This document shows positions 1 through 57,443 of a stretch of 57,443 bases of DNA, in pieces (the first letter of the stretch is position 1; every line of letters begins with the position of its first letter). The DNA is taken from assembly GCA_019455325.1 (NCBI GenBank), contig JACFMQ010000017.1, positions 1 through 57,443 on the forward strand. The letters run 5' to 3'. The position numbers and the translations under genes are program-made. This DNA comes from Rhodocyclaceae bacterium (GTDB lineage: Bacteria > Pseudomonadota > Gammaproteobacteria > Burkholderiales > Rhodocyclaceae). The notes below the pieces were generated by a model. It saw only the letters and a program-made list of their open reading frames with translations, ran no database searches and was not told where the DNA came from.

Positions 1-50
1 GCGCCGATGATAGTGCACTTCCCGTGTGCGAAAGTAGGTCACCGCCAGGC
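1..50 (+). rRNA. rrf: 5S ribosomal RNA, 3' end (partial)
   Basis: The first 50 bases match the 3' part of a proteobacterial 5S rRNA: the GATGATAGTG segment, then CCGTGTGCGAAAGTAGGTC and the closing ACCGCCAGGC. The gene starts before the window. A strong terminator follows at once, so this is the last gene of an rRNA operon. Confidence 0.9.
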
Positions 51-60
51 TTCCCACAAA

Positions 61-93
61 AACACCCAGCAGAACACCTCTGCTGGGTGTTTT
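61..93 (+). terminator. Rho-independent terminator of the rRNA operon
   Basis: AACACCCAGCAG (61-72) and CTGCTGGGTGTT (80-91) form a perfect 12-bp stem with a 7-nt loop, followed by a T-run. A-rich sequence on the left side lets it also act on the minus strand, so it probably ends the converging hydrolase transcript too. Confidence 0.9.
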
Positions 94-133
94 GCTTTCC
101 GAAGCAGCAAAACAGAATGGAGCGCCCGCTGCC

Positions 134-964
134 CTAGGCGGCGGCGAAGGTGAGCAGATCGCGCGTGAAACGCTCGCGCTGCCACTGGTGGGGCGAATGG
201 TCGGTGCCTTCGTAGATGTGCAGCAGGGCGTTCGGGATGCTGTCGCGCACGTAGTGCGCCGTCGCGGCGTGATAGAAGTTGCTTTCTCCGCCGTAGATCA
301 GCAAGGTCGGTACGTCGATCTCGCCCAGCACGAGCCGGTAGTCCGCCTCGGTCAGACTCTGCCAGCAGGCGATCAGCGGCTTCGCGTCGAGCTGGCGCAG
401 CCAGGCGCGCGCCTTCTCCCAGCCCTTGGCGTTTTCCTCGTACTTTTCCCGTGCCCGCCGGTTGAGGCCGAGCGCGCCCAGGCGAAGCACGGTTTCGGCG
501 AAATCCTCCTCGAGCTGCGAGACGAAGCGCTGCGCGCGCGCCGCGTCGAAGTCGCCGTAGATGCCGTGCCGCCAGTCGTCGTCGGTGAGCAGCTTCGGCG
601 ACTGGTCGATCAGGCAGAGCCTGCCGATGCGCTCGCTGCCGTAGTCGCGCAGATACTGCCAGAGCGTCAGCGCGCCCATTGAATGGCCGACCGCGCACAC
701 CCCGTCGAGGTCGTGGTGCGTCAGCAACTGGCGAAGGTCGCGCGCCATGCGGGCGACGGTGGGCGGCGTCTGCGTCCGCAGTGAGTGCCCGCCGTGGCCG
801 CGGGCGTCCCAGCGATAGACGGTGTGGTGCCGGTTGAGTTCGGCCAGATAGGGAAACCACTCGGCGTGGCTGGCGGTCCACCCGTGCAGGAGAAGCAGCG
901 GCGGGCCGTCTCCCGAGATTTTCAGACAGATCCGTTCGCCGTCGTCTGCTGTGAAATGGTCCAT
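134..964 (-). CDS. alpha/beta-fold hydrolase
   Basis: A 276-residue cytoplasmic alpha/beta hydrolase with no signal peptide. The HGW oxyanion-hole motif lies at residues 27-29, the nucleophile elbow GHSMG at 93-97 (Ser95), and the likely catalytic His in GTDHS near 256. The start at 964 has a GGGAG ribosome-binding site four bases upstream. It converges on the rRNA operon and is divergent from the metallo-hydrolase gene. The substrate cannot be told; esterase, lactonase or C-C hydrolase are all possible. Confidence 0.85.
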   Translation of the reverse strand: MDHFTADDGERICLKISGDGPPLLLLHGWTASHAEWFPYLAELNRHHTVYRWDARGHGGHSLRTQTPPTVARMARDLRQLLTHHDLDGVCAVGHSMGALTLWQYLRDYGSERIGRLCLIDQSPKLLTDDDWRHGIYGDFDAARAQRFVSQLEEDFAETVLRLGALGLNRRAREKYEENAKGWEKARAWLRQLDAKPLIACWQSLTEADYRLVLGEIDVPTLLIYGGESNFYHAATAHYVRDSIPNALLHIYEGTDHSPHQWQRERFTRDLLTFAAA

Positions 965-1021
965 GGCGCTCCCGGCATGCGGAAAGCGCGAAGCCTGTCA
1001 CAAGCGGTCGGCGGGAGCAAC

Positions 1022-1027
1022 TATAAT
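1022..1027 (+). promoter_or_regulatory. candidate -10 element (TATAAT)
   Basis: A perfect TATAAT lies 26 bases before the ATG of the metallo-hydrolase gene. No good -35 hexamer is seen at 16-18 bp spacing (CTGTCA at 995-1000 is too far), so the promoter call is tentative. Confidence 0.4.
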
Positions 1028-1052
1028 CGCCGCTTCCTTGTCGGGGTGTCGC

Positions 1053-2003
1053 ATGAAGCTACAGATTCTCCAGTACGAGCACGGCATCAGCGCCATCGAT
1101 GCCGGCTATCTACGCCCGTGCCACGCGGCCATCCACTTCGTCGTCGACGCCGGCCGCGTCGCCATCGTCGACTCCGGCACCAACGAATCGCTGCCGCGCG
1201 TCCGCGAGGCCCTGGCGGCGATGGGGCTGGATGCGGCGAGCGTCGATTACGTGATCCTGACGCACGTCCACCTCGACCACGCCGGCGGCGCGGGCGCGCT
1301 GATGCGCGCGTTCCCCGGCGCCAGCCTCGTCGTGCACCCGCGCGGCGCACGCCACATGGCCGACCCGAGCCGTCTCGTCGCCGGCGCCGCCGCCGTGTAC
1401 GGCAGCACCGAAGTGCGCCGCATGTACGGCGAGATTCTGCCCGTCGCCGCCGAGCGCATCGTCGAGGCGCCGCACGAAACCGTTCTCCGGCTCGGCGGCC
1501 GCGAGCTGCTCTGCCTCGATGCGCCGGGGCACGCCCGCCACCACATCTGCATCGTCGACCGGACCGCCGGCGCCATCTTCACCGGCGATGCCTTCGGACT
1601 CTCCTATCGCGAGCTCGACACGGACGGCCGCCAGTTCGTCTTTCCGACGACGACGCCGGTGCAGTTCGACCCCGAGGCGATGCACGCCACGATCGATCTG
1701 CTGATGTCGTATCAGCCGCGCGCGATGTATCTCACGCATTTCAGCGAACTGCGCGACGTCGAGCGGCACGCCGCCGAACTCCATCGCCTGATCGACGCCC
1801 ACGTCACCATCGCCCGCCGCGAGGCGCGTCCGGGGTCGGACCGGCACGGGCGCATCCGCGCCAATCTCGCCCATCTCCTGGTGAACGAGGTCGAGCGCTT
1901 CGGCTGCCGGCTCGGCCCGGCCGAGGTGCTGGAACTCTGGGGGTCGGACATCGAACTCAACGCCCAGGGCCTGGACGTCTGGCTCGACGCTTCAGCGAAA
2001 TAG
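1053..2003 (+). CDS. MBL-fold metallo-hydrolase
   Basis: A 316-residue metallo-beta-lactamase-fold hydrolase. The metal-binding motif THVHLDH appears near residues 69-75, with a further His in DAPGHARHH and a GDAFG stretch, the usual order for a dinuclear metal centre. The ATG at 1053 is preferred over upstream in-frame codons because the conserved fold begins there and a GGGGTG ribosome-binding site precedes it. Its last 12 bases overlap the end of the converging corA gene. The substrate is unknown; family members cleave thioesters, lactones or phosphodiesters. Confidence 0.85.
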   Translation: MKLQILQYEHGISAIDAGYLRPCHAAIHFVVDAGRVAIVDSGTNESLPRVREALAAMGLDAASVDYVILTHVHLDHAGGAGALMRAFPGASLVVHPRGARHMADPSRLVAGAAAVYGSTEVRRMYGEILPVAAERIVEAPHETVLRLGGRELLCLDAPGHARHHICIVDRTAGAIFTGDAFGLSYRELDTDGRQFVFPTTTPVQFDPEAMHATIDLLMSYQPRAMYLTHFSELRDVERHAAELHRLIDAHVTIARREARPGSDRHGRIRANLAHLLVNEVERFGCRLGPAEVLELWGSDIELNAQGLDVWLDASAK

Positions 2004-3056
2004 CCTTCGCGCCCAGAAGACGGCGAAGAGCGCCAAAGCGACGCCGGCCATCAGTGCCAGCGCCGACCAGAAGCCGTCCGGCGATTCCAGCCAGGGCATG
2101 CTCCGGAAGTTCATGCCGAAGACGCCGGCGACCAGCGCCGCCGGCATGAACACCGTGGTCAGCAGTGTCAGCGTGCGCACTTCCAGGTTCACCCGGTTGC
2201 TGACGCTGTTCAGGTAGACGTCGAGCAGCCCGGCCAGCAGTTCGCGCAGATCTTCCAGTTGTTCCAGCAGGTGCACCGCGTGGTCGTAGACGTCGCGCAG
2301 GTAGAGGCGCGTCTCGTCGGAGAAGAAGGGCGACGGGTTGCGCTGCAGGCTGCCGATCACCTCGCGCATCGGCCAGATCGTCCGCCGCAGTTGCGACAGT
2401 TCGCGCTTCAGCTCGTGCGTCTTGCGCAGCGCGCCGCGCTTCGGCCTGCCGAGGATTTCCTCCTCCAGCGCCTCGCAGCGGTCGCCGATGCGCTCGATGA
2501 CGCTGAAGTAGGCATCGACCATCGCATCGAGCAGCGCGTAGGCGAGATGCTCGGCGCCCAGCCGCCGCTGCGGGCTCTTCTCTGCGCGCAGGCGCTGCCG
2601 GATCGGTTCGAAGGTGCCCGAGGGGCGCTCCTGGAAGGTGAGCACGAAGTCGCGGCCGACGATCAGGCTGATCTGGTCCGTGGCCAGGTCGCTGCGCTGC
2701 CGCCCGACGTCGTAGATGCGGCCGACGATGAACAGGTAGTCGTCGTAGGCCTCCACCTTCGGGCGCTGGTCGGTGTTCAGGATGTCTTCCAGCACCAGCG
2801 GGTGCAGCGAGAAGCGTTGCCCGATGGCGGCCATCAGCGCGCCGTCGTGCACGCCGTAGACGTTCAGCCAGCGCACCGGGAAGTCGCCGGCGGCGTCGAG
2901 TTCGTCGATGCCGGCCAGTTCGCGCTCGACGAGCCCGTCCGGGCCGAAGCCGGTCAGCGTCATCGTCGGCGACTGCGTCCTCACCTCGCCGATATGCACC
3001 AGCGCGCCCGGCGGCAGCCCGCTCTTCTGCGAGCGGCGTTTCTTGGCGCGGGTCAT
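1992..3056 (-). CDS. corA: CorA-type magnesium/divalent metal transporter
   Basis: A 354-residue inner-membrane channel for Mg2+ (possibly Co2+, Ni2+ or Zn2+). It has the long soluble alpha/beta N-terminal domain, a long charged helix, and two C-terminal membrane helices with the CorA signature GMN at residues 314-316 just after the first. The ATG at 3056 overlaps the tcdA stop (ATGA), so the two are translationally coupled as the last genes of an HPt-HD-GYP / tcdA / corA operon. The frame stays open far upstream, but that extension is only the antisense/alternate frame of tcdA. Confidence 0.92.
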   Translation of the reverse strand: MTRAKKRRSQKSGLPPGALVHIGEVRTQSPTMTLTGFGPDGLVERELAGIDELDAAGDFPVRWLNVYGVHDGALMAAIGQRFSLHPLVLEDILNTDQRPKVEAYDDYLFIVGRIYDVGRQRSDLATDQISLIVGRDFVLTFQERPSGTFEPIRQRLRAEKSPQRRLGAEHLAYALLDAMVDAYFSVIERIGDRCEALEEEILGRPKRGALRKTHELKRELSQLRRTIWPMREVIGSLQRNPSPFFSDETRLYLRDVYDHAVHLLEQLEDLRELLAGLLDVYLNSVSNRVNLEVRTLTLLTTVFMPAALVAGVFGMNFRSMPWLESPDGFWSALALMAGVALALFAVFWARRLFR

Positions 3057-3859
3057 CGGTGCGCCTCCCGCAATGCCTGCAGCGCGGCCGACGCGGCGAA
3101 CAGTCCGAAGCTCGCGGTGATGCACACCGACGAACCGAAGCCGGCGCAGTTGAGGCCGCCGCTGCCGCCGTTCGCCGGTACGTCGCAGGCAGCGGCGAGC
3201 GAGCGCTGCAGCGGCTCGGTGGAGTAGACGGCGGCGACGCCGAAGCGCTTCTTGGCGTCGCGCGGGAAGCGATGCTCCCGGCGCAACTGCGCGCGCACCT
3301 TGGCGAGTAGCGGATCCTGCTCGCTGCGCGCCAGGTCGTCGACGCGGATGCGGCACGGATCGCTCTTGCCGCCGGCGCCGCCGGCGACGACCACGGGAAG
3401 GCCGTGCGCGCGGCAAAAGGCGATCATCGCCACCTTGGCGCGCACCTGGTCGATCGCGTCGACGACGAGATCGAAGCCACCGTCGAGCAACTGCGCGGCG
3501 TTCTCCGGCGCGACGAACTCCTCGACCTCGATGACCACGCACGCCGGATTGATCGCGCGGATGCGCTCGGCCATCGCCGTCACCTTCGCCTTGCCGAGGT
3601 TTTCCTCGATGGCGTGTGCCTGCCGGTTGATGTTCGACTCGGCGACGTGGTCGAGGTCGATCAGCGTCAGCCGGCCGACGCCGCTGCGCGCCAGCGCCTC
3701 GGCCGTCCACGAGCCGACGCCGCCGATGCCGACGACGCAGACGTGGGCGCTGCGGTAGCGCGCCAGCGCGTCGGCGCCGTGCAGCCGGCCGACGCCGCCG
3801 AAGCGGCGGTCGAAGTCGGCCTCCGGATGCGCTCCGTCCGGCGGCAGGGGCGTCGCCAT
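3053..3859 (-). CDS. tcdA: tRNA threonylcarbamoyladenosine dehydratase (TcdA/CsdL)
   Basis: A 268-residue E1-like enzyme that uses ATP to cyclise t6A37 to ct6A37 in ANN-decoding tRNAs. The N-terminal [12 protein letters not shown] stretch is typical of TcdA, and the nucleotide-binding GIGGVGS lies at 44-50, followed by LIDLDHV and NINRQ. The C-terminal [16 protein letters not shown] is also characteristic. The ATG at 3859 overlaps the stop of the upstream HD-GYP gene by one base (TGATG), and its own stop overlaps the corA start. Confidence 0.93.
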
Positions 3860-4959
3860 CAGCTCTCGATGGTGCGCCGGATGACGCGGTTGAAGGGCTC
3901 GATCCACTCCGGCGCGAACTGCTTGTCGCAGGCGTTGATCTCGGCGATGGCGCGCAGCACCGAGCGGTTGCGGCCGCGGTGGATGTGCTTGAGGATGATC
4001 GCCTCGAAGGCGTCGACGATGGCCAGCAGCTTGGCGCCGTCGCAGATATCGTCGCCCTTCAGGCCCGCCGGGTAGCCGCTGCCGTCCGGCATCTCGTGGT
4101 GCTGCGCGATCATGCGGGCGGCGTCTTCCCAGCCCTCCATGCGCTGGACCAGCCCGGCGGCGTAGCCGGGATGGCTGTGCAGGACCATCTTCTCCTCGTT
4201 GTTCATGCGCCCGACGTGCAGCCACAGCGGCTCCGGCAGCAGCATCATGCCGAGGTCGTGCAGGTAGACGGCGGCCTCGAGCTGGACCGGGTCGAGCTTC
4301 TTGCCGCCGATCTGGTTGGTTTCCAGTGCCAGGCGCAGGATGCGGTTGGTGCGGCCCTTGAACATCGGCGAGCGGGCCTCCGACTGCAGCGCGATGGCGC
4401 GGAAGAAGCGCAGGTCGTCGGCCACCTGCAGATTCTTGCGCGAGGTCGCCAGGCTCTTGCCGGCGGGCAGGATGGTGCTCGCCGCCGCCTTGAAGCCGGT
4501 CACCGATTCGATCAGCGCCGAGGCGGCGGTGTCGATGCCCTCGGGCATCGAGCGCGACATCCTTTCCAGCCCCTGCACCAGTTGCGGCAGGCGCAGGTTG
4601 TCGAGCGGATGGTGCGAGAGCAGCGAGTCGGTGGCCAGTTCCAGACGGTCGGTGGCGAGCAGGACGGCCTCGGCGGTGAGGTCGGAGAAGACCACCTCGC
4701 CGGCGCGCAGGCGGGAGAGCAGGCCCTCGATCGGATGCGCGATGGCGACGGCGAAGTCCACCTTACACATCGCCGCGTCGCCCTTGATGTTGTGCATCGC
4801 CCGGAACAGGCTGGCGATCGCCTCGCGGTCGCCGGGAACGTCCTTCAGGCGGGAGACGTCGCGCTCGATGGTCAGCACGTGGTCAACCAGCGCGTCGAAG
4901 AAGGTCTGCAGCGCCTCCTCGTCCTCGACCGTCGGCGGGATGATCGTGTCGATGTCCAT
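3859..4959 (-). CDS. HPt-HD-GYP fusion protein (putative c-di-GMP phosphodiesterase)
   Basis: A 366-residue cytoplasmic protein. Residues 10-110 form a histidine phosphotransfer domain with the phospho-site in MHNIKGDA (His56). Residues 175-366 form an HD-GYP domain: HD at 234-235, HSHPGYAAG at 261-269, HHE at 287-289 and GYP at 295-297. The motif after HD reads HDLGMM, so the usual lysine of HDxGK is missing, while the likely metal ligands remain. The layout suggests c-di-GMP hydrolysis controlled by phosphorelay, but no cognate kinase is adjacent. It leads the operon with tcdA and corA and is divergent from the FKBP gene. Confidence 0.85.
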
Positions 4960-5047
4960 GGAGCTCCCTTCGATTCCGAAGGGTCCAGTTTATCCGATGC
5001 GGCAAAAAAGCGCCGACGCGAGCGCTCTCGGCTAAACTGCACCCCCC

Positions 5048-5066
5048 CGGGCCGTTTACCGGCCCG
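5048..5066 (+). other. GC-rich hairpin in the FKBP 5' leader
   Basis: CGGGCCG (5048-5054) and CGGCCCG (5060-5066) form a perfect 7-bp stem with a TTTAC loop, in the divergent intergenic region 33 bases before the FKBP start codon. It could be an mRNA leader structure; no known riboswitch is recognised. Confidence 0.3.
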
Positions 5067-5098
5067 TTCCTCCGTTTCTTTCCGCAAGGAGACCCAAC

Positions 5099-5446
5099 AT
5101 GTCCGCCACCCCCGCCGCCAGCGGCCTCGTCATCGAAGAACTGGTCCTCGGCACCGGCGCCGAAGCCAAGCCCGGCAAGCTGGTCGTCGTGCACTACACC
5201 GGCTGGCTGACCGACGGCAGCAAGTTCGATTCCAGCCACGACCGCAACGACCCCTTCGTCTTCCCGCTCGCCCAGGGCTACGTCATTCCGGGCTGGGACC
5301 AGGGCGTGCAGGGCATGCGCGTCGGCGGCAAGCGCAAGCTGACCATCCCGCCCGAGCTCGGCTACGGCGCGCGCGGCGCCGGCGGCGTGATTCCGCCGGA
5401 TGCGACGCTGGTCTTCGAAGTCGCGCTGATCGACGTCAAGGAATGA
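5099..5446 (+). CDS. FKBP-type peptidyl-prolyl cis-trans isomerase
   Basis: A minimal 115-residue single-domain FKBP that speeds prolyl bond isomerisation. It carries the canonical [25 protein letters not shown] and IPPELGYG segments that form the active pocket. There is no signal peptide, so it is cytoplasmic. AAGGAG lies eight bases before the ATG. The stop overlaps the start of the following pseudouridine synthase (ATGA). Confidence 0.95.
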
Positions 5447-6276
5447 ACGCCGGCGACCGGCCGCGCAAGCCGGGCGCCGCCGCCGGCCCGGCGCGGCGCG
5501 TGCCCGGGCCGGGTCGCGCGCAGCCGCCGTCGGCCCCGGCCGCCGCGCCCGAGGGCGTGCGCATCTCCAAGCTGATGGCCGAGCGCGGCCTCTGCTCGCG
5601 GCGCGAGGCCGACGCCTACATCGAGCGCGGCTGGGTCTTCGTCGATGGCCAACGCGTCACCGAACTCGGCACCCGCGCCGCGCCGGACGCGCGCATCACC
5701 CTGGCGCCGGAGGCGCGCAGCGCGCAGGAAGAGCGCGTCACCATCCTGCTCAACAAGCCGGTCGGCTACGTCTCCGGCCAGCCCGAGCCCGGCTTCCAGC
5801 CGGCGGTCTCGCTGGTCGGCCGTGACACGCAGTGGCGCGCCGACCAGGGGCCGACGTTCCGCCCGGCGCACCTGAAGGGGCTGGCGCCGGCCGGCCGCCT
5901 CGACATCGACTCCACCGGCCTGCTCGTGCTGACGCAGGACGGACGCATCGCGCGCCGGCTGATCGGCGACGATTCGCCGGTGGAGAAGGAATACCTGGTG
6001 CGCGTCGAGGGCCGGCTCGCCGCCGACGGACTGCGCCTGCTGAACCACGGCCTGTCGCTCGACGACCGGCCGCTGCGGCCGGCGAAGGTCGCGTGGCTGA
6101 ACGACGACCAGTTGCGCTTCGTGCTGCGCGAGGGGCGCAAGCGGCAGATCCGCCGCATGTGCGAACTGGTCGGCCTCAAGGTCGTCGGCCTGAAGCGCGT
6201 GCGCATCGGCGGCGTCCGCCTCGGCGAGCTGCCGACCGGGCAGTGGCGCTACCTGCGCGCCGACGAATCGTTCTGA
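5443..6276 (+). CDS. rRNA pseudouridine synthase, RsuA/RluF-like
   Basis: A 277-residue enzyme converting a specific uridine of rRNA to pseudouridine. After a basic Pro/Ala-rich N-terminus of about 35 residues comes an S4 RNA-binding domain ([20 protein letters not shown]), then the RsuA-type catalytic domain with the active Asp in [11 protein letters not shown] and the [10 protein letters not shown] segment. The S4 region resembles RluF (23S U2604) more than RluB, but the subtype is not certain. The start at 5443 overlaps the FKBP stop by four bases, so the pair is coupled. Confidence 0.88.
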
Positions 6277-6292
6277 GCGGCGGCGCCCGGGC

Positions 6293-6781
6293 TCACTCGC
6301 AGGTCGCCCGGCATGCCGCCGGGTCGGTCGCGCAGGCGGCAGCCGAATCGGCGCGGCAGGCCTCGCGGCTGCGGTAGGCGAAGACGACGTCCGGGCCGTA
6401 GCCGCAGGCCACGCGCGTCATCTTGCCGTCCTTGCCGACGGTGATCCGCGTCGGCTTCAACTGCTTCAGCGTCGCCGCCGGCAGATCGCAGGACAGGTAG
6501 GCGTGGAAGGCGCCGTCCTTTGTCTCCCAGAGCACCACGTTCTTCAGCTTGCGGTAGAGCTGGTAGTCCTTGCAGACGTCCGGGCCCTTGCCGTAGATGC
6601 GGCTGTTGTCGCTGCAGTAGCCGGTGTAGGTGAACGCCAGCTCCTCCTCGGTCGGGCAGTTGGCGACCTGGACGACGTCGGCGAGGTCCGGACAGACGAC
6701 TTCGCCGGCCGCCGCCAGGGTCGGCAGCGCGGCGAGGGTCAGCGCGAGGCTTCGGACGAGAGTCGGCATGCGTTGCATCAT
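6293..6781 (-). CDS. secreted Cys-rich protein of unknown function
   Basis: A 162-residue protein. The first 25 residues form a signal peptide (basic start, hydrophobic core, cleavage probably after LAAA), so it is periplasmic or secreted. The mature part has many cysteines in spaced pairs, suggesting disulphides. The first of two adjacent ATGs is chosen because GGAG lies at suitable spacing upstream. No family is recognised with confidence. It converges on the pseudouridine synthase gene. Confidence 0.75.
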   Translation of the reverse strand: MMQRMPTLVRSLALTLAALPTLAAAGEVVCPDLADVVQVANCPTEEELAFTYTGYCSDNSRIYGKGPDVCKDYQLYRKLKNVVLWETKDGAFHAYLSCDLPAATLKQLKPTRITVGKDGKMTRVACGYGPDVVFAYRSREACRADSAAACATDPAACRATCE

Positions 6782-7016
6782 CGGCGGATCTCCAGAAAAA
6801 CGGTAACGGGGGGCCGCGGCGGGCCGCAGGCGCCATTGTGCCTGCCAACGCGCGCCGGCGCATCCCGTCGCCGGTCTGGCGGAAGATCGCTGTTTTCTGC
6901 TACCTTGCTCGGATCGAGCGGTCGTCGCCGGGCGTCGGGGGATGTCGGGGCGGCCGTTCCGGCACGTCGCCGGGCGGCTTTCCGGGCCGCGCCGCGGCGT
7001 GGGGAGGAGACGCTGC

Positions 7017-8669
7017 ATGGAAGAGGAAGAACAACAAGGGGAAGTACGGCGCGGCGCCGGCCTGCAACTGCGCTTCGATCCGGAGGCGCGGGCGGTGATC
7101 GCGACCGTCGAGCCGGCGGCCGCCTCGGCGCCGATCGACGAAGCCTGGCTGCGCGCGTGCCTCGACGAACTGGGCTACGGCGCGCTGCGCTATCTGCCGG
7201 CCGCCGCCACCGTCCTCCTCAGCCAGTACAACAGCGGTGCGCCGGTCGCCGCGCTGCGTCTGGCCGAATGCGTCGACGCGGCCTTCTCGCTGACGCTGGC
7301 GGCGGACAGCCTGTCCGCGCTGCTCGACGTCACGCCGGCGCAGGGCGGAGACCCTGTGTCCGAAGCGGCGGTCGTCGAGGCGCTGGTGGCGCGCGGCATC
7401 ATCGACGGCGTCGATGTCAACGCGATCCGCCAGGCCGCCGCCGCCGGCGACGGCCGCGGCATCGTCGTCGCCCGCGGCCGGCCGCCGGTGCACGGCGAGG
7501 ACGGCCGGCTGGAAAAGCTGCTGCCGGACGCCCGCGACCGCACGCCGCGCGTCGATGAATCGGGTCGCGTCGATTACCGCGAGCTCGGCGACATCGTCGT
7601 CGTCCATCCCGGCGACCGGCTGATGCTGCGCCATCCTCCGACCGACGGCGTGCCCGGCCTCGACCTGCTCGGCCGGCCGATCCCGGCGCGCGCCGGCAAG
7701 GACGAAATGTTCGCCGCCGACCTGTCGGGCGCCGCCGTCGACGCCGCCGACCCGAACCTGCTCGTCGCCACCGCCGTCGGCCTGCCGGTGCAGGTGGTCG
7801 GCGGCATGATCGTCGAACCGGTGTTCTCCGTCGCCGAGGTCGGCACCGCCAGCGGCAACATCCGTTTCGACGGCAGCGTCATCATCCGGGGCGACGTCGT
7901 CGCCGGCATGTGCGTGTACGCCAGCGGCGACATCGAGGTCGGCGGCATGGTCGAGGCGGCGACGCTGGAGGCCGGCGGCAGCATCGTGATCAAGGGCGGC
8001 GTCGTCGGCGGCCTCGGCCGCAAGGACGGCGGCGAGCACCTCCTCCGCTGCGGCGGCTCGTTCAACGCCGCCTATGCGCAGCAGGCGCGGATCGAGGCCG
8101 GCGACAGCATCTTCATCGACGACACGGCCATGCAGTGCGAACTGATCGCGGTGAACCACGTGCTCGTCGGCAACAAGCGGCGCGGCCACATCATCGGCGG
8201 CCGCGCGCAGGCGACGCTGTCGATCAAGGGCAAGGTGCTCGGCTCGCCGAACCGCGTCGCCACGCGCTTCGAGATCGGCGTCGATCCGAACCTGCTCAAG
8301 CAGGTGCACGAAATGGCCAAGGCGCGCGACGCCAAGGAAACGCAACTGCTCGAAATCAGCAAGCTGCTCGACTTCGCCGCCCACAATCCGCAGCGCATCC
8401 GCCCGGAAATGCTCGACAAGGCGCGCGCCACCGCCGCCGTGCTGTCGGCCGGGATCGCCGAGCTGCGCACCGAGGAACAGGCGCTGACGAAGAAGATCGA
8501 ACTGGCGCAGCAGTCGCGCGTGATCGCCAGCGAGGTGATGCACGAAGGCGTCGAGGTGACGATGGGCGGCTATCGCTATCGCGTCGTCGGCGAGCACGGC
8601 GCCGGCGCCGTCGGCCTCGGCAAGGGCAGCCTCGGGATGTTCTCGATCGACGAGGTGGACGGCGGCTGA
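7017..8669 (+). CDS. DUF342 / FapA-domain protein
   Basis: A 550-residue cytoplasmic protein of the DUF342 (FapA) family, some members of which are linked to polymer or surface functions. The centre (about residues 190-430) has the glycine-rich repeats of a right-handed beta-helix (for example GNIRFDGSVIIRGDV and ASGDIEVGGMVEAA). Residues about 430-510 form an Ala/Lys/Glu coiled coil, followed by a short beta domain. GGAGGAGA lies just before the ATG at 7017. It stands alone, and its role here is unknown. Confidence 0.85.
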   Translation: MEEEEQQGEVRRGAGLQLRFDPEARAVIATVEPAAASAPIDEAWLRACLDELGYGALRYLPAAATVLLSQYNSGAPVAALRLAECVDAAFSLTLAADSLSALLDVTPAQGGDPVSEAAVVEALVARGIIDGVDVNAIRQAAAAGDGRGIVVARGRPPVHGEDGRLEKLLPDARDRTPRVDESGRVDYRELGDIVVVHPGDRLMLRHPPTDGVPGLDLLGRPIPARAGKDEMFAADLSGAAVDAADPNLLVATAVGLPVQVVGGMIVEPVFSVAEVGTASGNIRFDGSVIIRGDVVAGMCVYASGDIEVGGMVEAATLEAGGSIVIKGGVVGGLGRKDGGEHLLRCGGSFNAAYAQQARIEAGDSIFIDDTAMQCELIAVNHVLVGNKRRGHIIGGRAQATLSIKGKVLGSPNRVATRFEIGVDPNLLKQVHEMAKARDAKETQLLEISKLLDFAAHNPQRIRPEMLDKARATAAVLSAGIAELRTEEQALTKKIELAQQSRVIASEVMHEGVEVTMGGYRYRVVGEHGAGAVGLGKGSLGMFSIDEVDGG

Positions 8670-8677
8670 GCTCCGGG

Positions 8678-8989
8678 TCAGCCGGGCGGGGCGTCGGAGT
8701 CGCAGCCCCGGCCGGCGGCGATCCAGCGCGCGAAGAGGCGCGCGGCGACATGGCGGCCGCCGCGCGGCAGCCAGCGCAGATGGTGCTCCGGCGCGAGCAG
8801 CAGGCCGCAGGCATAGCGGCCGTCCTGCCAGGTCAGCGCCGGGCAGGCGCCGCGCCGGCGGCGGAAGAGGATGATTCCCGCCGGGCAGGGCTCGGCCGCG
8901 CAGCAGACGCCGCAGCCGTTGCACGCTTCGCCAGCCGGCGGCTTCGGCGGTGCCCCGGCGCGCAGGAAGACGACGCGCGTCCGGCTCAT
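8678..8989 (-). CDS. small YkgJ-like Cys-cluster protein
   Basis: A 103-residue protein with the cluster CNGCGVCCAAEPC near residues 23-35 and further cysteines downstream. This resembles the YkgJ-type putative zinc- or iron-chelating family (CxxCGxCC). Its ATG overlaps the stop of the FtsX permease gene (ATGA), so it is translated as the last gene of the export operon. Whether it serves the transporter is unknown. Confidence 0.75.
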   Translation of the reverse strand: MSRTRVVFLRAGAPPKPPAGEACNGCGVCCAAEPCPAGIILFRRRRGACPALTWQDGRYACGLLLAPEHHLRWLPRGGRHVAARLFARWIAAGRGCDSDAPPG

Positions 8990-10191
8990 TCCGCCCGCAG
9001 CGCCTCGACCGGGTCGAGCCGCGCCGCCCGCCGCGCCGGCAGCACGCCGGCGACGAGCCCGATGACGATGGCCACGCCCTCGGCCAGCAGCACGAAGCTG
9101 AGCGGCGTGTGCACCGGCAGCGCCGGCACCGCCAGGTGCAGCGCCTGCGCCAGCCCGACGCCGAGCGCCAGCCCGAAGAGGCCGCCGAGCGCCGAGAGCG
9201 TCACCGCCTCGCCGAGAAAGAGGCCGAGGATCGTCCGCCGCGGCGCGCCGAGCGCGACCAGCAATCCGATCTCGCCGGTGCGCTCGCTCACCGCGATGGT
9301 CATGATGGTGACGATGCCGACGCCGCCGACCAGGAGCGAGATGCTGCCGAGCGCGCCGACGGCCATGGTCAGGATGTCGAGGATCTTCGAGAGCGTCTTC
9401 AGCATGTCCTCCTGCGTCGTGATCGTGAAGTCCTCGCGGCCGTGGCGCGCGGCGAGCGTCGCCTTGATCGCCCGGCTCACCTGCGCCGCCGATGCGCCCT
9501 CGGCGTAGGCGACGTGGATTTCCATCAGCCCGTCGCGGTTGAACAGTTCGAGCGCGCGCGCCGCCGGGATGTAGGCGGTGTCGTCGAGGTCGATGCCGAG
9601 GAACTGCCCCTTGCTCTCCAGCACGCCGACGATGCGGAACTGGTTGCCGCCGATGCGCAGCTTGGCGCCGAGCGGGTTGGCGTTGCCGAACAGTTCCTGC
9701 TTCAGCCGGGCGCCGAGGACGACGAAGGCGCGCGCGTTTTCCAGATCCTCGACCGGCAGGAACTGGCCGCTCTTCACCCTGACGTTGAACGCCTGCGCCA
9801 TTGCCGCGCCGACGCCGTAGACCGTGGTCCGCCGCAGCCGGCCGTTGGCGTTCACCTCGGTGTTGCCCCACACCGTCGGCGTCACCGCGGTGACGTGCGG
9901 CAACTGCCGCAGGCTCTCCGCGTCGGCCAGCGTCAGCGGCCGCACCGAGGTCGGCAGCCCCGAGGCGTGCGCGCCGGAGGTCTTCGTCCGGCCGGGGGCG
10001 ACGGCGATGACGTTGGTGCCGAACTGCGTGAACTCGGCGAGCACGAAGCGGTGGATGCCCTCGCCGATCGACGTGAGCAGGATCACCGCGGCAATGCCGA
10101 CGGCGATGCCCAGGAGCGTCAGGAACGAGCGCAGCCGGTGCGCGGCGATCGCGCGCAGCGCGAGCTGGACGGAGTCGGTCGGGCGGATCAT
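8986..10191 (-). CDS. MacB-like ABC transporter permease (FtsX family), second copy
   Basis: A 401-residue inner-membrane permease. One membrane helix lies near residues 18-40, then a MacB-type periplasmic core of about 200 residues, then three C-terminal helices of the FtsX domain (from about residue 285). The ending LPARRAARLDPVEALRAE is typical of MacB/LolCE-like permeases. It lies seven bases after the sister permease; both share the ATPase and HlyD protein upstream, suggesting a heterodimeric mechanotransmission exporter. Confidence 0.9.
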   Translation of the reverse strand: MIRPTDSVQLALRAIAAHRLRSFLTLLGIAVGIAAVILLTSIGEGIHRFVLAEFTQFGTNVIAVAPGRTKTSGAHASGLPTSVRPLTLADAESLRQLPHVTAVTPTVWGNTEVNANGRLRRTTVYGVGAAMAQAFNVRVKSGQFLPVEDLENARAFVVLGARLKQELFGNANPLGAKLRIGGNQFRIVGVLESKGQFLGIDLDDTAYIPAARALELFNRDGLMEIHVAYAEGASAAQVSRAIKATLAARHGREDFTITTQEDMLKTLSKILDILTMAVGALGSISLLVGGVGIVTIMTIAVSERTGEIGLLVALGAPRRTILGLFLGEAVTLSALGGLFGLALGVGLAQALHLAVPALPVHTPLSFVLLAEGVAIVIGLVAGVLPARRAARLDPVEALRAE

Positions 10192-10198
10192 CGGGCGC

Positions 10199-11407
10199 TC
10201 ATCGCTTCGCCAGCGCCTGCACCGGATCGAGCCGCGCCGCGTGCCGCGCCGGCAGCACGCCGAAGACGAGGCCGGTGAGGAGCGCCGTGCCGAGCCCGGC
10301 GATCACCGCCCAGACCGGCGGCCAGGCCGGGAAGAGCGGATAGAGATGGCGGATCAGCGCCGCGCCGGCGTGGCCGAGCGCGTAGCCGAGAAGCGCGCCG
10401 GCCAGCGAGAGCATGCCGGCCTCGGCGAGGAAGGCGGTGCGGATGGTGCCGCCGGTGGCGCCGAGCGCCTTCAAGAGGCCGATCTCGGCGGTGCGCTGCG
10501 TCACCGAGACAAGCATCACGTTCATCACCAGGATGCCGGCCACCGCCAGGCTGATCGCCGCAATGCCGGCGACGCCGAGCGTCAGCGCGCCGAGCAGGCG
10601 GTCGAAGGTGGCCAGCACCGCGTCCTGCGTGATCACCGTCACGTCCTCCTCGCCGTCGTGGCGCAGTTTGATGATCTCCTCGACCTGCGCCTTCGCCGGC
10701 TCGATCGCCTCGCGCCCGCGCGCCTCGACGAGGATGCGGAAGAGCGTGTTGCTGTTGAACATCGCCTGCGCCAGCGATACCGGCACGATCGCCAGTTCGT
10801 CGGTGTTCATGCCCAGCCCCTGGCCGCTCGCCGCGAGCACGCCGACGACGCGGAAGCGGCGGTCGCCGATGCGCACCAGCCGGCCGAGCGCCGGTTCGCC
10901 GCCGAACATCTCGTTGCGGATCTTGGCGCCGATGACCACCTCGTTGGCGCCGCGCCGCCAGTCGCCGGGCGCCAGGAAGCGGCCCTGCGCCAGCACCAGG
11001 TAGCGCACCTCGATGAACTGAGAGGTGGTGCCGGCGACCGTCACCTCGCGCAGGCGGCCGCCGACGCTGATCTCGGAGGAGCCGACGGCGAGCGGCGCGA
11101 CGCGGCGCACCGCGTGCGCCCGCTGCAGCGCGGCCGCGTCCTCGATGGTGAGGTCGCGCGGCGTGCTGGTGACGGCGTTGCCGGGGTTGAAGCCGCCGGT
11201 CTGCGAGCGGCCGGGGAGCACGATGACCAGGTTGGTGCCGATCGACGAGAACTCGTGGACCACGTAGCGGCGCGCGCCGTCGCCGAGCGCGGTCAGCACG
11301 ACGACGGCGGCGACGCCGATGGCCATCGCCAGGATCAGCAGCCCGGTGCGCAGCGGGCTGCCGGCGGCGGCGTCGCGCGCGAAGCGGATCAGGTCGGGGG
11401 TGCGCAT
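10199..11407 (-). CDS. MacB-like ABC transporter permease (FtsX family), first copy
   Basis: A 402-residue permease with the same plan as its neighbour: a single N-terminal helix, a periplasmic MacB_PCD-type domain, three C-terminal helices and the end LPARHAARLDPVQALAKR. The ATG at 11407 is chosen because AGGTG lies ten bases upstream; an in-frame GTG at 11419 is an alternative with a poorer site. That AGGTG is part of the sequence flanking the 95-bp palindrome, so the repeat abuts the translation signals of this gene. Confidence 0.9.
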   Translation of the reverse strand: MRTPDLIRFARDAAAGSPLRTGLLILAMAIGVAAVVVLTALGDGARRYVVHEFSSIGTNLVIVLPGRSQTGGFNPGNAVTSTPRDLTIEDAAALQRAHAVRRVAPLAVGSSEISVGGRLREVTVAGTTSQFIEVRYLVLAQGRFLAPGDWRRGANEVVIGAKIRNEMFGGEPALGRLVRIGDRRFRVVGVLAASGQGLGMNTDELAIVPVSLAQAMFNSNTLFRILVEARGREAIEPAKAQVEEIIKLRHDGEEDVTVITQDAVLATFDRLLGALTLGVAGIAAISLAVAGILVMNVMLVSVTQRTAEIGLLKALGATGGTIRTAFLAEAGMLSLAGALLGYALGHAGAALIRHLYPLFPAWPPVWAVIAGLGTALLTGLVFGVLPARHAARLDPVQALAKR

Positions 11408-11421
11408 GCGGCGGAACACCT

Positions 11422-11516
11422 ACCGCAGAGGCGCAGAGGCGCAGAGGGAACGCAGAGAAAGGCAAAAGAGAAAGGATTTTCTCTGCGCCGTCTCTGCGCC
11501 TCTGCGCCTCTGCGGT
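11422..11516. repeat. 95-bp palindromic intergenic repeat, copy 1
   Basis: Two perfect 25-bp inverted arms (11422-11446 and 11492-11516), each built from repeated CGCAGAGG-type units, enclose a second inverted pair (11451-11460 with 11478-11487). An A/G-rich loop of about 17 bases remains. The transcript would fold into one long hairpin between the ATPase and first permease genes. Copy 2 is identical apart from about five changes in the interior. Confidence 0.93.
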
Positions 11517-11529
11517 GGAAGTCGAAGGT

Positions 11530-12213
11530 TCATCGGCTTCCCGTGTCCTGTTGCAGCGCCCCGTCCTCCATCATCAGCCGCCGCCTGGCGCGGCCGCCGA
11601 GCGCGGCGTCGTGGGTGACGACGATCAGCGTCACGCCTTCTTCGTTGAGCCCTTCGAGCAGGCGCACGACCTCTTCGCCGGTGGCGCGGTCGAGGTTGCC
11701 GGTCGGTTCGTCGGCGAGGATCAGTGCCGGCCGCATGATCGTCGCGCGGGCGATGGCCACGCGCTGGCGCTGGCCGCCGGACAGCTCGTCCGGGCGGTGG
11801 CCGGCGCGGTTCTCCAGGCCGTAGTCCTTGAGCGCCTGCGCCACGCGCGCGGCGCGCTCGGCCGGCGGCACGCCGGCCAGCGTCATCGGCAGCGCCACGT
11901 TTTCGGCGGCGGTGAGCCGCGGCACCAGGTGGAAGCTCTGGAAGACGAAGCCAATGCGCTCGCTGCGGACGCGCGCCTGCTCCTCGGCCGAGAGCGTCGT
12001 CACGTCGCGCCCTTCCAGCCGGTAGCTGCCGGCGTTCGGGCGGTCGAGCAGACCGAGCAGGTTGAGCAGCGTCGACTTGCCGGAGCCCGACGGCCCCATC
12101 ACCGCCACGTACTCGCCGGCGCCGATGGCCAGGTCGAGCCGGCGCAGCGCGTGCACCTCGCTGTCGCCGAGGCGGAAGACGCGCTCGATGCCGGAGAGTG
12201 CGATCAGGGACAT
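11530..12213 (-). CDS. ABC transporter ATPase, LolD/MacB type
   Basis: A 227-residue nucleotide-binding subunit. The Walker A motif GPSGSGKST lies near residues 40-48, followed by a Q-loop (FVFQSF), signature LSGGQ, Walker B LILADEPTGNLD and the H-loop VVTHD. ADEPTGNLD is typical of the LolD/MacB/FtsE group. It would power the two FtsX permeases downstream. The start codon follows a run of C and has no visible ribosome-binding site. The gene sits exactly between the two 95-bp palindromes. Confidence 0.93.
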   Translation of the reverse strand: MSLIALSGIERVFRLGDSEVHALRRLDLAIGAGEYVAVMGPSGSGKSTLLNLLGLLDRPNAGSYRLEGRDVTTLSAEEQARVRSERIGFVFQSFHLVPRLTAAENVALPMTLAGVPPAERAARVAQALKDYGLENRAGHRPDELSGGQRQRVAIARATIMRPALILADEPTGNLDRATGEEVVRLLEGLNEEGVTLIVVTHDAALGGRARRRLMMEDGALQQDTGSR

Positions 12214-12243
12214 GGGGGGGGTGTGGCAGGAAGAAAAAAATCC

Positions 12244-12338
12244 ACCGCAGAGGCGCAGAGGCGCAGAGGAAACGCAGAGAAAGGCAGAAGAAAAAGGGGT
12301 TTCTCTGCGCCGTCTCTGCGCCTCTGCGCCTCTGCGGT
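12244..12338. repeat. 95-bp palindromic intergenic repeat, copy 2
   Basis: This has the same architecture as copy 1: 25-bp arms at 12244-12268 and 12314-12338, and an inner inverted pair at 12273-12282 and 12300-12309. It lies between the HlyD-type adaptor and ATPase genes. The interior has the same orientation as in copy 1, but the outside flank AGGTGTT (12340-12346) is the mirror of the AACACCT that precedes copy 1 (11415-11421). Confidence 0.93.
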
Positions 12339-12352
12339 AGGTGTTGCCGCCC

Positions 12353-13507
12353 TCATTTCCCGCCGTCCGCGATCCACGCCGCGCCGGCCTTGACGCCCTC
12401 GCGTTCGAGCGAGGCGACGACGCGCTCGCCGGCGGCGAGTCCGTCCAGCACCTCGGTGTATTCCCAGTTGGCCAGGCCGGTCTTCAACTGCCGCTCGGCG
12501 AGCCGGCCGTCGGCGCCGGCGACCAGCGCGCGGCCGCCTTCGAGCAGCGCCGAGGTGGGGATGCGCACGACGTCCTCGCGCACTTCGAGGACCACCTCGA
12601 TGTCGGCGCTGTAGCCGACGAGCAGCTTGCCCGGCGCCGCCGGATCGTCGAACAGCGCCTCGACGTCGACCGTGCGCGCCTGCTTCTCGACCGCCGAGAC
12701 GTAGGGCGCGACGCGCTTCACCCGGCCCGGGAAGCTCTGCTTCGGCAGCGCGTCGAGGCTGATGCGCACCGGCTGGCCGGCGACGATCTTCGGCGCGTCC
12801 ACCTCGTCCATCGGCGCCTTCACGTAAAGGCAGGAATCGTCGATCAGGTCGATCGCCGGCGGCGTCGGCACGCCGGGGGGCGACGGCGTGGAATACTCGC
12901 CGACCTCGCCGACGATCTTGGCGACGGTGCCGTCGAAGGGCGCGTAGAGCACGGTGCGCCCCTGCTCGACGCGGGTCGCCGCGAGCTTCGCCTCGGCGGC
13001 GGCGACGTCGGCCTTCGCCGCCTCGCAGCCGGCGCGCCGGGCGTCGGCATCGGCGCGCGCCGCCTCCTCGCGCGAGCCGGAGACGAAGCCGCGCGCGCGC
13101 AGCGAGGCTTGGCGCTCGGCTTCCGCCGCCGCGTTGGCGGCCAGCGTGCACACCTCGTTCACCCGCCGCCGCGCCGTTTCCATCTGCGCGCCGGCCAGCG
13201 TCGCCTGCGCCCGCTGGTCGTCGTTCCACAGCTTCATCAGCAGTTGCCCCTTGGTCACGCGGTCGCCTTCCCTGACCGCCAGCACCTCGATGCGGCCGCC
13301 GATGATCGTCGACAGCTTGGTGCGCTGGCAGGCCTCGACCGTGCCGGCGCGGGTGTTGGCGATGCTCGATTCGACCTTGCCGCGGTCGATCTCGGCGAGG
13401 ACCACGGCCACCGGTTTGGGCCGTCCCGCCCACCAGACGGCGGCGGCGACGAGACCGAGGACGGCGAGGGCGAGCGGCAGGCGGCGGCTCCAGGTGCCGG
13501 CGTTCAT
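12353..13507 (-). CDS. HlyD/MacA-type periplasmic adaptor protein
   Basis: A 384-residue membrane-fusion protein. An N-terminal anchor (about residues 8-28) is followed by a lipoyl-like half motif, an Ala/Glu-rich alpha-helical hairpin (about 95-175), the second lipoyl half (LYAPFDGTVAKI), and beta-barrel and membrane-proximal domains. It would link the inner-membrane ABC complex to an outer-membrane channel; no TolC gene is in the window. It is the first gene of the export operon. Confidence 0.9.
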   Translation of the reverse strand: MNAGTWSRRLPLALAVLGLVAAAVWWAGRPKPVAVVLAEIDRGKVESSIANTRAGTVEACQRTKLSTIIGGRIEVLAVREGDRVTKGQLLMKLWNDDQRAQATLAGAQMETARRRVNEVCTLAANAAAEAERQASLRARGFVSGSREEAARADADARRAGCEAAKADVAAAEAKLAATRVEQGRTVLYAPFDGTVAKIVGEVGEYSTPSPPGVPTPPAIDLIDDSCLYVKAPMDEVDAPKIVAGQPVRISLDALPKQSFPGRVKRVAPYVSAVEKQARTVDVEALFDDPAAPGKLLVGYSADIEVVLEVREDVVRIPTSALLEGGRALVAGADGRLAERQLKTGLANWEYTEVLDGLAAGERVVASLEREGVKAGAAWIADGGK

Positions 13508-13617
13508 GAGGGCGAAGACTCCGTATGGGGTGGAAAATTAGGAAACGGCGATATTATCGCACGGCCGCCGCCGCCGCGCGGCGGGCGGGGCTGCTGCTGC
13601 GGACGCCTGCCGCCGGC

Positions 13618-14430
13618 TCAGCGGCAGCGGTTGATCGCGTCGCGCGTGGCCAGCGCCGCCTGGCGGGCGGCGGCGGCGTAGTCCTCGTTGCGGCCGGCGT
13701 AGAGGATGGCGCGCGAGGAGTTGATCATCAGGCCGGTGCCGTTGGCCGTGCGGCCGGCCTTCACCGTCGCCTCGACGTCGCCGCCCTGGGCGCCGATGCC
13801 CGGCACGAGCAGCGGCATGTCGCCGGTCAGCTCGCGCACGCGCGCGATCTCGTTGGGGAAGGTGGCGCCGACGACCAGCGCGCACTGGCCGCCGCCGTTC
13901 CATTCGCTGGCGACCATGCGGGCGACGCGCTCGTAGAGCTTCATGCCGCCGACGTCGAGGAACTGCAGGTCGCTGCCGCCGGGGTTGGAGGTGCGGCAGA
14001 GCAGGATCAGGCCCTTGTTTTTGTAGGCCAGGTAGGGCTCGACCGAGTCGCGGCCCATGTACGGGTTGGCGGTGACGGCGTCGGCGCCGTAGCGCTCGAA
14101 GGCCTCGATGGCGTACTGCTCGGCGGTGCTGCCGATGTCGCCGCGCTTGGCGTCGAGGATCACCGGGATGCCCGGGTAGGTGACGCGGATGTGCGCGATC
14201 AGCGCCTCCAACTGGTCCTCGGCGCGGCGCGAGGCGAAATAGGCGATCTGCGGCTTGAAGCAGCAGACCAGGTCGGCGGTGGCGTCGACGATGCCCTTGC
14301 AGAACTCGAAGACGGCGTCGTCGCGCCCCTGCAGGTGCACCGGGAATTTCGTCGGGTCCGGGTCGAGGCCGACGCAGAGCAGCGAGTCGTTGCGGGCCCA
14401 GGCAGCGTTGAGCGATTCGATGAAGGTCAT
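13618..14430 (-). CDS. pyrF: orotidine 5'-phosphate decarboxylase
   Basis: A 270-residue enzyme making UMP from OMP in pyrimidine synthesis. The catalytic Lys/Asp signature [15 protein letters not shown] is present, as are the N-terminal [12 protein letters not shown] and the C-terminal [10 protein letters not shown] phosphate-binding loop. Length and motifs fit the longer PyrF group found in betaproteobacteria. The ATG at 14430 overlaps the stop of the small upstream gene (ATGA). Confidence 0.95.
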
Positions 14431-14636
14431 GGTTTTGTCTCCCCTTTTTCCGATGCGGTGGCTTCGGCGGCCTGCCGGCGCGCCAGCTTCTCGCGGAACC
14501 TGGCGTTCTTGTCCTCGTCGGCGAAGCGGAAGCGGCCGGCCAGCTCGCAGCCCTTCATGCCCGGATCGCACGGCAGATCGTTGATCTTGCTGCAGCGGTC
14601 GTTCACTTCGTGGGGGCAGCCCCAGCCTCCGGCCAT
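14427..14636 (-). CDS. small conserved Cys-rich protein upstream of pyrF
   Basis: A 69-residue soluble protein beginning [20 protein letters not shown], with four cysteines in the first half and a charged Lys/Arg/Glu tail. The ATG at 14636 is favoured over an in-frame GTG at 14645 because GGAGG lies eight bases before it. Its stop overlaps the pyrF start. Function unknown; metal binding is possible but not shown. Confidence 0.75.
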
Positions 14637-14728
14637 TCTCGTCACCTCCTCGGGAAGGGGCTATTCTCGCACCGACTGGCGGCGCATGCATCCTTGCCGT
14701 GCCGCTCTGCCGGAAACCATGCGGCGGA

Positions 14729-14769
14729 ATGACTCAGATCAATGTCGTCGGGTTTTTTGGATTTACAAT
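14729..14769 (+). promoter_or_regulatory. FNR/Anr-like box and -10 element (class II geometry)
   Basis: ATGACTCAGATCAA (14729-14742) matches 8 of 10 defined bases of the FNR consensus TTGAT-N4-ATCAA, with one perfect half. TACAAT follows at 14764-14769. A start site seven bases after that element would put the box centre at about -40.5, the normal place for FNR-type activation of class II promoters. The driven gene encodes a haem-c GGDEF-EAL protein. Binding is inferred, not shown. Confidence 0.5.
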
Positions 14770-14814
14770 CCCATGGTCGCCGACGGGCGGCAATGCCGCG
14801 GCTCGGGGAGGGGT

Positions 14815-17370
14815 ATGCGCATCAGGACATTCATTCTGGCCGCTTCGGCGGTGGTCGGAATTCTATTCTTCGGGGGCACCTATCTGACGATGGGCGGCAT
14901 CCTCGACGAGGTCGTCAAGGCCAACGCCGTGCGCACCTCGGACGCCGTCGCCCGCGTCACCTTCACCTCCATGTACCAGTTGATGAGCGCCGGCTGGAAG
15001 CGCGCCCAGGCCGAAGCCTTCCTCAAGGCGACGCACGGCGCCGGCGCCGAGTCCGGGCTGGAGATCGAGATCTACCGCGGCAAGCTGGTCGAGGACATCT
15101 ACGACGCCATCGAGCAGCCGCCGATGGACGCCGAGGTGCTCGCCGCCTTCGCCGAGGGCCGGCCGCGCCACCTGGCGGCGGAACATTCGGTGCGCCACAT
15201 CTACCCGCTGGTCGCCGAGGAGCGCTGCCTGCGCTGCCACCGCAACGCCGAGGCCGGCGCGGTGCTCGGCGCCATCGAGATCCGCCAGGAGTTCGGCCCG
15301 GTCGTCGCCGACGCGCGCCGCGACCTCGTCGTCGCGCTGGCGACGCTGCTGCCGCTGATCGTCGCGCTGGCCAGCGTCGTCGTCTGGTGGGTCTGCCGGC
15401 GCATCGAGGATTCGGTCTCCGAGGTGCGCACCAGCCTGGAGCGGGTGAACTCGGTGAGCGACCTGCGCCACGTGCGGCTCGACAGGCACGACCTGCGCTT
15501 CCGCGAGTTCAACCAGCTCGTCGGCTCGCTCGACGTGCTGGTGAACACGCTGCGCACGGTGGCCGTCGACAAGGAGATCCTGAGCTTCGAGATCGGCCTG
15601 CTGGAGAAGTTCGTCATCACCTCCGACGTCGTCCGCGACTGGCGCGAGTACGTCAGCCAGCTTCTTTCCGACATCAACCACGTGATGCCGGCGCACGTGC
15701 TGTTCTCGGTGTTCAAGATCGACGACGAGCTGTTCGACCTGGAAATCTTCTGGCGCGGCAAGCCCTCGCCGGAAACCCGCGCCATGATGGAGGCGCACAT
15801 CCGCGCGGCGCTGGCGGAAAGCCCGAACTTCTCCGACATGACCGCGTGCACGCTCAACCACCACATCGTCGACGGCGGCCTCGCCGAGGTCGTGCTGAGC
15901 GAGGACGTGGTGGCGGTGCGCGTCAAGTCCTTCTTCGTCGACTCGCCGAAGATCGGCGGCATCGTCGGCATCGGCGTGCATTCCGAGGTGCTCGAGGACG
16001 AGACGCGGCACCTGGTGATGGAGAGCGTGCTGTCCACGCTGCTCAACGTCGTCGGCTCGGTGAAGGCGATCTACAAGTACACCCGCGATCTGGAGTACTA
16101 CGCCACGCGCGACCCGCTGACCGACCTCTTCAACCAGCGCGTGTTCTGGGAGCTGGCCGGCTACGAGGTCGGCCGCGCCGGGCGCCACGGCTACTCCTTC
16201 GGCATGCTGCTGATCGACCTCGACAACTTCAAGGTGATCAACGACAGCCACGGCCATCCGGTCGGCGACAGGTACCTGCAGCATTTCGCGCGCACCGTGC
16301 AGGAGGCGCTGCGCGCCGGCGACGTGCTCGCCCGCTACGGCGGCGACGAGTTCGTCGCCATCCTGCCCGAGACCGGGCTGAACGAGGTGGCCATGGTCGC
16401 CGAGCGCGTGCGCGCCGCCATCGAGGCGATGCAGATCGAGCTCGACGACGGCGTCCGCCTGCGCGGCACCGCCTCCATCGGCCTGGCCGTCTACCCGGAG
16501 CACGCGGACAACGCCAAGGACCTGTTCCTCTTCGCCGACAACATGATGTACAAGGCCAAGGCCGGCGGCAAGGATCGCGTCGCCGTGCCGAGCGCCGACG
16601 ACATCGTCGACGTCTTCCGCGACATCACCGAGAAGAGCGCGCTGGTGCTCGACGCCATCGAGTCGCGGCGCGTCGTTCCCTTCTTCCAGCCGATCCTCGA
16701 CGTGGCGACGAAGCGCATCGTCGCCTACGAGGTGCTGTCGCGCATCGAGGTCGACGGCGAAATCATGCGCGCCGACGAATTCGTCGAGATCGCCGAGAAG
16801 ATGGGCGTCATCCACCGCCTCGACGCGCTCGTCATCGAGGGCGCGCTCGCCCGCCTGCGCGAGATGGGGCACGCGGGCCTCGTCTTCATCAACCTCTCGC
16901 CGCGCGCGCTGGTGCTCAACGAGTTCGGCCGCAACATCCGCCAGATCGTCGCCGCCAGCGGCTTCACCAACGACCAGATCGTCTTCGAGATCACCGAGCG
17001 CGACACGGTGAAGAACATCTCGATGCTCGAACGCCTGCTCAACGAGCTGAAGGTCGAGGGCTTCAAGCTGGCCATCGACGACTTCGGCTCCGGCTTCTCG
17101 TCCTTCCACTATCTGCGCCGCTTCCCGATCGACTATCTGAAGATCGAGGGCGACTTCATCGCCAACATGCTGACCAGCACCAAGGACCGCGCCGTGGTCA
17201 CCAGCATCAAGTCGCTGGCGCAGGAGATGGGCATCACCATCGTCGCCGAATTCGTCGAGTCGCAGGAGGTGCTCGACGAACTGCACGTGATGGGCGTGCA
17301 CCTGGCGCAGGGCTACTACATCGGCAAGCCGCAGCGGCGGATGATCGGGGTCGACTGGCGGCCGCTCTGA
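14815..17370 (+). CDS. c-type-haem sensor GGDEF-EAL protein (c-di-GMP synthase/phosphodiesterase)
   Basis: An 851-residue membrane signalling protein. Helix 1 (about 5-26) and helix 2 (about 172-194) flank a periplasmic Tll0287/DUF3365-like domain carrying the haem c motif CLRCH (138-142). A HAMP-like linker and an uncharacterised, possibly GAF-like, region follow. The GGDEF domain has an intact GGDEF (509-513) and an RAGD inhibitory-site match at 500-503. The EAL domain has EVL (639-641), NLSPRAL, EITERD, IDDFGSGFSS and KIEGDF, so both halves look active. GGGGAGGGG precedes the ATG at 14815. Redox or oxygen sensing is the natural inference. Confidence 0.9.
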   Translation: MRIRTFILAASAVVGILFFGGTYLTMGGILDEVVKANAVRTSDAVARVTFTSMYQLMSAGWKRAQAEAFLKATHGAGAESGLEIEIYRGKLVEDIYDAIEQPPMDAEVLAAFAEGRPRHLAAEHSVRHIYPLVAEERCLRCHRNAEAGAVLGAIEIRQEFGPVVADARRDLVVALATLLPLIVALASVVVWWVCRRIEDSVSEVRTSLERVNSVSDLRHVRLDRHDLRFREFNQLVGSLDVLVNTLRTVAVDKEILSFEIGLLEKFVITSDVVRDWREYVSQLLSDINHVMPAHVLFSVFKIDDELFDLEIFWRGKPSPETRAMMEAHIRAALAESPNFSDMTACTLNHHIVDGGLAEVVLSEDVVAVRVKSFFVDSPKIGGIVGIGVHSEVLEDETRHLVMESVLSTLLNVVGSVKAIYKYTRDLEYYATRDPLTDLFNQRVFWELAGYEVGRAGRHGYSFGMLLIDLDNFKVINDSHGHPVGDRYLQHFARTVQEALRAGDVLARYGGDEFVAILPETGLNEVAMVAERVRAAIEAMQIELDDGVRLRGTASIGLAVYPEHADNAKDLFLFADNMMYKAKAGGKDRVAVPSADDIVDVFRDITEKSALVLDAIESRRVVPFFQPILDVATKRIVAYEVLSRIEVDGEIMRADEFVEIAEKMGVIHRLDALVIEGALARLREMGHAGLVFINLSPRALVLNEFGRNIRQIVAASGFTNDQIVFEITERDTVKNISMLERLLNELKVEGFKLAIDDFGSGFSSFHYLRRFPIDYLKIEGDFIANMLTSTKDRAVVTSIKSLAQEMGITIVAEFVESQEVLDELHVMGVHLAQGYYIGKPQRRMIGVDWRPL

Positions 17371-17547
17371 TGGCGGCGCGCCTCGACGCCGGCTGCAGGC
17401 TATGCGAATGGACTGATTGCGCAATTCCATCGGAATGGACAATATGGGCGTTCCCGGCGCCCCCTTTTGCGCCGGCCGGCGCAATCCGGACGGCGATGCC
17501 GCCCGGGCCGCGCGACCCATCGATCCATCACCGAAGCGGAGGCACAC

Positions 17548-19071
17548 ATGAAAAATGTTGTCATTTGTTGCGACGGAACCTGGAATACCCCCGATGACCA
17601 CGACGGCGGCATGCCGACGCCGACCAACGTGGTCCGGCTTTATCACGCGCTCGCCGAACAGGACGGGGACGGCGTTCAGCAGTACAAGTACTACCACCCC
17701 GGCGTAGGGACGGAGGGGTCCTGGTGGGACAAGGCGGTGGGCGGCGGCACCGGCCGCGGGCTCGACCGCAACATCATGAGCGCCTACCGTGCGCTGTGCG
17801 ACAACTACGAGGCCGGCGACCGGATCTTCCTGTTCGGCTTCAGTCGCGGGGCCTACACGGTACGCAGCCTGGCGGGGCTGGTCGGCGTCTGCGGTCTGCT
17901 GAATACCGCCGGCATGGCGGAGGACGAAGTCTGGCAGCGGATCGAGCGTATTTTCCAGGCCGGCTATCGCCGCAAGGTCGAATCGTGCGCAGGCTGGATG
18001 GCGGAGGGCTGGGCGTTCCATCTCCAGCCGTGCATCGCCGATGCGATCCGTTTCGTCGGCGTCTGGGATACGGTCGGCGCGCTCGGCGTGCCCGACGACA
18101 TGGCTTTTCTCAACCTGCTGGACAGCCTGCGCGACTATACCTTCCACGATGCCTCTCTCGGCAAGGCGATCCGGACGGCACGACATGCGGTGGCGCTCGA
18201 CGAAATGCGTGCGAGCTTCCAGCCGACCCTGTGGACCGACACCGAAGGCCGGGACGCCAAGCAGGTCTGGTTTCCCGGCGTGCATTCCGACGTCGGCGGC
18301 GGCTACGCCGAATGCGGCCTGGCCGACGGCGCGCTCAAGTGGATGATGGACGAGGCCGCCGGGGCCGGCCTGGTCTTCGACCCGGAGATGTACGGCCAGG
18401 TGGCGCCGGCGGCGCGGTGCGTGCGGCACGACTCCTGCAAGGGCGTGTTCGCGCTGCTGCCGACGCAGCCGCGCAGCGCGCCCAGGTTCGAAGCGAACAA
18501 TCCGGCGCTGCATGCTTCCGCGTGGTCGCGCCATCGCCAGCCGTCGATCCAGCAGGGGCCGTACCGCATTCAGCGTCCGCTGGCGGCAGGGCAGTCGGTC
18601 ACGGTCGACATCTTCGCCAACCAGCCGTGGAACGATACCGGGGTCTGGCTCGAAGCCGGCGTCGGCTATCGCTTCGAGGCCGTCGGCGAATGGCTGGACA
18701 GCTCGATCAAGTGCGGGCCGGCAGGCACCCGCGACGGCAATTTCCAGCCGGCGGAGGTGGCGCACCTTGTCGGCAGCCTCTGGGGCCGGATCGAGAAGCT
18801 GTGGAAGGCGGTCGGGCGCAACGAGGCGGTGGATTTCCGCTTCACCAAGCGCTACGAGGAATACCCCTGGTTCTGTCTGGTGGGGGCGGTGGCCAACGGC
18901 GGCGGCGTCGATGCCAAGCAGCGCCTGCAGGCGCACGAGGCTTTCAGGATCGGCGATGCGTGCGACTATCGACCCAAGGCGTCGGGCTACTTCTACGCCT
19001 TTTCCAACGATGCCTTCAACTGCTACGGCAACAACCGGGGGCGCGTCAGGCTGACGATACGGCAGACGTAG
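17548..19071 (+). CDS. DUF2235 (Tle1-like) hydrolase with LecA-like C-terminal domain
   Basis: A 507-residue protein without a signal peptide. Residues 1-330 form a DUF2235 alpha/beta-hydrolase domain: CDGTWN near the start, nucleophile GFSRG (97-101, Ser99), VWDTVGALG (Asp174) and GVHSDVGGGY (His246). This family includes type VI phospholipase effectors. Residues about 345-507 resemble the PA-IL/LecA galactose-lectin fold, with GYRFEAVGEW and the C-terminal SNDAFNCYGNNRG matching the Ca-binding loop of LecA (Asp and both Asn kept, Thr replaced by Cys). No type VI genes are nearby. Role unknown; secreted or intracellular lipase are possible. Confidence 0.8.
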   Translation: MKNVVICCDGTWNTPDDHDGGMPTPTNVVRLYHALAEQDGDGVQQYKYYHPGVGTEGSWWDKAVGGGTGRGLDRNIMSAYRALCDNYEAGDRIFLFGFSRGAYTVRSLAGLVGVCGLLNTAGMAEDEVWQRIERIFQAGYRRKVESCAGWMAEGWAFHLQPCIADAIRFVGVWDTVGALGVPDDMAFLNLLDSLRDYTFHDASLGKAIRTARHAVALDEMRASFQPTLWTDTEGRDAKQVWFPGVHSDVGGGYAECGLADGALKWMMDEAAGAGLVFDPEMYGQVAPAARCVRHDSCKGVFALLPTQPRSAPRFEANNPALHASAWSRHRQPSIQQGPYRIQRPLAAGQSVTVDIFANQPWNDTGVWLEAGVGYRFEAVGEWLDSSIKCGPAGTRDGNFQPAEVAHLVGSLWGRIEKLWKAVGRNEAVDFRFTKRYEEYPWFCLVGAVANGGGVDAKQRLQAHEAFRIGDACDYRPKASGYFYAFSNDAFNCYGNNRGRVRLTIRQT

Positions 19072-19177
19072 GGCGAATCCGCCGGGGCCGGTGTCGCGCC
19101 GGCGGTTTCGCCCGCCGCGACCGGGCGGCGCCCGGAATGCGCGACAATGGCCCCTCACTTCCTGCGCAGGAGGCGCG

Positions 19178-20002
19178 ATGAACGAACAATTCCAGTCGCT
19201 CGACCAGGTCAAGGCCACGGCCATCGACATGGCCGTCAAGTTCGGGCCGAAGGCGCTGGTGGCGGCGGCCATCCTCGTCGCCGGCCATTTCGCCGGGCGC
19301 TGGGTCGGCGCCATGCTCGGCCGCCTGCTGCGCCGCTTCCGGCTCGAACCGCCGGTGCTGGCGCTGCTGACGCGCGTGGCGTATCTCGTGGTGCTCGGCC
19401 TGTTCGCGGTGATGGCGCTGCAGAACCTCGGCGTCGAGCTGCTGCCGCTGATCGCCGGCCTCGGCGTCGCCGGCGCCGGCGTCGCGCTGGCCATGCAGGG
19501 CATCCTCGGCAATCTCGCCGCCGGGCTGACGATCATCTTCACGCAGCCCTTCCACGTCGGCGACTACATTTCGATCGCCGACGAGGAGGGCGAGGTGCTC
19601 GACATCAGCCTGTTCAGCACCGCGCTCGGCCACGCCGACCGCTCGAAGGTGGTCATTCCGAACCGCAAGATCGTCGGCGAGATACTGCACAACTACGGCC
19701 GCATCCGGCAGCTCGACCTGACCGTGCGGATCGCCTACGGCGCCGACGTGCAGGCCGCGCTGCGCGCCCTCGACGCGGTGCTGCGCGCCAATCCGCGCGT
19801 GCTGCCGGAGCCGGCGCCGGTGGTCGGCGTCGAGGGCTTCGCCGATTCCGGCGCCGTCATCGGCATCCGGCCGTGGGTGGCGGTGCCCGACTACGTGCCG
19901 GCGCGCAAGGAGATCAACGAGGCCGTGCTCGCCGTCTTCCGCGAGCAGGGCATCGGCATCCCGCTGCCGCAGCGCGAGGTGCGCATGCTCGGCGCTGCCT
20001 GA
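19178..20002 (+). CDS. small-conductance mechanosensitive channel (MscS family)
   Basis: A 274-residue MscS-type channel protecting cells from osmotic downshock. Three N-terminal helices are followed by the pore helix with the Gly/Ala pattern IAGLGVAGAGVALAMQGILGNLAAG, then the beta domain with PFHVGDYI and VVIPNRKIVGE, and the alpha/beta C-terminus. CAGGAGG lies upstream of the ATG. It has the minimal E. coli MscS plan. Confidence 0.92.
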   Translation: MNEQFQSLDQVKATAIDMAVKFGPKALVAAAILVAGHFAGRWVGAMLGRLLRRFRLEPPVLALLTRVAYLVVLGLFAVMALQNLGVELLPLIAGLGVAGAGVALAMQGILGNLAAGLTIIFTQPFHVGDYISIADEEGEVLDISLFSTALGHADRSKVVIPNRKIVGEILHNYGRIRQLDLTVRIAYGADVQAALRALDAVLRANPRVLPEPAPVVGVEGFADSGAVIGIRPWVAVPDYVPARKEINEAVLAVFREQGIGIPLPQREVRMLGAA

Positions 20003-20019
20003 GCCTCGCCCGGCCGACC

Positions 20020-20715
20020 ATGGCGTCCGACGCCGAAGCGGTTTCCTTCCAGCGTCTCGACGACGCGGGCCTCAACCTGCACGCGGTGTTCGACCTCGCC
20101 GCGCTGCCGGCGGAACTGCGCGCGCCGCTCGACCCCGACCGGCGCTACCGCCGGCTGCTCCTCGTCGGCCACGGCGGCCGCCGGCTGTGGGAGCGGGTGC
20201 AGGCGGCCGGCCTTGCCTCGGAACACCCGATCGACGACTTCACGCGCGCCGCGGTCGCGGCCTGGTTCGCCGCGCAGTTGCCGGGTTGCGCCTGGACGCT
20301 GGTCTATCCGGGCGACGCGCCGGTCGGCCTGCAGGCGCTCGGGCGGCTGGCGGGCTGGCACCACGAATCGCCGTTCCGCGTCGGCGTGAATGCGGACTGG
20401 GGTTCGTGGTTCGCCTACCGCGCCGTGGCGTTGGTCGATGCGGACTTGCCGGCGACGCCGCTGCAGGCCGGCGCGTCGCCGTGCCTGTCATGTGATGACC
20501 GGCCCTGCATCGCCGCCTGCCCGGCCGGCGCGCTGTCGGCGCGCGAGTTTTCGCTGCAGAAATGCATCGCCTACCGCCGGCGGCCGGATTCGCGCTGCCG
20601 CGTCACCTGCGTCGCCCGCACGAGTTGTCCGGTGCGGCCGGAGCATCGCTACGACGACGCGCAGATCGCGTACAGCTATTCGCGCTCGCTGGCGATGATC
20701 GAGAAGTTCTGCTGA
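20020..20715 (+). CDS. ferredoxin-like protein with unusual Cys clusters
   Basis: A 231-residue protein. Residues 1-145 lack cysteine motifs (HPIDDFTRAAVAAWF, LGRLAGWHHESPFR, FAYRAVAL) and resemble reductase-like proteins of the QueG/MMACHC neighbourhood. The C-terminal part has Cys at 155, 158, 163 and 167 (C-x2-C-x4-C-x3-CP) and at 182, 193, 197 and 203. The first set is spaced slightly differently from a standard 4Fe-4S motif. It follows the MscS gene by 17 bases. Substrate unknown. Confidence 0.7.
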   Translation: MASDAEAVSFQRLDDAGLNLHAVFDLAALPAELRAPLDPDRRYRRLLLVGHGGRRLWERVQAAGLASEHPIDDFTRAAVAAWFAAQLPGCAWTLVYPGDAPVGLQALGRLAGWHHESPFRVGVNADWGSWFAYRAVALVDADLPATPLQAGASPCLSCDDRPCIAACPAGALSAREFSLQKCIAYRRRPDSRCRVTCVARTSCPVRPEHRYDDAQIAYSYSRSLAMIEKFC

Positions 20716-20719
20716 GCCG

Positions 20720-20737
20720 GCGGGCCGGGCGGCCCGC
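20720..20737. terminator. possible GC-rich hairpin between converging genes
   Basis: GCGGGCC (20720-20726) and GGCCCGC (20731-20737) form a 7-bp stem with a 4-base loop in the 27-bp gap between the ferredoxin-like gene and glnS. There is no T-run on either side, so termination activity is doubtful. Confidence 0.3.
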
Positions 20738-20742
20738 GCCGA

Positions 20743-22545
20743 TCACTTCGCCGGCTTGGCGGCCCACGAATCCTTCAGCGTCACCGTGCGGTTGAACACC
20801 GGCGCGCCCGGCTTCGAGTCGACGCGGTCGGCGACGAAGTAGCCGTGGCGCTCGAACTGGAAACGGTCCTCGGCTTTCGCGTCCTTCAGCGAAGGTTCGA
20901 GCTGGGCGGTGATGGTCCGCCTGGACTCCGGGTTGATGTCGTCGAGGTAGTCGCGTTCCAGCTCCGGCGCATCGCCCTCGCGCCGCGCGCCCGGCGCCGG
21001 CACGGCGAACAGGCGGTCGTAGAGCCGCACCTCGGCGGCGCAGGCGTGCGCCGCCGAGACCCAGTGCAGGTTGCCCTTGACCTTGACGCTGTCGGCGCCC
21101 GGCGTGCCGGACTTGGTGTCGGGCAGGTATTCGCAGAAGACCGTCGTCACCTTGCCCGAAGCGTCCTTCTCGCAGCCGGTGCACTTCACGATGTAGCCGT
21201 ACTTGAGGCGCGCCGTGTTGCCCGGATACAGGCGGTGGTAGCCCTTGGCCGGTTCTTCCATGAAATCCTCGGCCTCGATCCACAGCTCGCGCGAGAAGGG
21301 CATGGCGCGCTTGCCAAGCTCCGGCTTCAGCGGATGGTTCGGCGCAAAGCATTCCTCGCTCTCGCCTGCCGGGTAGTTGGTGACGACGAGCTTCAGCGGA
21401 TCGAGCACGGCGACGCGGCGTTCGGCCGATTCGTTCAGCACCTCGCGCATGCAGTCCTCGAAGACCACGTAGTCGATCAGCGAGTCGGCCTTGGAGACGC
21501 CGATGCGCTCGGCGAACAGGCGGAAGCCCTCGGGCGTGTAGCCGCGCCGGCGCGCGCCGACCAGCGTCGGCATGCGCGGGTCGTCCCAGCCGGCGACGTG
21601 CCTTTCCTCGACGAGCTGGATCAGCTTGCGCTTGGAGAGCACGACGTAAGTCAGGTTCAGCCGCGAGAACTCGATCTGCTGCGGCAGCGGCCGCTGCAGC
21701 AGGCCGCCTTCGGCCAGGCGTTCGAGCAGCCAGTCGTAGAACGGCCGCTGATCCTCGAATTCGAGCGTGCAGATCGAGTGCGTGATGTTCTCCAGCGCGT
21801 CCTCGATCGGGTGCGCGTAGGTGTACATCGGATAGACGCACCACTTGTCGCCGGTGTTGTGGTGCGTGGCGTGGCGGATGCGGTAGATGGCCGGGTCGCG
21901 CAGGTTGATGTTCCTTGACGCCATGTCGATCTTCGCGCGCAGCACGTGCGCGCCGTCGGCGAACTCGCCCTGGCGCATGCGCCGGAAGAGGTCCAGGTTC
22001 TCCTCGGCGCTGCGCCCGCGGTACGGCGAATCCTTGCCCGGCTGCGTCAGCGTGCCGCGGTTCTGCCGCATCTCGTCGGCGCTCTGGCTGTCGACGTAGG
22101 CGTGGCCGGCCTGGATCAGGTATTCGGCGAAGGCCGCCATCCAGTCGAAGTAGTTCGACGCGTAGTAGAGGTTGCTTTCGCCGTCCTTCTCCCACGAGCA
22201 GCCGAGCCACTTCACGGCGTCGACGATGGAATCGACGTACTCCTGCTCCTCCTTCTCCGGGTTGGTGTCGTCGAAGCGCAGGTGGCAGCGGCCGCCGTAC
22301 TGCTCGGCCAGCCCGAAATTCAGGAGGATCGACTTGGCGTGGCCGAAGTGCAGGTAGCCGTTCGGCTCCGGCGGGAAGCGCGTGCGGATCTTCGCCGCAT
22401 CGAGCGGCGCCTGCGCATGGTCGGCGGCCGGGCCGGGGCGGCCGGCCCAGCGGCGCTGCGCGTGCTTGCCGGCGGCGAGGTCGGCCTCGACGATGTTCCT
22501 GATGAAATTGGCGGCCGGAGCGGCCGGAGCGTTCTCTTTGGACAT
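20743..22545 (-). CDS. glnS: glutamine--tRNA ligase
   Basis: A 600-residue class I aminoacyl-tRNA synthetase charging tRNA-Gln. It has the HIGH-type motif in PEPNGYLHFGHAKS (His66, His69), the KMSKS-type motif VLSKRKL, and the C-terminal anticodon-binding beta-barrels. Compared with E. coli GlnS there are about 20 extra Ala/Pro/Arg-rich residues (about 29-52) just before the RTRFPPEPNG active-site segment. The ATG at 22545 begins MSKENAP; a TAGAAT-like -10 element lies at 22575-22580 on the minus strand. Confidence 0.96.
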   Translation of the reverse strand: MSKENAPAAPAANFIRNIVEADLAAGKHAQRRWAGRPGPAADHAQAPLDAAKIRTRFPPEPNGYLHFGHAKSILLNFGLAEQYGGRCHLRFDDTNPEKEEQEYVDSIVDAVKWLGCSWEKDGESNLYYASNYFDWMAAFAEYLIQAGHAYVDSQSADEMRQNRGTLTQPGKDSPYRGRSAEENLDLFRRMRQGEFADGAHVLRAKIDMASRNINLRDPAIYRIRHATHHNTGDKWCVYPMYTYAHPIEDALENITHSICTLEFEDQRPFYDWLLERLAEGGLLQRPLPQQIEFSRLNLTYVVLSKRKLIQLVEERHVAGWDDPRMPTLVGARRRGYTPEGFRLFAERIGVSKADSLIDYVVFEDCMREVLNESAERRVAVLDPLKLVVTNYPAGESEECFAPNHPLKPELGKRAMPFSRELWIEAEDFMEEPAKGYHRLYPGNTARLKYGYIVKCTGCEKDASGKVTTVFCEYLPDTKSGTPGADSVKVKGNLHWVSAAHACAAEVRLYDRLFAVPAPGARREGDAPELERDYLDDINPESRRTITAQLEPSLKDAKAEDRFQFERHGYFVADRVDSKPGAPVFNRTVTLKDSWAAKPAK

Positions 22546-22619
22546 GGGAATGCGTTGGCTGGCGCAAAAGCCGCATTCTAGCAGCGGGCGCGCGGGCGCC
22601 GATGGCTGATCCGGGGTGC

Positions 22620-24245
22620 TCAACCGGCGGTGGCTGGCGTCGCGCCGCCGCGCGGCGCGGCGAGCAGGCGCGCCGCCTTCGCCGCCTGGTCGATCACCCG
22701 GCGCAGCGTGCTGAAGCTGCGCGTCAGCGATTCCATCGCCGGAATGTCGATCTCGCCGCAGGCGCCGGCGGTCAGCAGGGCGGTCTTCAGATGCTGGTAG
22801 CGCGCCTCGAATTCCTCGGCCTGCGCTTCGTCCGGCGGCGCGAACGCTTCGTTCTCGGGATCGAGCCGGACGAGCAGGGTCTCGGCGAAGGCCGTGAGGC
22901 CGAGGATGTCGTGCCGCAGCGGCGAGTCGCCGAGCGCGGCGACGGTGGCGTGGCCGGTGGCGATGTCCGGCGCGATCTCGTGGCAGGTTTCGTAGTAACG
23001 CTGCACGCGCAGCAGCTCGGCGAGGAACTGCGCCGTGTCCGCGGACATCGAGCCGCGATGGACGCGCGTGACGAAGTCGGCGGCGGCGCGCGCCAGCGCC
23101 GGCAGCGCCGCCGACTCGTCCGGCCGGCCGGGCGCGCCGGTGAGCGCGCCGAGGCGCGCGCGGACGCCGCCGACGGCCATGCCGCCGACGCGGACCAGCT
23201 CGCGGCGCAGCGCGTCGGCGGCGAGCGAGGGCACCGAGGCGACGTTGCGGTCGAGGAAGCGCGGCCGCGAGATTTCCTCCTCGCGCGTGCGGAAGCGGCG
23301 CTTCAGAAAGACCGCCAGCCGGTCGCCGAGCGGCCACATCAGCGCCACGCCGAGCAGGTTGAAGATGGTGTGGAAGAGCGCCAGGCTGACCGCCGGCGAC
23401 GGGCCGAGATCGAAGGCGTCGCCGAGCAGCGCGACGGCCTGGATGAGCACCGGCAGCAGGACGAAGGCGACGATGCCGGTGAGGACGTTGAACAGGATGT
23501 GCGCGGACGCCGCGCGCTTGGCGTCGGGCGTGGCGCCGATGGCGGCGATCAGCGCCGTGGCGGTGGTGCCGACGTTGGAGCCGATGACCGCCGCCGCGGC
23601 CTCCGGCAGCGGCAGTGCGCCGGCTTCGGCGAGGGTCAGGGCGACGGCCATCGAGGCCGCCGACGACTGCATCAGCACGGTCAGCAGCAGGCCGGCGAGG
23701 ACGAAGCCGACGATCGAGCGCAGGCCGTGCCCGCTCCAGGCGCCGAGGTCGAAGAACTGCCCGGCGTCGCTGAAGGCCTGCTGCAGGAAGGCGATGCCGA
23801 GGAAGAGCAGGCCGAAGCCGGCGAGCGCCTGGCCGAGCGCGCCGCGCCGCGCGTTCGGGCCGGAGATGTGCAGGCACATGCCGATGCCGATCAGCGGCAG
23901 CGCGGCGGCCTCGACCTTGAGCTTGAAGCCGATCAGCGCGACCAGCCAGCCGGTCATCGTCGACCCCAGGTTCGAGCCGAAGATGACCCACAGCGACTGG
24001 CCGAAGGTGAGCAGGCCGGCGTTGACGAAGCCGATGGCGGCGATGGTGACGGCGCTGGAGGATTGCACCAGCATGGTCACGAAGAGGCCGGAGGCGAGGC
24101 CGCGCAGCCGGGTCTGCGTGGAGCTGGCGAGGACGTTGCCGAGCAGCGGCCCGGCGGCGGCCTTGAGGCCGTCGGTCATGAGCATCATGCCGAGCAGGAA
24201 AAGCCCGATGCCGCCGAGGATCAGACCGGCTTCCTCGGCGCTCAC
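22620..24245 (-). CDS. Na/Pi cotransporter family protein (NptA-PhoU type)
   Basis: A 541-residue inner-membrane protein. The first ~310 residues form about eight helices in two inverted repeats, each with the QSS signature (LVQSSSAV and LMQSSAAS), followed by a PhoU-like helical cytoplasmic domain. It probably imports or exports phosphate with sodium. GTG at 24245 is the likely start, since internal Met codons would remove part of the first helix; no clear ribosome-binding site is seen. Confidence 0.87.
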   Translation of the reverse strand: MSAEEAGLILGGIGLFLLGMMLMTDGLKAAAGPLLGNVLASSTQTRLRGLASGLFVTMLVQSSSAVTIAAIGFVNAGLLTFGQSLWVIFGSNLGSTMTGWLVALIGFKLKVEAAALPLIGIGMCLHISGPNARRGALGQALAGFGLLFLGIAFLQQAFSDAGQFFDLGAWSGHGLRSIVGFVLAGLLLTVLMQSSAASMAVALTLAEAGALPLPEAAAAVIGSNVGTTATALIAAIGATPDAKRAASAHILFNVLTGIVAFVLLPVLIQAVALLGDAFDLGPSPAVSLALFHTIFNLLGVALMWPLGDRLAVFLKRRFRTREEEISRPRFLDRNVASVPSLAADALRRELVRVGGMAVGGVRARLGALTGAPGRPDESAALPALARAAADFVTRVHRGSMSADTAQFLAELLRVQRYYETCHEIAPDIATGHATVAALGDSPLRHDILGLTAFAETLLVRLDPENEAFAPPDEAQAEEFEARYQHLKTALLTAGACGEIDIPAMESLTRSFSTLRRVIDQAAKAARLLAAPRGGATPATAG

Positions 24246-24324
24246 GGGGGCGGTGGCGATGTGCGCATGAGGCGAGCATGGGGCACGCGGCGGCGGCGCG
24301 TCAAGCGGCGTCCGGGCCGCCCGC

Positions 24325-24825
24325 TCAGCGCGCCGCCGGCATCCGTTCGCACAGGTGCTCCCCGGTATCCGGGTGGAAGATCAGGCGGCGCGCGCAGCGG
24401 CCGTGGAAGTCGCTCAGGTCGAGCGGGATGCCCGCCTGTTCCAGCCAGAACACGGCATAGCGGGTGTTGTGCTTGCCCACGGTCATCACGTCCTCGTGCT
24501 CGAACATCCGTCCGCCGCCGAAGGCCTTGGCGCGGAGACGCTCCGGCCGCGCGCCCGCCCGCAGCATGGCCTCGAACAGGCCGGCCATGCAGACGTCGCC
24601 GGCCATGCTCGTGCTGCCGCAGCGGATGGTGCGTTCCCGGCCGCGCGGCGGATAGACGTAATGGTTCATGCCGCCGACGCGGGCGACCGGGTCGAACAGG
24701 CAGACGGCGACGCAGGAGCCGAGGATCGTGCGCAGTACGCGGCGGCGCTCGACGGCCCACGCGCCCTGGGGCACGTCGATGGCGTCCGGCAGATGGTGCC
24801 TGGCGCGGAGCCTACCGTGGGGCAT
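24325..24825 (-). CDS. cheD: chemoreceptor glutamine deamidase CheD
   Basis: A 166-residue CheD protein that deamidates Gln residues of chemoreceptors. The catalytic Cys is in TILGSCVAV (Cys38) and the His in GGMNHYVYP (His55), and CGSTSMAGD supplies the usual third segment. Its start overlaps the 3' end of the REC-PAS-GGDEF-EAL gene by 14 bases, so the two are coupled. No cheR or cheB lies nearby, which is unusual for a CheD-containing cluster. Confidence 0.93.
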   Translation of the reverse strand: MPHGRLRARHHLPDAIDVPQGAWAVERRRVLRTILGSCVAVCLFDPVARVGGMNHYVYPPRGRERTIRCGSTSMAGDVCMAGLFEAMLRAGARPERLRAKAFGGGRMFEHEDVMTVGKHNTRYAVFWLEQAGIPLDLSDFHGRCARRLIFHPDTGEHLCERMPAAR

Positions 24826-27025
24826 GGCCGTGCGCGTGGGGGAAGGCGTCCGCCGGCAGGGGCTTGCCGAGCAGGTAGCCCTGCAGCAGGTCGCAGCCCT
24901 GCGCGGCGAGAAAGCGGCGCTGCGCGTCGGTTTCCACGCCCTCGGCGATCACGTCCATGCGCATGTTGTGCGCCAGCCCGATGATGGCGCGCACGATGGC
25001 TTCCGCGTCCGGCTCCTCGAACAGGGCGCTGACGAAGGACTGGTCGATCTTCAGATGGTCGATGGGAAAGCGCTTCAGGTAGCTGAGGCTGGAATAGCCG
25101 GTGCCGAAATCGTCGAGGGACAGGGACACGCCCATGCCGTGCAGTTCCCGCAGCGTGGCGATGGTGCGCGGCACGTCGTCCATCAGGGAGCTTTCGGTGA
25201 TCTCCAGTTCCAGGCTGTCCGGCGGAATGCCGCTTTCCTGCATGGCGCGCGCCACGGTGGCGCAGAGGTCGGGCCGCACGAGCTGCCGGGCGGAGAGGTT
25301 CACCGCCACCCGCCGCGGGCCGCATCCCGCGGCCCGCCAGGCGGCGATCTGCGCGCAGGCCGTGTGCAGCACCCAGGCGCCGATGTCGATGATGCAGCCG
25401 GTCTCCTCGGCGATGGGGATGAAGCGCGCCGGCGAGACGAAGCCGAGGTCGGCCGGATGCCAGCGCAGCAGGGCCTCGGCGGCGACGATGCGCCCCGAGG
25501 CCGCATCGACCTGGGGCTGGTACCAGAGCGCGAATTCCCCGCGCGCCACCCCGTGGCGCAGGCGCCGGGCGAGATCGAAGCGCTGGCGGGCAGCGTGGTC
25601 GAGTCCGGCGGAAAAGAAGACGGGGTCCCGGCCGCCCTGCGCCTTGGCGCGGGCCATGGCCAGGGCGGCGCTGGCGATGAGCGCGTCGAGGGTGGCGCCG
25701 TCGTCCGGGTAGAGTGCGACGCCGACGCTGACCGAGAGCGGGGTGGTGAGTTCGTCGCAGCTCATGTCCGTGTTCAGGCGCGACTGGATGGCGTCGATGA
25801 CCGACTGCACGCCGGCCAGCCCGCCGTCGTCGCGGTGGATCAGCACGAATTCGTCGCCGGCCTCGCGAAAGACCGTGTCCCGGGGGGGGACGCAGTCGCC
25901 GATCTGGCCGGCGACCCATTGCAGCACCTGGTTGCCGGCGCCGTAGCCGAAGAAATCGTTGATGTCGCGGAAGCGGTTCAGGTTCACGCAGATGACGGCC
26001 ACGGTCTCGCCGGGCTGGGCGTCGTCCTCGATGCACCGGAAGCGGTCGCGCACCAGTATCCGGTTCGGCAGGCCGGTGAGGGGATCGTGATGGGTCAGGA
26101 ACTCGATCAGCGTCTGTGCGTCCCGGCTCTCGGACAGGTCGTGGAACACGCCGACGTGGTTGACGAGGCTCTCGTCCTCGTCGCGGACCGCGACCAGGGC
26201 GGCGAGGCAGGGGAACTGGTTGCCGTCCTGGCGCCGGCACCACAGCTCGCCCGTCCAGCGCCCTTCGGCCTGCACGGTTTCCCGCAGCAGCCGGAAGAAT
26301 CCTTCGTCGTGCCTGGCGGCGTCGATGATCAGGCGGATGTCCTGGCCGACGCATGCTGCCGGCGGATAGCCCATCGCCGCCGAAAACGCGGGATTGACGG
26401 CGAGGATGCCGCCCTCGGCGTCGGTGATGAACATGGGGCTCAGGCTGACCTCGAAGGCGCTGGCGATGAGGCGCAGCCTTTTCTCGGCGGCGACGCGGGA
26501 GGCGATCTCGCCGCGCAGCGCGGCGACCGTCCGTTCCAGCGCCTCCGTCCGCGTCCGCACGCGCTCTTCCAGCGTGCGCTTCTCCCTGGCCAGGGCTTTC
26601 GTGGCCCGCGCCAGGGCGATGTGGGTGGCCACCCGCTGCAGCACCTCTTCGCCGGCCAGCGGCTTGCCGATGAAATCGACGGCGCCGCTGCGGAAGGCGC
26701 GCGCCTTGTCGTGGCGCTCGACGTGGGCCGAAAGGAAAATGACCGGGATGCCGGCGGTCCGCTCGTCCGCCTTCAGCCGGCGGCAGACCTCGAAGCCGTC
26801 CATCGCCGGCATGCGCACGTCGAGCAGCACGAGGTCGGGCGGCGAATTCCTGACCGTCCACAGCGCCAGTTCGCCGTCCGGCGCGGAACGCACCGCGTAG
26901 CCCTGCCGGCCCAGCAGTTCGCACAGGTAGGCCAGCGACTCGGCGGTATCGTCGACGACCAGCACCTCCCCTGGGGGGCCTTCGTGCGCTTGCCTCGGAC
27001 TCAATGCCTGCTCCTCCGGCCGCAT
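24812..27025 (-). CDS. response regulator with PAS, GGDEF and EAL domains
   Basis: A 737-residue cytoplasmic c-di-GMP signalling protein. Residues 18-140 are a receiver (phospho-Asp69 in LLDVRMP, Lys in GKPL), followed by a coiled coil (about 140-185), PAS (185-300), GGDEF with AGDEF at 389-393, and EAL with EALLRW at 517-522. Later EAL residues (NLSARQL, EITESS, DDFGTGYSS, KIDQSF) are intact, so phosphodiesterase activity is likely; AGDEF may also be active. The ATG at 27025 is chosen by domain start; no strong ribosome-binding site is seen. It is divergent from the REC-kinase gene. Confidence 0.9.
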   Translation of the reverse strand: MRPEEQALSPRQAHEGPPGEVLVVDDTAESLAYLCELLGRQGYAVRSAPDGELALWTVRNSPPDLVLLDVRMPAMDGFEVCRRLKADERTAGIPVIFLSAHVERHDKARAFRSGAVDFIGKPLAGEEVLQRVATHIALARATKALAREKRTLEERVRTRTEALERTVAALRGEIASRVAAEKRLRLIASAFEVSLSPMFITDAEGGILAVNPAFSAAMGYPPAACVGQDIRLIIDAARHDEGFFRLLRETVQAEGRWTGELWCRRQDGNQFPCLAALVAVRDEDESLVNHVGVFHDLSESRDAQTLIEFLTHHDPLTGLPNRILVRDRFRCIEDDAQPGETVAVICVNLNRFRDINDFFGYGAGNQVLQWVAGQIGDCVPPRDTVFREAGDEFVLIHRDDGGLAGVQSVIDAIQSRLNTDMSCDELTTPLSVSVGVALYPDDGATLDALIASAALAMARAKAQGGRDPVFFSAGLDHAARQRFDLARRLRHGVARGEFALWYQPQVDAASGRIVAAEALLRWHPADLGFVSPARFIPIAEETGCIIDIGAWVLHTACAQIAAWRAAGCGPRRVAVNLSARQLVRPDLCATVARAMQESGIPPDSLELEITESSLMDDVPRTIATLRELHGMGVSLSLDDFGTGYSSLSYLKRFPIDHLKIDQSFVSALFEEPDAEAIVRAIIGLAHNMRMDVIAEGVETDAQRRFLAAQGCDLLQGYLLGKPLPADAFPHAHGHAPR

Positions 27026-27068
27026 GGCCGTTTGCCGGGGATTCTGTCGATCCGGTTTTACGGCCGTT

Positions 27069-27086
27069 AGAGTAGAAATACACTGG
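27069..27086 (+). promoter_or_regulatory. 18-bp motif shared by two divergent regions, copy 1
   Basis: AGAGTAGAAATACACTGG lies midway between the divergent starts at 27025 and 27133. Sixteen of its 18 bases recur at 35800-35817 in the other divergent region of the signalling island. It contains TAGAAA, which could be a -10 element, but the conservation runs past it, suggesting an operator. Confidence 0.45.
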
Positions 27087-27132
27087 CCGGCCGTGATGAA
27101 TTTTCTGTACCGCCCGGCGCGTCGGGCCGACA

Positions 27133-28431
27133 ATGCCCGCCATCCAGCCCTTGCCGAACATGGACGAAAATCTGTCCTCCTCCCCCGCCTTCATCGATCG
27201 TGGCGAAGTGTTGCTGGTCGACGACTCGGCCACCTCGCTCGCCGCCCTCTCGACCGCCCTCACCCAGGCCGGCTACGTCGTGCGCGAGGCGCCGAGCGGC
27301 GAACTGGCGCTGATGACGCTCAAGGTGCGCCTGCCCGAACTGGTGCTGCTCGACGTGCGCATGCCGGCGATGGACGGCTTCGAGATCTGCCGGCGCATCA
27401 AGGCCGAGGCCGGCACCCGGGACATTCCCGTGATCTTCCTCTCGGCCCAGGATGAAACGCCCGACAAGGTGCGGGGATTCCGGGCCGGCGCCGTCGATTT
27501 CATCGGCAAGAACTTCGCGGAGGAGGAAATGCTGGCGCGCATCGACACCCACATCGAGCTGGGGCGGGTGAAGAAGGTGCTGGAAGCCGAACGCGCCGCG
27601 CTCGAGGACCGGGTGCGCGAACGCACCGAGGAACTGCGCCAGGACATCGCCAAGCGCCTGGCGGCCGAGGAGGAGAACCGCAGCCTGGAGCGCGCCCTGT
27701 GGCAGGCCCGCAAGATGGAGGCCATCGGCCTCTTGGCCGGCGGCATCGCCCACGACTTCAACCACCTGCTGTCGCTGATCCTCGGCTATGCGCAGTTTGC
27801 CCAGAGCGCGCTGGCCGGCGGCCGGACGGAAAAGCTCGCCGGCTATCTGGCGGAAATCCTCAAGGCCGGCGACGAGGGGCAGGCGGTGGTCGCCCAGTTG
27901 CTGGCCTTCAGCCGCGCCGACGAGGCCGCCGGCGAGGCCATCGACATCGGCGGCGCCATTGCCGAGTCCGTCGATTTTCTGCTCCCGGCCATGGGGGCGG
28001 GCATCCGCCTGGATTTCGCCGCCGCCGGCCCGCTGCCGCCGCTCTTCATCAAGCCCGTGCAGGTCCGGCAGGTCGCCACCAACCTGATCCTCAACGCCCG
28101 CGACGCCATCACGACCGGGGGCAACATCGCGGTCCGGCTGTCCATGGCGCGGTCGCATCCGGCGCAGGCCTGCGTTTCCTGCCGCAAGCCCTTCGCCGGC
28201 GACCATCTGGTGCTGTCGGTGGAAGACGACGGCCACGGCATCGCCCCGGAGATCCTGGACCGGCTCTTCGATCCCTTCTTCACCACCAAGGACATCGGCA
28301 AGGGCGTCGGCCTGGGCCTGCCGATGGTGCACGGCATCGTCCATTCCGCCGGCGGCCACGTCACGGTGGAATCCCTGCCGGGCGTGGGCAGCCGCTTCCG
28401 CATCTGGCTGCCCGCCGCCGGAACGGTCTGA
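27133..28431 (+). CDS. REC-histidine kinase (NtrB/hybrid type)
   Basis: A 432-residue soluble kinase. The N-terminal receiver has phospho-Asp74 in LLDVRMP, but the conserved KP after the fourth strand reads GKNF. A coiled coil (about 140-190) leads to a dimerisation domain with HDFNHLL (His207) and a full ATPase domain (NLILNARDA, DDGHGI, DPFFTTK, GVGLGLP). A CVSC pair sits between the N and G1 boxes. The start at 27133 is tentative, with ATG at 27160 as the alternative. It converges on the FixJ-type gene, its likely partner, though pairing is inferred from position only. Confidence 0.88.
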   Translation: MPAIQPLPNMDENLSSSPAFIDRGEVLLVDDSATSLAALSTALTQAGYVVREAPSGELALMTLKVRLPELVLLDVRMPAMDGFEICRRIKAEAGTRDIPVIFLSAQDETPDKVRGFRAGAVDFIGKNFAEEEMLARIDTHIELGRVKKVLEAERAALEDRVRERTEELRQDIAKRLAAEEENRSLERALWQARKMEAIGLLAGGIAHDFNHLLSLILGYAQFAQSALAGGRTEKLAGYLAEILKAGDEGQAVVAQLLAFSRADEAAGEAIDIGGAIAESVDFLLPAMGAGIRLDFAAAGPLPPLFIKPVQVRQVATNLILNARDAITTGGNIAVRLSMARSHPAQACVSCRKPFAGDHLVLSVEDDGHGIAPEILDRLFDPFFTTKDIGKGVGLGLPMVHGIVHSAGGHVTVESLPGVGSRFRIWLPAAGTV

Positions 28432-28440
28432 CGGGTTCGG

Positions 28441-29061
28441 CTACGGCGGCCTGGCGCCCGCCCAGATCAGCACGAGTTCGACGACGGAGTTGACGTGCAG
28501 CTTCTCCATCATGCGGCCGCGATGGTTGTCCACGGTGCGCGAGGAGATCTTCAGGAGTCCGCCGATTTCCCGGCTGGACTTGCCTTCGGCGACCAGCCGC
28601 AGGATCTTCGTTTCGGTGGGCGTCAGCAGCGCCAGACGCGCCTCGGTGGCCCGGCGCTGGATTTCCCTGATGTAGAGCAGTTCGCTCTCGGCCAGCGCGC
28701 GCTGCACCTTGTCGAGGAAGGACTGGTGCACGAAGGGCTTCTCGATGTAGTCGGAGGCGCCGGCCTTCATCGCCTCGACGGCCGTGCCCACTTCCGCGTA
28801 GCCGGTGATGAAGATGACCGGCGCGACGAAGCCGCGCGCCCGCATCAGGCGCAGGAACTCGAGCCCGCCGACCTCGGGCATGCGCACGTCGGAGACGACG
28901 CATTCGCGCTCCCGCGGGCGATAGCCGTCGAGGAACTCGCGCGCCGAGGCATAGGTCCGGGGGTGCAGCGATACGCTCTCGACCAGCTCCGCCACCATCT
29001 TCCTCATGGCGGGCTGGTCGTCCACGATGTGGACGAGCGCCGGGGCGGGCCGTGTTTCCAT
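28441..29061 (-). CDS. FixJ/NarL-family response regulator
   Basis: A 206-residue DNA-binding regulator. The receiver has Asp58 in VVSDVRMP and KPF near 107, and the C-terminus is a LuxR-type helix-turn-helix (LTPTETKILRLVAEGKSSREIGGLL, then ISSRTVDNHR). Sequence features such as FITGYAEVGTAVEAMKAGASDYIEKPF place it in the FixJ/TodT group. It ends the minus-strand chemosensory operon, 10 bases after the CheY gene, and is a good candidate for binding the shared 18-bp motif. Confidence 0.92.
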   Translation of the reverse strand: METRPAPALVHIVDDQPAMRKMVAELVESVSLHPRTYASAREFLDGYRPRERECVVSDVRMPEVGGLEFLRLMRARGFVAPVIFITGYAEVGTAVEAMKAGASDYIEKPFVHQSFLDKVQRALAESELLYIREIQRRATEARLALLTPTETKILRLVAEGKSSREIGGLLKISSRTVDNHRGRMMEKLHVNSVVELVLIWAGARPP

Positions 29062-29071
29062 GCCCGCCGGG

Positions 29072-29437
29072 TCACATCACCAGCTTGGCCACGGCGGCCA
29101 GCATCTGCGCCGGCTGGAAGGGCTTGACGATCCACGCTTTCGCGCCGCCTTCCTGGCCGGCCTTCTTCTTGTCCTCGGCCGCCTCGGTGGTCAGCATGAT
29201 CACCGGGGTGAACTTGTAGGCCGGCTTCTTTTTCACCTCGCGCAGGAAGCTCAGGCCGTCCATGTTCGGCATGTTCACGTCGGAGATGATGAGATGGATC
29301 TTCTGGCCGTCGGCCTTGGCCAGCGCCTCCCGGCCGTCGCAGGCTTCGATGACCGTGTAGCCGGCGCCGGTCAGCGTCAGGTTGACCACCTGCCGGAGGG
29401 AGGCGGAGTCGTCGACGATCAGGATGGTCTTGCTCAT
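29072..29437 (-). CDS. CheY-like single-domain response regulator
   Basis: A 121-residue receiver protein with acidic pair DD (9-10), phospho-Asp53 in ISDVNMPNMDG, Thr in MLTTE and Lys105 in VKPF. It has no output domain. It sits between a chemoreceptor-like gene and a FixJ-type gene and is likely phosphorylated by the CheA of this operon. GAGGAA precedes the ATG. Confidence 0.93.
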   Translation of the reverse strand: MSKTILIVDDSASLRQVVNLTLTGAGYTVIEACDGREALAKADGQKIHLIISDVNMPNMDGLSFLREVKKKPAYKFTPVIMLTTEAAEDKKKAGQEGGAKAWIVKPFQPAQMLAAVAKLVM

Positions 29438-29448
29438 GGGCGGATTCC

Positions 29449-30606
29449 TCAGAAAAAGGTGATTTCGGTCGCCTCGCCGGCCTTGTCGGCCTGGCGGGCG
29501 TCGTGCTGTTCGAGGGTGGCGTATTTCCCTTCCATCTCCGCCAGCCAGCGCTCCACGTCGAAGGGCGCCGGCGGCGGCGCGGGCGGCAGGGCGGCAAAAT
29601 AGCCGGCAAAGCGTTCGATGTCGTCCTTCGAGTGCATCAGGATCTGCTTCACCCGGTCCTGGAACTGCAGGCCGACCAGGACGCTGGCGATGCGGTCGCG
29701 GACTTCTCCGGCGTTGGCTTCGAGGCGCGAGGCCGTCTCCTTCATCGCCGTGCCGGCGCCGTCGAAGCGCGAAACCACGGTGTCGGCGGTCTCCCGCCAC
29801 GCCTGCATCAGCTTCCGCTCGTTCTGCGCCAGGCGCTCGGTGGCTTCCAGCGTCGAACGGATCATGCCGGTGACGACGTCGACCTTGCCGCTGATGCGCA
29901 GGCCGGTTTCGCCGGAGGCCGTAGACAGCTTGCGCACCTCGTCGGCGACCACGGCGAAGCCCCGGCCGGCTTCGCCGGCGCGGGCGGCCTCGATGGCCGC
30001 GTTGAGCGCCAGCAGGTTGGTCTGGGCGGCGATGTCGGCGACGACCGTCGCCATTTCCCGCAGCTCGCCGATGATGCCGTCGAGGGAAACGATCTGCTGG
30101 AGCATCGCCTCCTTCTCGGCGAAGCCTTGCTCCATGCTCGCCACCATCCCTTCCAGGTCGCGCTGCCCGAGGGCGATGACCGACGGGAAATCCATGTGCT
30201 CGCTTTTGCCCGCGGAGGCGGAGACCGCGTTCTCGATGCCTTTCAGGATGTCGCCGAATTCCTGCGCGAGGTCGGTGATGCCCCGCTCCGTCTGGCCGCT
30301 GGCCAGGTCGATGTGCGCCGACCAGCGCGGCATGATCGCGCCCACGGCCTGCCGCAGGCTGTCCAGATAGCCGGCGTGCGCATCGGCCCGCTGGCGCTCG
30401 GCCTGCGCCGCTGCCAGGCTCGCGCGCAGGGCGGCGGCCTGCGCTGCCTGCCGCCGCGCCAGCCAGAGTCCGGCGGCGACCGCGAGGCCGACGAGGCCGG
30501 CGGCGGCGATCGCCGCGCCACCCGGCTCACCCGCGCCGATGAGGACGATGGCGGCCAGCCCTGCGAGGACGCACAGCGCGGCCGCCCGTTTTTCCGAAGC
30601 TGTCAT
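29449..30606 (-). CDS. methyl-accepting chemotaxis-like protein without periplasmic domain
   Basis: A 385-residue membrane protein with two close helices (about 8-26 and 30-50), so almost no periplasmic sensor. A chemoreceptor signalling hairpin follows, with the tip sequence [20 protein letters not shown] and [13 protein letters not shown]. The C-terminal tail ends EITFF. It may sense internal or membrane signals, or act as an adaptor array component. GGGGAG precedes the ATG; CheY follows after 11 bases. Confidence 0.9.
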
Positions 30607-30650
30607 TCAATCTCCCCTGCATGTGAGCGTGCGCGGTATGGCATCTCCGC

Positions 30651-32855
30651 TCAGGCGGCGGCCGGGGCGAGCGCCGCCGCGACGGGGCCGCCTTTCCGGG
30701 AATGCTGCTGCTCCCGGCCGGCGACGTCGTGCACCAGCCGGGCCACGTCGATGATCAGGGCCACCTCGCCGCTGCCCAGGATGGTCGAGCCGGAGACGCA
30801 GGGCACGTTGCCGAACAGCGGCCCGAGCGGCTTGATGACCGTCTGGCACTTGCCGTGGATGCGGTCCACCACGAGGCCGACCCGCCGCCCGCCGAAGCGC
30901 GTGACGACGACGCGCGGCCGTACCTGCGGGGCGCCGGTCTCGCCGAACACCTCGCGCAGGCGGACGAAGGGCATGGCTTCGTCGCGCAGTTCCATGTAGT
31001 CGACGCTGTCGATGCCCTCCGGCAGCTCGACGCATTCGACCACCATGTCCAGCGGCACGATGAAGTGGGCGGCGCCGACGCCGACGTGGAAGCCGTCGAT
31101 GATGGCCAGCGTCAGCGGCAGGCACAGGCGCATGGTGGTGCCGCGGCCGAGCGTCGATTGGATGTCCAGGGTGCCGCGCATGGCCTCGACGTTGGCCCGC
31201 ACCACGTCCATGCCGACGCCGCGGCCGGAGAGGTTGGTGATCCGCTCCGCCGTCGAGAAGCCCGGTTCCAGGATCAGCCGGAAGATTTCCTGCTCGCTCA
31301 GGCCGGCGCCGGCGTCCACCAGCCCCTTGTCGATGGCTCGGGCCAGTATCTTGGCGGGATCGAGCCCCTTGCCGTCGTCGGTGACCTCGACGACGATGGT
31401 GCCCGATTCGTGGTAGGCGTTGAGCCCGACCGTGCCGTGGGCCGGCTTGCCGACCGCGACGCGTTCTTCGGCCGAGCCGATGCCGTGGTCCATGGAGTTG
31501 CGGATCAGATGCATCAGCGGATCGCCGAGCTTTTCCACCATCGACTTGTCCAGCTCGGCGTCGGCCCCGGTGATGACCAGCTCGATGTCCTTGCCCAGTT
31601 CCCGGGAGACGTCGCGCACCACGCGGGGAAAGCGCGAGAACACCTCGCCGATGGGCACCATGCGCAGGCTCAGGGTCATGTCGCGGATGTCCTCCACCAG
31701 CGACAGCAGCAGCGAGGCCGACTCGTGCAGCTCCGGCAGGCCGGCGCGGCTGGCCTGGGCGTAGGTGCCGGAGCCGGCGATGACCAGCTCGCCGACGCGG
31801 TTGATGAGGGCGTCGAGGCGGTCGGACGGCACCTTGATGCTCTTCGCCTCGCCGGCCCGCTTTTCCTCGTGCAGGCGCTGCCGGGTCGCCGCCGCCTCGA
31901 CCACGGCCGGATGCACGGACTGGTTCTCGACCAGGATGTGGCCGATCCGGCGGGATTCCTCCGCTGCCTGCTGCGCGTTCAGCGCCGTTTCCAGCTCCTT
32001 CGCCGTCAGCGTGCCGCAGGCGATGAGAATCTCGCCCAGCCGCTGCCCGCCCAGCGGCGCGGATTCGATGTGGCGGATGAATTCCTCCATCTTGCCGTGC
32101 GGCGGGAAGATCCGGATCGTCGCGCGCTCGGCGATGAAGTCGAAGACGCCCTCGATCTCGTGCTTGTCCGCGTCGCTCCTGAGCGCGACCTCGAAGCCGA
32201 GGTAGCAGGCTTCCGGGTCGGCGGCGTCCAGGTCCGGCAGGTGATCGGCGACGGTCTCGACGTGGACGATCTCGCCATAGTTCGAGAGATAGTGGATGAA
32301 GGACAGCGGGTCCATGCCGTCGGCGAGGATGTCGGAGGAAAAGCGCAGCGAGATGTGCCAGTGCTCGCTGCCGATCTCGCCGCCGCCGCTCGCCGACACC
32401 GCTTCCGTCTGCTCGGCGGGCACCTGCGCCGCCGCCTCGTCGTCGTCCTCGTGGGCGTGCGGGACCCAGGCCCCGAGCCGGTCGATCAGCGCGTCGCTGC
32501 GCTGCACGGCCTCCGCGCCGACGCCGCCGTCGAGCGAGGCATGGACGATGGCATCGATCTGGTCCTGGCTTTCCAGCAGCACGGTGATGAGATCGGAGGT
32601 GAAGCCGATCTCGCCCTTGCGCAGCCGGTCGAGGACGTTCTCGACGACGTGGGTGAAGCGCACCACCTCGTCCAGGCCGAACAGCCCGCCCGAGCCCTTG
32701 AGCGTGTGGGCGCAGCGGAACAGGGCGTGCAGATCGTCGTCGCGGCAGCCGCCTTCCTCGGCGCGCAGCAGGATCTCCTCCATCTGGGCGATCAGCTCCC
32801 TCGCCTCCTCGGCGAAGGTTGCCAGCGCCTGGGAAAAATTGCCCGATGTGTCCAT
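30651..32855 (-). CDS. cheA: chemotaxis histidine kinase CheA
   Basis: A 734-residue CheA. The P1 HPt domain has the phospho-site in CAHTLKGSGG (His50), the P2-like region (about 165-270) carries FSSDILADGMDPLSF, then come P3 dimerisation, P4 ATPase (HLIRNSMDHGI, DDGKGLD, GRGVGMDV) and a C-terminal CheW-like P5 domain. Its ATG lies one base after the stop of the STAS gene. Together with CheW, two receptors and CheY it makes a near-complete excitation pathway. Confidence 0.95.
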   Translation of the reverse strand: MDTSGNFSQALATFAEEARELIAQMEEILLRAEEGGCRDDDLHALFRCAHTLKGSGGLFGLDEVVRFTHVVENVLDRLRKGEIGFTSDLITVLLESQDQIDAIVHASLDGGVGAEAVQRSDALIDRLGAWVPHAHEDDDEAAAQVPAEQTEAVSASGGGEIGSEHWHISLRFSSDILADGMDPLSFIHYLSNYGEIVHVETVADHLPDLDAADPEACYLGFEVALRSDADKHEIEGVFDFIAERATIRIFPPHGKMEEFIRHIESAPLGGQRLGEILIACGTLTAKELETALNAQQAAEESRRIGHILVENQSVHPAVVEAAATRQRLHEEKRAGEAKSIKVPSDRLDALINRVGELVIAGSGTYAQASRAGLPELHESASLLLSLVEDIRDMTLSLRMVPIGEVFSRFPRVVRDVSRELGKDIELVITGADAELDKSMVEKLGDPLMHLIRNSMDHGIGSAEERVAVGKPAHGTVGLNAYHESGTIVVEVTDDGKGLDPAKILARAIDKGLVDAGAGLSEQEIFRLILEPGFSTAERITNLSGRGVGMDVVRANVEAMRGTLDIQSTLGRGTTMRLCLPLTLAIIDGFHVGVGAAHFIVPLDMVVECVELPEGIDSVDYMELRDEAMPFVRLREVFGETGAPQVRPRVVVTRFGGRRVGLVVDRIHGKCQTVIKPLGPLFGNVPCVSGSTILGSGEVALIIDVARLVHDVAGREQQHSRKGGPVAAALAPAAA

Positions 32856-32856
32856 G

Positions 32857-33165
32857 TCAGTTCGCCTTGATGAGCAGCGGATCGCCGAGCAGATGGCCGA
32901 CGTTCGCCAGATCCACGAGCCGCATCACCTCGTCGGAATGATGGCGGAAGCGCACCGTCTTGCCCGCCTTGCGCTTGGCCAGCAGCATCAGTTGCAGGCC
33001 GGCGGTGTCGATCTCCGTGACCTCGCCGAGATCGACCTCGATGTCGTCGGCGGCGGACAGGGCTTCGAGCAGGCGGCCGCGGATGTCCAGGACCGAGAAG
33101 ATGGTCAGCTCGCCGGCGATCCACAGGGTCTTCTGCGCCGCGTCCGTCCTGATGTCCCAGGCCAT
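32857..33165 (-). CDS. STAS-domain protein (anti-sigma factor antagonist-like)
   Basis: A 102-residue single STAS domain. The conserved loop reads EVTEIDTAGLQL, with Thr54 at the place where SpoIIAA-type proteins carry the phosphorylated Ser/Thr. No anti-sigma kinase or phosphatase is adjacent. It lies between cheW and cheA, so it is more likely an adaptor or output switch of this chemosensory pathway than a sigma-factor regulator. Confidence 0.88.
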   Translation of the reverse strand: MAWDIRTDAAQKTLWIAGELTIFSVLDIRGRLLEALSAADDIEVDLGEVTEIDTAGLQLMLLAKRKAGKTVRFRHHSDEVMRLVDLANVGHLLGDPLLIKAN

Positions 33166-33175
33166 GGCCGGCGCC

Positions 33176-33733
33176 TCAGGCGGCGGCCGCGGCGACGGCG
33201 GCCAGCTCCGCCACCGACAGCGTCCGCTCGATGTTCAGGATGATGACGAAGTGCCCTTCCTGGCGCGCCATGCCGGTGATGAAGTCGGTGTCGATGCGCG
33301 CGCCGAAGACCGGGGCGGTGTCGATGTCGCTGTCCTTGATCTCGGTCACGGCGTTGACCCGGTCGACGACCAGGCCGACCACGTGCTTCTCGCCGTTGTG
33401 CTGGATCTCGACGATGACGATCGAGGTCCGCCGCCCGACGCTGGCCGGCGTCCAGCCGAAGCGCACGGCCAGGTCGATGACCGGCACCACGCCGCCGCGC
33501 ACGTTGATCACGCCGCGCAGCGAGGGCGGCATCATCGGCACCGCGGTCGGCGGCAGGTACTCGATGATTTCGCGGATGCGCAGGATCTCGATGGCGAAGA
33601 TCTCGTTGCCCAGCGTGAAGGTCAGGTAGAGATGCCGGTGCTGCAGGGCCGTCCGGCCGTGCTCCGGCGCCGGCTTCGCCGGCTGCCCGGCGGCGGCGAG
33701 CGCCGGCACGCGGGAATCGGTGGAAGCTTCCAT
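33176..33733 (-). CDS. cheW: chemotaxis coupling protein CheW
   Basis: A 185-residue CheW that links receptors to CheA. After a disordered Ala/Pro-rich N-terminus of about 33 residues, the SH3-like domain shows LTFTLGNEIFAIEI, RGVINVRGGVVPVIDL and GLVVDRVNAV. The ATG at 33733 is preceded by GGGAAAG. It lies 26 bases after the chemoreceptor gene. Confidence 0.95.
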   Translation of the reverse strand: MEASTDSRVPALAAAGQPAKPAPEHGRTALQHRHLYLTFTLGNEIFAIEILRIREIIEYLPPTAVPMMPPSLRGVINVRGGVVPVIDLAVRFGWTPASVGRRTSIVIVEIQHNGEKHVVGLVVDRVNAVTEIKDSDIDTAPVFGARIDTDFITGMARQEGHFVIILNIERTLSVAELAAVAAAAA

Positions 33734-33759
33734 GTCGCTTTCCCTTCGTCGGCCGGTGG

Positions 33760-35700
33760 TCAGGAGAAAGTCTCGAATTCGCCCATCTCTTCCGGCTGCC
33801 TGGCCAACGGGCGCAGCGAGACGGCCGTCTTCGCCGGCGGCCGCGGCGCGGTCGCCGGACGGCGGGCGGGCAGGCCGCCGGATAGCACGAACTGATCCAC
33901 CAGCTCCTGCAGGGAAACCGCCTGGCTGCTCATTTCCTCGGCCGTCGCCGACAGCTCTTCCGAGCCCGCGGCGTTTTGCTGCGTCACCTTGTTGAGCTGG
34001 TTCATGGCCCCGGAAATCTGCCCCGCGCCCGTCGTCTGCTCGTTCGAGGCGTAGGCGATCTCGCGCACCAGATCGGCGGTCTTCTGGATCGAGGGCAGCA
34101 TGCTGATCAGCAGCGCGCCGGCGTCCTCGGCCGTCTTGACGCTGCCCGCCGCCAGCTCGCCGATCTCCTGCGCCGCCACCTGGCTGCGCTCGGCGAGCTT
34201 CCTTACCTCGGCCGCCACCACGGCGAAGCCCATGCCGTGCTCGCCGGCGCGCGCCGCCTCGATGGCGGCGTTCAAGGCCAGCAGGTCGGTGCGGTAGGCG
34301 ATGTCGTCGATGATGCCGATCTTCTCGGCGATCGACTTCATCGCCGTCACCGTCGCCGCCACCGCTTCGCCGCCCTTCTTGGCGTCGTCCGCCGACTGCT
34401 TGGCGATGTCGTCGGTGATTTTCGCGTTTTCCGTGTTCTGGGTGATCGAGGCCGACATCTCTTCCATCGCCGAGGTCGTCTCTTCCAGGCTCGCCGCCTG
34501 CTCCGTCGTCGCCTGCGACAGCGATTGCGCCGTCGTCGCCACCTGGCCGGCCGCCGCCGCGATCGAATCGGCGCCGCCCTTCACTTCGCGCAGGGTGTCG
34601 CCGAGCTTGTCCAGCGTCGAGTTCAGCGCCGTCGCCAGCGTTCTGAATTCGCCCTCGTAATTGCCGTCGACCCGCTTGGAGAGGTCGCCGTCGGCCATCA
34701 CCCGGAGCACCGCGCCGACGTCGCCCATGACCGTGGCGCTGGTCTCGGCCAACTGGTTGATGCTCGTGCTCAGATCGAGGGCGAAGCCCTGCTTGCCCTT
34801 GAGGTCGAGCCGCCGCGACAGGTCGCCCTTGGCCGCCGCGCCCACCACCTGCTGGGTCTCGCCGATGACCTCGGAGAGCTTGCCGACCATGTCCTTGACG
34901 GAAACCATCATGCTCGTCGTGTCGCCGGGGCGGGTGTCGATCTTCACGTTGAGGTCGCCCGCGGCCACGGTCTTGACGATCGCCGACACCTCGGCCGGCT
35001 CGCCGCCGAGCTGCGCCAGCGTGCTGTGGATGACGTACAGCCCGATGAGCACCAGCAGCGCGGCCGAGACCAGGCCGGACCACAGCATCAGCCGGCTGGC
35101 CGCGCGGTCGGCCTCCCGGCCCTGGGCGATGGCGTCGGCGGTGATCCGGTTGTTCATCTCGACGATCCGGTTCAGGGTGGCCTCGGAGGCTTCCAGCAGC
35201 GGCGTCCCCTTGTCCAGTTGGCCGAACAGGCGGACGAACAGCTCCTTCTGTCCCGCCTCGGAGTCGTTCCGGCTCAGCGCCTCGATGGTCGCCGTCAACT
35301 CCGTGTCGTTGCTCTTCCATACCTCCCATTCCTTGACGAACTGCTTCCAGAGCGCCGCTTCATCGGGCGTCTGCGGCAGGGGCTCGTAGAGTTTCCAGCC
35401 GCGTTCGATGTCGTCCCAGGAGCGTTTCTTGATCTTCAGCACGTCGAGGAAATGGGCCTGCGCCTTGTAGTTGTTCTCCCAGATCAGCGCCCGGAGATTC
35501 GCCGCCTGCACCGCCGTCTGGCCCTCGCTGACGGTCAGCAGGCCGCCGATGGAAGGCACGCGCACCTCGCCGATTTCCTGCATGGCTTCACTCACCGCCC
35601 CGATCCCCCGCCAGCCGGCGCCGCCGGCGACGGCCAGCGCCGCGATTGCCACGACCAGCATGAGGATCAGCTTCGCCTTGATTGTCATCTTCGCCAGCAT
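33760..35700 (-). CDS. methyl-accepting chemotaxis protein with 4HB-type sensor
   Basis: A 646-residue transmembrane chemoreceptor. Helix 1 (about 10-29) and helix 2 (about 195-215) flank a helical four-helix-bundle-like periplasmic domain, followed by HAMP repeats (about 215-370) and the signalling hairpin with [20 protein letters not shown]. The ending EFETFS resembles the xWxxF CheR/CheB-binding tail with Phe for Trp, although no cheR is present here. The ATG at 35700 has GAGGTG six bases upstream and is preferred over the GTG at 35709. It is the first gene of the cheW/STAS/cheA operon. Confidence 0.93.
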
Positions 35701-35799
35701 CGTTCGCACCTCGCCTTGTCTTGTCGTAATGGCAGCCCGGCCTGCGGAGACCGGGCTGCGCTTGCGAAGTGAGCTTAGGGAGGGGCGATGCGGCGGCGG

Positions 35800-35817
35800 A
35801 GAGTAGAATTACACAGG
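35800..35817 (+). promoter_or_regulatory. 18-bp motif shared by two divergent regions, copy 2
   Basis: AGAGTAGAATTACACAGG lies between the divergent starts of the chemoreceptor (35700) and the hybrid kinase (35907) and differs from copy 1 at two positions. It contains TAGAAT at 35804-35809, a good -10 match on the plus strand, but no matching -35 is seen. Confidence 0.45.
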
Positions 35818-35906
35818 ACGCATAGATGAATCCCCGTGGTCCGGAGGGCGGAGCGGCGGCCGGCGCCTTCATGACGGAGGTGTCTATTGCGATATAGTGC
35901 GGTTCC

Positions 35907-37682
35907 ATGAAATCCGGCCGTTTCCATGATCGCTGGTGCCTTTCCCTGCTGTCGCGCATCGTGTTCCTGGCAGCGGCGTGGGCGATGGCCGTCGGCGCCG
36001 CCCGCGCGGCGCCGGCCGATCCGTTCGCCGGCCGGCGCGTGCTGGTGCTCAACTCCTACACCGAAGGCGTCGGTGCCCACGAAGAGATCATCAGCGGCTT
36101 CTTCGCCGGGGTCGCGGCGGCCGGCGGCCGGAACGACAGCGTCTATACCGAGAAGCTCGACCTGCTCCGCTTCGGGACGGCGACGCACCGGCAGGCGCTG
36201 GTCGAACTGCTGCGCACCCGCTATGCGTCCAGGCAGATCGACCTGCTCGTCACGGTCCAGCAGCCCGCCCTCGATTTCGCGCTCGACGAAGGGCGCGCCC
36301 TGTTCGCGGGGGTGCCGACCATCGCCGCCATGGTGCCGGAGGAATCCTTCGCCGGCGCGGCGCATCCCCACGTCGTGCGGCTGCCCTACGAGATCGATTT
36401 TTCCGGCACCCTCGACCATGCCCGCCGGCTCTTTCCCGATACCCGGCGGGTGGTGGTGGCGGGCGGCATCGGCCCGGCGGACAGGGTGTTCATCGCCCAG
36501 GCGAAGCGCGCCTTCGCGTCCCGGCAGGGGGAGTTCGAATTCGAATACCTGGACGACGGCGACCTGGAACGCAGCCTCGAACGCATCGGCAGGCTGCCGG
36601 CCGGCAGCGTCGCCATCATCCTGACCCACTACCAGACCCGGACCGGCCTGAGCGTTCCCCACCGCGGCGTGCTGATGCAGCTCGCCCGCGCCGCCAGCGT
36701 TCCCGCCTTCACCCAATGGGCCAGCCTGCTGCAGGACGGGGCCATGGTCGGCGGCTCGGTGCTCGACGTCTCGGCCATGGGGCGCCAGGCCGCCGAGGCC
36801 GCGATCGACTACCTCGCCGGCCGCAAGACGCTGGCGCAATTGCGCGAACTGCCGGCCGTCGGGAGCATGCCGATCTTCGACTGGGCGCAGGTCGAGCGCT
36901 GGCGGGGCGACGTCTCCCGCCTGCCGGCGCACAGCGTCTTCATCGGACGTCCGGCCAGCCTGTGGGCCGGGCACCGGCACACCGTCATCGTCTGGCTGGC
37001 CGTGATGGCGGGGCTGGCCGGCCTGCTCGTCGCGCTGGTCGTCACCAACGGGCGCTACCGCCGGACGGTGCGCGACCACGCCGACCGCCGCGACCACCTG
37101 GAAGGCCTGGTCGCCGAGCGGACGCAGGCGCTGGCGGCGGCGCTGGAAAGGGCGGAGGCGGCGAACCGGGCGAAGAGCGTGTTCCTGTCGAGCATGAGCC
37201 ACGAACTGCGCACGCCGCTCAATTCGGTGATCGGCTTCTCGGCGCTGATCGCCCGCGCCGGGAACCTCGACGAGAGCACGCGCTGCAACCTGGAGATCAT
37301 CAACCGCTCGGGCCGGCACCTGCTGACCCTGATCAACAACATCCTCGAACTGTCGAAGATCGAGGCCGGACGGATCGAGCTGGAAGAAGCCTCGACCGAC
37401 GTCGCGGCGCTGGCGCGGGAGGTGGCCGACATGCTGCTGCCGCAGGCGGAGCAGGCCGGGCTGGCCCTCGAAGTGAACATCGCCGACCTGCCGCCGGCCC
37501 TGCGCGTCGACGCGGTGAAGCTCAGGCAGGTGCTCCTCAACCTGCTCGCCAACGCCATCAAGTTCACGCGCGAGGGCAGCGTCACGCTGGAAGTGCGGGT
37601 CGTCTCCCGCACCCTGTGCGACGCGCGCATCGCCTTCGCAGTGCGCGACACCGGCATCGGCATCGCGCCGGAGGACCGGTAG
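35907..37682 (+). CDS. hybrid sensor kinase, N-terminal part up to an in-frame amber stop
   Basis: A 591-residue product. A signal peptide (1-35) leads to a periplasmic ABC-transporter-substrate-binding-like sensor (about 43-340), a membrane helix (about 358-379), a coiled coil, and a kinase domain with the H-box SSMSHELRTPLNS (His432) and N-box NLLANAIKF. Translation stops at TAG (37680-37682), directly after GIGIAPEDR in the G1 box, where a Glu codon is expected. The same frame continues with RIFQPFVQV, the GTGLGLAI box and a receiver. As read, the ATPase domain lacks its F and G2 boxes, so this product should not phosphorylate. Confidence 0.85.
   Translation: MKSGRFHDRWCLSLLSRIVFLAAAWAMAVGAARAAPADPFAGRRVLVLNSYTEGVGAHEEIISGFFAGVAAAGGRNDSVYTEKLDLLRFGTATHRQALVELLRTRYASRQIDLLVTVQQPALDFALDEGRALFAGVPTIAAMVPEESFAGAAHPHVVRLPYEIDFSGTLDHARRLFPDTRRVVVAGGIGPADRVFIAQAKRAFASRQGEFEFEYLDDGDLERSLERIGRLPAGSVAIILTHYQTRTGLSVPHRGVLMQLARAASVPAFTQWASLLQDGAMVGGSVLDVSAMGRQAAEAAIDYLAGRKTLAQLRELPAVGSMPIFDWAQVERWRGDVSRLPAHSVFIGRPASLWAGHRHTVIVWLAVMAGLAGLLVALVVTNGRYRRTVRDHADRRDHLEGLVAERTQALAAALERAEAANRAKSVFLSSMSHELRTPLNSVIGFSALIARAGNLDESTRCNLEIINRSGRHLLTLINNILELSKIEAGRIELEEASTDVAALAREVADMLLPQAEQAGLALEVNIADLPPALRVDAVKLRQVLLNLLANAIKFTREGSVTLEVRVVSRTLCDARIAFAVRDTGIGIAPEDR
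37680..37682 (+). other. in-frame TAG interrupting the hybrid kinase
   Basis: Codon 592 of the kinase frame is TAG. The codons on both sides continue one hybrid-kinase sequence without a frame change from 35907 to 38543 (879 codons including the final stop). A single G-to-T change from GAG, the Glu codon usual in the EDRERIFQPF motif, would explain it. Confidence 0.9.
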
Positions 37683-37706
37683 CGGATCTTCCAGCCCTTC
37701 GTCCAG

Positions 37707-38543
37707 GTGGCGTGCCACGCCACCTCGGCCGGCACCGGCCTGGGGCTGGCCATCACGCGGCTCAACCTGCGCCTGCTCGGCAGCGACCTGAAACTCGAAT
37801 CGGCGCTTGGTGCCGGCTCCACCTTCCGCTTCGTCCTGCGGCTGCCGACGGCCGAGGCGCTGGCGGCGTCCGCGGCAACGGCGGCGCACGGCGAGGTGAA
37901 GGAACTGGAAGCGTCCGCGCAAGGAAAGCGCCTGCTCATCGTCGAGGACAAGCCCGATGCCCGGCTGCTGCTGAGGGCGCTGCTGGCGCCGCTGGGCTTC
38001 GCGGTCTCCGAGGCGGAGAACGGCGCGGAGGCGGTCGAACGGGCCCGGCGCGATCCCTGCGACCTGATCCTGATGGACTGGCGCATGCCGGTGCTGGACG
38101 GCCTGGAAGCGACCCGGCGCATCCGGGCGCTGCCCCTCGCCCGCCAGCCGAAGATCCTCATGCTCTCCGCCAGCGCCCTCGAGGAGGAGCGGCGGAGCGT
38201 GCTGGCCGCCGGCATCGACGGCTTCCTGCGCAAGCCCTTGCAGGAGGATGAGCTGTTCGAGGCCCTGGAAAGGCATCTGAACATCCGCTTCGAACGCAGC
38301 GCGCGGGGGATGGCGACGCCGTCCGAACCGCCGCCGCCACCCGTCACCACCGACCTGCTGCGCGCCTTGCCCGAGGCCTGCCGCCGCGCCCTGCGCATCG
38401 CCATCGAGGAGCTGAACCGCGCCAAGCTCGATGCCGCGCTGGCCCAGATCGAGGCGGATCAGCCGGATCTGGCGCGGGGCATCGCGCAGATGGCCCGGCG
38501 CTTCCGCTACAAGGAGCTTTGGGCGCTGGTCACCGCCGTCTAG
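37707..38543 (+). CDS. hybrid sensor kinase, C-terminal part after the amber stop
   Basis: The first ATG after the stop, at 37707, opens 278 codons in the same frame. The fragment holds the G2 box (GTGLGLAIT), the end of the ATPase domain, and a receiver (about residues 75-190) with phospho-Asp in LILMDWRMP and Lys in LRKPL, then a helical tail. There is no ribosome-binding site and the start falls inside the ATPase domain, so independent translation is unlikely. It is best read as the distal half of a broken gene, or of one rescued by amber readthrough. The frame ends at TAG 38541-38543. Confidence 0.75.
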   Translation: MACHATSAGTGLGLAITRLNLRLLGSDLKLESALGAGSTFRFVLRLPTAEALAASAATAAHGEVKELEASAQGKRLLIVEDKPDARLLLRALLAPLGFAVSEAENGAEAVERARRDPCDLILMDWRMPVLDGLEATRRIRALPLARQPKILMLSASALEEERRSVLAAGIDGFLRKPLQEDELFEALERHLNIRFERSARGMATPSEPPPPPVTTDLLRALPEACRRALRIAIEELNRAKLDAALAQIEADQPDLARGIAQMARRFRYKELWALVTAV

Positions 38544-38573
38544 CGGCCCGACCACTCCCGCCCGCTGCCGGCG

Positions 38574-38598
38574 AAAAAAAACCCGGCCGGGGCCGGGT
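38574..38598 (-). terminator. Rho-independent terminator of htpX
   Basis: Read on the minus strand, ACCCGGCC and GGCCGGGT (38581-38588 and 38591-38598) form an 8-bp stem, followed by a run of eight T (38574-38581). It lies about 35 bases after the htpX stop. Confidence 0.85.
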
Positions 38599-38633
38599 CT
38601 GGAACGCGGCGGGGGCCGCGGAGGGGGTCACAC

Positions 38634-39506
38634 TCAGGACTGCAAAGCTTGAATCCGGGATTCGATCGGCGGATGGGTGGCGAACAGCGCCATCCACGCC
38701 GGGCCGCCGGCGATGCCGGAACTGGCCATGTTCTGCGGCAGCGGCTCGGTGTGCAGGCCGCCGAGGCGGCGCAGCGCCGAGACCATCGGCTGCGGGTTGC
38801 CCATCAGTTGGGCGGCGCCGCGGTCGGCGCGGAATTCGCGCTGGCGCGAGAAGTAGGCGACGATGATGCTGGCCAGGATGCCGAAGACGATGTCGCAGAC
38901 GATCGTCGTCACGTAATAGCCGATCCCCGGTCCGGACGATTCCTGGTCGCCGCGGCGCAGGAAGGAATCGACCAGGTAGCCGACGACGCGCGAGAGGAAG
39001 ACGACGAAGGTGTTCACCACGCCCTGGATCAGCGTCAGCGTGACCATGTCGCCGTTGGCGACGTGCGCCACCTCGTGCGCCAGCACCGCCTCCGCCTCTT
39101 CGCGGTTCATGCTCTGCAGGAGGCCGGTGGACACGGCGACCAGCGAATTGTTCTTCGTCGCGCCGGTGGCGAAGGCGTTCGGCTCGCCGTCGTAGATGGC
39201 GACCTCGGGCATGGCGATGCCGGCCTTCCGCGACAGGCGCTCGACCGTCTGCACCAGCCAGAACTCGGTCGAATTGGACGGCGTCGAGATGACGCGGGCG
39301 CCGGTGCTCCACTTGGCCATCGGCTTCGACATCCACAGCGAGATGAAGGCGCCGCCGAAACCGATGACGGCGGCGAAGCCGAGCAGCGCGCCGAGGTCGA
39401 GGCCGTTGGCGGTGAGGAACCGGTTCACGCCGAGCAGGCTTGCCGTGATGCCGAGCACGACCATCACGGCCAGGTTGGTGGCGAGGAAAAGGATGGTGCG
39501 TTTCAT
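38634..39506 (-). CDS. htpX: protease HtpX, membrane zinc metalloprotease
   Basis: A 290-residue M48-family inner-membrane protease for quality control of membrane proteins. Two N-terminal helices (about 5-25 and 38-58) precede the zinc motif HEVAH (144-148), with the third ligand Glu in [13 protein letters not shown]. Two further helices lie between. The ATG at 39506 has AAGGAG upstream. It is divergent from the nhaR-like gene across an AT-rich 106-bp region. Confidence 0.96.
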
Positions 39507-39612
39507 GGGGTGGCTCCTTCGGAAGGATGCAGCGACGGCCATGATAGTGGCCTTGTGCTTTCCATAAAAGCAGATAAAAATTTAACTTTATTTCGTAAAA
39601 ATAGGATGCTCG

Positions 39613-40518
39613 ATGGCCGCGCTGAACTACCGGCATCTCCACTACTTCTGGGTCGTCGCCAAGGAGGGCGGGGTCACTCGCGCCGCCGACAAGCTCGGCG
39701 TCGCCGCGCAGACGATCAGCGGCCAGGTCGCGCTGCTCGAACGGGCGCTCGGCGTCTCGCTGCTGGCGCCGGCCGGCCGCGGCCTGACGCTGACCGAGGC
39801 CGGGCGGACGGTCATGTCCTACGCCGACCGCATCTTCAGCCTCGGCGAGCAGATGGTCGAGGCGATCGAGTCGAGCGCCGGCGAGAGCCGGCTGCGCCTG
39901 ACCGTCGGCATCCTCGACGCGCTGCCCAAGCTCGCCGCGCACCGCCTGCTGCAGCCGGCGACGGCGCTCGGCCGGGCGGTGCGCCTGGTCTGCTACGAGG
40001 GCGAGCTGGATGAACTGATGTCGGACCTGGCGCTGCACCGCCTCGACGTCGTCCTCTCCGACCGGCCGGTGGCGAGCAGCGGCCGCCTGCGCGTGTTCAG
40101 CCACGCCCTCGGCGAGTACGCGGTCAGCCTCTACGGCGTGCCGGCGCTGGCCGAGCGCTTTGCGCCGGGCTTTCCGGCGAGCCTCGCCGGCGCGCCGCTG
40201 ATGCTGCCGACGCGCACCAACGCCCTGCGCGACCGCCTCGAACAGTGGTTCGACGCGCACGAGCTGCGGCCGGTGATCGTCGGCGAGTTCGAGGACGCGG
40301 CGCTGATGGACACCTTCGGCCGTCACGGGCTTGGCCTGTTCCCGGCGCTGACCATGCTCGGCCCGGAGATCGAGGCGCAGTTCGGCGCGCGCCCGGTCGG
40401 CGAGCTGGGCGGCGTGCACCAGGAGGTGTTCGCCATCTCCGGCGAGCGGCGTATCCGCCATCCCGGCGTCGAGGCCATGCTGCAGGCCGGCGGCGCCATC
40501 GCCCGTCCGGCGGTGTGA
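39613..40518 (+). CDS. nhaR: LysR-family regulator, NhaR-like
   Basis: A 301-residue LysR-type regulator. The N-terminus NYRHLHYFWVVAKEGGVTRAA and the helix TISGQVALLERALG match NhaR, which activates sodium/proton antiporter genes in other bacteria. A substrate-binding domain follows from about residue 90. No nhaA is in the window, so the target here is unknown. The upstream 60 bases are much more AT-rich than the rest (TTTAACTTTATTTCG and similar) and probably hold its promoter and binding sites. Confidence 0.87.
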   Translation: MAALNYRHLHYFWVVAKEGGVTRAADKLGVAAQTISGQVALLERALGVSLLAPAGRGLTLTEAGRTVMSYADRIFSLGEQMVEAIESSAGESRLRLTVGILDALPKLAAHRLLQPATALGRAVRLVCYEGELDELMSDLALHRLDVVLSDRPVASSGRLRVFSHALGEYAVSLYGVPALAERFAPGFPASLAGAPLMLPTRTNALRDRLEQWFDAHELRPVIVGEFEDAALMDTFGRHGLGLFPALTMLGPEIEAQFGARPVGELGGVHQEVFAISGERRIRHPGVEAMLQAGGAIARPAV

Positions 40519-40555
40519 CCGGTAGAATGACGCCTTTGCCCGCAAGAACCTTGAA

Positions 40556-40945
40556 ATGAGCCTGGGTGGATTCCTTGCCGTCGGATTCGGCGCGATGCTC
40601 GGCGCGTGGGCGCGCTGGCTGCTCGGGCTCGCGCTCAATCCGCTGTTCGTCATGCTGCCGCTCGGCACGCTCGCCGCCAACCTGATCGGCGGCTACCTGG
40701 TCGGCGTCGCCGTCGGCGTCTTCCATCTCAGCGCCGGCCTGCCGCCGGCGCTCAAGCTCTTCGCCATCACCGGCTTCCTCGGCGGGCTGACCACCTTTTC
40801 CACGTTCTCGGCCGAGGTCGTCGAGCGCCTGCTGGCGCACCAGCCGGGCTGGGCGCTGGCGCTCGCCGGCACGCACCTCGCCGGTTCGCTGCTGATGACC
40901 TGGCTCGGGCTGCTCTCGGTCGGCGCCGGCAAGATCTTTTCCTGA
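40556..40945 (+). CDS. crcB: fluoride ion exporter CrcB/Fluc
   Basis: A 129-residue four-helix membrane protein that exports fluoride as a dual-topology dimer. Typical features are GAMLGAWARWLLG, GTLAANLIGGYLVG and GFLGGLTTFSTFS. The 37-bp gap upstream is too short for a fluoride riboswitch. Its stop overlaps the hrpA start by one base (TGATG). Confidence 0.95.
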   Translation: MSLGGFLAVGFGAMLGAWARWLLGLALNPLFVMLPLGTLAANLIGGYLVGVAVGVFHLSAGLPPALKLFAITGFLGGLTTFSTFSAEVVERLLAHQPGWALALAGTHLAGSLLMTWLGLLSVGAGKIFS

Positions 40946-43900
40946 TGCGCATCGAGTTGGACGACTGCCTCGCCGCCGACCGGCGGCGGCTGAAATCCCT
41001 GCTGCGCGACCTGAAGTCGGCGCAGGGCGCGAAAAGGGACAAGGCGCACGCCGACTTCGCGGCGCTCGCCGCCCGATCGAGCGGGGTCGTCGCGCAGCGC
41101 CGCGCGCGGCTGCCGCGGCCGGAGTACGACGAGGCGCTGCCGGTCAACGCGCGGCGCGCCGAGATCGCCGCGCTGATCGACAGGCACCCGGTGGTCATCG
41201 TCTGCGGCGAGACCGGCTCCGGCAAGACCACGCAGTTGCCGAAGATCTGCCTCGAACTCGGCCGCGGCGCCACCGGCCTGATCGGCCACACGCAGCCGCG
41301 CCGCATCGCCGCGCGCTCGACCGCCGCGCGCATCGCGCAGGAGCTGAAGAGCGAGCTCGGCCAGGCGGTCGGCTACAAGATCCGCTTCACCGAGCGCACG
41401 TCGCCGGCGAGCTTCGTCAAGCTGATGACCGACGGCATCCTGCTCGCCGAGACGCAGGGCGATCCGCTGCTCGCCGCCTACGACACGCTGATCATCGACG
41501 AGGCGCACGAGCGCAGCCTGAACATCGACTTCCTGCTCGGCTACCTCAAGCAGTTGCTGCCGAAGCGGCCGGACCTGAAGGTGATCGTCACCTCGGCGAC
41601 GATCGACGCCGAACGCTTCTCGAAGCACTTCGACGACGCACCAGTGATCGAGGTCTCCGGCCGCCTGTTCCCGGTCGAGGTGCGCTACCGGCCGGTGGAG
41701 GCCGAGGAGGCCGAACGGGAGGACCAGCGCGACCTCTACGACGCGCTGGTCGACGCCTGCGACGAACTGCACCGCGAGGGGCCGGGCGACGTGCTCGTCT
41801 TCCTGCCGGGCGAGCGCGAGATCCGCGACGCGGCGGAAGCCCTGCGCAAGCATCACCCGCCGCACACGGAGATCCTGCCGCTGTTCGCCCGCCTCTCGGC
41901 CGAGGAGCAGGCGCGCATCTTCAAGCCGCACACCGGCCGGCGCATCGTGCTGGCGACCAACGTCGCCGAGACCTCGCTGACCGTGCCGGGCATCCGCTAC
42001 GTCGTCGACACCGGGCTGGCGCGCGTCAAGCGCTACTCGTACCGCAACAAGGTCGAGCAACTGCAGGTCGAGAAGATTTCGCAGGCCGCCGCCAACCAGC
42101 GCGCCGGCCGCTGCGGCCGCGTCGCCGCCGGCATCTGCATCCGCCTCTACGACGAGGCCGGCTTCAAGGCGCGGCCGGCGTTCACCGATCCGGAAATCCT
42201 GCGTTCGTCGCTCGCCGGCGTCATCCTGCGCATGAAGTCGCTCGGGCTCGGCGACATCGAAGAGTTTCCGTTTCTCGAAGCGCCGTCGTCGCGCGCCGTC
42301 GCCGACGGCTACCAGCTCCTGCAGGAGCTGAACGCGCTCGACGGGAACAACGCGCTGACCGGCATCGGCCACGGGCTGGCCAAGCTGCCGCTCGATCCGC
42401 GCATCGCCCGCATGATCGTCGCCGCGCGCGACGGCGGCTGCCTGAAGGAGGTGCTGGTCATCGCCGCCGCCCTCTCCGTGCAGGACCCGCGCGAACGGCC
42501 GCAGGAGAAGCAGGCCACGGCCGACGCCGCACATGCGAAGTGGGCCGACGAGAAGTCCGAGTTCCTGTCGTGGCTGAAGCTCTGGCACTGGTACGCGAAC
42601 GAGATCGAGCACAAGAAGTCGCAAAGGAAGCTGGTGCAGGTCTGCCACGCCAGCTTCCTCTCTGCCAACCGCATGCGCGAGTGGCGCGACATCCACGCGC
42701 AGTTGCACGCGCTGATCGGCGAGCAGGGCTGGAAGGAAAACGAGATTCCGGCGACCTTCGACGCGATCCACAAGGCGCTGCTCACCGGCCTGCTCGGCAA
42801 CGTCGGCTGCCGCTCCGAGGATTCGGTGTATTTCCTCGGCGCGCGCGGCATCCGGTTCCTGATCCACCCGTCGTCGCCCTTGCAGAAGAAGGTCGGCCGC
42901 TGGCTGGTGGCGAGCGAGATCACCGAGACGACCAAGCTCTACGCGCGCTGCATCGCCCGAATCGACCCGCTGTGGCTGGAGGAAGTGGGCGCTCACCTGA
43001 TCCGGCGCAGCTACTTCGACCCGCACTGGGAACAGAAGGCGATGCAGGTCGTCGCCTGGGAGCGCTCGACGCTGCACGGCCTCGTCGTCAACCCGAAGAA
43101 GCGCGTGAACTTCGGGCCGATGAACCCGGCCGAGGCGCGCGCGATCTTCATCCGCCAGGGCCTGGTCGGCGGCGAGATCGCCGACGATTTCGCGCGGCGC
43201 TGGCCGTTCTGGCAGCACAACCGGAAGCTGATCGCCGACATCGAGTCGCTCGAACACAAGTCGCGGCGGCCGGACGTGCTGGTCGACGACGAGCTGATCT
43301 TCGCCTTCTACGACCACCTGATCCCCGAGGGCATCCACAACGGCGCCGACTTCGACAAGTGGCGCAGGGAGGCCGAGCGCGACGACCCGAAGCGCCTCTT
43401 CCTCAAGCGCGAGGACCTGATGCGGCACGAGGCGGCGGGCGTGACCACCGACGCCTTCCCGTCGCAGATCAAGCTCGGCGGCGTCGACTACGCGCTCGCC
43501 TACCACTTCGAACCGGGCTCGCCGAAGGACGGCGTGACGCTGACCGTGCCGCTGCCGCACCTGAACCAGGTGCCGGCGCTGCGCTGCGAGTGGCTGGTGC
43601 CGGGCCTCCTCAAGGAGAAGGTGCAGCAACTGGTGAAGACGCTGCCGCAGAAGATCCGGGCGAAGCTGGTGCCGGTGCCCGAGTTCGCCGCCGAGTTCGC
43701 CGAGCGGGTGCAGCCTTCGGACAAGGGCCTGGTGCCGGCGCTGATCGCCTTCATCGTGGAGACGCGCGGCCTGAACGCGCGCGGCTGGGCGGTGACGCCG
43801 GACGCCTTCCGGCCGGGCGAGCTGCCGGCGCACCTTTCCATGAACTTCAAGCTGGTCGACGAGCATGGTCGCCAGCTCGCCATGAGCCGCAACCTCGCCG

Positions 43901-44826
43901 AGCTGCGCGCCGAGTGGGGCGGCCAGGCAAAGAGCGAGTTCGCCGAGCGGCACGAGACGCCGTCCGGATGCGCCGGGCTGACCGACTGGACCTTCGGCGA
44001 ACTGCCGGAGCTGATGGAGGTCGAGGTCGGCGGGCAGATGCTGCTCGGCTACCCGGGCCTCGTCGACGACGGCGACAGCGCGTCGCTGAAGGTCTTCGAT
44101 TCGTCCGAGGAAGCGCGCGCCGTGCACGAGAAGGGGCTGCTGCGGCTGTTCAAGATCCAGTTCAGGGAGCAGCTCAAGTACTTCGAGAAGCATCTGCCCG
44201 GCCTGCCGCAGATGGGCATCCAGGCGATGGGGCTGATGACCGTCGAGGAACTGAAGCAGCAGTTGATCGACGTCGTCTTCGCGCGCGCCTGCCTGACCGT
44301 GCCGCTGCCGCAGGACGAGGCGCGGTTCCGCGCGCGCTGCGCCGAGGCCAAGTCGCGGCTGGGGCTGCTGGCGCAGGAGATCTGCCGCCTGGTCGGGGCG
44401 GTGCTGACGGAATGGCAGGCGCTGATGAAGAAGCTGCCGGCCTTCAAGGCGCACGCGGCGGCGGTCAAGGATATCGAGGCGCAGGTGGGCCGCCTGATGG
44501 GCAGGCGCTTCGTCGCCGCGACGCCGTTCGAGCGCCTGCAGCATTTTCCCCGCTACCTGAAGGCGGCGGCGCTGCGGCTCGACAAGCTCAAGGCCGATCC
44601 GGCGCGCGACGCGCGGCTGCTGGCCGAATACGCGCCGCTGTGGACCAACTACGAGCGCCGCGCCGGGCAACTCGCCCGGCAGGGCGTGGTCGACGAGAAT
44701 CTGGAGCAGTTCCGCTGGCTGCTGGAAGAGCTGCGCGTGGCGCTGTTCGCGCAGGAGCTGAAGACGCCGACGCCGGTGTCGGCGAAGCGCCTGCTGAAAA
44801 CCTGGGAGGGCCTGAGCCGTGGTTGA
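40945..44826 (+). CDS. hrpA: ATP-dependent RNA helicase HrpA
   Basis: A 1293-residue DEAH-box helicase of full family length. Walker A GETGSGKTT lies at residues 88-96, DEAH at 185-188, SAT in VTSATID, and the motif VI QRAGRCGR further on, followed by HA2/OB domains and the long HrpA-specific C-terminal region. HrpA acts on mRNA and stalled ribosomes. Its start overlaps the crcB stop and its end overlaps the next gene by eight bases, so crcB-hrpA-EI24-CinA-like is a tight operon. Confidence 0.96.
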   Translation: MRIELDDCLAADRRRLKSLLRDLKSAQGAKRDKAHADFAALAARSSGVVAQRRARLPRPEYDEALPVNARRAEIAALIDRHPVVIVCGETGSGKTTQLPKICLELGRGATGLIGHTQPRRIAARSTAARIAQELKSELGQAVGYKIRFTERTSPASFVKLMTDGILLAETQGDPLLAAYDTLIIDEAHERSLNIDFLLGYLKQLLPKRPDLKVIVTSATIDAERFSKHFDDAPVIEVSGRLFPVEVRYRPVEAEEAEREDQRDLYDALVDACDELHREGPGDVLVFLPGEREIRDAAEALRKHHPPHTEILPLFARLSAEEQARIFKPHTGRRIVLATNVAETSLTVPGIRYVVDTGLARVKRYSYRNKVEQLQVEKISQAAANQRAGRCGRVAAGICIRLYDEAGFKARPAFTDPEILRSSLAGVILRMKSLGLGDIEEFPFLEAPSSRAVADGYQLLQELNALDGNNALTGIGHGLAKLPLDPRIARMIVAARDGGCLKEVLVIAAALSVQDPRERPQEKQATADAAHAKWADEKSEFLSWLKLWHWYANEIEHKKSQRKLVQVCHASFLSANRMREWRDIHAQLHALIGEQGWKENEIPATFDAIHKALLTGLLGNVGCRSEDSVYFLGARGIRFLIHPSSPLQKKVGRWLVASEITETTKLYARCIARIDPLWLEEVGAHLIRRSYFDPHWEQKAMQVVAWERSTLHGLVVNPKKRVNFGPMNPAEARAIFIRQGLVGGEIADDFARRWPFWQHNRKLIADIESLEHKSRRPDVLVDDELIFAFYDHLIPEGIHNGADFDKWRREAERDDPKRLFLKREDLMRHEAAGVTTDAFPSQIKLGGVDYALAYHFEPGSPKDGVTLTVPLPHLNQVPALRCEWLVPGLLKEKVQQLVKTLPQKIRAKLVPVPEFAAEFAERVQPSDKGLVPALIAFIVETRGLNARGWAVTPDAFRPGELPAHLSMNFKLVDEHGRQLAMSRNLAELRAEWGGQAKSEFAERHETPSGCAGLTDWTFGELPELMEVEVGGQMLLGYPGLVDDGDSASLKVFDSSEEARAVHEKGLLRLFKIQFREQLKYFEKHLPGLPQMGIQAMGLMTVEELKQQLIDVVFARACLTVPLPQDEARFRARCAEAKSRLGLLAQEICRLVGAVLTEWQALMKKLPAFKAHAAAVKDIEAQVGRLMGRRFVAATPFERLQHFPRYLKAAALRLDKLKADPARDARLLAEYAPLWTNYERRAGQLARQGVVDENLEQFRWLLEELRVALFAQELKTPTPVSAKRLLKTWEGLSRG

Positions 44827-45553
44827 AATCTTCAACGCGCTGACGCGCAGCCTGAACAACCTGCAGGACCGCGGCATCTGGCTGCGGCTGGCCGGGCCGA
44901 CGGTGGTTTCGCTGATCGTCTGGCTGCTGCTCGCCTTCTTCGCGCTCGAATGGTTCGTCGCCGAGCTGCTGCAGTTCCCGCCGCTGTCGTGGGTGAGCAC
45001 CTGGGGCGCGCTCTGGCTGGCCAAGGTGCTGGCCTGGATCGGCGGCTGGCTGGCGGTGTTCGCGCTCGCCTACATGACGGCGATGCTGCTCGCCGCGGTC
45101 TTCGTCGTGCCGCTGCTGGTCAACGAGATCGCGCCCCGCGAATACCCGGACGTGGCGCGCATGGGCGAGGACAGCTTCGTCGCCGCCACCGGCAACAGCC
45201 TGGTCGCCGCGCTCGGTTTCATCGCCGGCTGGATCGGCACGCTGCCGCTGTGGCTGATCCCCGGCATGGGGCTGGTGCTGCCGATCTACTGGCTGGCCTG
45301 GCTGAACCGCCGCACCTTCGCCTACGACGCGCTCGCCGCGCACGCGACGAAGAGCGAATGGCAGGCGCTGTTCGAGAAGCACCGCGGCAAGCTGCTGCTC
45401 CTGGGCGTGCTGCTCGGCCTCTTGGCGCACGTGCCCTTCGTCGGCCTGCTGGCGCCGGCCTTCGGCGCGCTGGCCTACATCCACTACGGACTGGAGGCGC
45501 TGCGCCGCGAGCGTGACGGCGCCGTCCTGACCATCGAGAAGGCGCGCGCATGA
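44819..45553 (+). CDS. EI24-domain (CysZ-like) membrane protein
   Basis: A 244-residue membrane protein with about five helices (near 25-50, 70-100, 130-160 and 200-225). The EI24/CysZ-type pattern includes FVVPLLVNEIA and WLAWLNRRTFAYDALA. The start is GTG at 44819 inside the hrpA end. CysZ itself takes up sulphate; whether this protein does is unknown. Its stop overlaps the next start by four bases. Confidence 0.85.
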   Translation: MVEIFNALTRSLNNLQDRGIWLRLAGPTVVSLIVWLLLAFFALEWFVAELLQFPPLSWVSTWGALWLAKVLAWIGGWLAVFALAYMTAMLLAAVFVVPLLVNEIAPREYPDVARMGEDSFVAATGNSLVAALGFIAGWIGTLPLWLIPGMGLVLPIYWLAWLNRRTFAYDALAAHATKSEWQALFEKHRGKLLLLGVLLGLLAHVPFVGLLAPAFGALAYIHYGLEALRRERDGAVLTIEKARA

Positions 45554-46311
45554 AGACCTTCGGTGCCGTCGTCGTCGGCGACGAGATTCTTTCCGGCAAG
45601 CGGCAGGACAAGCATTTCGCGAAAATCGCCGAACTGCTCGGCGCGCGCGGGCTGCGCCTTTCGTGGGTGCAGTACCTCGGCGACGACCGGGCGCGGCTGA
45701 CCGAGGTCTTCAAGCGCACGCTCGCCGCCAATGAGGTCGTCTTCTCCTTCGGCGGCATCGGCAACACGCCGGACGACCACACGCGGCAGGCGGCCGCGGC
45801 GGCGCTCGGCGTCGGCCTGGAGATTCATCCCGAGGGCGTCGCGGAGGCGCGGGTGCGCTTCGGCGACGACATGACGCGAGAGCGCCTGCAGCTCGTCGCC
45901 TTCCCGGCTGGCGCGAAGATCATCCCGAATCCGTTCAACCGCATTCCCGGCTTCATGGCGCGCGAGCACTACTTCGTGCCCGGCTTTCCGCAGATGGCGC
46001 ACCCGATGGTCGAATGGGTGCTGGAAACCTTCTACCGCGACGAGTTCCGCGCGGCGCCGGTGGAGAAGGCCCTTCTGCTCACCGGCGAGCGCGCCTACGA
46101 GAGCGCGCTGCTCGACCTGATGGAGCGCATCGTCGCCGACTATCCGACGCTGCGCCTCTTTTCGCTGCCGTCCCTCGTCGGCAAGGAGCGGCGGCATCTG
46201 GAGCTGGGCGTCGAGGGCGATCCGGCGCTGGTCGAGCGGGCGATGGAGGAAATCCGCGTCGAGATCGAGCAGCGCGGCATCCACTGGGTCTGGCGCGACG
46301 CGCCGGGCTGA
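45550..46311 (+). CDS. molybdopterin-binding / CinA-type protein
   Basis: A 253-residue soluble protein with a MoCF_biosynth fold: GAVVVGDEILSGKRQDKH at the start, FSFGGIGNTPDDHTRQAAA as the substrate loop, and NPFNRIPGF and VPGFPQMAHPM further on. This is the N-terminal domain seen in CinA, without the CinA amidase domain. A pyrophosphatase-like or nucleotide-clearing role is possible. It is the last gene of the crcB-hrpA operon. Confidence 0.85.
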   Translation: MKTFGAVVVGDEILSGKRQDKHFAKIAELLGARGLRLSWVQYLGDDRARLTEVFKRTLAANEVVFSFGGIGNTPDDHTRQAAAAALGVGLEIHPEGVAEARVRFGDDMTRERLQLVAFPAGAKIIPNPFNRIPGFMAREHYFVPGFPQMAHPMVEWVLETFYRDEFRAAPVEKALLLTGERAYESALLDLMERIVADYPTLRLFSLPSLVGKERRHLELGVEGDPALVERAMEEIRVEIEQRGIHWVWRDAPG

Positions 46312-46335
46312 CCGGCACGGCCCCCGGAAAACGAA

Positions 46336-46358
46336 GAAGCCCGGTCTCGCCGGGCTTC
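46336..46358. terminator. hairpin between converging genes
   Basis: GAAGCCCGG (46336-46344) and CCGGGCTTC (46350-46358) form a perfect 9-bp stem with a 5-base loop in the 72-bp gap between the CinA-type gene and the first phasin. The flanks are only moderately T-rich on each side, so it may act weakly in both directions. Confidence 0.6.
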
Positions 46359-46383
46359 CTTCGGGTGAGGCGGCGCTGCCGCC

Positions 46384-46944
46384 TTACTTCTTCTTGCTGC
46401 CCGCCGCCGTGCCGGCGCTGACGGCCTTGGCCGTGGCGCTGCTCGCGGCCTGCAGGTTGGCGTCGGTGATCTCGGACATCTGCCGGGCCATGTTCTGCAT
46501 GTTGCCGAAGGCCTGGTTGGTGGCGTCGAGCATCGACTTCATCGCCGCCGCGAAGACGTCGCCGCCGACCGGCGCCTGCGCCGAGGTCTTCTCGATCGTC
46601 GCCGAAGCCTTCTTCGAGAAGTTGCTGTACTGCGCGTCCATCACCTTGGTGACTTCCTGCTGCAACTGGGTGACGAGGTCGTAGACGTTGCGCGAGTAGT
46701 CCATCAGCTTCTGCACGTTCGGCTGCGACAGCGAGGCGTTGATCTTGGCCAGTTCCTGCGCGTCCTTGGCCGACAGGATCTGCTGCACGTTGGCGACGCT
46801 GGCGTTGAAGAACTCGCGGCTGGCGGCCATGTTGAGCGCAGCCAGCTTTTCCATGCCTTCGAAGGCGGTGCGCATGAGCGCCATCGTCACTTCGGCGTTG
46901 GCTTTCTGGGCGGCTGCGAGTTGGTCGAGATTCGTATTGCTCAT
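46384..46944 (-). CDS. phasin family protein (first)
   Basis: A 186-residue helical, alanine-rich protein of the phasin family that coats polyhydroxyalkanoate granules. Family features include LMRTAFEGMEKLAALNMAASREF and the NVQQILSAKDAQELAKINASL stretch, with a basic Lys-Lys-Lys end. The ATG at 46944 has GGAGGA upstream; a longer frame exists but starts in the promoter. The tandem gene next to it codes for the same length. Confidence 0.92.
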   Translation of the reverse strand: MSNTNLDQLAAAQKANAEVTMALMRTAFEGMEKLAALNMAASREFFNASVANVQQILSAKDAQELAKINASLSQPNVQKLMDYSRNVYDLVTQLQQEVTKVMDAQYSNFSKKASATIEKTSAQAPVGGDVFAAAMKSMLDATNQAFGNMQNMARQMSEITDANLQAASSATAKAVSAGTAAGSKKK

Positions 46945-46983
46945 TGTGCTTCCTCCGGGTCGTTGGCTATGGGACACCAAGTC

Positions 46984-47013
46984 ACTATAGGTTATCTGCC
47001 GAGCATGAACCAA
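46984..47013 (-). promoter_or_regulatory. candidate sigma-70 promoter of the first phasin
   Basis: On the minus strand TTGGTT (47008-47013) and TATAGT (46984-46989) are 18 bases apart, about 40 bases before the start codon. The -10 matches five of six consensus bases and the -35 is weak. It lies between the terminator of the second phasin and the first phasin, so each gene has its own transcription unit. Confidence 0.5.
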
Positions 47014-47038
47014 GCGCAAAACTCAAAAACGGCAGACG

Positions 47039-47065
47039 AAAAAAACCCCCGAACGCGTCGGGGGT
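47039..47065 (-). terminator. Rho-independent terminator of the second phasin
   Basis: ACCCCCGA (47045-47052) and TCGGGGGT (47058-47065) form an 8-bp stem. Read on the minus strand it is followed by seven T (47039-47045). It lies 22 bases after the stop of the second phasin. Confidence 0.88.
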
Positions 47066-47087
47066 CTTCCTTGCGGTCCGTGACCGA

Positions 47088-47648
47088 TCAGGCAGCCTTT
47101 TTCTTGCCCGCGGCGGCGGTGGCGCCGACGGCCTTGACCGTGGCGTTGGTCGCGGCGGCGACGTTCGCTTCGGCGATCTCGGCGACCTGCTTGGCGGCCT
47201 TGTTCATGCTGTCGAAGGCCGAGTTGGCGGCGGCGATCGCCGACTTGACGGCGGCGACGGCCACGTCCGAACCGGCCGGCGCCGACTTGGCGGCCTTGTC
47301 CAGCAGACCGGCGACGGACTTCTGGAACTCGGTGAACTGGGCTTCCAGGACCTTGGCGAACTCTTCCTGGGTCTGCGCCGAGATTTCATAGACGCTGCGC
47401 GAGTAGGCGACGGCCTTCTCGACGTTCGGCTGGGCCAGCGTGGCCTGCACCGAGATGGCTTCCTGCACGTCCTTGGCGCCGAGCAGGGCCTTGGTGTTGG
47501 CGACGCCGTCCTCGAGCACCGAGCGGGCGGTGTTCAGGTTCAGGGCGGCAACGCGCTCGGCCGAGGCCAGGGCGGTGTTGGCGAGGGTCAGCAGGGACTC
47601 GACGGCGGCTTTGTTGGCGGCGGCGAATTGTTCCGGGGTGGCAAACAT
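47088..47648 (-). CDS. phasin family protein (second)
   Basis: A 186-residue phasin beginning MFATPEQFAAANKAAVE, with SVLEDGVANTKALLGAKDVQEAISVQATLAQP and an Ala/Lys-rich tail ending GKKKAA. The ATG at 47648 follows AGGAG. It shares plan and length with the neighbour but is clearly diverged. A consensus promoter and a palindrome lie upstream, so it is probably the major, strongly regulated phasin. No PHA synthase gene is in the window. Confidence 0.92.
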   Translation of the reverse strand: MFATPEQFAAANKAAVESLLTLANTALASAERVAALNLNTARSVLEDGVANTKALLGAKDVQEAISVQATLAQPNVEKAVAYSRSVYEISAQTQEEFAKVLEAQFTEFQKSVAGLLDKAAKSAPAGSDVAVAAVKSAIAAANSAFDSMNKAAKQVAEIAEANVAAATNATVKAVGATAAAGKKKAA

Positions 47649-47721
47649 GGTCGATCTCCTATCGATGTCGGTTGAGGTTTCACGGCGGCGCTGGTTGATG
47701 TTGCGCTGCAGCATGTGTCGA

Positions 47722-47749
47722 ATTATAGGGGTGATCGCGTCAATGTCAA
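47722..47749 (-). promoter_or_regulatory. consensus sigma-70 promoter of the second phasin
   Basis: On the minus strand a perfect TTGACA (47744-47749) and perfect TATAAT (47722-47727) are 16 bases apart. The start codon is about 75 bases further. This is the best promoter match in the window and fits a very abundant protein. Confidence 0.88.
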
Positions 47750-47753
47750 GCAC

Positions 47754-47774
47754 TTTTTGTGCGCCGCACAAAAA
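47754..47774. promoter_or_regulatory. perfect palindrome next to the phasin promoter (possible PhaR operator)
   Basis: TTTTTGTGCG (47754-47763) and CGCACAAAAA (47765-47774) are exact inverted repeats around one central C, ending five bases upstream of the -35 hexamer. Phasin genes are commonly controlled by the repressor PhaR, so an operator is plausible. A smaller palindrome GCTGCAGC occurs at 47705-47712 in the untranslated leader. Confidence 0.6.
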
Positions 47775-47878
47775 ATATTTTCCGCAGGATAATCATGGCG
47801 TTGTGCGTATTGCAGGGCGCTGGTGGGAACGCCCGGGGTGCGGGGCAGCAGGGGGGCTCCGCACCCTGGCCGCCGGCG

Positions 47879-48481
47879 CTATTCCTTGGCCGGAAGGCTG
47901 TCCGACGGACGCAGCGTCAGCGGCTCCGCCTTGTTCGCCTCGCCCTCGCTCTTGCTGCCCTTCGGCTGGATGATCGCGCGCACGCGGCCGCCTTCGGCCT
48001 TCGCCGGCGTCCTGCCGTCGGCGGCGACGCCGGAGGTGACGAGGTACTGCTCGGTGAGCGCGTTGTAGGAGATGTAGTTGCCCTTCACCTCGTCGAGGCC
48101 GCTGCGGATCCAGGCGCGGACGAAGAACTCGGTCTTCTCGTTGCGGGCGTCGTGCTCGATGCGTTCGCCTTCGCCCTCGATGTATTCGTCGCGTCCCTCG
48201 CGCTTTTGGCGGAAGCGGGCGAGGCCGCCGGTGCCGCCGCTGGCGACGCCGCGCTGGAAGCCGTCGGCGTCCTGGGTGACGACGATGCGGTCGGCGCGGA
48301 TGGTCAGCGTGCCCTGCGTCAGCACGACGCTGCCCTCGAAGATCTGCACCTTCTTCACCTCGTCCACGCTGATGCGGTTGGCTTCCAGGTTGATCGGCTT
48401 GTCGCGGTCGGCGCGTTCGGCGAACGCCGTACCGGCGGTCGTCAGCGAGATCAGGGCGAGGGCAATCAGGTTCCGCTTCAT
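47879..48481 (-). CDS. lptA: lipopolysaccharide transport periplasmic protein LptA
   Basis: A 200-residue periplasmic bridge protein for LPS export. The signal peptide ends AFA, followed by the OstA/LptA beta-jellyroll (DKPINLEANRISVDEVKKVQIFEGSVVLTQG) and a Lys/Ala-rich tail. Its start overlaps the lptC stop by four bases. The usual next gene, lptB, is not there; the phasin region follows instead. Confidence 0.93.
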   Translation of the reverse strand: MKRNLIALALISLTTAGTAFAERADRDKPINLEANRISVDEVKKVQIFEGSVVLTQGTLTIRADRIVVTQDADGFQRGVASGGTGGLARFRQKREGRDEYIEGEGERIEHDARNEKTEFFVRAWIRSGLDEVKGNYISYNALTEQYLVTSGVAADGRTPAKAEGGRVRAIIQPKGSKSEGEANKAEPLTLRPSDSLPAKE

Positions 48482-49065
48482 GGCTTCTTTTTCGCCTTTC
48501 TGCTTTCAAACTGACCGGTGGCCCGCGACTGCAGGACGTAGGTCTGGGTCTTGTTGTCGAGATGCATGCCGACGCCTTCGAGCCGCGAGGCGCCCTGGGT
48601 GAAGCGCACCGGGCTCGCGGTGAACGCGGTTTCCTCTTCCGTCCTGATGGTCAGGTCGGGCATGTGGCCGAAGAGGGCGGCGCGGGTCGCCGTCGGATCG
48701 CGCCGGAGACGCACGTCGCCGTCCAGTTGCACGGTCTCGCCGTCGGCGCTGATCTGTGCCTGTCGCGCGCTGAGGTACAGCTTCGGCTTGCCCGGCTGCA
48801 GGTAGGTCAGGTGCGGCCTGGTGACGTCGGTCGAGTCGTCGTCGGGGTAGTGCCGCGCCTCGTCGCCGGTGAGGACGTACTGGAGCTCTCCGTCCTTGGT
48901 CAGCTTGCGGACTTCCATCTGCGTGATGATGTAGTCGGGGTCGTGCCGGTCCTTGCCGTCGCTCCCCGCCTCGGGCAGCGCCGTCGCGCGCATCAGCCAG
49001 AAGCTGAGGCCGGCCAGCACCGCCAGCACGGAGATCGGGAAGACGGCGGTGGACCAGGTCTTCAT
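48478..49065 (-). CDS. lptC: LPS export ABC transporter periplasmic protein LptC
   Basis: A 195-residue bitopic protein with one N-terminal helix (about 5-25) and the LptC beta-jellyroll (DYIITQMEVRKLTKDGELQYVLTGDEARHY). It passes LPS from LptBFG to LptA. The ATG at 49065 overlaps the kdsC stop (ATGA) and its stop overlaps the lptA start, so the operon is tightly coupled. Confidence 0.92.
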   Translation of the reverse strand: MKTWSTAVFPISVLAVLAGLSFWLMRATALPEAGSDGKDRHDPDYIITQMEVRKLTKDGELQYVLTGDEARHYPDDDSTDVTRPHLTYLQPGKPKLYLSARQAQISADGETVQLDGDVRLRRDPTATRAALFGHMPDLTIRTEEETAFTASPVRFTQGASRLEGVGMHLDNKTQTYVLQSRATGQFESRKAKKKP

Positions 49066-49586
49066 TGCGGCAGCCACGGCGCGACGACGTCGTCCAGGCG
49101 GCCCTGGGCGGCGAGGATGAAGTCGCAGGCTTCGCGCACGGCGCCGCGTCCGCCTTCCTTCCTGGTCACCAGCGTGGCGCGGCGCAGCACCGCGTCGTGG
49201 GCGTTGGCCGGCGCCGCCGAGAAGCCGCACAGGGCCATGGCGCCGAGGTCCATGACGTCGTCGCCCATGAAGCCGGCCGCGTCGGCGTCGAGGCCGAGTT
49301 CGGCGAGCAGGCCGCGCAGGCAGGCGACCTTGTCGTGCACGCCCTGGTGCAGCCGGGCGAGGCCGAGGTTGCGCGCGCGCGCCTCGACGCACGGCGCCGC
49401 GCGGCCGGTGACGATGGCCACCGCGATGCCGGCCTTTTCGAGCATCTTCAGGCCGGCGCCGTCGAGGGCGTTGAAGGCCTTCAGCTCGCTGCCGCTGTCG
49501 GTGTAGTAGATGCTGCCGTCGGTCATCACGCCGTCGACGTCGAAGGCCATCAGGCGCAGCTTGCGGGCGCGGGCCACGGCGTCCAT
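49062..49586 (-). CDS. kdsC: 3-deoxy-D-manno-octulosonate 8-phosphate phosphatase
   Basis: A 174-residue HAD-family phosphatase making Kdo. The nucleophile motif FDVDGVMTDG (Asp16, Asp18), VTGRAAP and MGDDVMDL are all intact, and length matches tetrameric KdsC. The start overlaps the kdsD stop by one base. Confidence 0.94.
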   Translation of the reverse strand: MDAVARARKLRLMAFDVDGVMTDGSIYYTDSGSELKAFNALDGAGLKMLEKAGIAVAIVTGRAAPCVEARARNLGLARLHQGVHDKVACLRGLLAELGLDADAAGFMGDDVMDLGAMALCGFSAAPANAHDAVLRRATLVTRKEGGRGAVREACDFILAAQGRLDDVVAPWLPQ

Positions 49587-50563
49587 CAGATGACCTTGGC
49601 CTGGAACAGGTCGTGCATGTTCAGCGCGCCGATCAGCCGGCCGGCGGCGTCGGTCACCGGCAACTGGTTGATGCGGAACTGCTCCATCATCTCGACGGCC
49701 TCGACCGCCAGCTTGTCCGGGCCGATGCTGCGCGGGTTCTTCGTCATCACCTCGGTGACGCGCAGGGCGCGCAGGTCAAGGCCCTTCTCGAAGGCGCGGC
49801 GCAGGTCGCCGTCGGTGAAGATGCCGACGACGCGCCGCTCTCCATCGACGACCGCGGTCATGCCGATGCCGCCCTTCGAGATTTCGAGGATCGCCTCGGC
49901 GACGCCGGCTTCCGGCGCCACCGCCGGCGGCGCCTCGCGCATCACGTCGCGGACGTGCGTGAGCAGGCGGCGGCCGAGCGCGCCGCCCGGGTGTGAGCGG
50001 GCGAAGTCCTCGGCGCCGAAGCCGCGCGCGTCGAGCAGGGCGACGGCGAGCGCGTCGCCGAGCGCCAGCGCGGCGGTGGTGCTGGCCGTCGGCGCCAGGT
50101 TGAGCGGGCAGGCTTCCTCGGCGACGGCGGCGTCGAGGTGGGCGTCGGCCTCGCGCGCGAGCGAGGACTGGGCGTTGCCGGTCATGGCGATGAGCTTGCC
50201 GCCGAGGCGCTTGAAGATCGGCACGATGGCCATCAGCTCCTCGCTCTCGCCGGAGTTGGAGAGGGCGATCAGCACGTCGTCGCGGGTGATCATGCCGAGG
50301 TCGCCGTGGCTGGCCTCGGCCGGGTGCACGAAGTAGGCCGGCGTGCCGGTGCTGGCGAAGGTCGCCGCGATCTTGCGCGCGATGTGGCCGGACTTGCCCA
50401 TGCCGCTGACGATGACGCGGCCGCGGCAGTTGAGGATCAGCGACAGCGCGGCGAGGAAGCCGCCGTCGATGCGCTCGCCGAGCGCGGCGACGGCGTCGGC
50501 CTCGATGCGCAGGACGCGGCGGGCGAGGTCGAGCGCTTTCGACGAGGGCTGGATCGGGTTCAT
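49586..50563 (-). CDS. kdsD: arabinose-5-phosphate isomerase
   Basis: A 325-residue enzyme converting ribulose 5-phosphate to arabinose 5-phosphate for Kdo synthesis. An SIS domain (about 35-170; GMGKSGHIARKIAATFASTGTP and SNSGESEELM) is followed by two CBS domains. The ATG at 50563 begins MNPIQPSSKA; a TATACT -10-like element lies at 50591-50596 on the minus strand. It starts the kdsD-kdsC-lptC-lptA operon. Confidence 0.93.
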   Translation of the reverse strand: MNPIQPSSKALDLARRVLRIEADAVAALGERIDGGFLAALSLILNCRGRVIVSGMGKSGHIARKIAATFASTGTPAYFVHPAEASHGDLGMITRDDVLIALSNSGESEELMAIVPIFKRLGGKLIAMTGNAQSSLAREADAHLDAAVAEEACPLNLAPTASTTAALALGDALAVALLDARGFGAEDFARSHPGGALGRRLLTHVRDVMREAPPAVAPEAGVAEAILEISKGGIGMTAVVDGERRVVGIFTDGDLRRAFEKGLDLRALRVTEVMTKNPRSIGPDKLAVEAVEMMEQFRINQLPVTDAAGRLIGALNMHDLFQAKVI

Positions 50564-50643
50564 GGAACGGGGGCGGTGACGATCCGGAAAAGTATAGCAG
50601 ACAGGCCCGGACCGCCCGGTTTCAAGGGGCCCCGCGCGATCGT

Positions 50644-51333
50644 TCAGAAGCCCATGCAGACCGTGTATTGGCCGGCGTCGCCGATGCCCGCCGGATCCGC
50701 CGCGTTGTCGATGCCCGCGCTGGCGTTGCGCGCGTAGCCGCTGCCGGGAACGATGCGCACCTGGCCGGTGGCGCCGTTGCCGTCGTCGAGCGTGAGATCG
50801 ATCTGGCGGGCGAGCCTGCCGAGGACGCTGGCCGAGCACAGCAGGTAGGTGCCGCCGAGGTCGCGCACGTAGGCGCCGCCGCTCGGCTGGTGGATGCTCT
50901 CGATGCCGATGGCGCCGCCGTCGGCGTTGGTCGGCCGGTAGCCGGCGGCATCGGTGCGTGTCGTGCCCGGCGCCAGGCCGGCGAGGCGCACGTGCTGCCA
51001 GACGACGAAGCTCTCGTCGGCGGCGGAGACGGAATCCCAGAAGCCGTCGAGCCGGCCGTTGCCGGCGCCGCCGCCGGCGGCGACCGTCGCCACCTGCGTC
51101 GCGGCGGCGCCGAGGTGCATCTGCGCCGCCGGATCGTCGCCGGGCAGCGCCCGGAACTTGTCCTGGTAGCTGTAGATGAAGATCGGCACGTTGCGGAAGT
51201 CGCCGGCCATGGCCTTGGCCTTGGCGCCGTTGATCAGCTCCTGCCCTTTCATCACGCCGCCGAGCAGCAGCCCGACGATGATCAGCACGATGGCGATCTC
51301 GATCAGCGTGAACCCCCGGTGTCTCCGTTCCAT
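50644..51333 (-). CDS. prepilin-type pseudopilin-like protein
   Basis: A 229-residue secreted-type protein with the short basic leader MERRHRG followed by FTLIE and a hydrophobic helix, the classic PilD cleavage site after Gly7 with Glu at +5. The globular part carries PGDDPAAQ and a Cys-containing C-terminus. Other type IV pilus or type II secretion genes are not adjacent, although pilSR lie 1.6 kb away. It could be a minor pilin or a pseudopilin. Confidence 0.85.
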   Translation of the reverse strand: MERRHRGFTLIEIAIVLIIVGLLLGGVMKGQELINGAKAKAMAGDFRNVPIFIYSYQDKFRALPGDDPAAQMHLGAAATQVATVAAGGGAGNGRLDGFWDSVSAADESFVVWQHVRLAGLAPGTTRTDAAGYRPTNADGGAIGIESIHQPSGGAYVRDLGGTYLLCSASVLGRLARQIDLTLDDGNGATGQVRIVPGSGYARNASAGIDNAADPAGIGDAGQYTVCMGF

Positions 51334-51453
51334 GCGCGCCTCCCCGCGTATCCCCGGGCGCCGGCCGGCGCCGACGGTCAGTTCAATGGCATTTGCGGAC
51401 TATGACATCGGAGTTATTTTTGGTCAAGGCGCGCGCCGGCGTTCGGCGTTTGC

Positions 51454-51482
51454 TTGACGGGGCAGGGGGCGGCGCCTAAGAT
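51454..51482 (+). promoter_or_regulatory. sigma-70 promoter of ispB
   Basis: TTGACG (51454-51459) and TAAGAT (51477-51482) are separated by exactly 17 bases and lie 32 bases before the ispB start codon. Confidence 0.7.
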
Positions 51483-51514
51483 TCGCCGGTTTTTCCTCCA
51501 TTCCTCCCGCTGCG

Positions 51515-52483
51515 GTGAATCTCGAACAACTGTACGCTCTGATCGGCCCCGACATGAAGGCGGTCGATGCCGTCATCCGGCAGCGGCTGCACTCCGACGT
51601 GGTGCTCGTCCGCCAGGTCGCCGAATACATCATCCAGAGCGGCGGCAAGCGTCTGCGGCCGGCGCTGGTGCTGCTGGCAGCCGGCGCCCTGGGCTACCGC
51701 GGCACGCATCACCACGAGCTGGCGGCGGTCGTCGAGTTCATCCACACGGCGACGCTGCTGCACGACGACGTGGTCGACGAGTCCGACCTGCGGCGCGGCC
51801 GCGACACCGCCAACGCCCTCTTCGGCAACGCGGCCAGCGTGCTCGTCGGCGACTTCCTCTATTCCCGCGCCTTCCAGATGATGGTCGCGGTCGACGACAT
51901 GCGCGTCATGCGCGTGCTGTCGGACGCCACCAACATCATCGCCGAGGGCGAGGTGCTGCAGTTGATGAACTGCCACGACGCCGACGTGGACGAGACGCGC
52001 TACCTGCAGGTCATCCGCTACAAGACGGCGAAGCTCTTCGAGGCGGCGGCGCAGCTCGGCGCCATCCTCGGCGGCGCGTCGCCGGAGGCCGAGGCCGGGC
52101 TCGCCGTCTATGGCATGCATCTGGGCACCGCCTTCCAGATTGTCGACGACGTCCTCGACTATTCCGGCGCCGAGGCGGATACCGGCAAGCATCTCGGCGA
52201 CGACCTCGCCGAAGGCAAGCCGACGCTGCCGCTGATCCACGTCATGCAGCACGGCACGCCGGCGCAGGCGGCGCTGGTGCGCAACGCCATCGAGCGGGGC
52301 GGCCGCGACGAATTCGCCGCGGTGCTCGCCGCGGTGCGCGACAGCGGCGCGCTGGAACATGCCCGCCGCGCCGCGGAGGCGGAGGCGGCACTGGCGACGG
52401 CGGCGATTTCTGCGCTGCCCCCTTCACAGTACAAGGAGTCGCTGCTACAATTATCGGCTTTCGCGGTATCCCGAAATTTCTGA
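51515..52483 (+). CDS. ispB: octaprenyl diphosphate synthase
   Basis: A 322-residue trans-isoprenyl diphosphate synthase making the ubiquinone side chain. The first aspartate motif is DDVVD (84-88, in LLHDDVVDES), the second is in QIVDDVLDY, and GGKRLRP lies near 43-49. The start is GTG at 51515 with no clear ribosome-binding site. The promoter of the following tRNA gene lies within its last 60 bases. Confidence 0.94.
   Translation: MNLEQLYALIGPDMKAVDAVIRQRLHSDVVLVRQVAEYIIQSGGKRLRPALVLLAAGALGYRGTHHHELAAVVEFIHTATLLHDDVVDESDLRRGRDTANALFGNAASVLVGDFLYSRAFQMMVAVDDMRVMRVLSDATNIIAEGEVLQLMNCHDADVDETRYLQVIRYKTAKLFEAAAQLGAILGGASPEAEAGLAVYGMHLGTAFQIVDDVLDYSGAEADTGKHLGDDLAEGKPTLPLIHVMQHGTPAQAALVRNAIERGGRDEFAAVLAAVRDSGALEHARRAAEAEAALATAAISALPPSQYKESLLQLSAFAVSRNF
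52423..52451 (+). promoter_or_regulatory. tRNA-Pro promoter inside the ispB 3' end
   Basis: TTCACA (52423-52428) and TACAAT (52446-52451) are 17 bases apart, each one base off consensus, about 50 bases before the tRNA. They lie within the ispB coding sequence. Confidence 0.65.
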
Positions 52484-52501
52484 CGCCGCGAAGCCCTCGG
52501 T

Positions 52502-52580
<79 letters not shown>

Positions 52581-52662
52581 TTTCCTTCTTCCTCTCCCCT
52601 TTCCCTCGTATTTCGGCCCGGCCGCTTCTGCTATCCTTGTCGCCCATCCTTCGGGGGCATGC

Positions 52663-52902
52663 ATGGGCAAGCTGATTCTTCTGATCATCCTCGGTTTCGC
52701 GGTCTGGTGGATGTGGCGCAAGCTGCGTTCCGCCGACGAGCCTGTCCGGTCGACGCCCGAACGGGCGCCGGAGTCGATGGTCGGCTGCGCGCTGTGCGGC
52801 GTCAATCAGCCGAAGAGCGAGTGCGTCGAGCGCGACGGGCGCTTCTATTGCTGCGACGCGCACCGGCGCCTGGCCGAGGACGGCGGCCGCGAGGAGCGCT
52901 GA
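52663..52902 (+). CDS. PP0621-type small membrane-anchored Cys protein
   Basis: A 79-residue protein with one N-terminal helix (about 3-18, ILLIILGFAVWWMWRKL) and a small domain carrying CALCGVNQPKSEC and CCDAH, a likely zinc-binding knuckle. Small proteins of this kind typically sit before pilS in related bacteria. It precedes pilS by four bases. Confidence 0.82.
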   Translation: MGKLILLIILGFAVWWMWRKLRSADEPVRSTPERAPESMVGCALCGVNQPKSECVERDGRFYCCDAHRRLAEDGGREER

Positions 52903-52906
52903 GCCG

Positions 52907-54488
52907 ATGTCGGCGCCCCTGTTCAGGGACGACCCCCGGCTTTCGGAAACCTACTGGAAGTCGCTGCGCTACTTCAACCTCTACCGCTTCATCCTGGCGG
53001 CGTTGCTCTTCGCCGCCTCCGCCGGAACGTCGCTGCAGCCGACGGTGTTCAACATTTCGCCGTCGCGCTGGCATGTCCTGCTGATCGGCGGCTACCTGCT
53101 GCTGACCGCGGTGTCCGTGGTGTCGATGGACCGCTTCCGCCGGTATTTCGACCTGCAACTGTCGATCCACATCCTGTTCGACATCGCCCTGCTGACGACG
53201 CTGATGTACGCCGACGGCAGCCTGCGCAGCGACTTCGGCTGGCTCCTGCTGGTCTCGCTGACAGGCGCCGGCCTCGTCGGACAGGGACGCCTGGTGCTCT
53301 TCTACGCGGCCACGGCGACGCTCGCGGTGCTGCTCTCCGAGTCGTACTTCGCCCTCGGCAACGGTTTCGAGGACGCGCACTTCCTGCAGGCCGGCCTGCT
53401 CTCGCTGGGCTTCTTCGCCACCGCCATCTCCGGCTGGCTGCTGGCGCGCCGGATTCGCGCCAACGAGGAGCTCGCGCGCCAGCGCGGCGTCGCGCTGCAC
53501 AACCAGGTGCTGGTCAGCCAGCGGGTGATCGAGGAGATGCAGGACGGCGTCCTCGTCGTCGGCCGCGACGCCGTCGTCCATCAGCACAATCCGCGGGCGG
53601 AGTTCCTGCTCGGGCTGCTCGGCCCGGCCGCCGGCGCGCTCGCCGACTACTCGCCGCGCCTCGCCGCCGACTTCGCCGCGTGGCAGTCGGGCGGCGCCGC
53701 CGAGTCGGACCCTTTCCCGGTGGCGGCGAGCGGGTTGACCCTGCGCGCGCGCTTCGTGCCGACGGCGAGCGGCGGCGACGATGCGCTGGTCTTCCTCGAA
53801 GACATGGGGCGCGTGCAGCAGCGCGCGCAGCAACTGAAGCTGGCGGCGCTCGGCCGGCTGACGGCGAACATCGCGCACGAGATCCGCAATCCGCTGTCGG
53901 CGATCAGCCACGCCAGCGAACTGCTGATGGAAGAGCGCCGGGGCGGCGCCGAGGATCGCCTGCTGACCATCGTGCGCGACAACACGCGGCGCCTGGACCG
54001 CATCGTCCGCAACGTTCTCGAACTCGGGCGGCGCGACCGGGCGCAGCGCGAGGCGGTCGATCTCGCTGCGCTCCTGCTGCAGTGCCGGGAAGAGCTTGCG
54101 CTCAGGGAGGCGCTGCCGGCCGAGGTCGTCAGCCTCGAATGCGACGGCGCGGCGCACATCTGCTTCGATCGCTCGCACCTGCACCAGGTGCTGTCGAACC
54201 TGCTCGGCAACGCCTTGCGCCATTCCCGGCGCCAGCCCGGAAGCATCGTCGTCCGCGTCCGCAACGGCAGGAGCGGCAGGCTCGTCGAGCTGCACGTCGT
54301 CGACGACGGGGAGGGCGTGCCGGCGGATCTGCGCGAGCAGATCTTCGAACCCTTCTTCACCACGCATTCGCGCGGCACCGGGCTCGGTCTGTATATTGCG
54401 CGCGAACTGTGCGAGGCCAACGGCGCCCGCCTCGAACTGCTCGACAATGCGCCGGGCGGGCATTTCCGCATCACGGGAGGATCGGATT

Positions 54489-54502
<14 letters not shown>
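52907..54502 (+). CDS. pilS: sensor histidine kinase PilS
   Basis: A 531-residue inner-membrane kinase of the PilS/NtrB type. Six membrane helices fill about residues 25-190, followed by a PAS-like domain (about 195-300) and the kinase core with NIAHEIRNPLSAI (His324), the N-box NLLGNALRHS and the GTGLGLYIA box. It is expected to phosphorylate PilR and so control pilin expression through sigma-54. Its end overlaps the pilR start. Confidence 0.92.
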
Positions 54503-55843
<1,341 letters not shown>

Positions 55844-55847
<4 letters not shown>

Positions 55848-56404
55848 TCGCCGGCGACGCAGTGGACGCCGGCGGCTGGCTCGCCGCCGTCCGGCGCGAG
55901 CCGTCGCCGAACCGTGACGCGCGCCCGGCGGGCGAAGCGCCGACCCTGCTCGTGGTGCACGCCATCAGCCTGCCGCCCGACGCGTTCGGCAGCGACGACA
56001 TCCTCGACCTGTTCGCCAACCGGCTGCGCGTCGAACGCCATCCCTACTTCGCGGGCCTCCGCGACCTGCGCGTCTCCGCGCATTTCCTGATCCGCCGCGA
56101 CGGCGAACTGATCCAGTTCGTCTCCTGCGACGAGCGTGCCTGGCATGCCGGCGTCTCATGCTGGCGGGGTCGTGAACGCTGCAACGATTTCTCCATCGGC
56201 GTCGAGCTCGAAGGCTGCGACGCGCGCCCGTTCGAGGACGTCCAGTACGTGCGTCTGCGCGAGCTGGCGGACGTTCTGCGCCGGCATTACCCGCTCGCCG
56301 AGATCGTCGGACACAGCGACATCGCTCCCGGCCGCAAGACCGATCCCGGTCCCTGCTTCGACTGGACGCGCCTCGCGTCGCTTCCACTGCGCATGCCGCG
56401 CTGA
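55844..56404 (+). CDS. ampD: 1,6-anhydro-N-acetylmuramyl-L-alanine amidase AmpD
   Basis: A 186-residue cytoplasmic zinc amidase of cell-wall recycling. Zinc ligands appear as His39 (LLVVHAIS), His157 (GHSDIAPGRK) and Asp167 (TDPGPCFDW), the classic AmpD set. The start is GTG at 55844, overlapping the pilR stop. Confidence 0.94.
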
Positions 56405-56971
56405 CCGGCATGCACCGCGGCGCGGGCCGTCGGGCCGGTGATGCGCGGGCGCAACGAATTCTTCGGGGTTGACATTCGGAGAAAAAAATCTCTTGCGCGC
56501 AAAATGAGCAACTACTAGAATTAGTTCAAATTTGCAAGGGCGGCACAATATCTAGTATGTCCCGCCGAAAAGGCCGCCAGGAGCGGGTTTCGAGGGTGTC
56601 GATCGGCAGGGTCGACGTCTTCATGGACAAACGAAGGCGATGAGACTGAAGCGACATCAGGCACGCAAACGACCGCAAGGACTGCCGCCGCAAGGCTGGA
56701 TGTCAGCCTTCCATTCCCTTCTTTTCGCCCCTCCCGCCGCCTCCTCCGTTCCCCCGTCCGTCCGTTCCGCCAGGGTTGCTGCGCATCTCCCTGCGCCGCT
56801 TCGCGGCATCGTCGACGGCCTTCCCCGAATTGCGGCGAACGCCGCTGCTGGATTCGACCGGCTCGCGCATGGCGTGGCGGTCGAATGGTCCGGGCTATCG
56901 CAGACGGATCGCTTTTTGCGTTTCCAACGAAGGTAATGAACTTTCCCTCGAATCGATAGAAGGAGGTAACC
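56405..56971. other. 567-bp gene-poor intergenic region before the histone H1-like gene
   Basis: No convincing gene is seen. The first 170 bases are much more AT-rich than the window average (56465-56570), with TTGACA at 56469, an inverted AACTA/TAGTT pair at 56510-56526 and the promoter noted separately. The rest is GC-rich. Short open frames exist on both strands but have no recognisable family, start signal or coding pattern. A long 5' leader or a small RNA is possible. Confidence 0.6.
56493..56521 (+). promoter_or_regulatory. candidate promoter upstream of the histone H1-like gene
   Basis: TTGCGC (56493-56498) and TAGAAT (56516-56521) are 17 bases apart in an AT-rich stretch. If used, the transcript would carry a leader of about 440 bases before the start codon at 56972. 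Confidence 0.45.
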
Positions 56972-57443
56972 ATGGCAACAAGCGCGAAGAAGCCTGCTGC
57001 GAAACCGGCGGCGAAGAAGGCTGCCCCCAAGGCGGCAGCGAAACCGGCGGCGAAGAAGGTCGCTGCGGTGAAGAAGGTGGCGGCTGCGAAGCCGGCGGTG
57101 AAGAAGGCCGCTGCGCCGAAGAAGGCTGCGGCCGCGAAGCCGGCGGCGAAGAAGGTCGCTGCGCCGAAGAAGGTGGCGGCTGTGAAGCCGGTGGCGAAGA
57201 AGGCCGCTGCGCCGAAGAAGGCTGCGGCTGCGAAGCCGGCGGCGAAGAAGGCCGTTGCGCCGAAGAAGGCTGCGGCCGCGAAGCCGGTGGCGAAGAAGGC
57301 CGCTGCGCCGAAGAAGGCTGCGGCCGCGAAGCCGGCGGCGAAGAAGGCCGCTGCGCCGAAGAAGGCTGCGGCCGCGAAGCCGGTGGCGAAGAAGGCCGCT
57401 GCGCCGAAGAAGGCTGCGGCCGCGAAGCCGGCGGCGAAGAAGG
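56972..57443 (+). CDS. histone H1-like Ala/Lys/Pro-rich DNA-binding protein (partial, runs off the window)
   Basis: At least 157 residues, open at the window end. It begins MATSAKKPAAKPAAKK and is composed almost only of Ala, Lys, Pro and Val, like AlgP and bacterial histone H1-like proteins that bind DNA non-specifically. From residue 30 it is a tandem array of 16-residue units of the form AAAPKKAAAAKPxAKK. A perfect AGGAGGT ribosome-binding site lies before the ATG. Chromosome compaction or regulation is inferred from composition. Confidence 0.88.
   Translation, partial: MATSAKKPAAKPAAKKAAPKAAAKPAAKKVAAVKKVAAAKPAVKKAAAPKKAAAAKPAAKKVAAPKKVAAVKPVAKKAAAPKKAAAAKPAAKKAVAPKKAAAAKPVAKKAAAPKKAAAAKPAAKKAAAPKKAAAAKPVAKKAAAPKKAAAAKPAAKK
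57059..57442 (+). repeat. 48-bp in-frame tandem repeat, eight copies
   Basis: Eight successive 48-bp units encode 16 residues each. The later units alternate between KPVAKK and KPAAKK endings, giving a 96-bp higher-order period. The array continues past the window end. Such arrays vary easily in length by slippage or recombination. Confidence 0.93.

Follow-up and report, generated by a model that had tools for sequence, protein, structure and literature searches.

An in-frame amber codon in an accessory hybrid histidine kinase gene of a Rhodocyclaceae bacterium, probably a young nonsense allele

A Rhodocyclaceae genome (GenBank assembly GCA_019455325.1) carries on contig JACFMQ010000017.1 a frame for a hybrid histidine kinase that is whole in every respect but one: a TAG codon stands in its middle. 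Is the gene broken, is the sequence wrong, or does the cell read through the stop? We approached this question in a window of 57,443 nucleotides, which is the whole stretch of DNA analysed. The reading we favour, at a probability of about 0.77, is that of a young nonsense allele, a pseudogene in formation, in an accessory hybrid histidine kinase gene. We infer that the TAG is real, that kinase activity is lost, that the change is recent and that the gene is dispensable. A preliminary description of this DNA had offered a recent nonsense mutation, a sequencing error, an amber suppressor and deliberate readthrough as options; the nonsense mutation fits best, whereas the suppressor is without support and deliberate readthrough without positive evidence.

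The interrupted frame and its predicted product

The kinase frame (35907-38543, + strand) comprises 878 codons with one internal stop, the TAG at codon 592, which is its sole interruption. The open parts on either side are in the same frame, with zero shift. The features are these:

35871-35898, + strand: promoter-like site, 9/12 consensus bases (consensus match only)
35907-37679, + strand: upstream open part of 591 codons, with sensor region, membrane segment (by eye), HisKA and the first half of HATPase_c
35907-37061, + strand: N-terminal sensor region, 385 aa, ABC_sub_bind-like by way of its relatives
37173-37370, + strand: HisKA (PF00512), residues 423-488, E 7.3e-19
37509-37847, + strand: HATPase_c (PF02518), cut by the TAG, matched as two halves and also as one match containing 1 TAG
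37680-37682, + strand: in-frame TAG, codon 592
37683-38540, + strand: downstream open part of 286 codons, with the HATPase_c remainder, receiver and C-terminal tail
37935-38267, + strand: receiver domain (PF00072), residues 85-195 of the downstream part, E 1.7e-27
38541-38543, + strand: regular terminator of the frame, likewise TAG

At the level of the DNA frame, HisKA, HATPase_c and receiver are encoded together, but the TAG at 37680-37682 keeps them from forming one uninterrupted open reading frame. In the Pfam matches the stop interrupts HATPase_c, with profile positions 2-53 of 111 upstream and 56-110 downstream, and the receiver encoded after it is complete. Codon-position G+C is alike on the two sides (0.723/0.479/0.926 upstream versus 0.752/0.490/0.920 downstream). 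When all 1428 stops flanked within the window by 60 codons on each side were scored for same-frame coding on both flanks, this TAG ranked first (0.47, with the runner-up at 0.17), so the two-sided coding signal is not a matter of chance. The letters and the one-frame coding on either side thus confirm what had been noticed at the outset, a single in-frame TAG at codon 592 and no shift. This one lesion, inactivating as we read it, is accompanied by no further visible decay. The promoter-like site upstream is the only one in the scanned region, against a shuffle mean of 0.2.

Translation most likely terminates at codon 591. The resulting product of 591 residues would keep the sensor, the membrane segment and HisKA, but its ATP-binding domain would lack the second half. 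By half a HATPase_c fold, ATP should be neither bound nor used properly, and without the missing half the truncated product should be incapable of autophosphorylation. The receiver would remain unmade or be present only in traces.

The sensor had been described as resembling ABC substrate-binding proteins. The region by itself has no Pfam match, but PF04392 (ABC_sub_bind) matches 5 of 10 aligned sensors of its relatives at E up to 0.1, the best at 4e-10, and a sensor profile finds two proteins of solved structure, 3lft and 6hni (E about 1e-5), which makes the description a fair one. Folding the sensor from its sequence alone gave a poor model (mean pLDDT 51.3). In seven genomes reached via named loci, a sensor search run without a positive control gave no match. 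Plasmid records yielded matches for the sensor (149 records) and for the downstream part (2544 records), all below 60% identity.

Relatives and the variable slot

How well is the part beyond the stop preserved? Measured against eight relatives, and expressed relative to residues 415-591, identity is 0.88 in the ATPase remainder and 0.89 in the receiver; the same ratios in the relatives are 0.86-0.96 and 0.71-0.85, so the receiver encoded here tends, if at all, to slightly better conservation than theirs, a point against a nonsense allele. The C-terminal tail, about 80 residues long, can be aligned with those of the eight relatives at 21-47% identity. These normal ratios, together with the matches to the HATPase_c remainder and the receiver, bear out the earlier remark that the downstream half is well preserved. 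That half appears free of any sign of relaxed selection at the sequence level, and with the nearest relative about 55% identical, a recent change would be invisible to the comparison, which included one genome per species. Among named records, the best matches to the downstream half come from two Accumulibacter assemblies, at 40-42%. Unchanged quality after the TAG is equally expected if the base was miscalled or the stop is decoded; the lack of visible downstream decay fits a young mutation, a wrong base and decoding alike.

The residue at the interrupted position tells us less than had been supposed. Among 60 loci given, 47 align at residue 592 (the other 13 do not align at this residue with E up to 1e-20), and these hold 12 different residues: Ala 13, Glu 7, Pro 6, Gln 5, Ser 5 and others 11. 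In a closer set of eight, the genome's own paralogue included, the residue is Glu in four, Gln in two and Ala in two. Glu had been given as the usual residue of related kinases, but it is found in only 7/47 and 4/8. The position is variable and therefore gives little information on the residue that preceded the TAG. None of the 47 aligned relatives, which include no close orthologue, has a stop at this residue. Other kinases with stops do occur, at least 13 among the matches listed (best 15 candidates per genome), and we considered them as a precedent for a stop in HATPase_c. They do not serve as one: in 10 of the 13 the alignment, running from residue 385-426 to residue 784-794, contains no stop, the stop lying outside the aligned part, and in the other three the stops fall at residue 800 or beyond. 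In L085 the stop is at 803, and in L113 at 650.

The surroundings indicate what kind of gene this is. The kinase sits at the right edge of a slot whose content varies between species of the genus:

20743-22545, - strand: Glu/Gln-tRNA synthetase gene (presumably glnS), left border of the slot
22549-38566, no strand assigned: variable slot with signalling and chemotaxis genes, this kinase at its right edge
38634-39542, - strand: M48 peptidase gene, right border of the slot

In five congeners the genes of the right flank (M48 peptidase, LysR-type, HrpA-like helicase) are conserved, with 79-91% protein identity where covered (in G005 the helicase gene is outside the stretch compared). DNA similarity to the congeners begins on the right at 38559-38574, just past the kinase, and stops on the left near 22523-22601, at the Glu/Gln-tRNA synthetase gene, except in G001, where it extends to 24310. 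The slot was compared in these five congeners; G004 was left out since its M48 matches lie on contig ends. From the end of the left similarity to the M48 gene, it measures 98 bases in G005, 823 in G003, 3914 in G006 and 4024 in G002, and in G001 1691 bases follow a shared Na/Pi cotransporter. In the genome studied here it is about 16 kb long and holds, in order, a Na/Pi cotransporter, a receiver-PAS-GGDEF-EAL protein, a receiver-kinase, a LuxR-type regulator, a further receiver, an MCP-like protein, CheA, STAS, CheW and an MCP gene, and then this kinase. G+C is uniform along the window (0.67-0.72), and no 12-base direct repeat joins the slot ends (22401-22800 compared with 38401-38700).

Among the matches listed (best 15 candidates per genome), six congeners have no counterpart of the kinase. 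The kinase region finds only partial DNA matches in congeners there, at 65-74%, and the sensor is matched in G005 as the only congener, at 27% and 25%. In the slot stretches of G006 and G002 the ATPase part is matched weakly, at 30-32% identity, and these stretches may hold another kinase. As a member of a signalling set that varies between species, the gene does not look core, and such an accessory gene could presumably be lost at little cost.

Elsewhere in the slot, about 110 bases at 29926-30036 match dozens of places in the genus at 81-93% DNA identity. They sit in the MCP signalling domain of the ORF at 29449-30606 and so are probably the conserved MCP tip.

Alternatives to a real, terminating stop

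The alternative that survives best, though we consider it unlikely, is a base-call or consensus error in a gene that is intact in the organism. In its favour, the stop is single and comes with no further damage, and the assembly, in 31 contigs, has draft status. Yet the assembly is not visibly error-rich: no other stop of the window scores similarly, and none of the 95 ABC_tran matches (150 of 189 candidates scored, domain stretches read) holds a stop.

Programmed or tolerated amber readthrough, giving a truncated sensor along with a little full-length hybrid kinase, is in our judgement very improbable. It would account for the full preservation of the downstream half, and a position with as many residues as 592 would tolerate many inserted ones. 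In the part of PMC7918605 considered here, in-frame stops under mild purifying selection are described as widespread in bacteria, but the same source starts from the assumption that functional recoding is absent in the vast majority, and it finds such stops mostly short-lived. The absence of a stop at residue 592 in all 47 relatives also argues against a conserved device, and the frame's own terminator is likewise TAG, so that a general suppressor would extend this protein too.

The decoding machinery gives this reading no help. RF1 is present (532.9 bits, cut-off 423.25). A CUA-anticodon suppressor tRNA, which the preliminary description had proposed looking for, is found by ARAGORN neither among the 45 tRNA genes located, a list without Ile(gat), Ala(tgc) or Arg(ccg), nor at any of six places picked out by a loop-plus-T-arm pattern scan, one of which falls in an Arg(tct) gene; with those three tRNAs missing from the list, the absence of CUA is not proof. 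For PylS there is a single match, below threshold at 24.1 bits (cut-off 178.15), and 1 of 14 control genomes exceeds the cut-off. Other in-frame TAGs, likewise proposed as a sign of suppression, are absent from the domain stretches of the other 74 HATPase_c matches and of the 95 ABC_tran matches. In the full set of 75 HATPase_c matches two hold a stop, namely this TAG and a TGA at C31:109297-109629. The latter was rejected as a second interrupted kinase; it coincides with the end of its ORF (L192 805-2127) and is read as a gene end. The standard code appears to be in use, and an amber suppressor is unsupported by the tRNA set (from the incomplete list), by PylS or by RF1.

The three missing tRNAs are an observation of their own. 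Gaps in the assembly or a miss in the search are the likely cause, but the lack of Arg(ccg) is surprising, given the 32 occurrences of CGG in the kinase gene.

Could the DNA after the stop promote readthrough? A perfect hairpin of 9 bp with a 3-base loop lies downstream of the TAG at 37705-37725, and of three folds around the TAG, those of 60 and 101 bases are matched in stability by only 3/200 shuffles each, that of 100 bases by 12/200. Hairpins of this grade are nevertheless not special in this DNA: the window has 13 rows of them at 9 distinct places (five Markov copies have 5-8 rows), and 178 of 1079 coding 60-mers from nine frames of the window are as stable, as are 191 of 859 within the kinase gene. 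We rejected the hairpin as a readthrough signal, since comparable stability is common in the window's own coding sequence and ordinary for DNA of about 70% G+C.

Near the start of the window, positions 59-93 form a perfect hairpin of 15 bp that ends in runs of A and T and so resembles a terminator on either strand.

We give hardly any credence to a functional split, in which the truncated sensor would act alongside a receiver protein with a start of its own. A receiver product could begin at either of two in-frame GTG codons, at 37707 and at 37896, but no ribosome-binding site is recognisable by eye before either, the break lies inside HATPase_c and away from a domain border, and none of the 47 relatives stops there. 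Just as hard to credit is a TAG that serves as a regulated leak point, with mostly a kinase-dead membrane sensor and a readthrough fraction as the active hybrid kinase; if it were so, the truncated sensor could be a dominant-negative partner, and decoding fidelity would set signalling output.

Meaning and comparison with known cases

The young nonsense allele, the reading we prefer, adds one more accessory signalling gene to those with such a lesion, and as it stands it matters little. Among the titles listed in a literature search, none deals with this kinase gene. The allele would matter only if a full-length protein through the TAG were shown. For annotation, the kinase should be marked in gene calls as interrupted rather than as two genes. 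The slot beside the M48 peptidase gene differs in content between species of the genus, and in this one it carries many signalling genes.

The nearest comparisons are with kinases that lack the lesion. An uninterrupted hybrid histidine kinase of another genome (G116:C83, L169) is alike in kinase, receiver and tail along the whole aligned length, but it carries extra sequence between sensor and kinase that the copy described here is without. The genome's own paralogue (G000:C24:396215-397648, L168) is a related kinase with receiver and C-terminal tail over the aligned length. What sets the gene apart is the TAG inside HATPase_c, where the eight aligned relatives have no stop.

A broader comparison is offered by the genes with isolated in-frame stops in PMC7918605. 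Like those genes, as presented in the part of that work considered here, the kinase has one stop in an otherwise preserved frame. The large-scale part of that study deals with stops common to two or more species, whereas the TAG described here is shared with none of the 47 relatives. With this difference, our case fits the picture that the source, so far as considered, draws of isolated in-frame stops in bacteria: widespread, mostly short-lived and, in the vast majority, assumed not to be functionally recoded.
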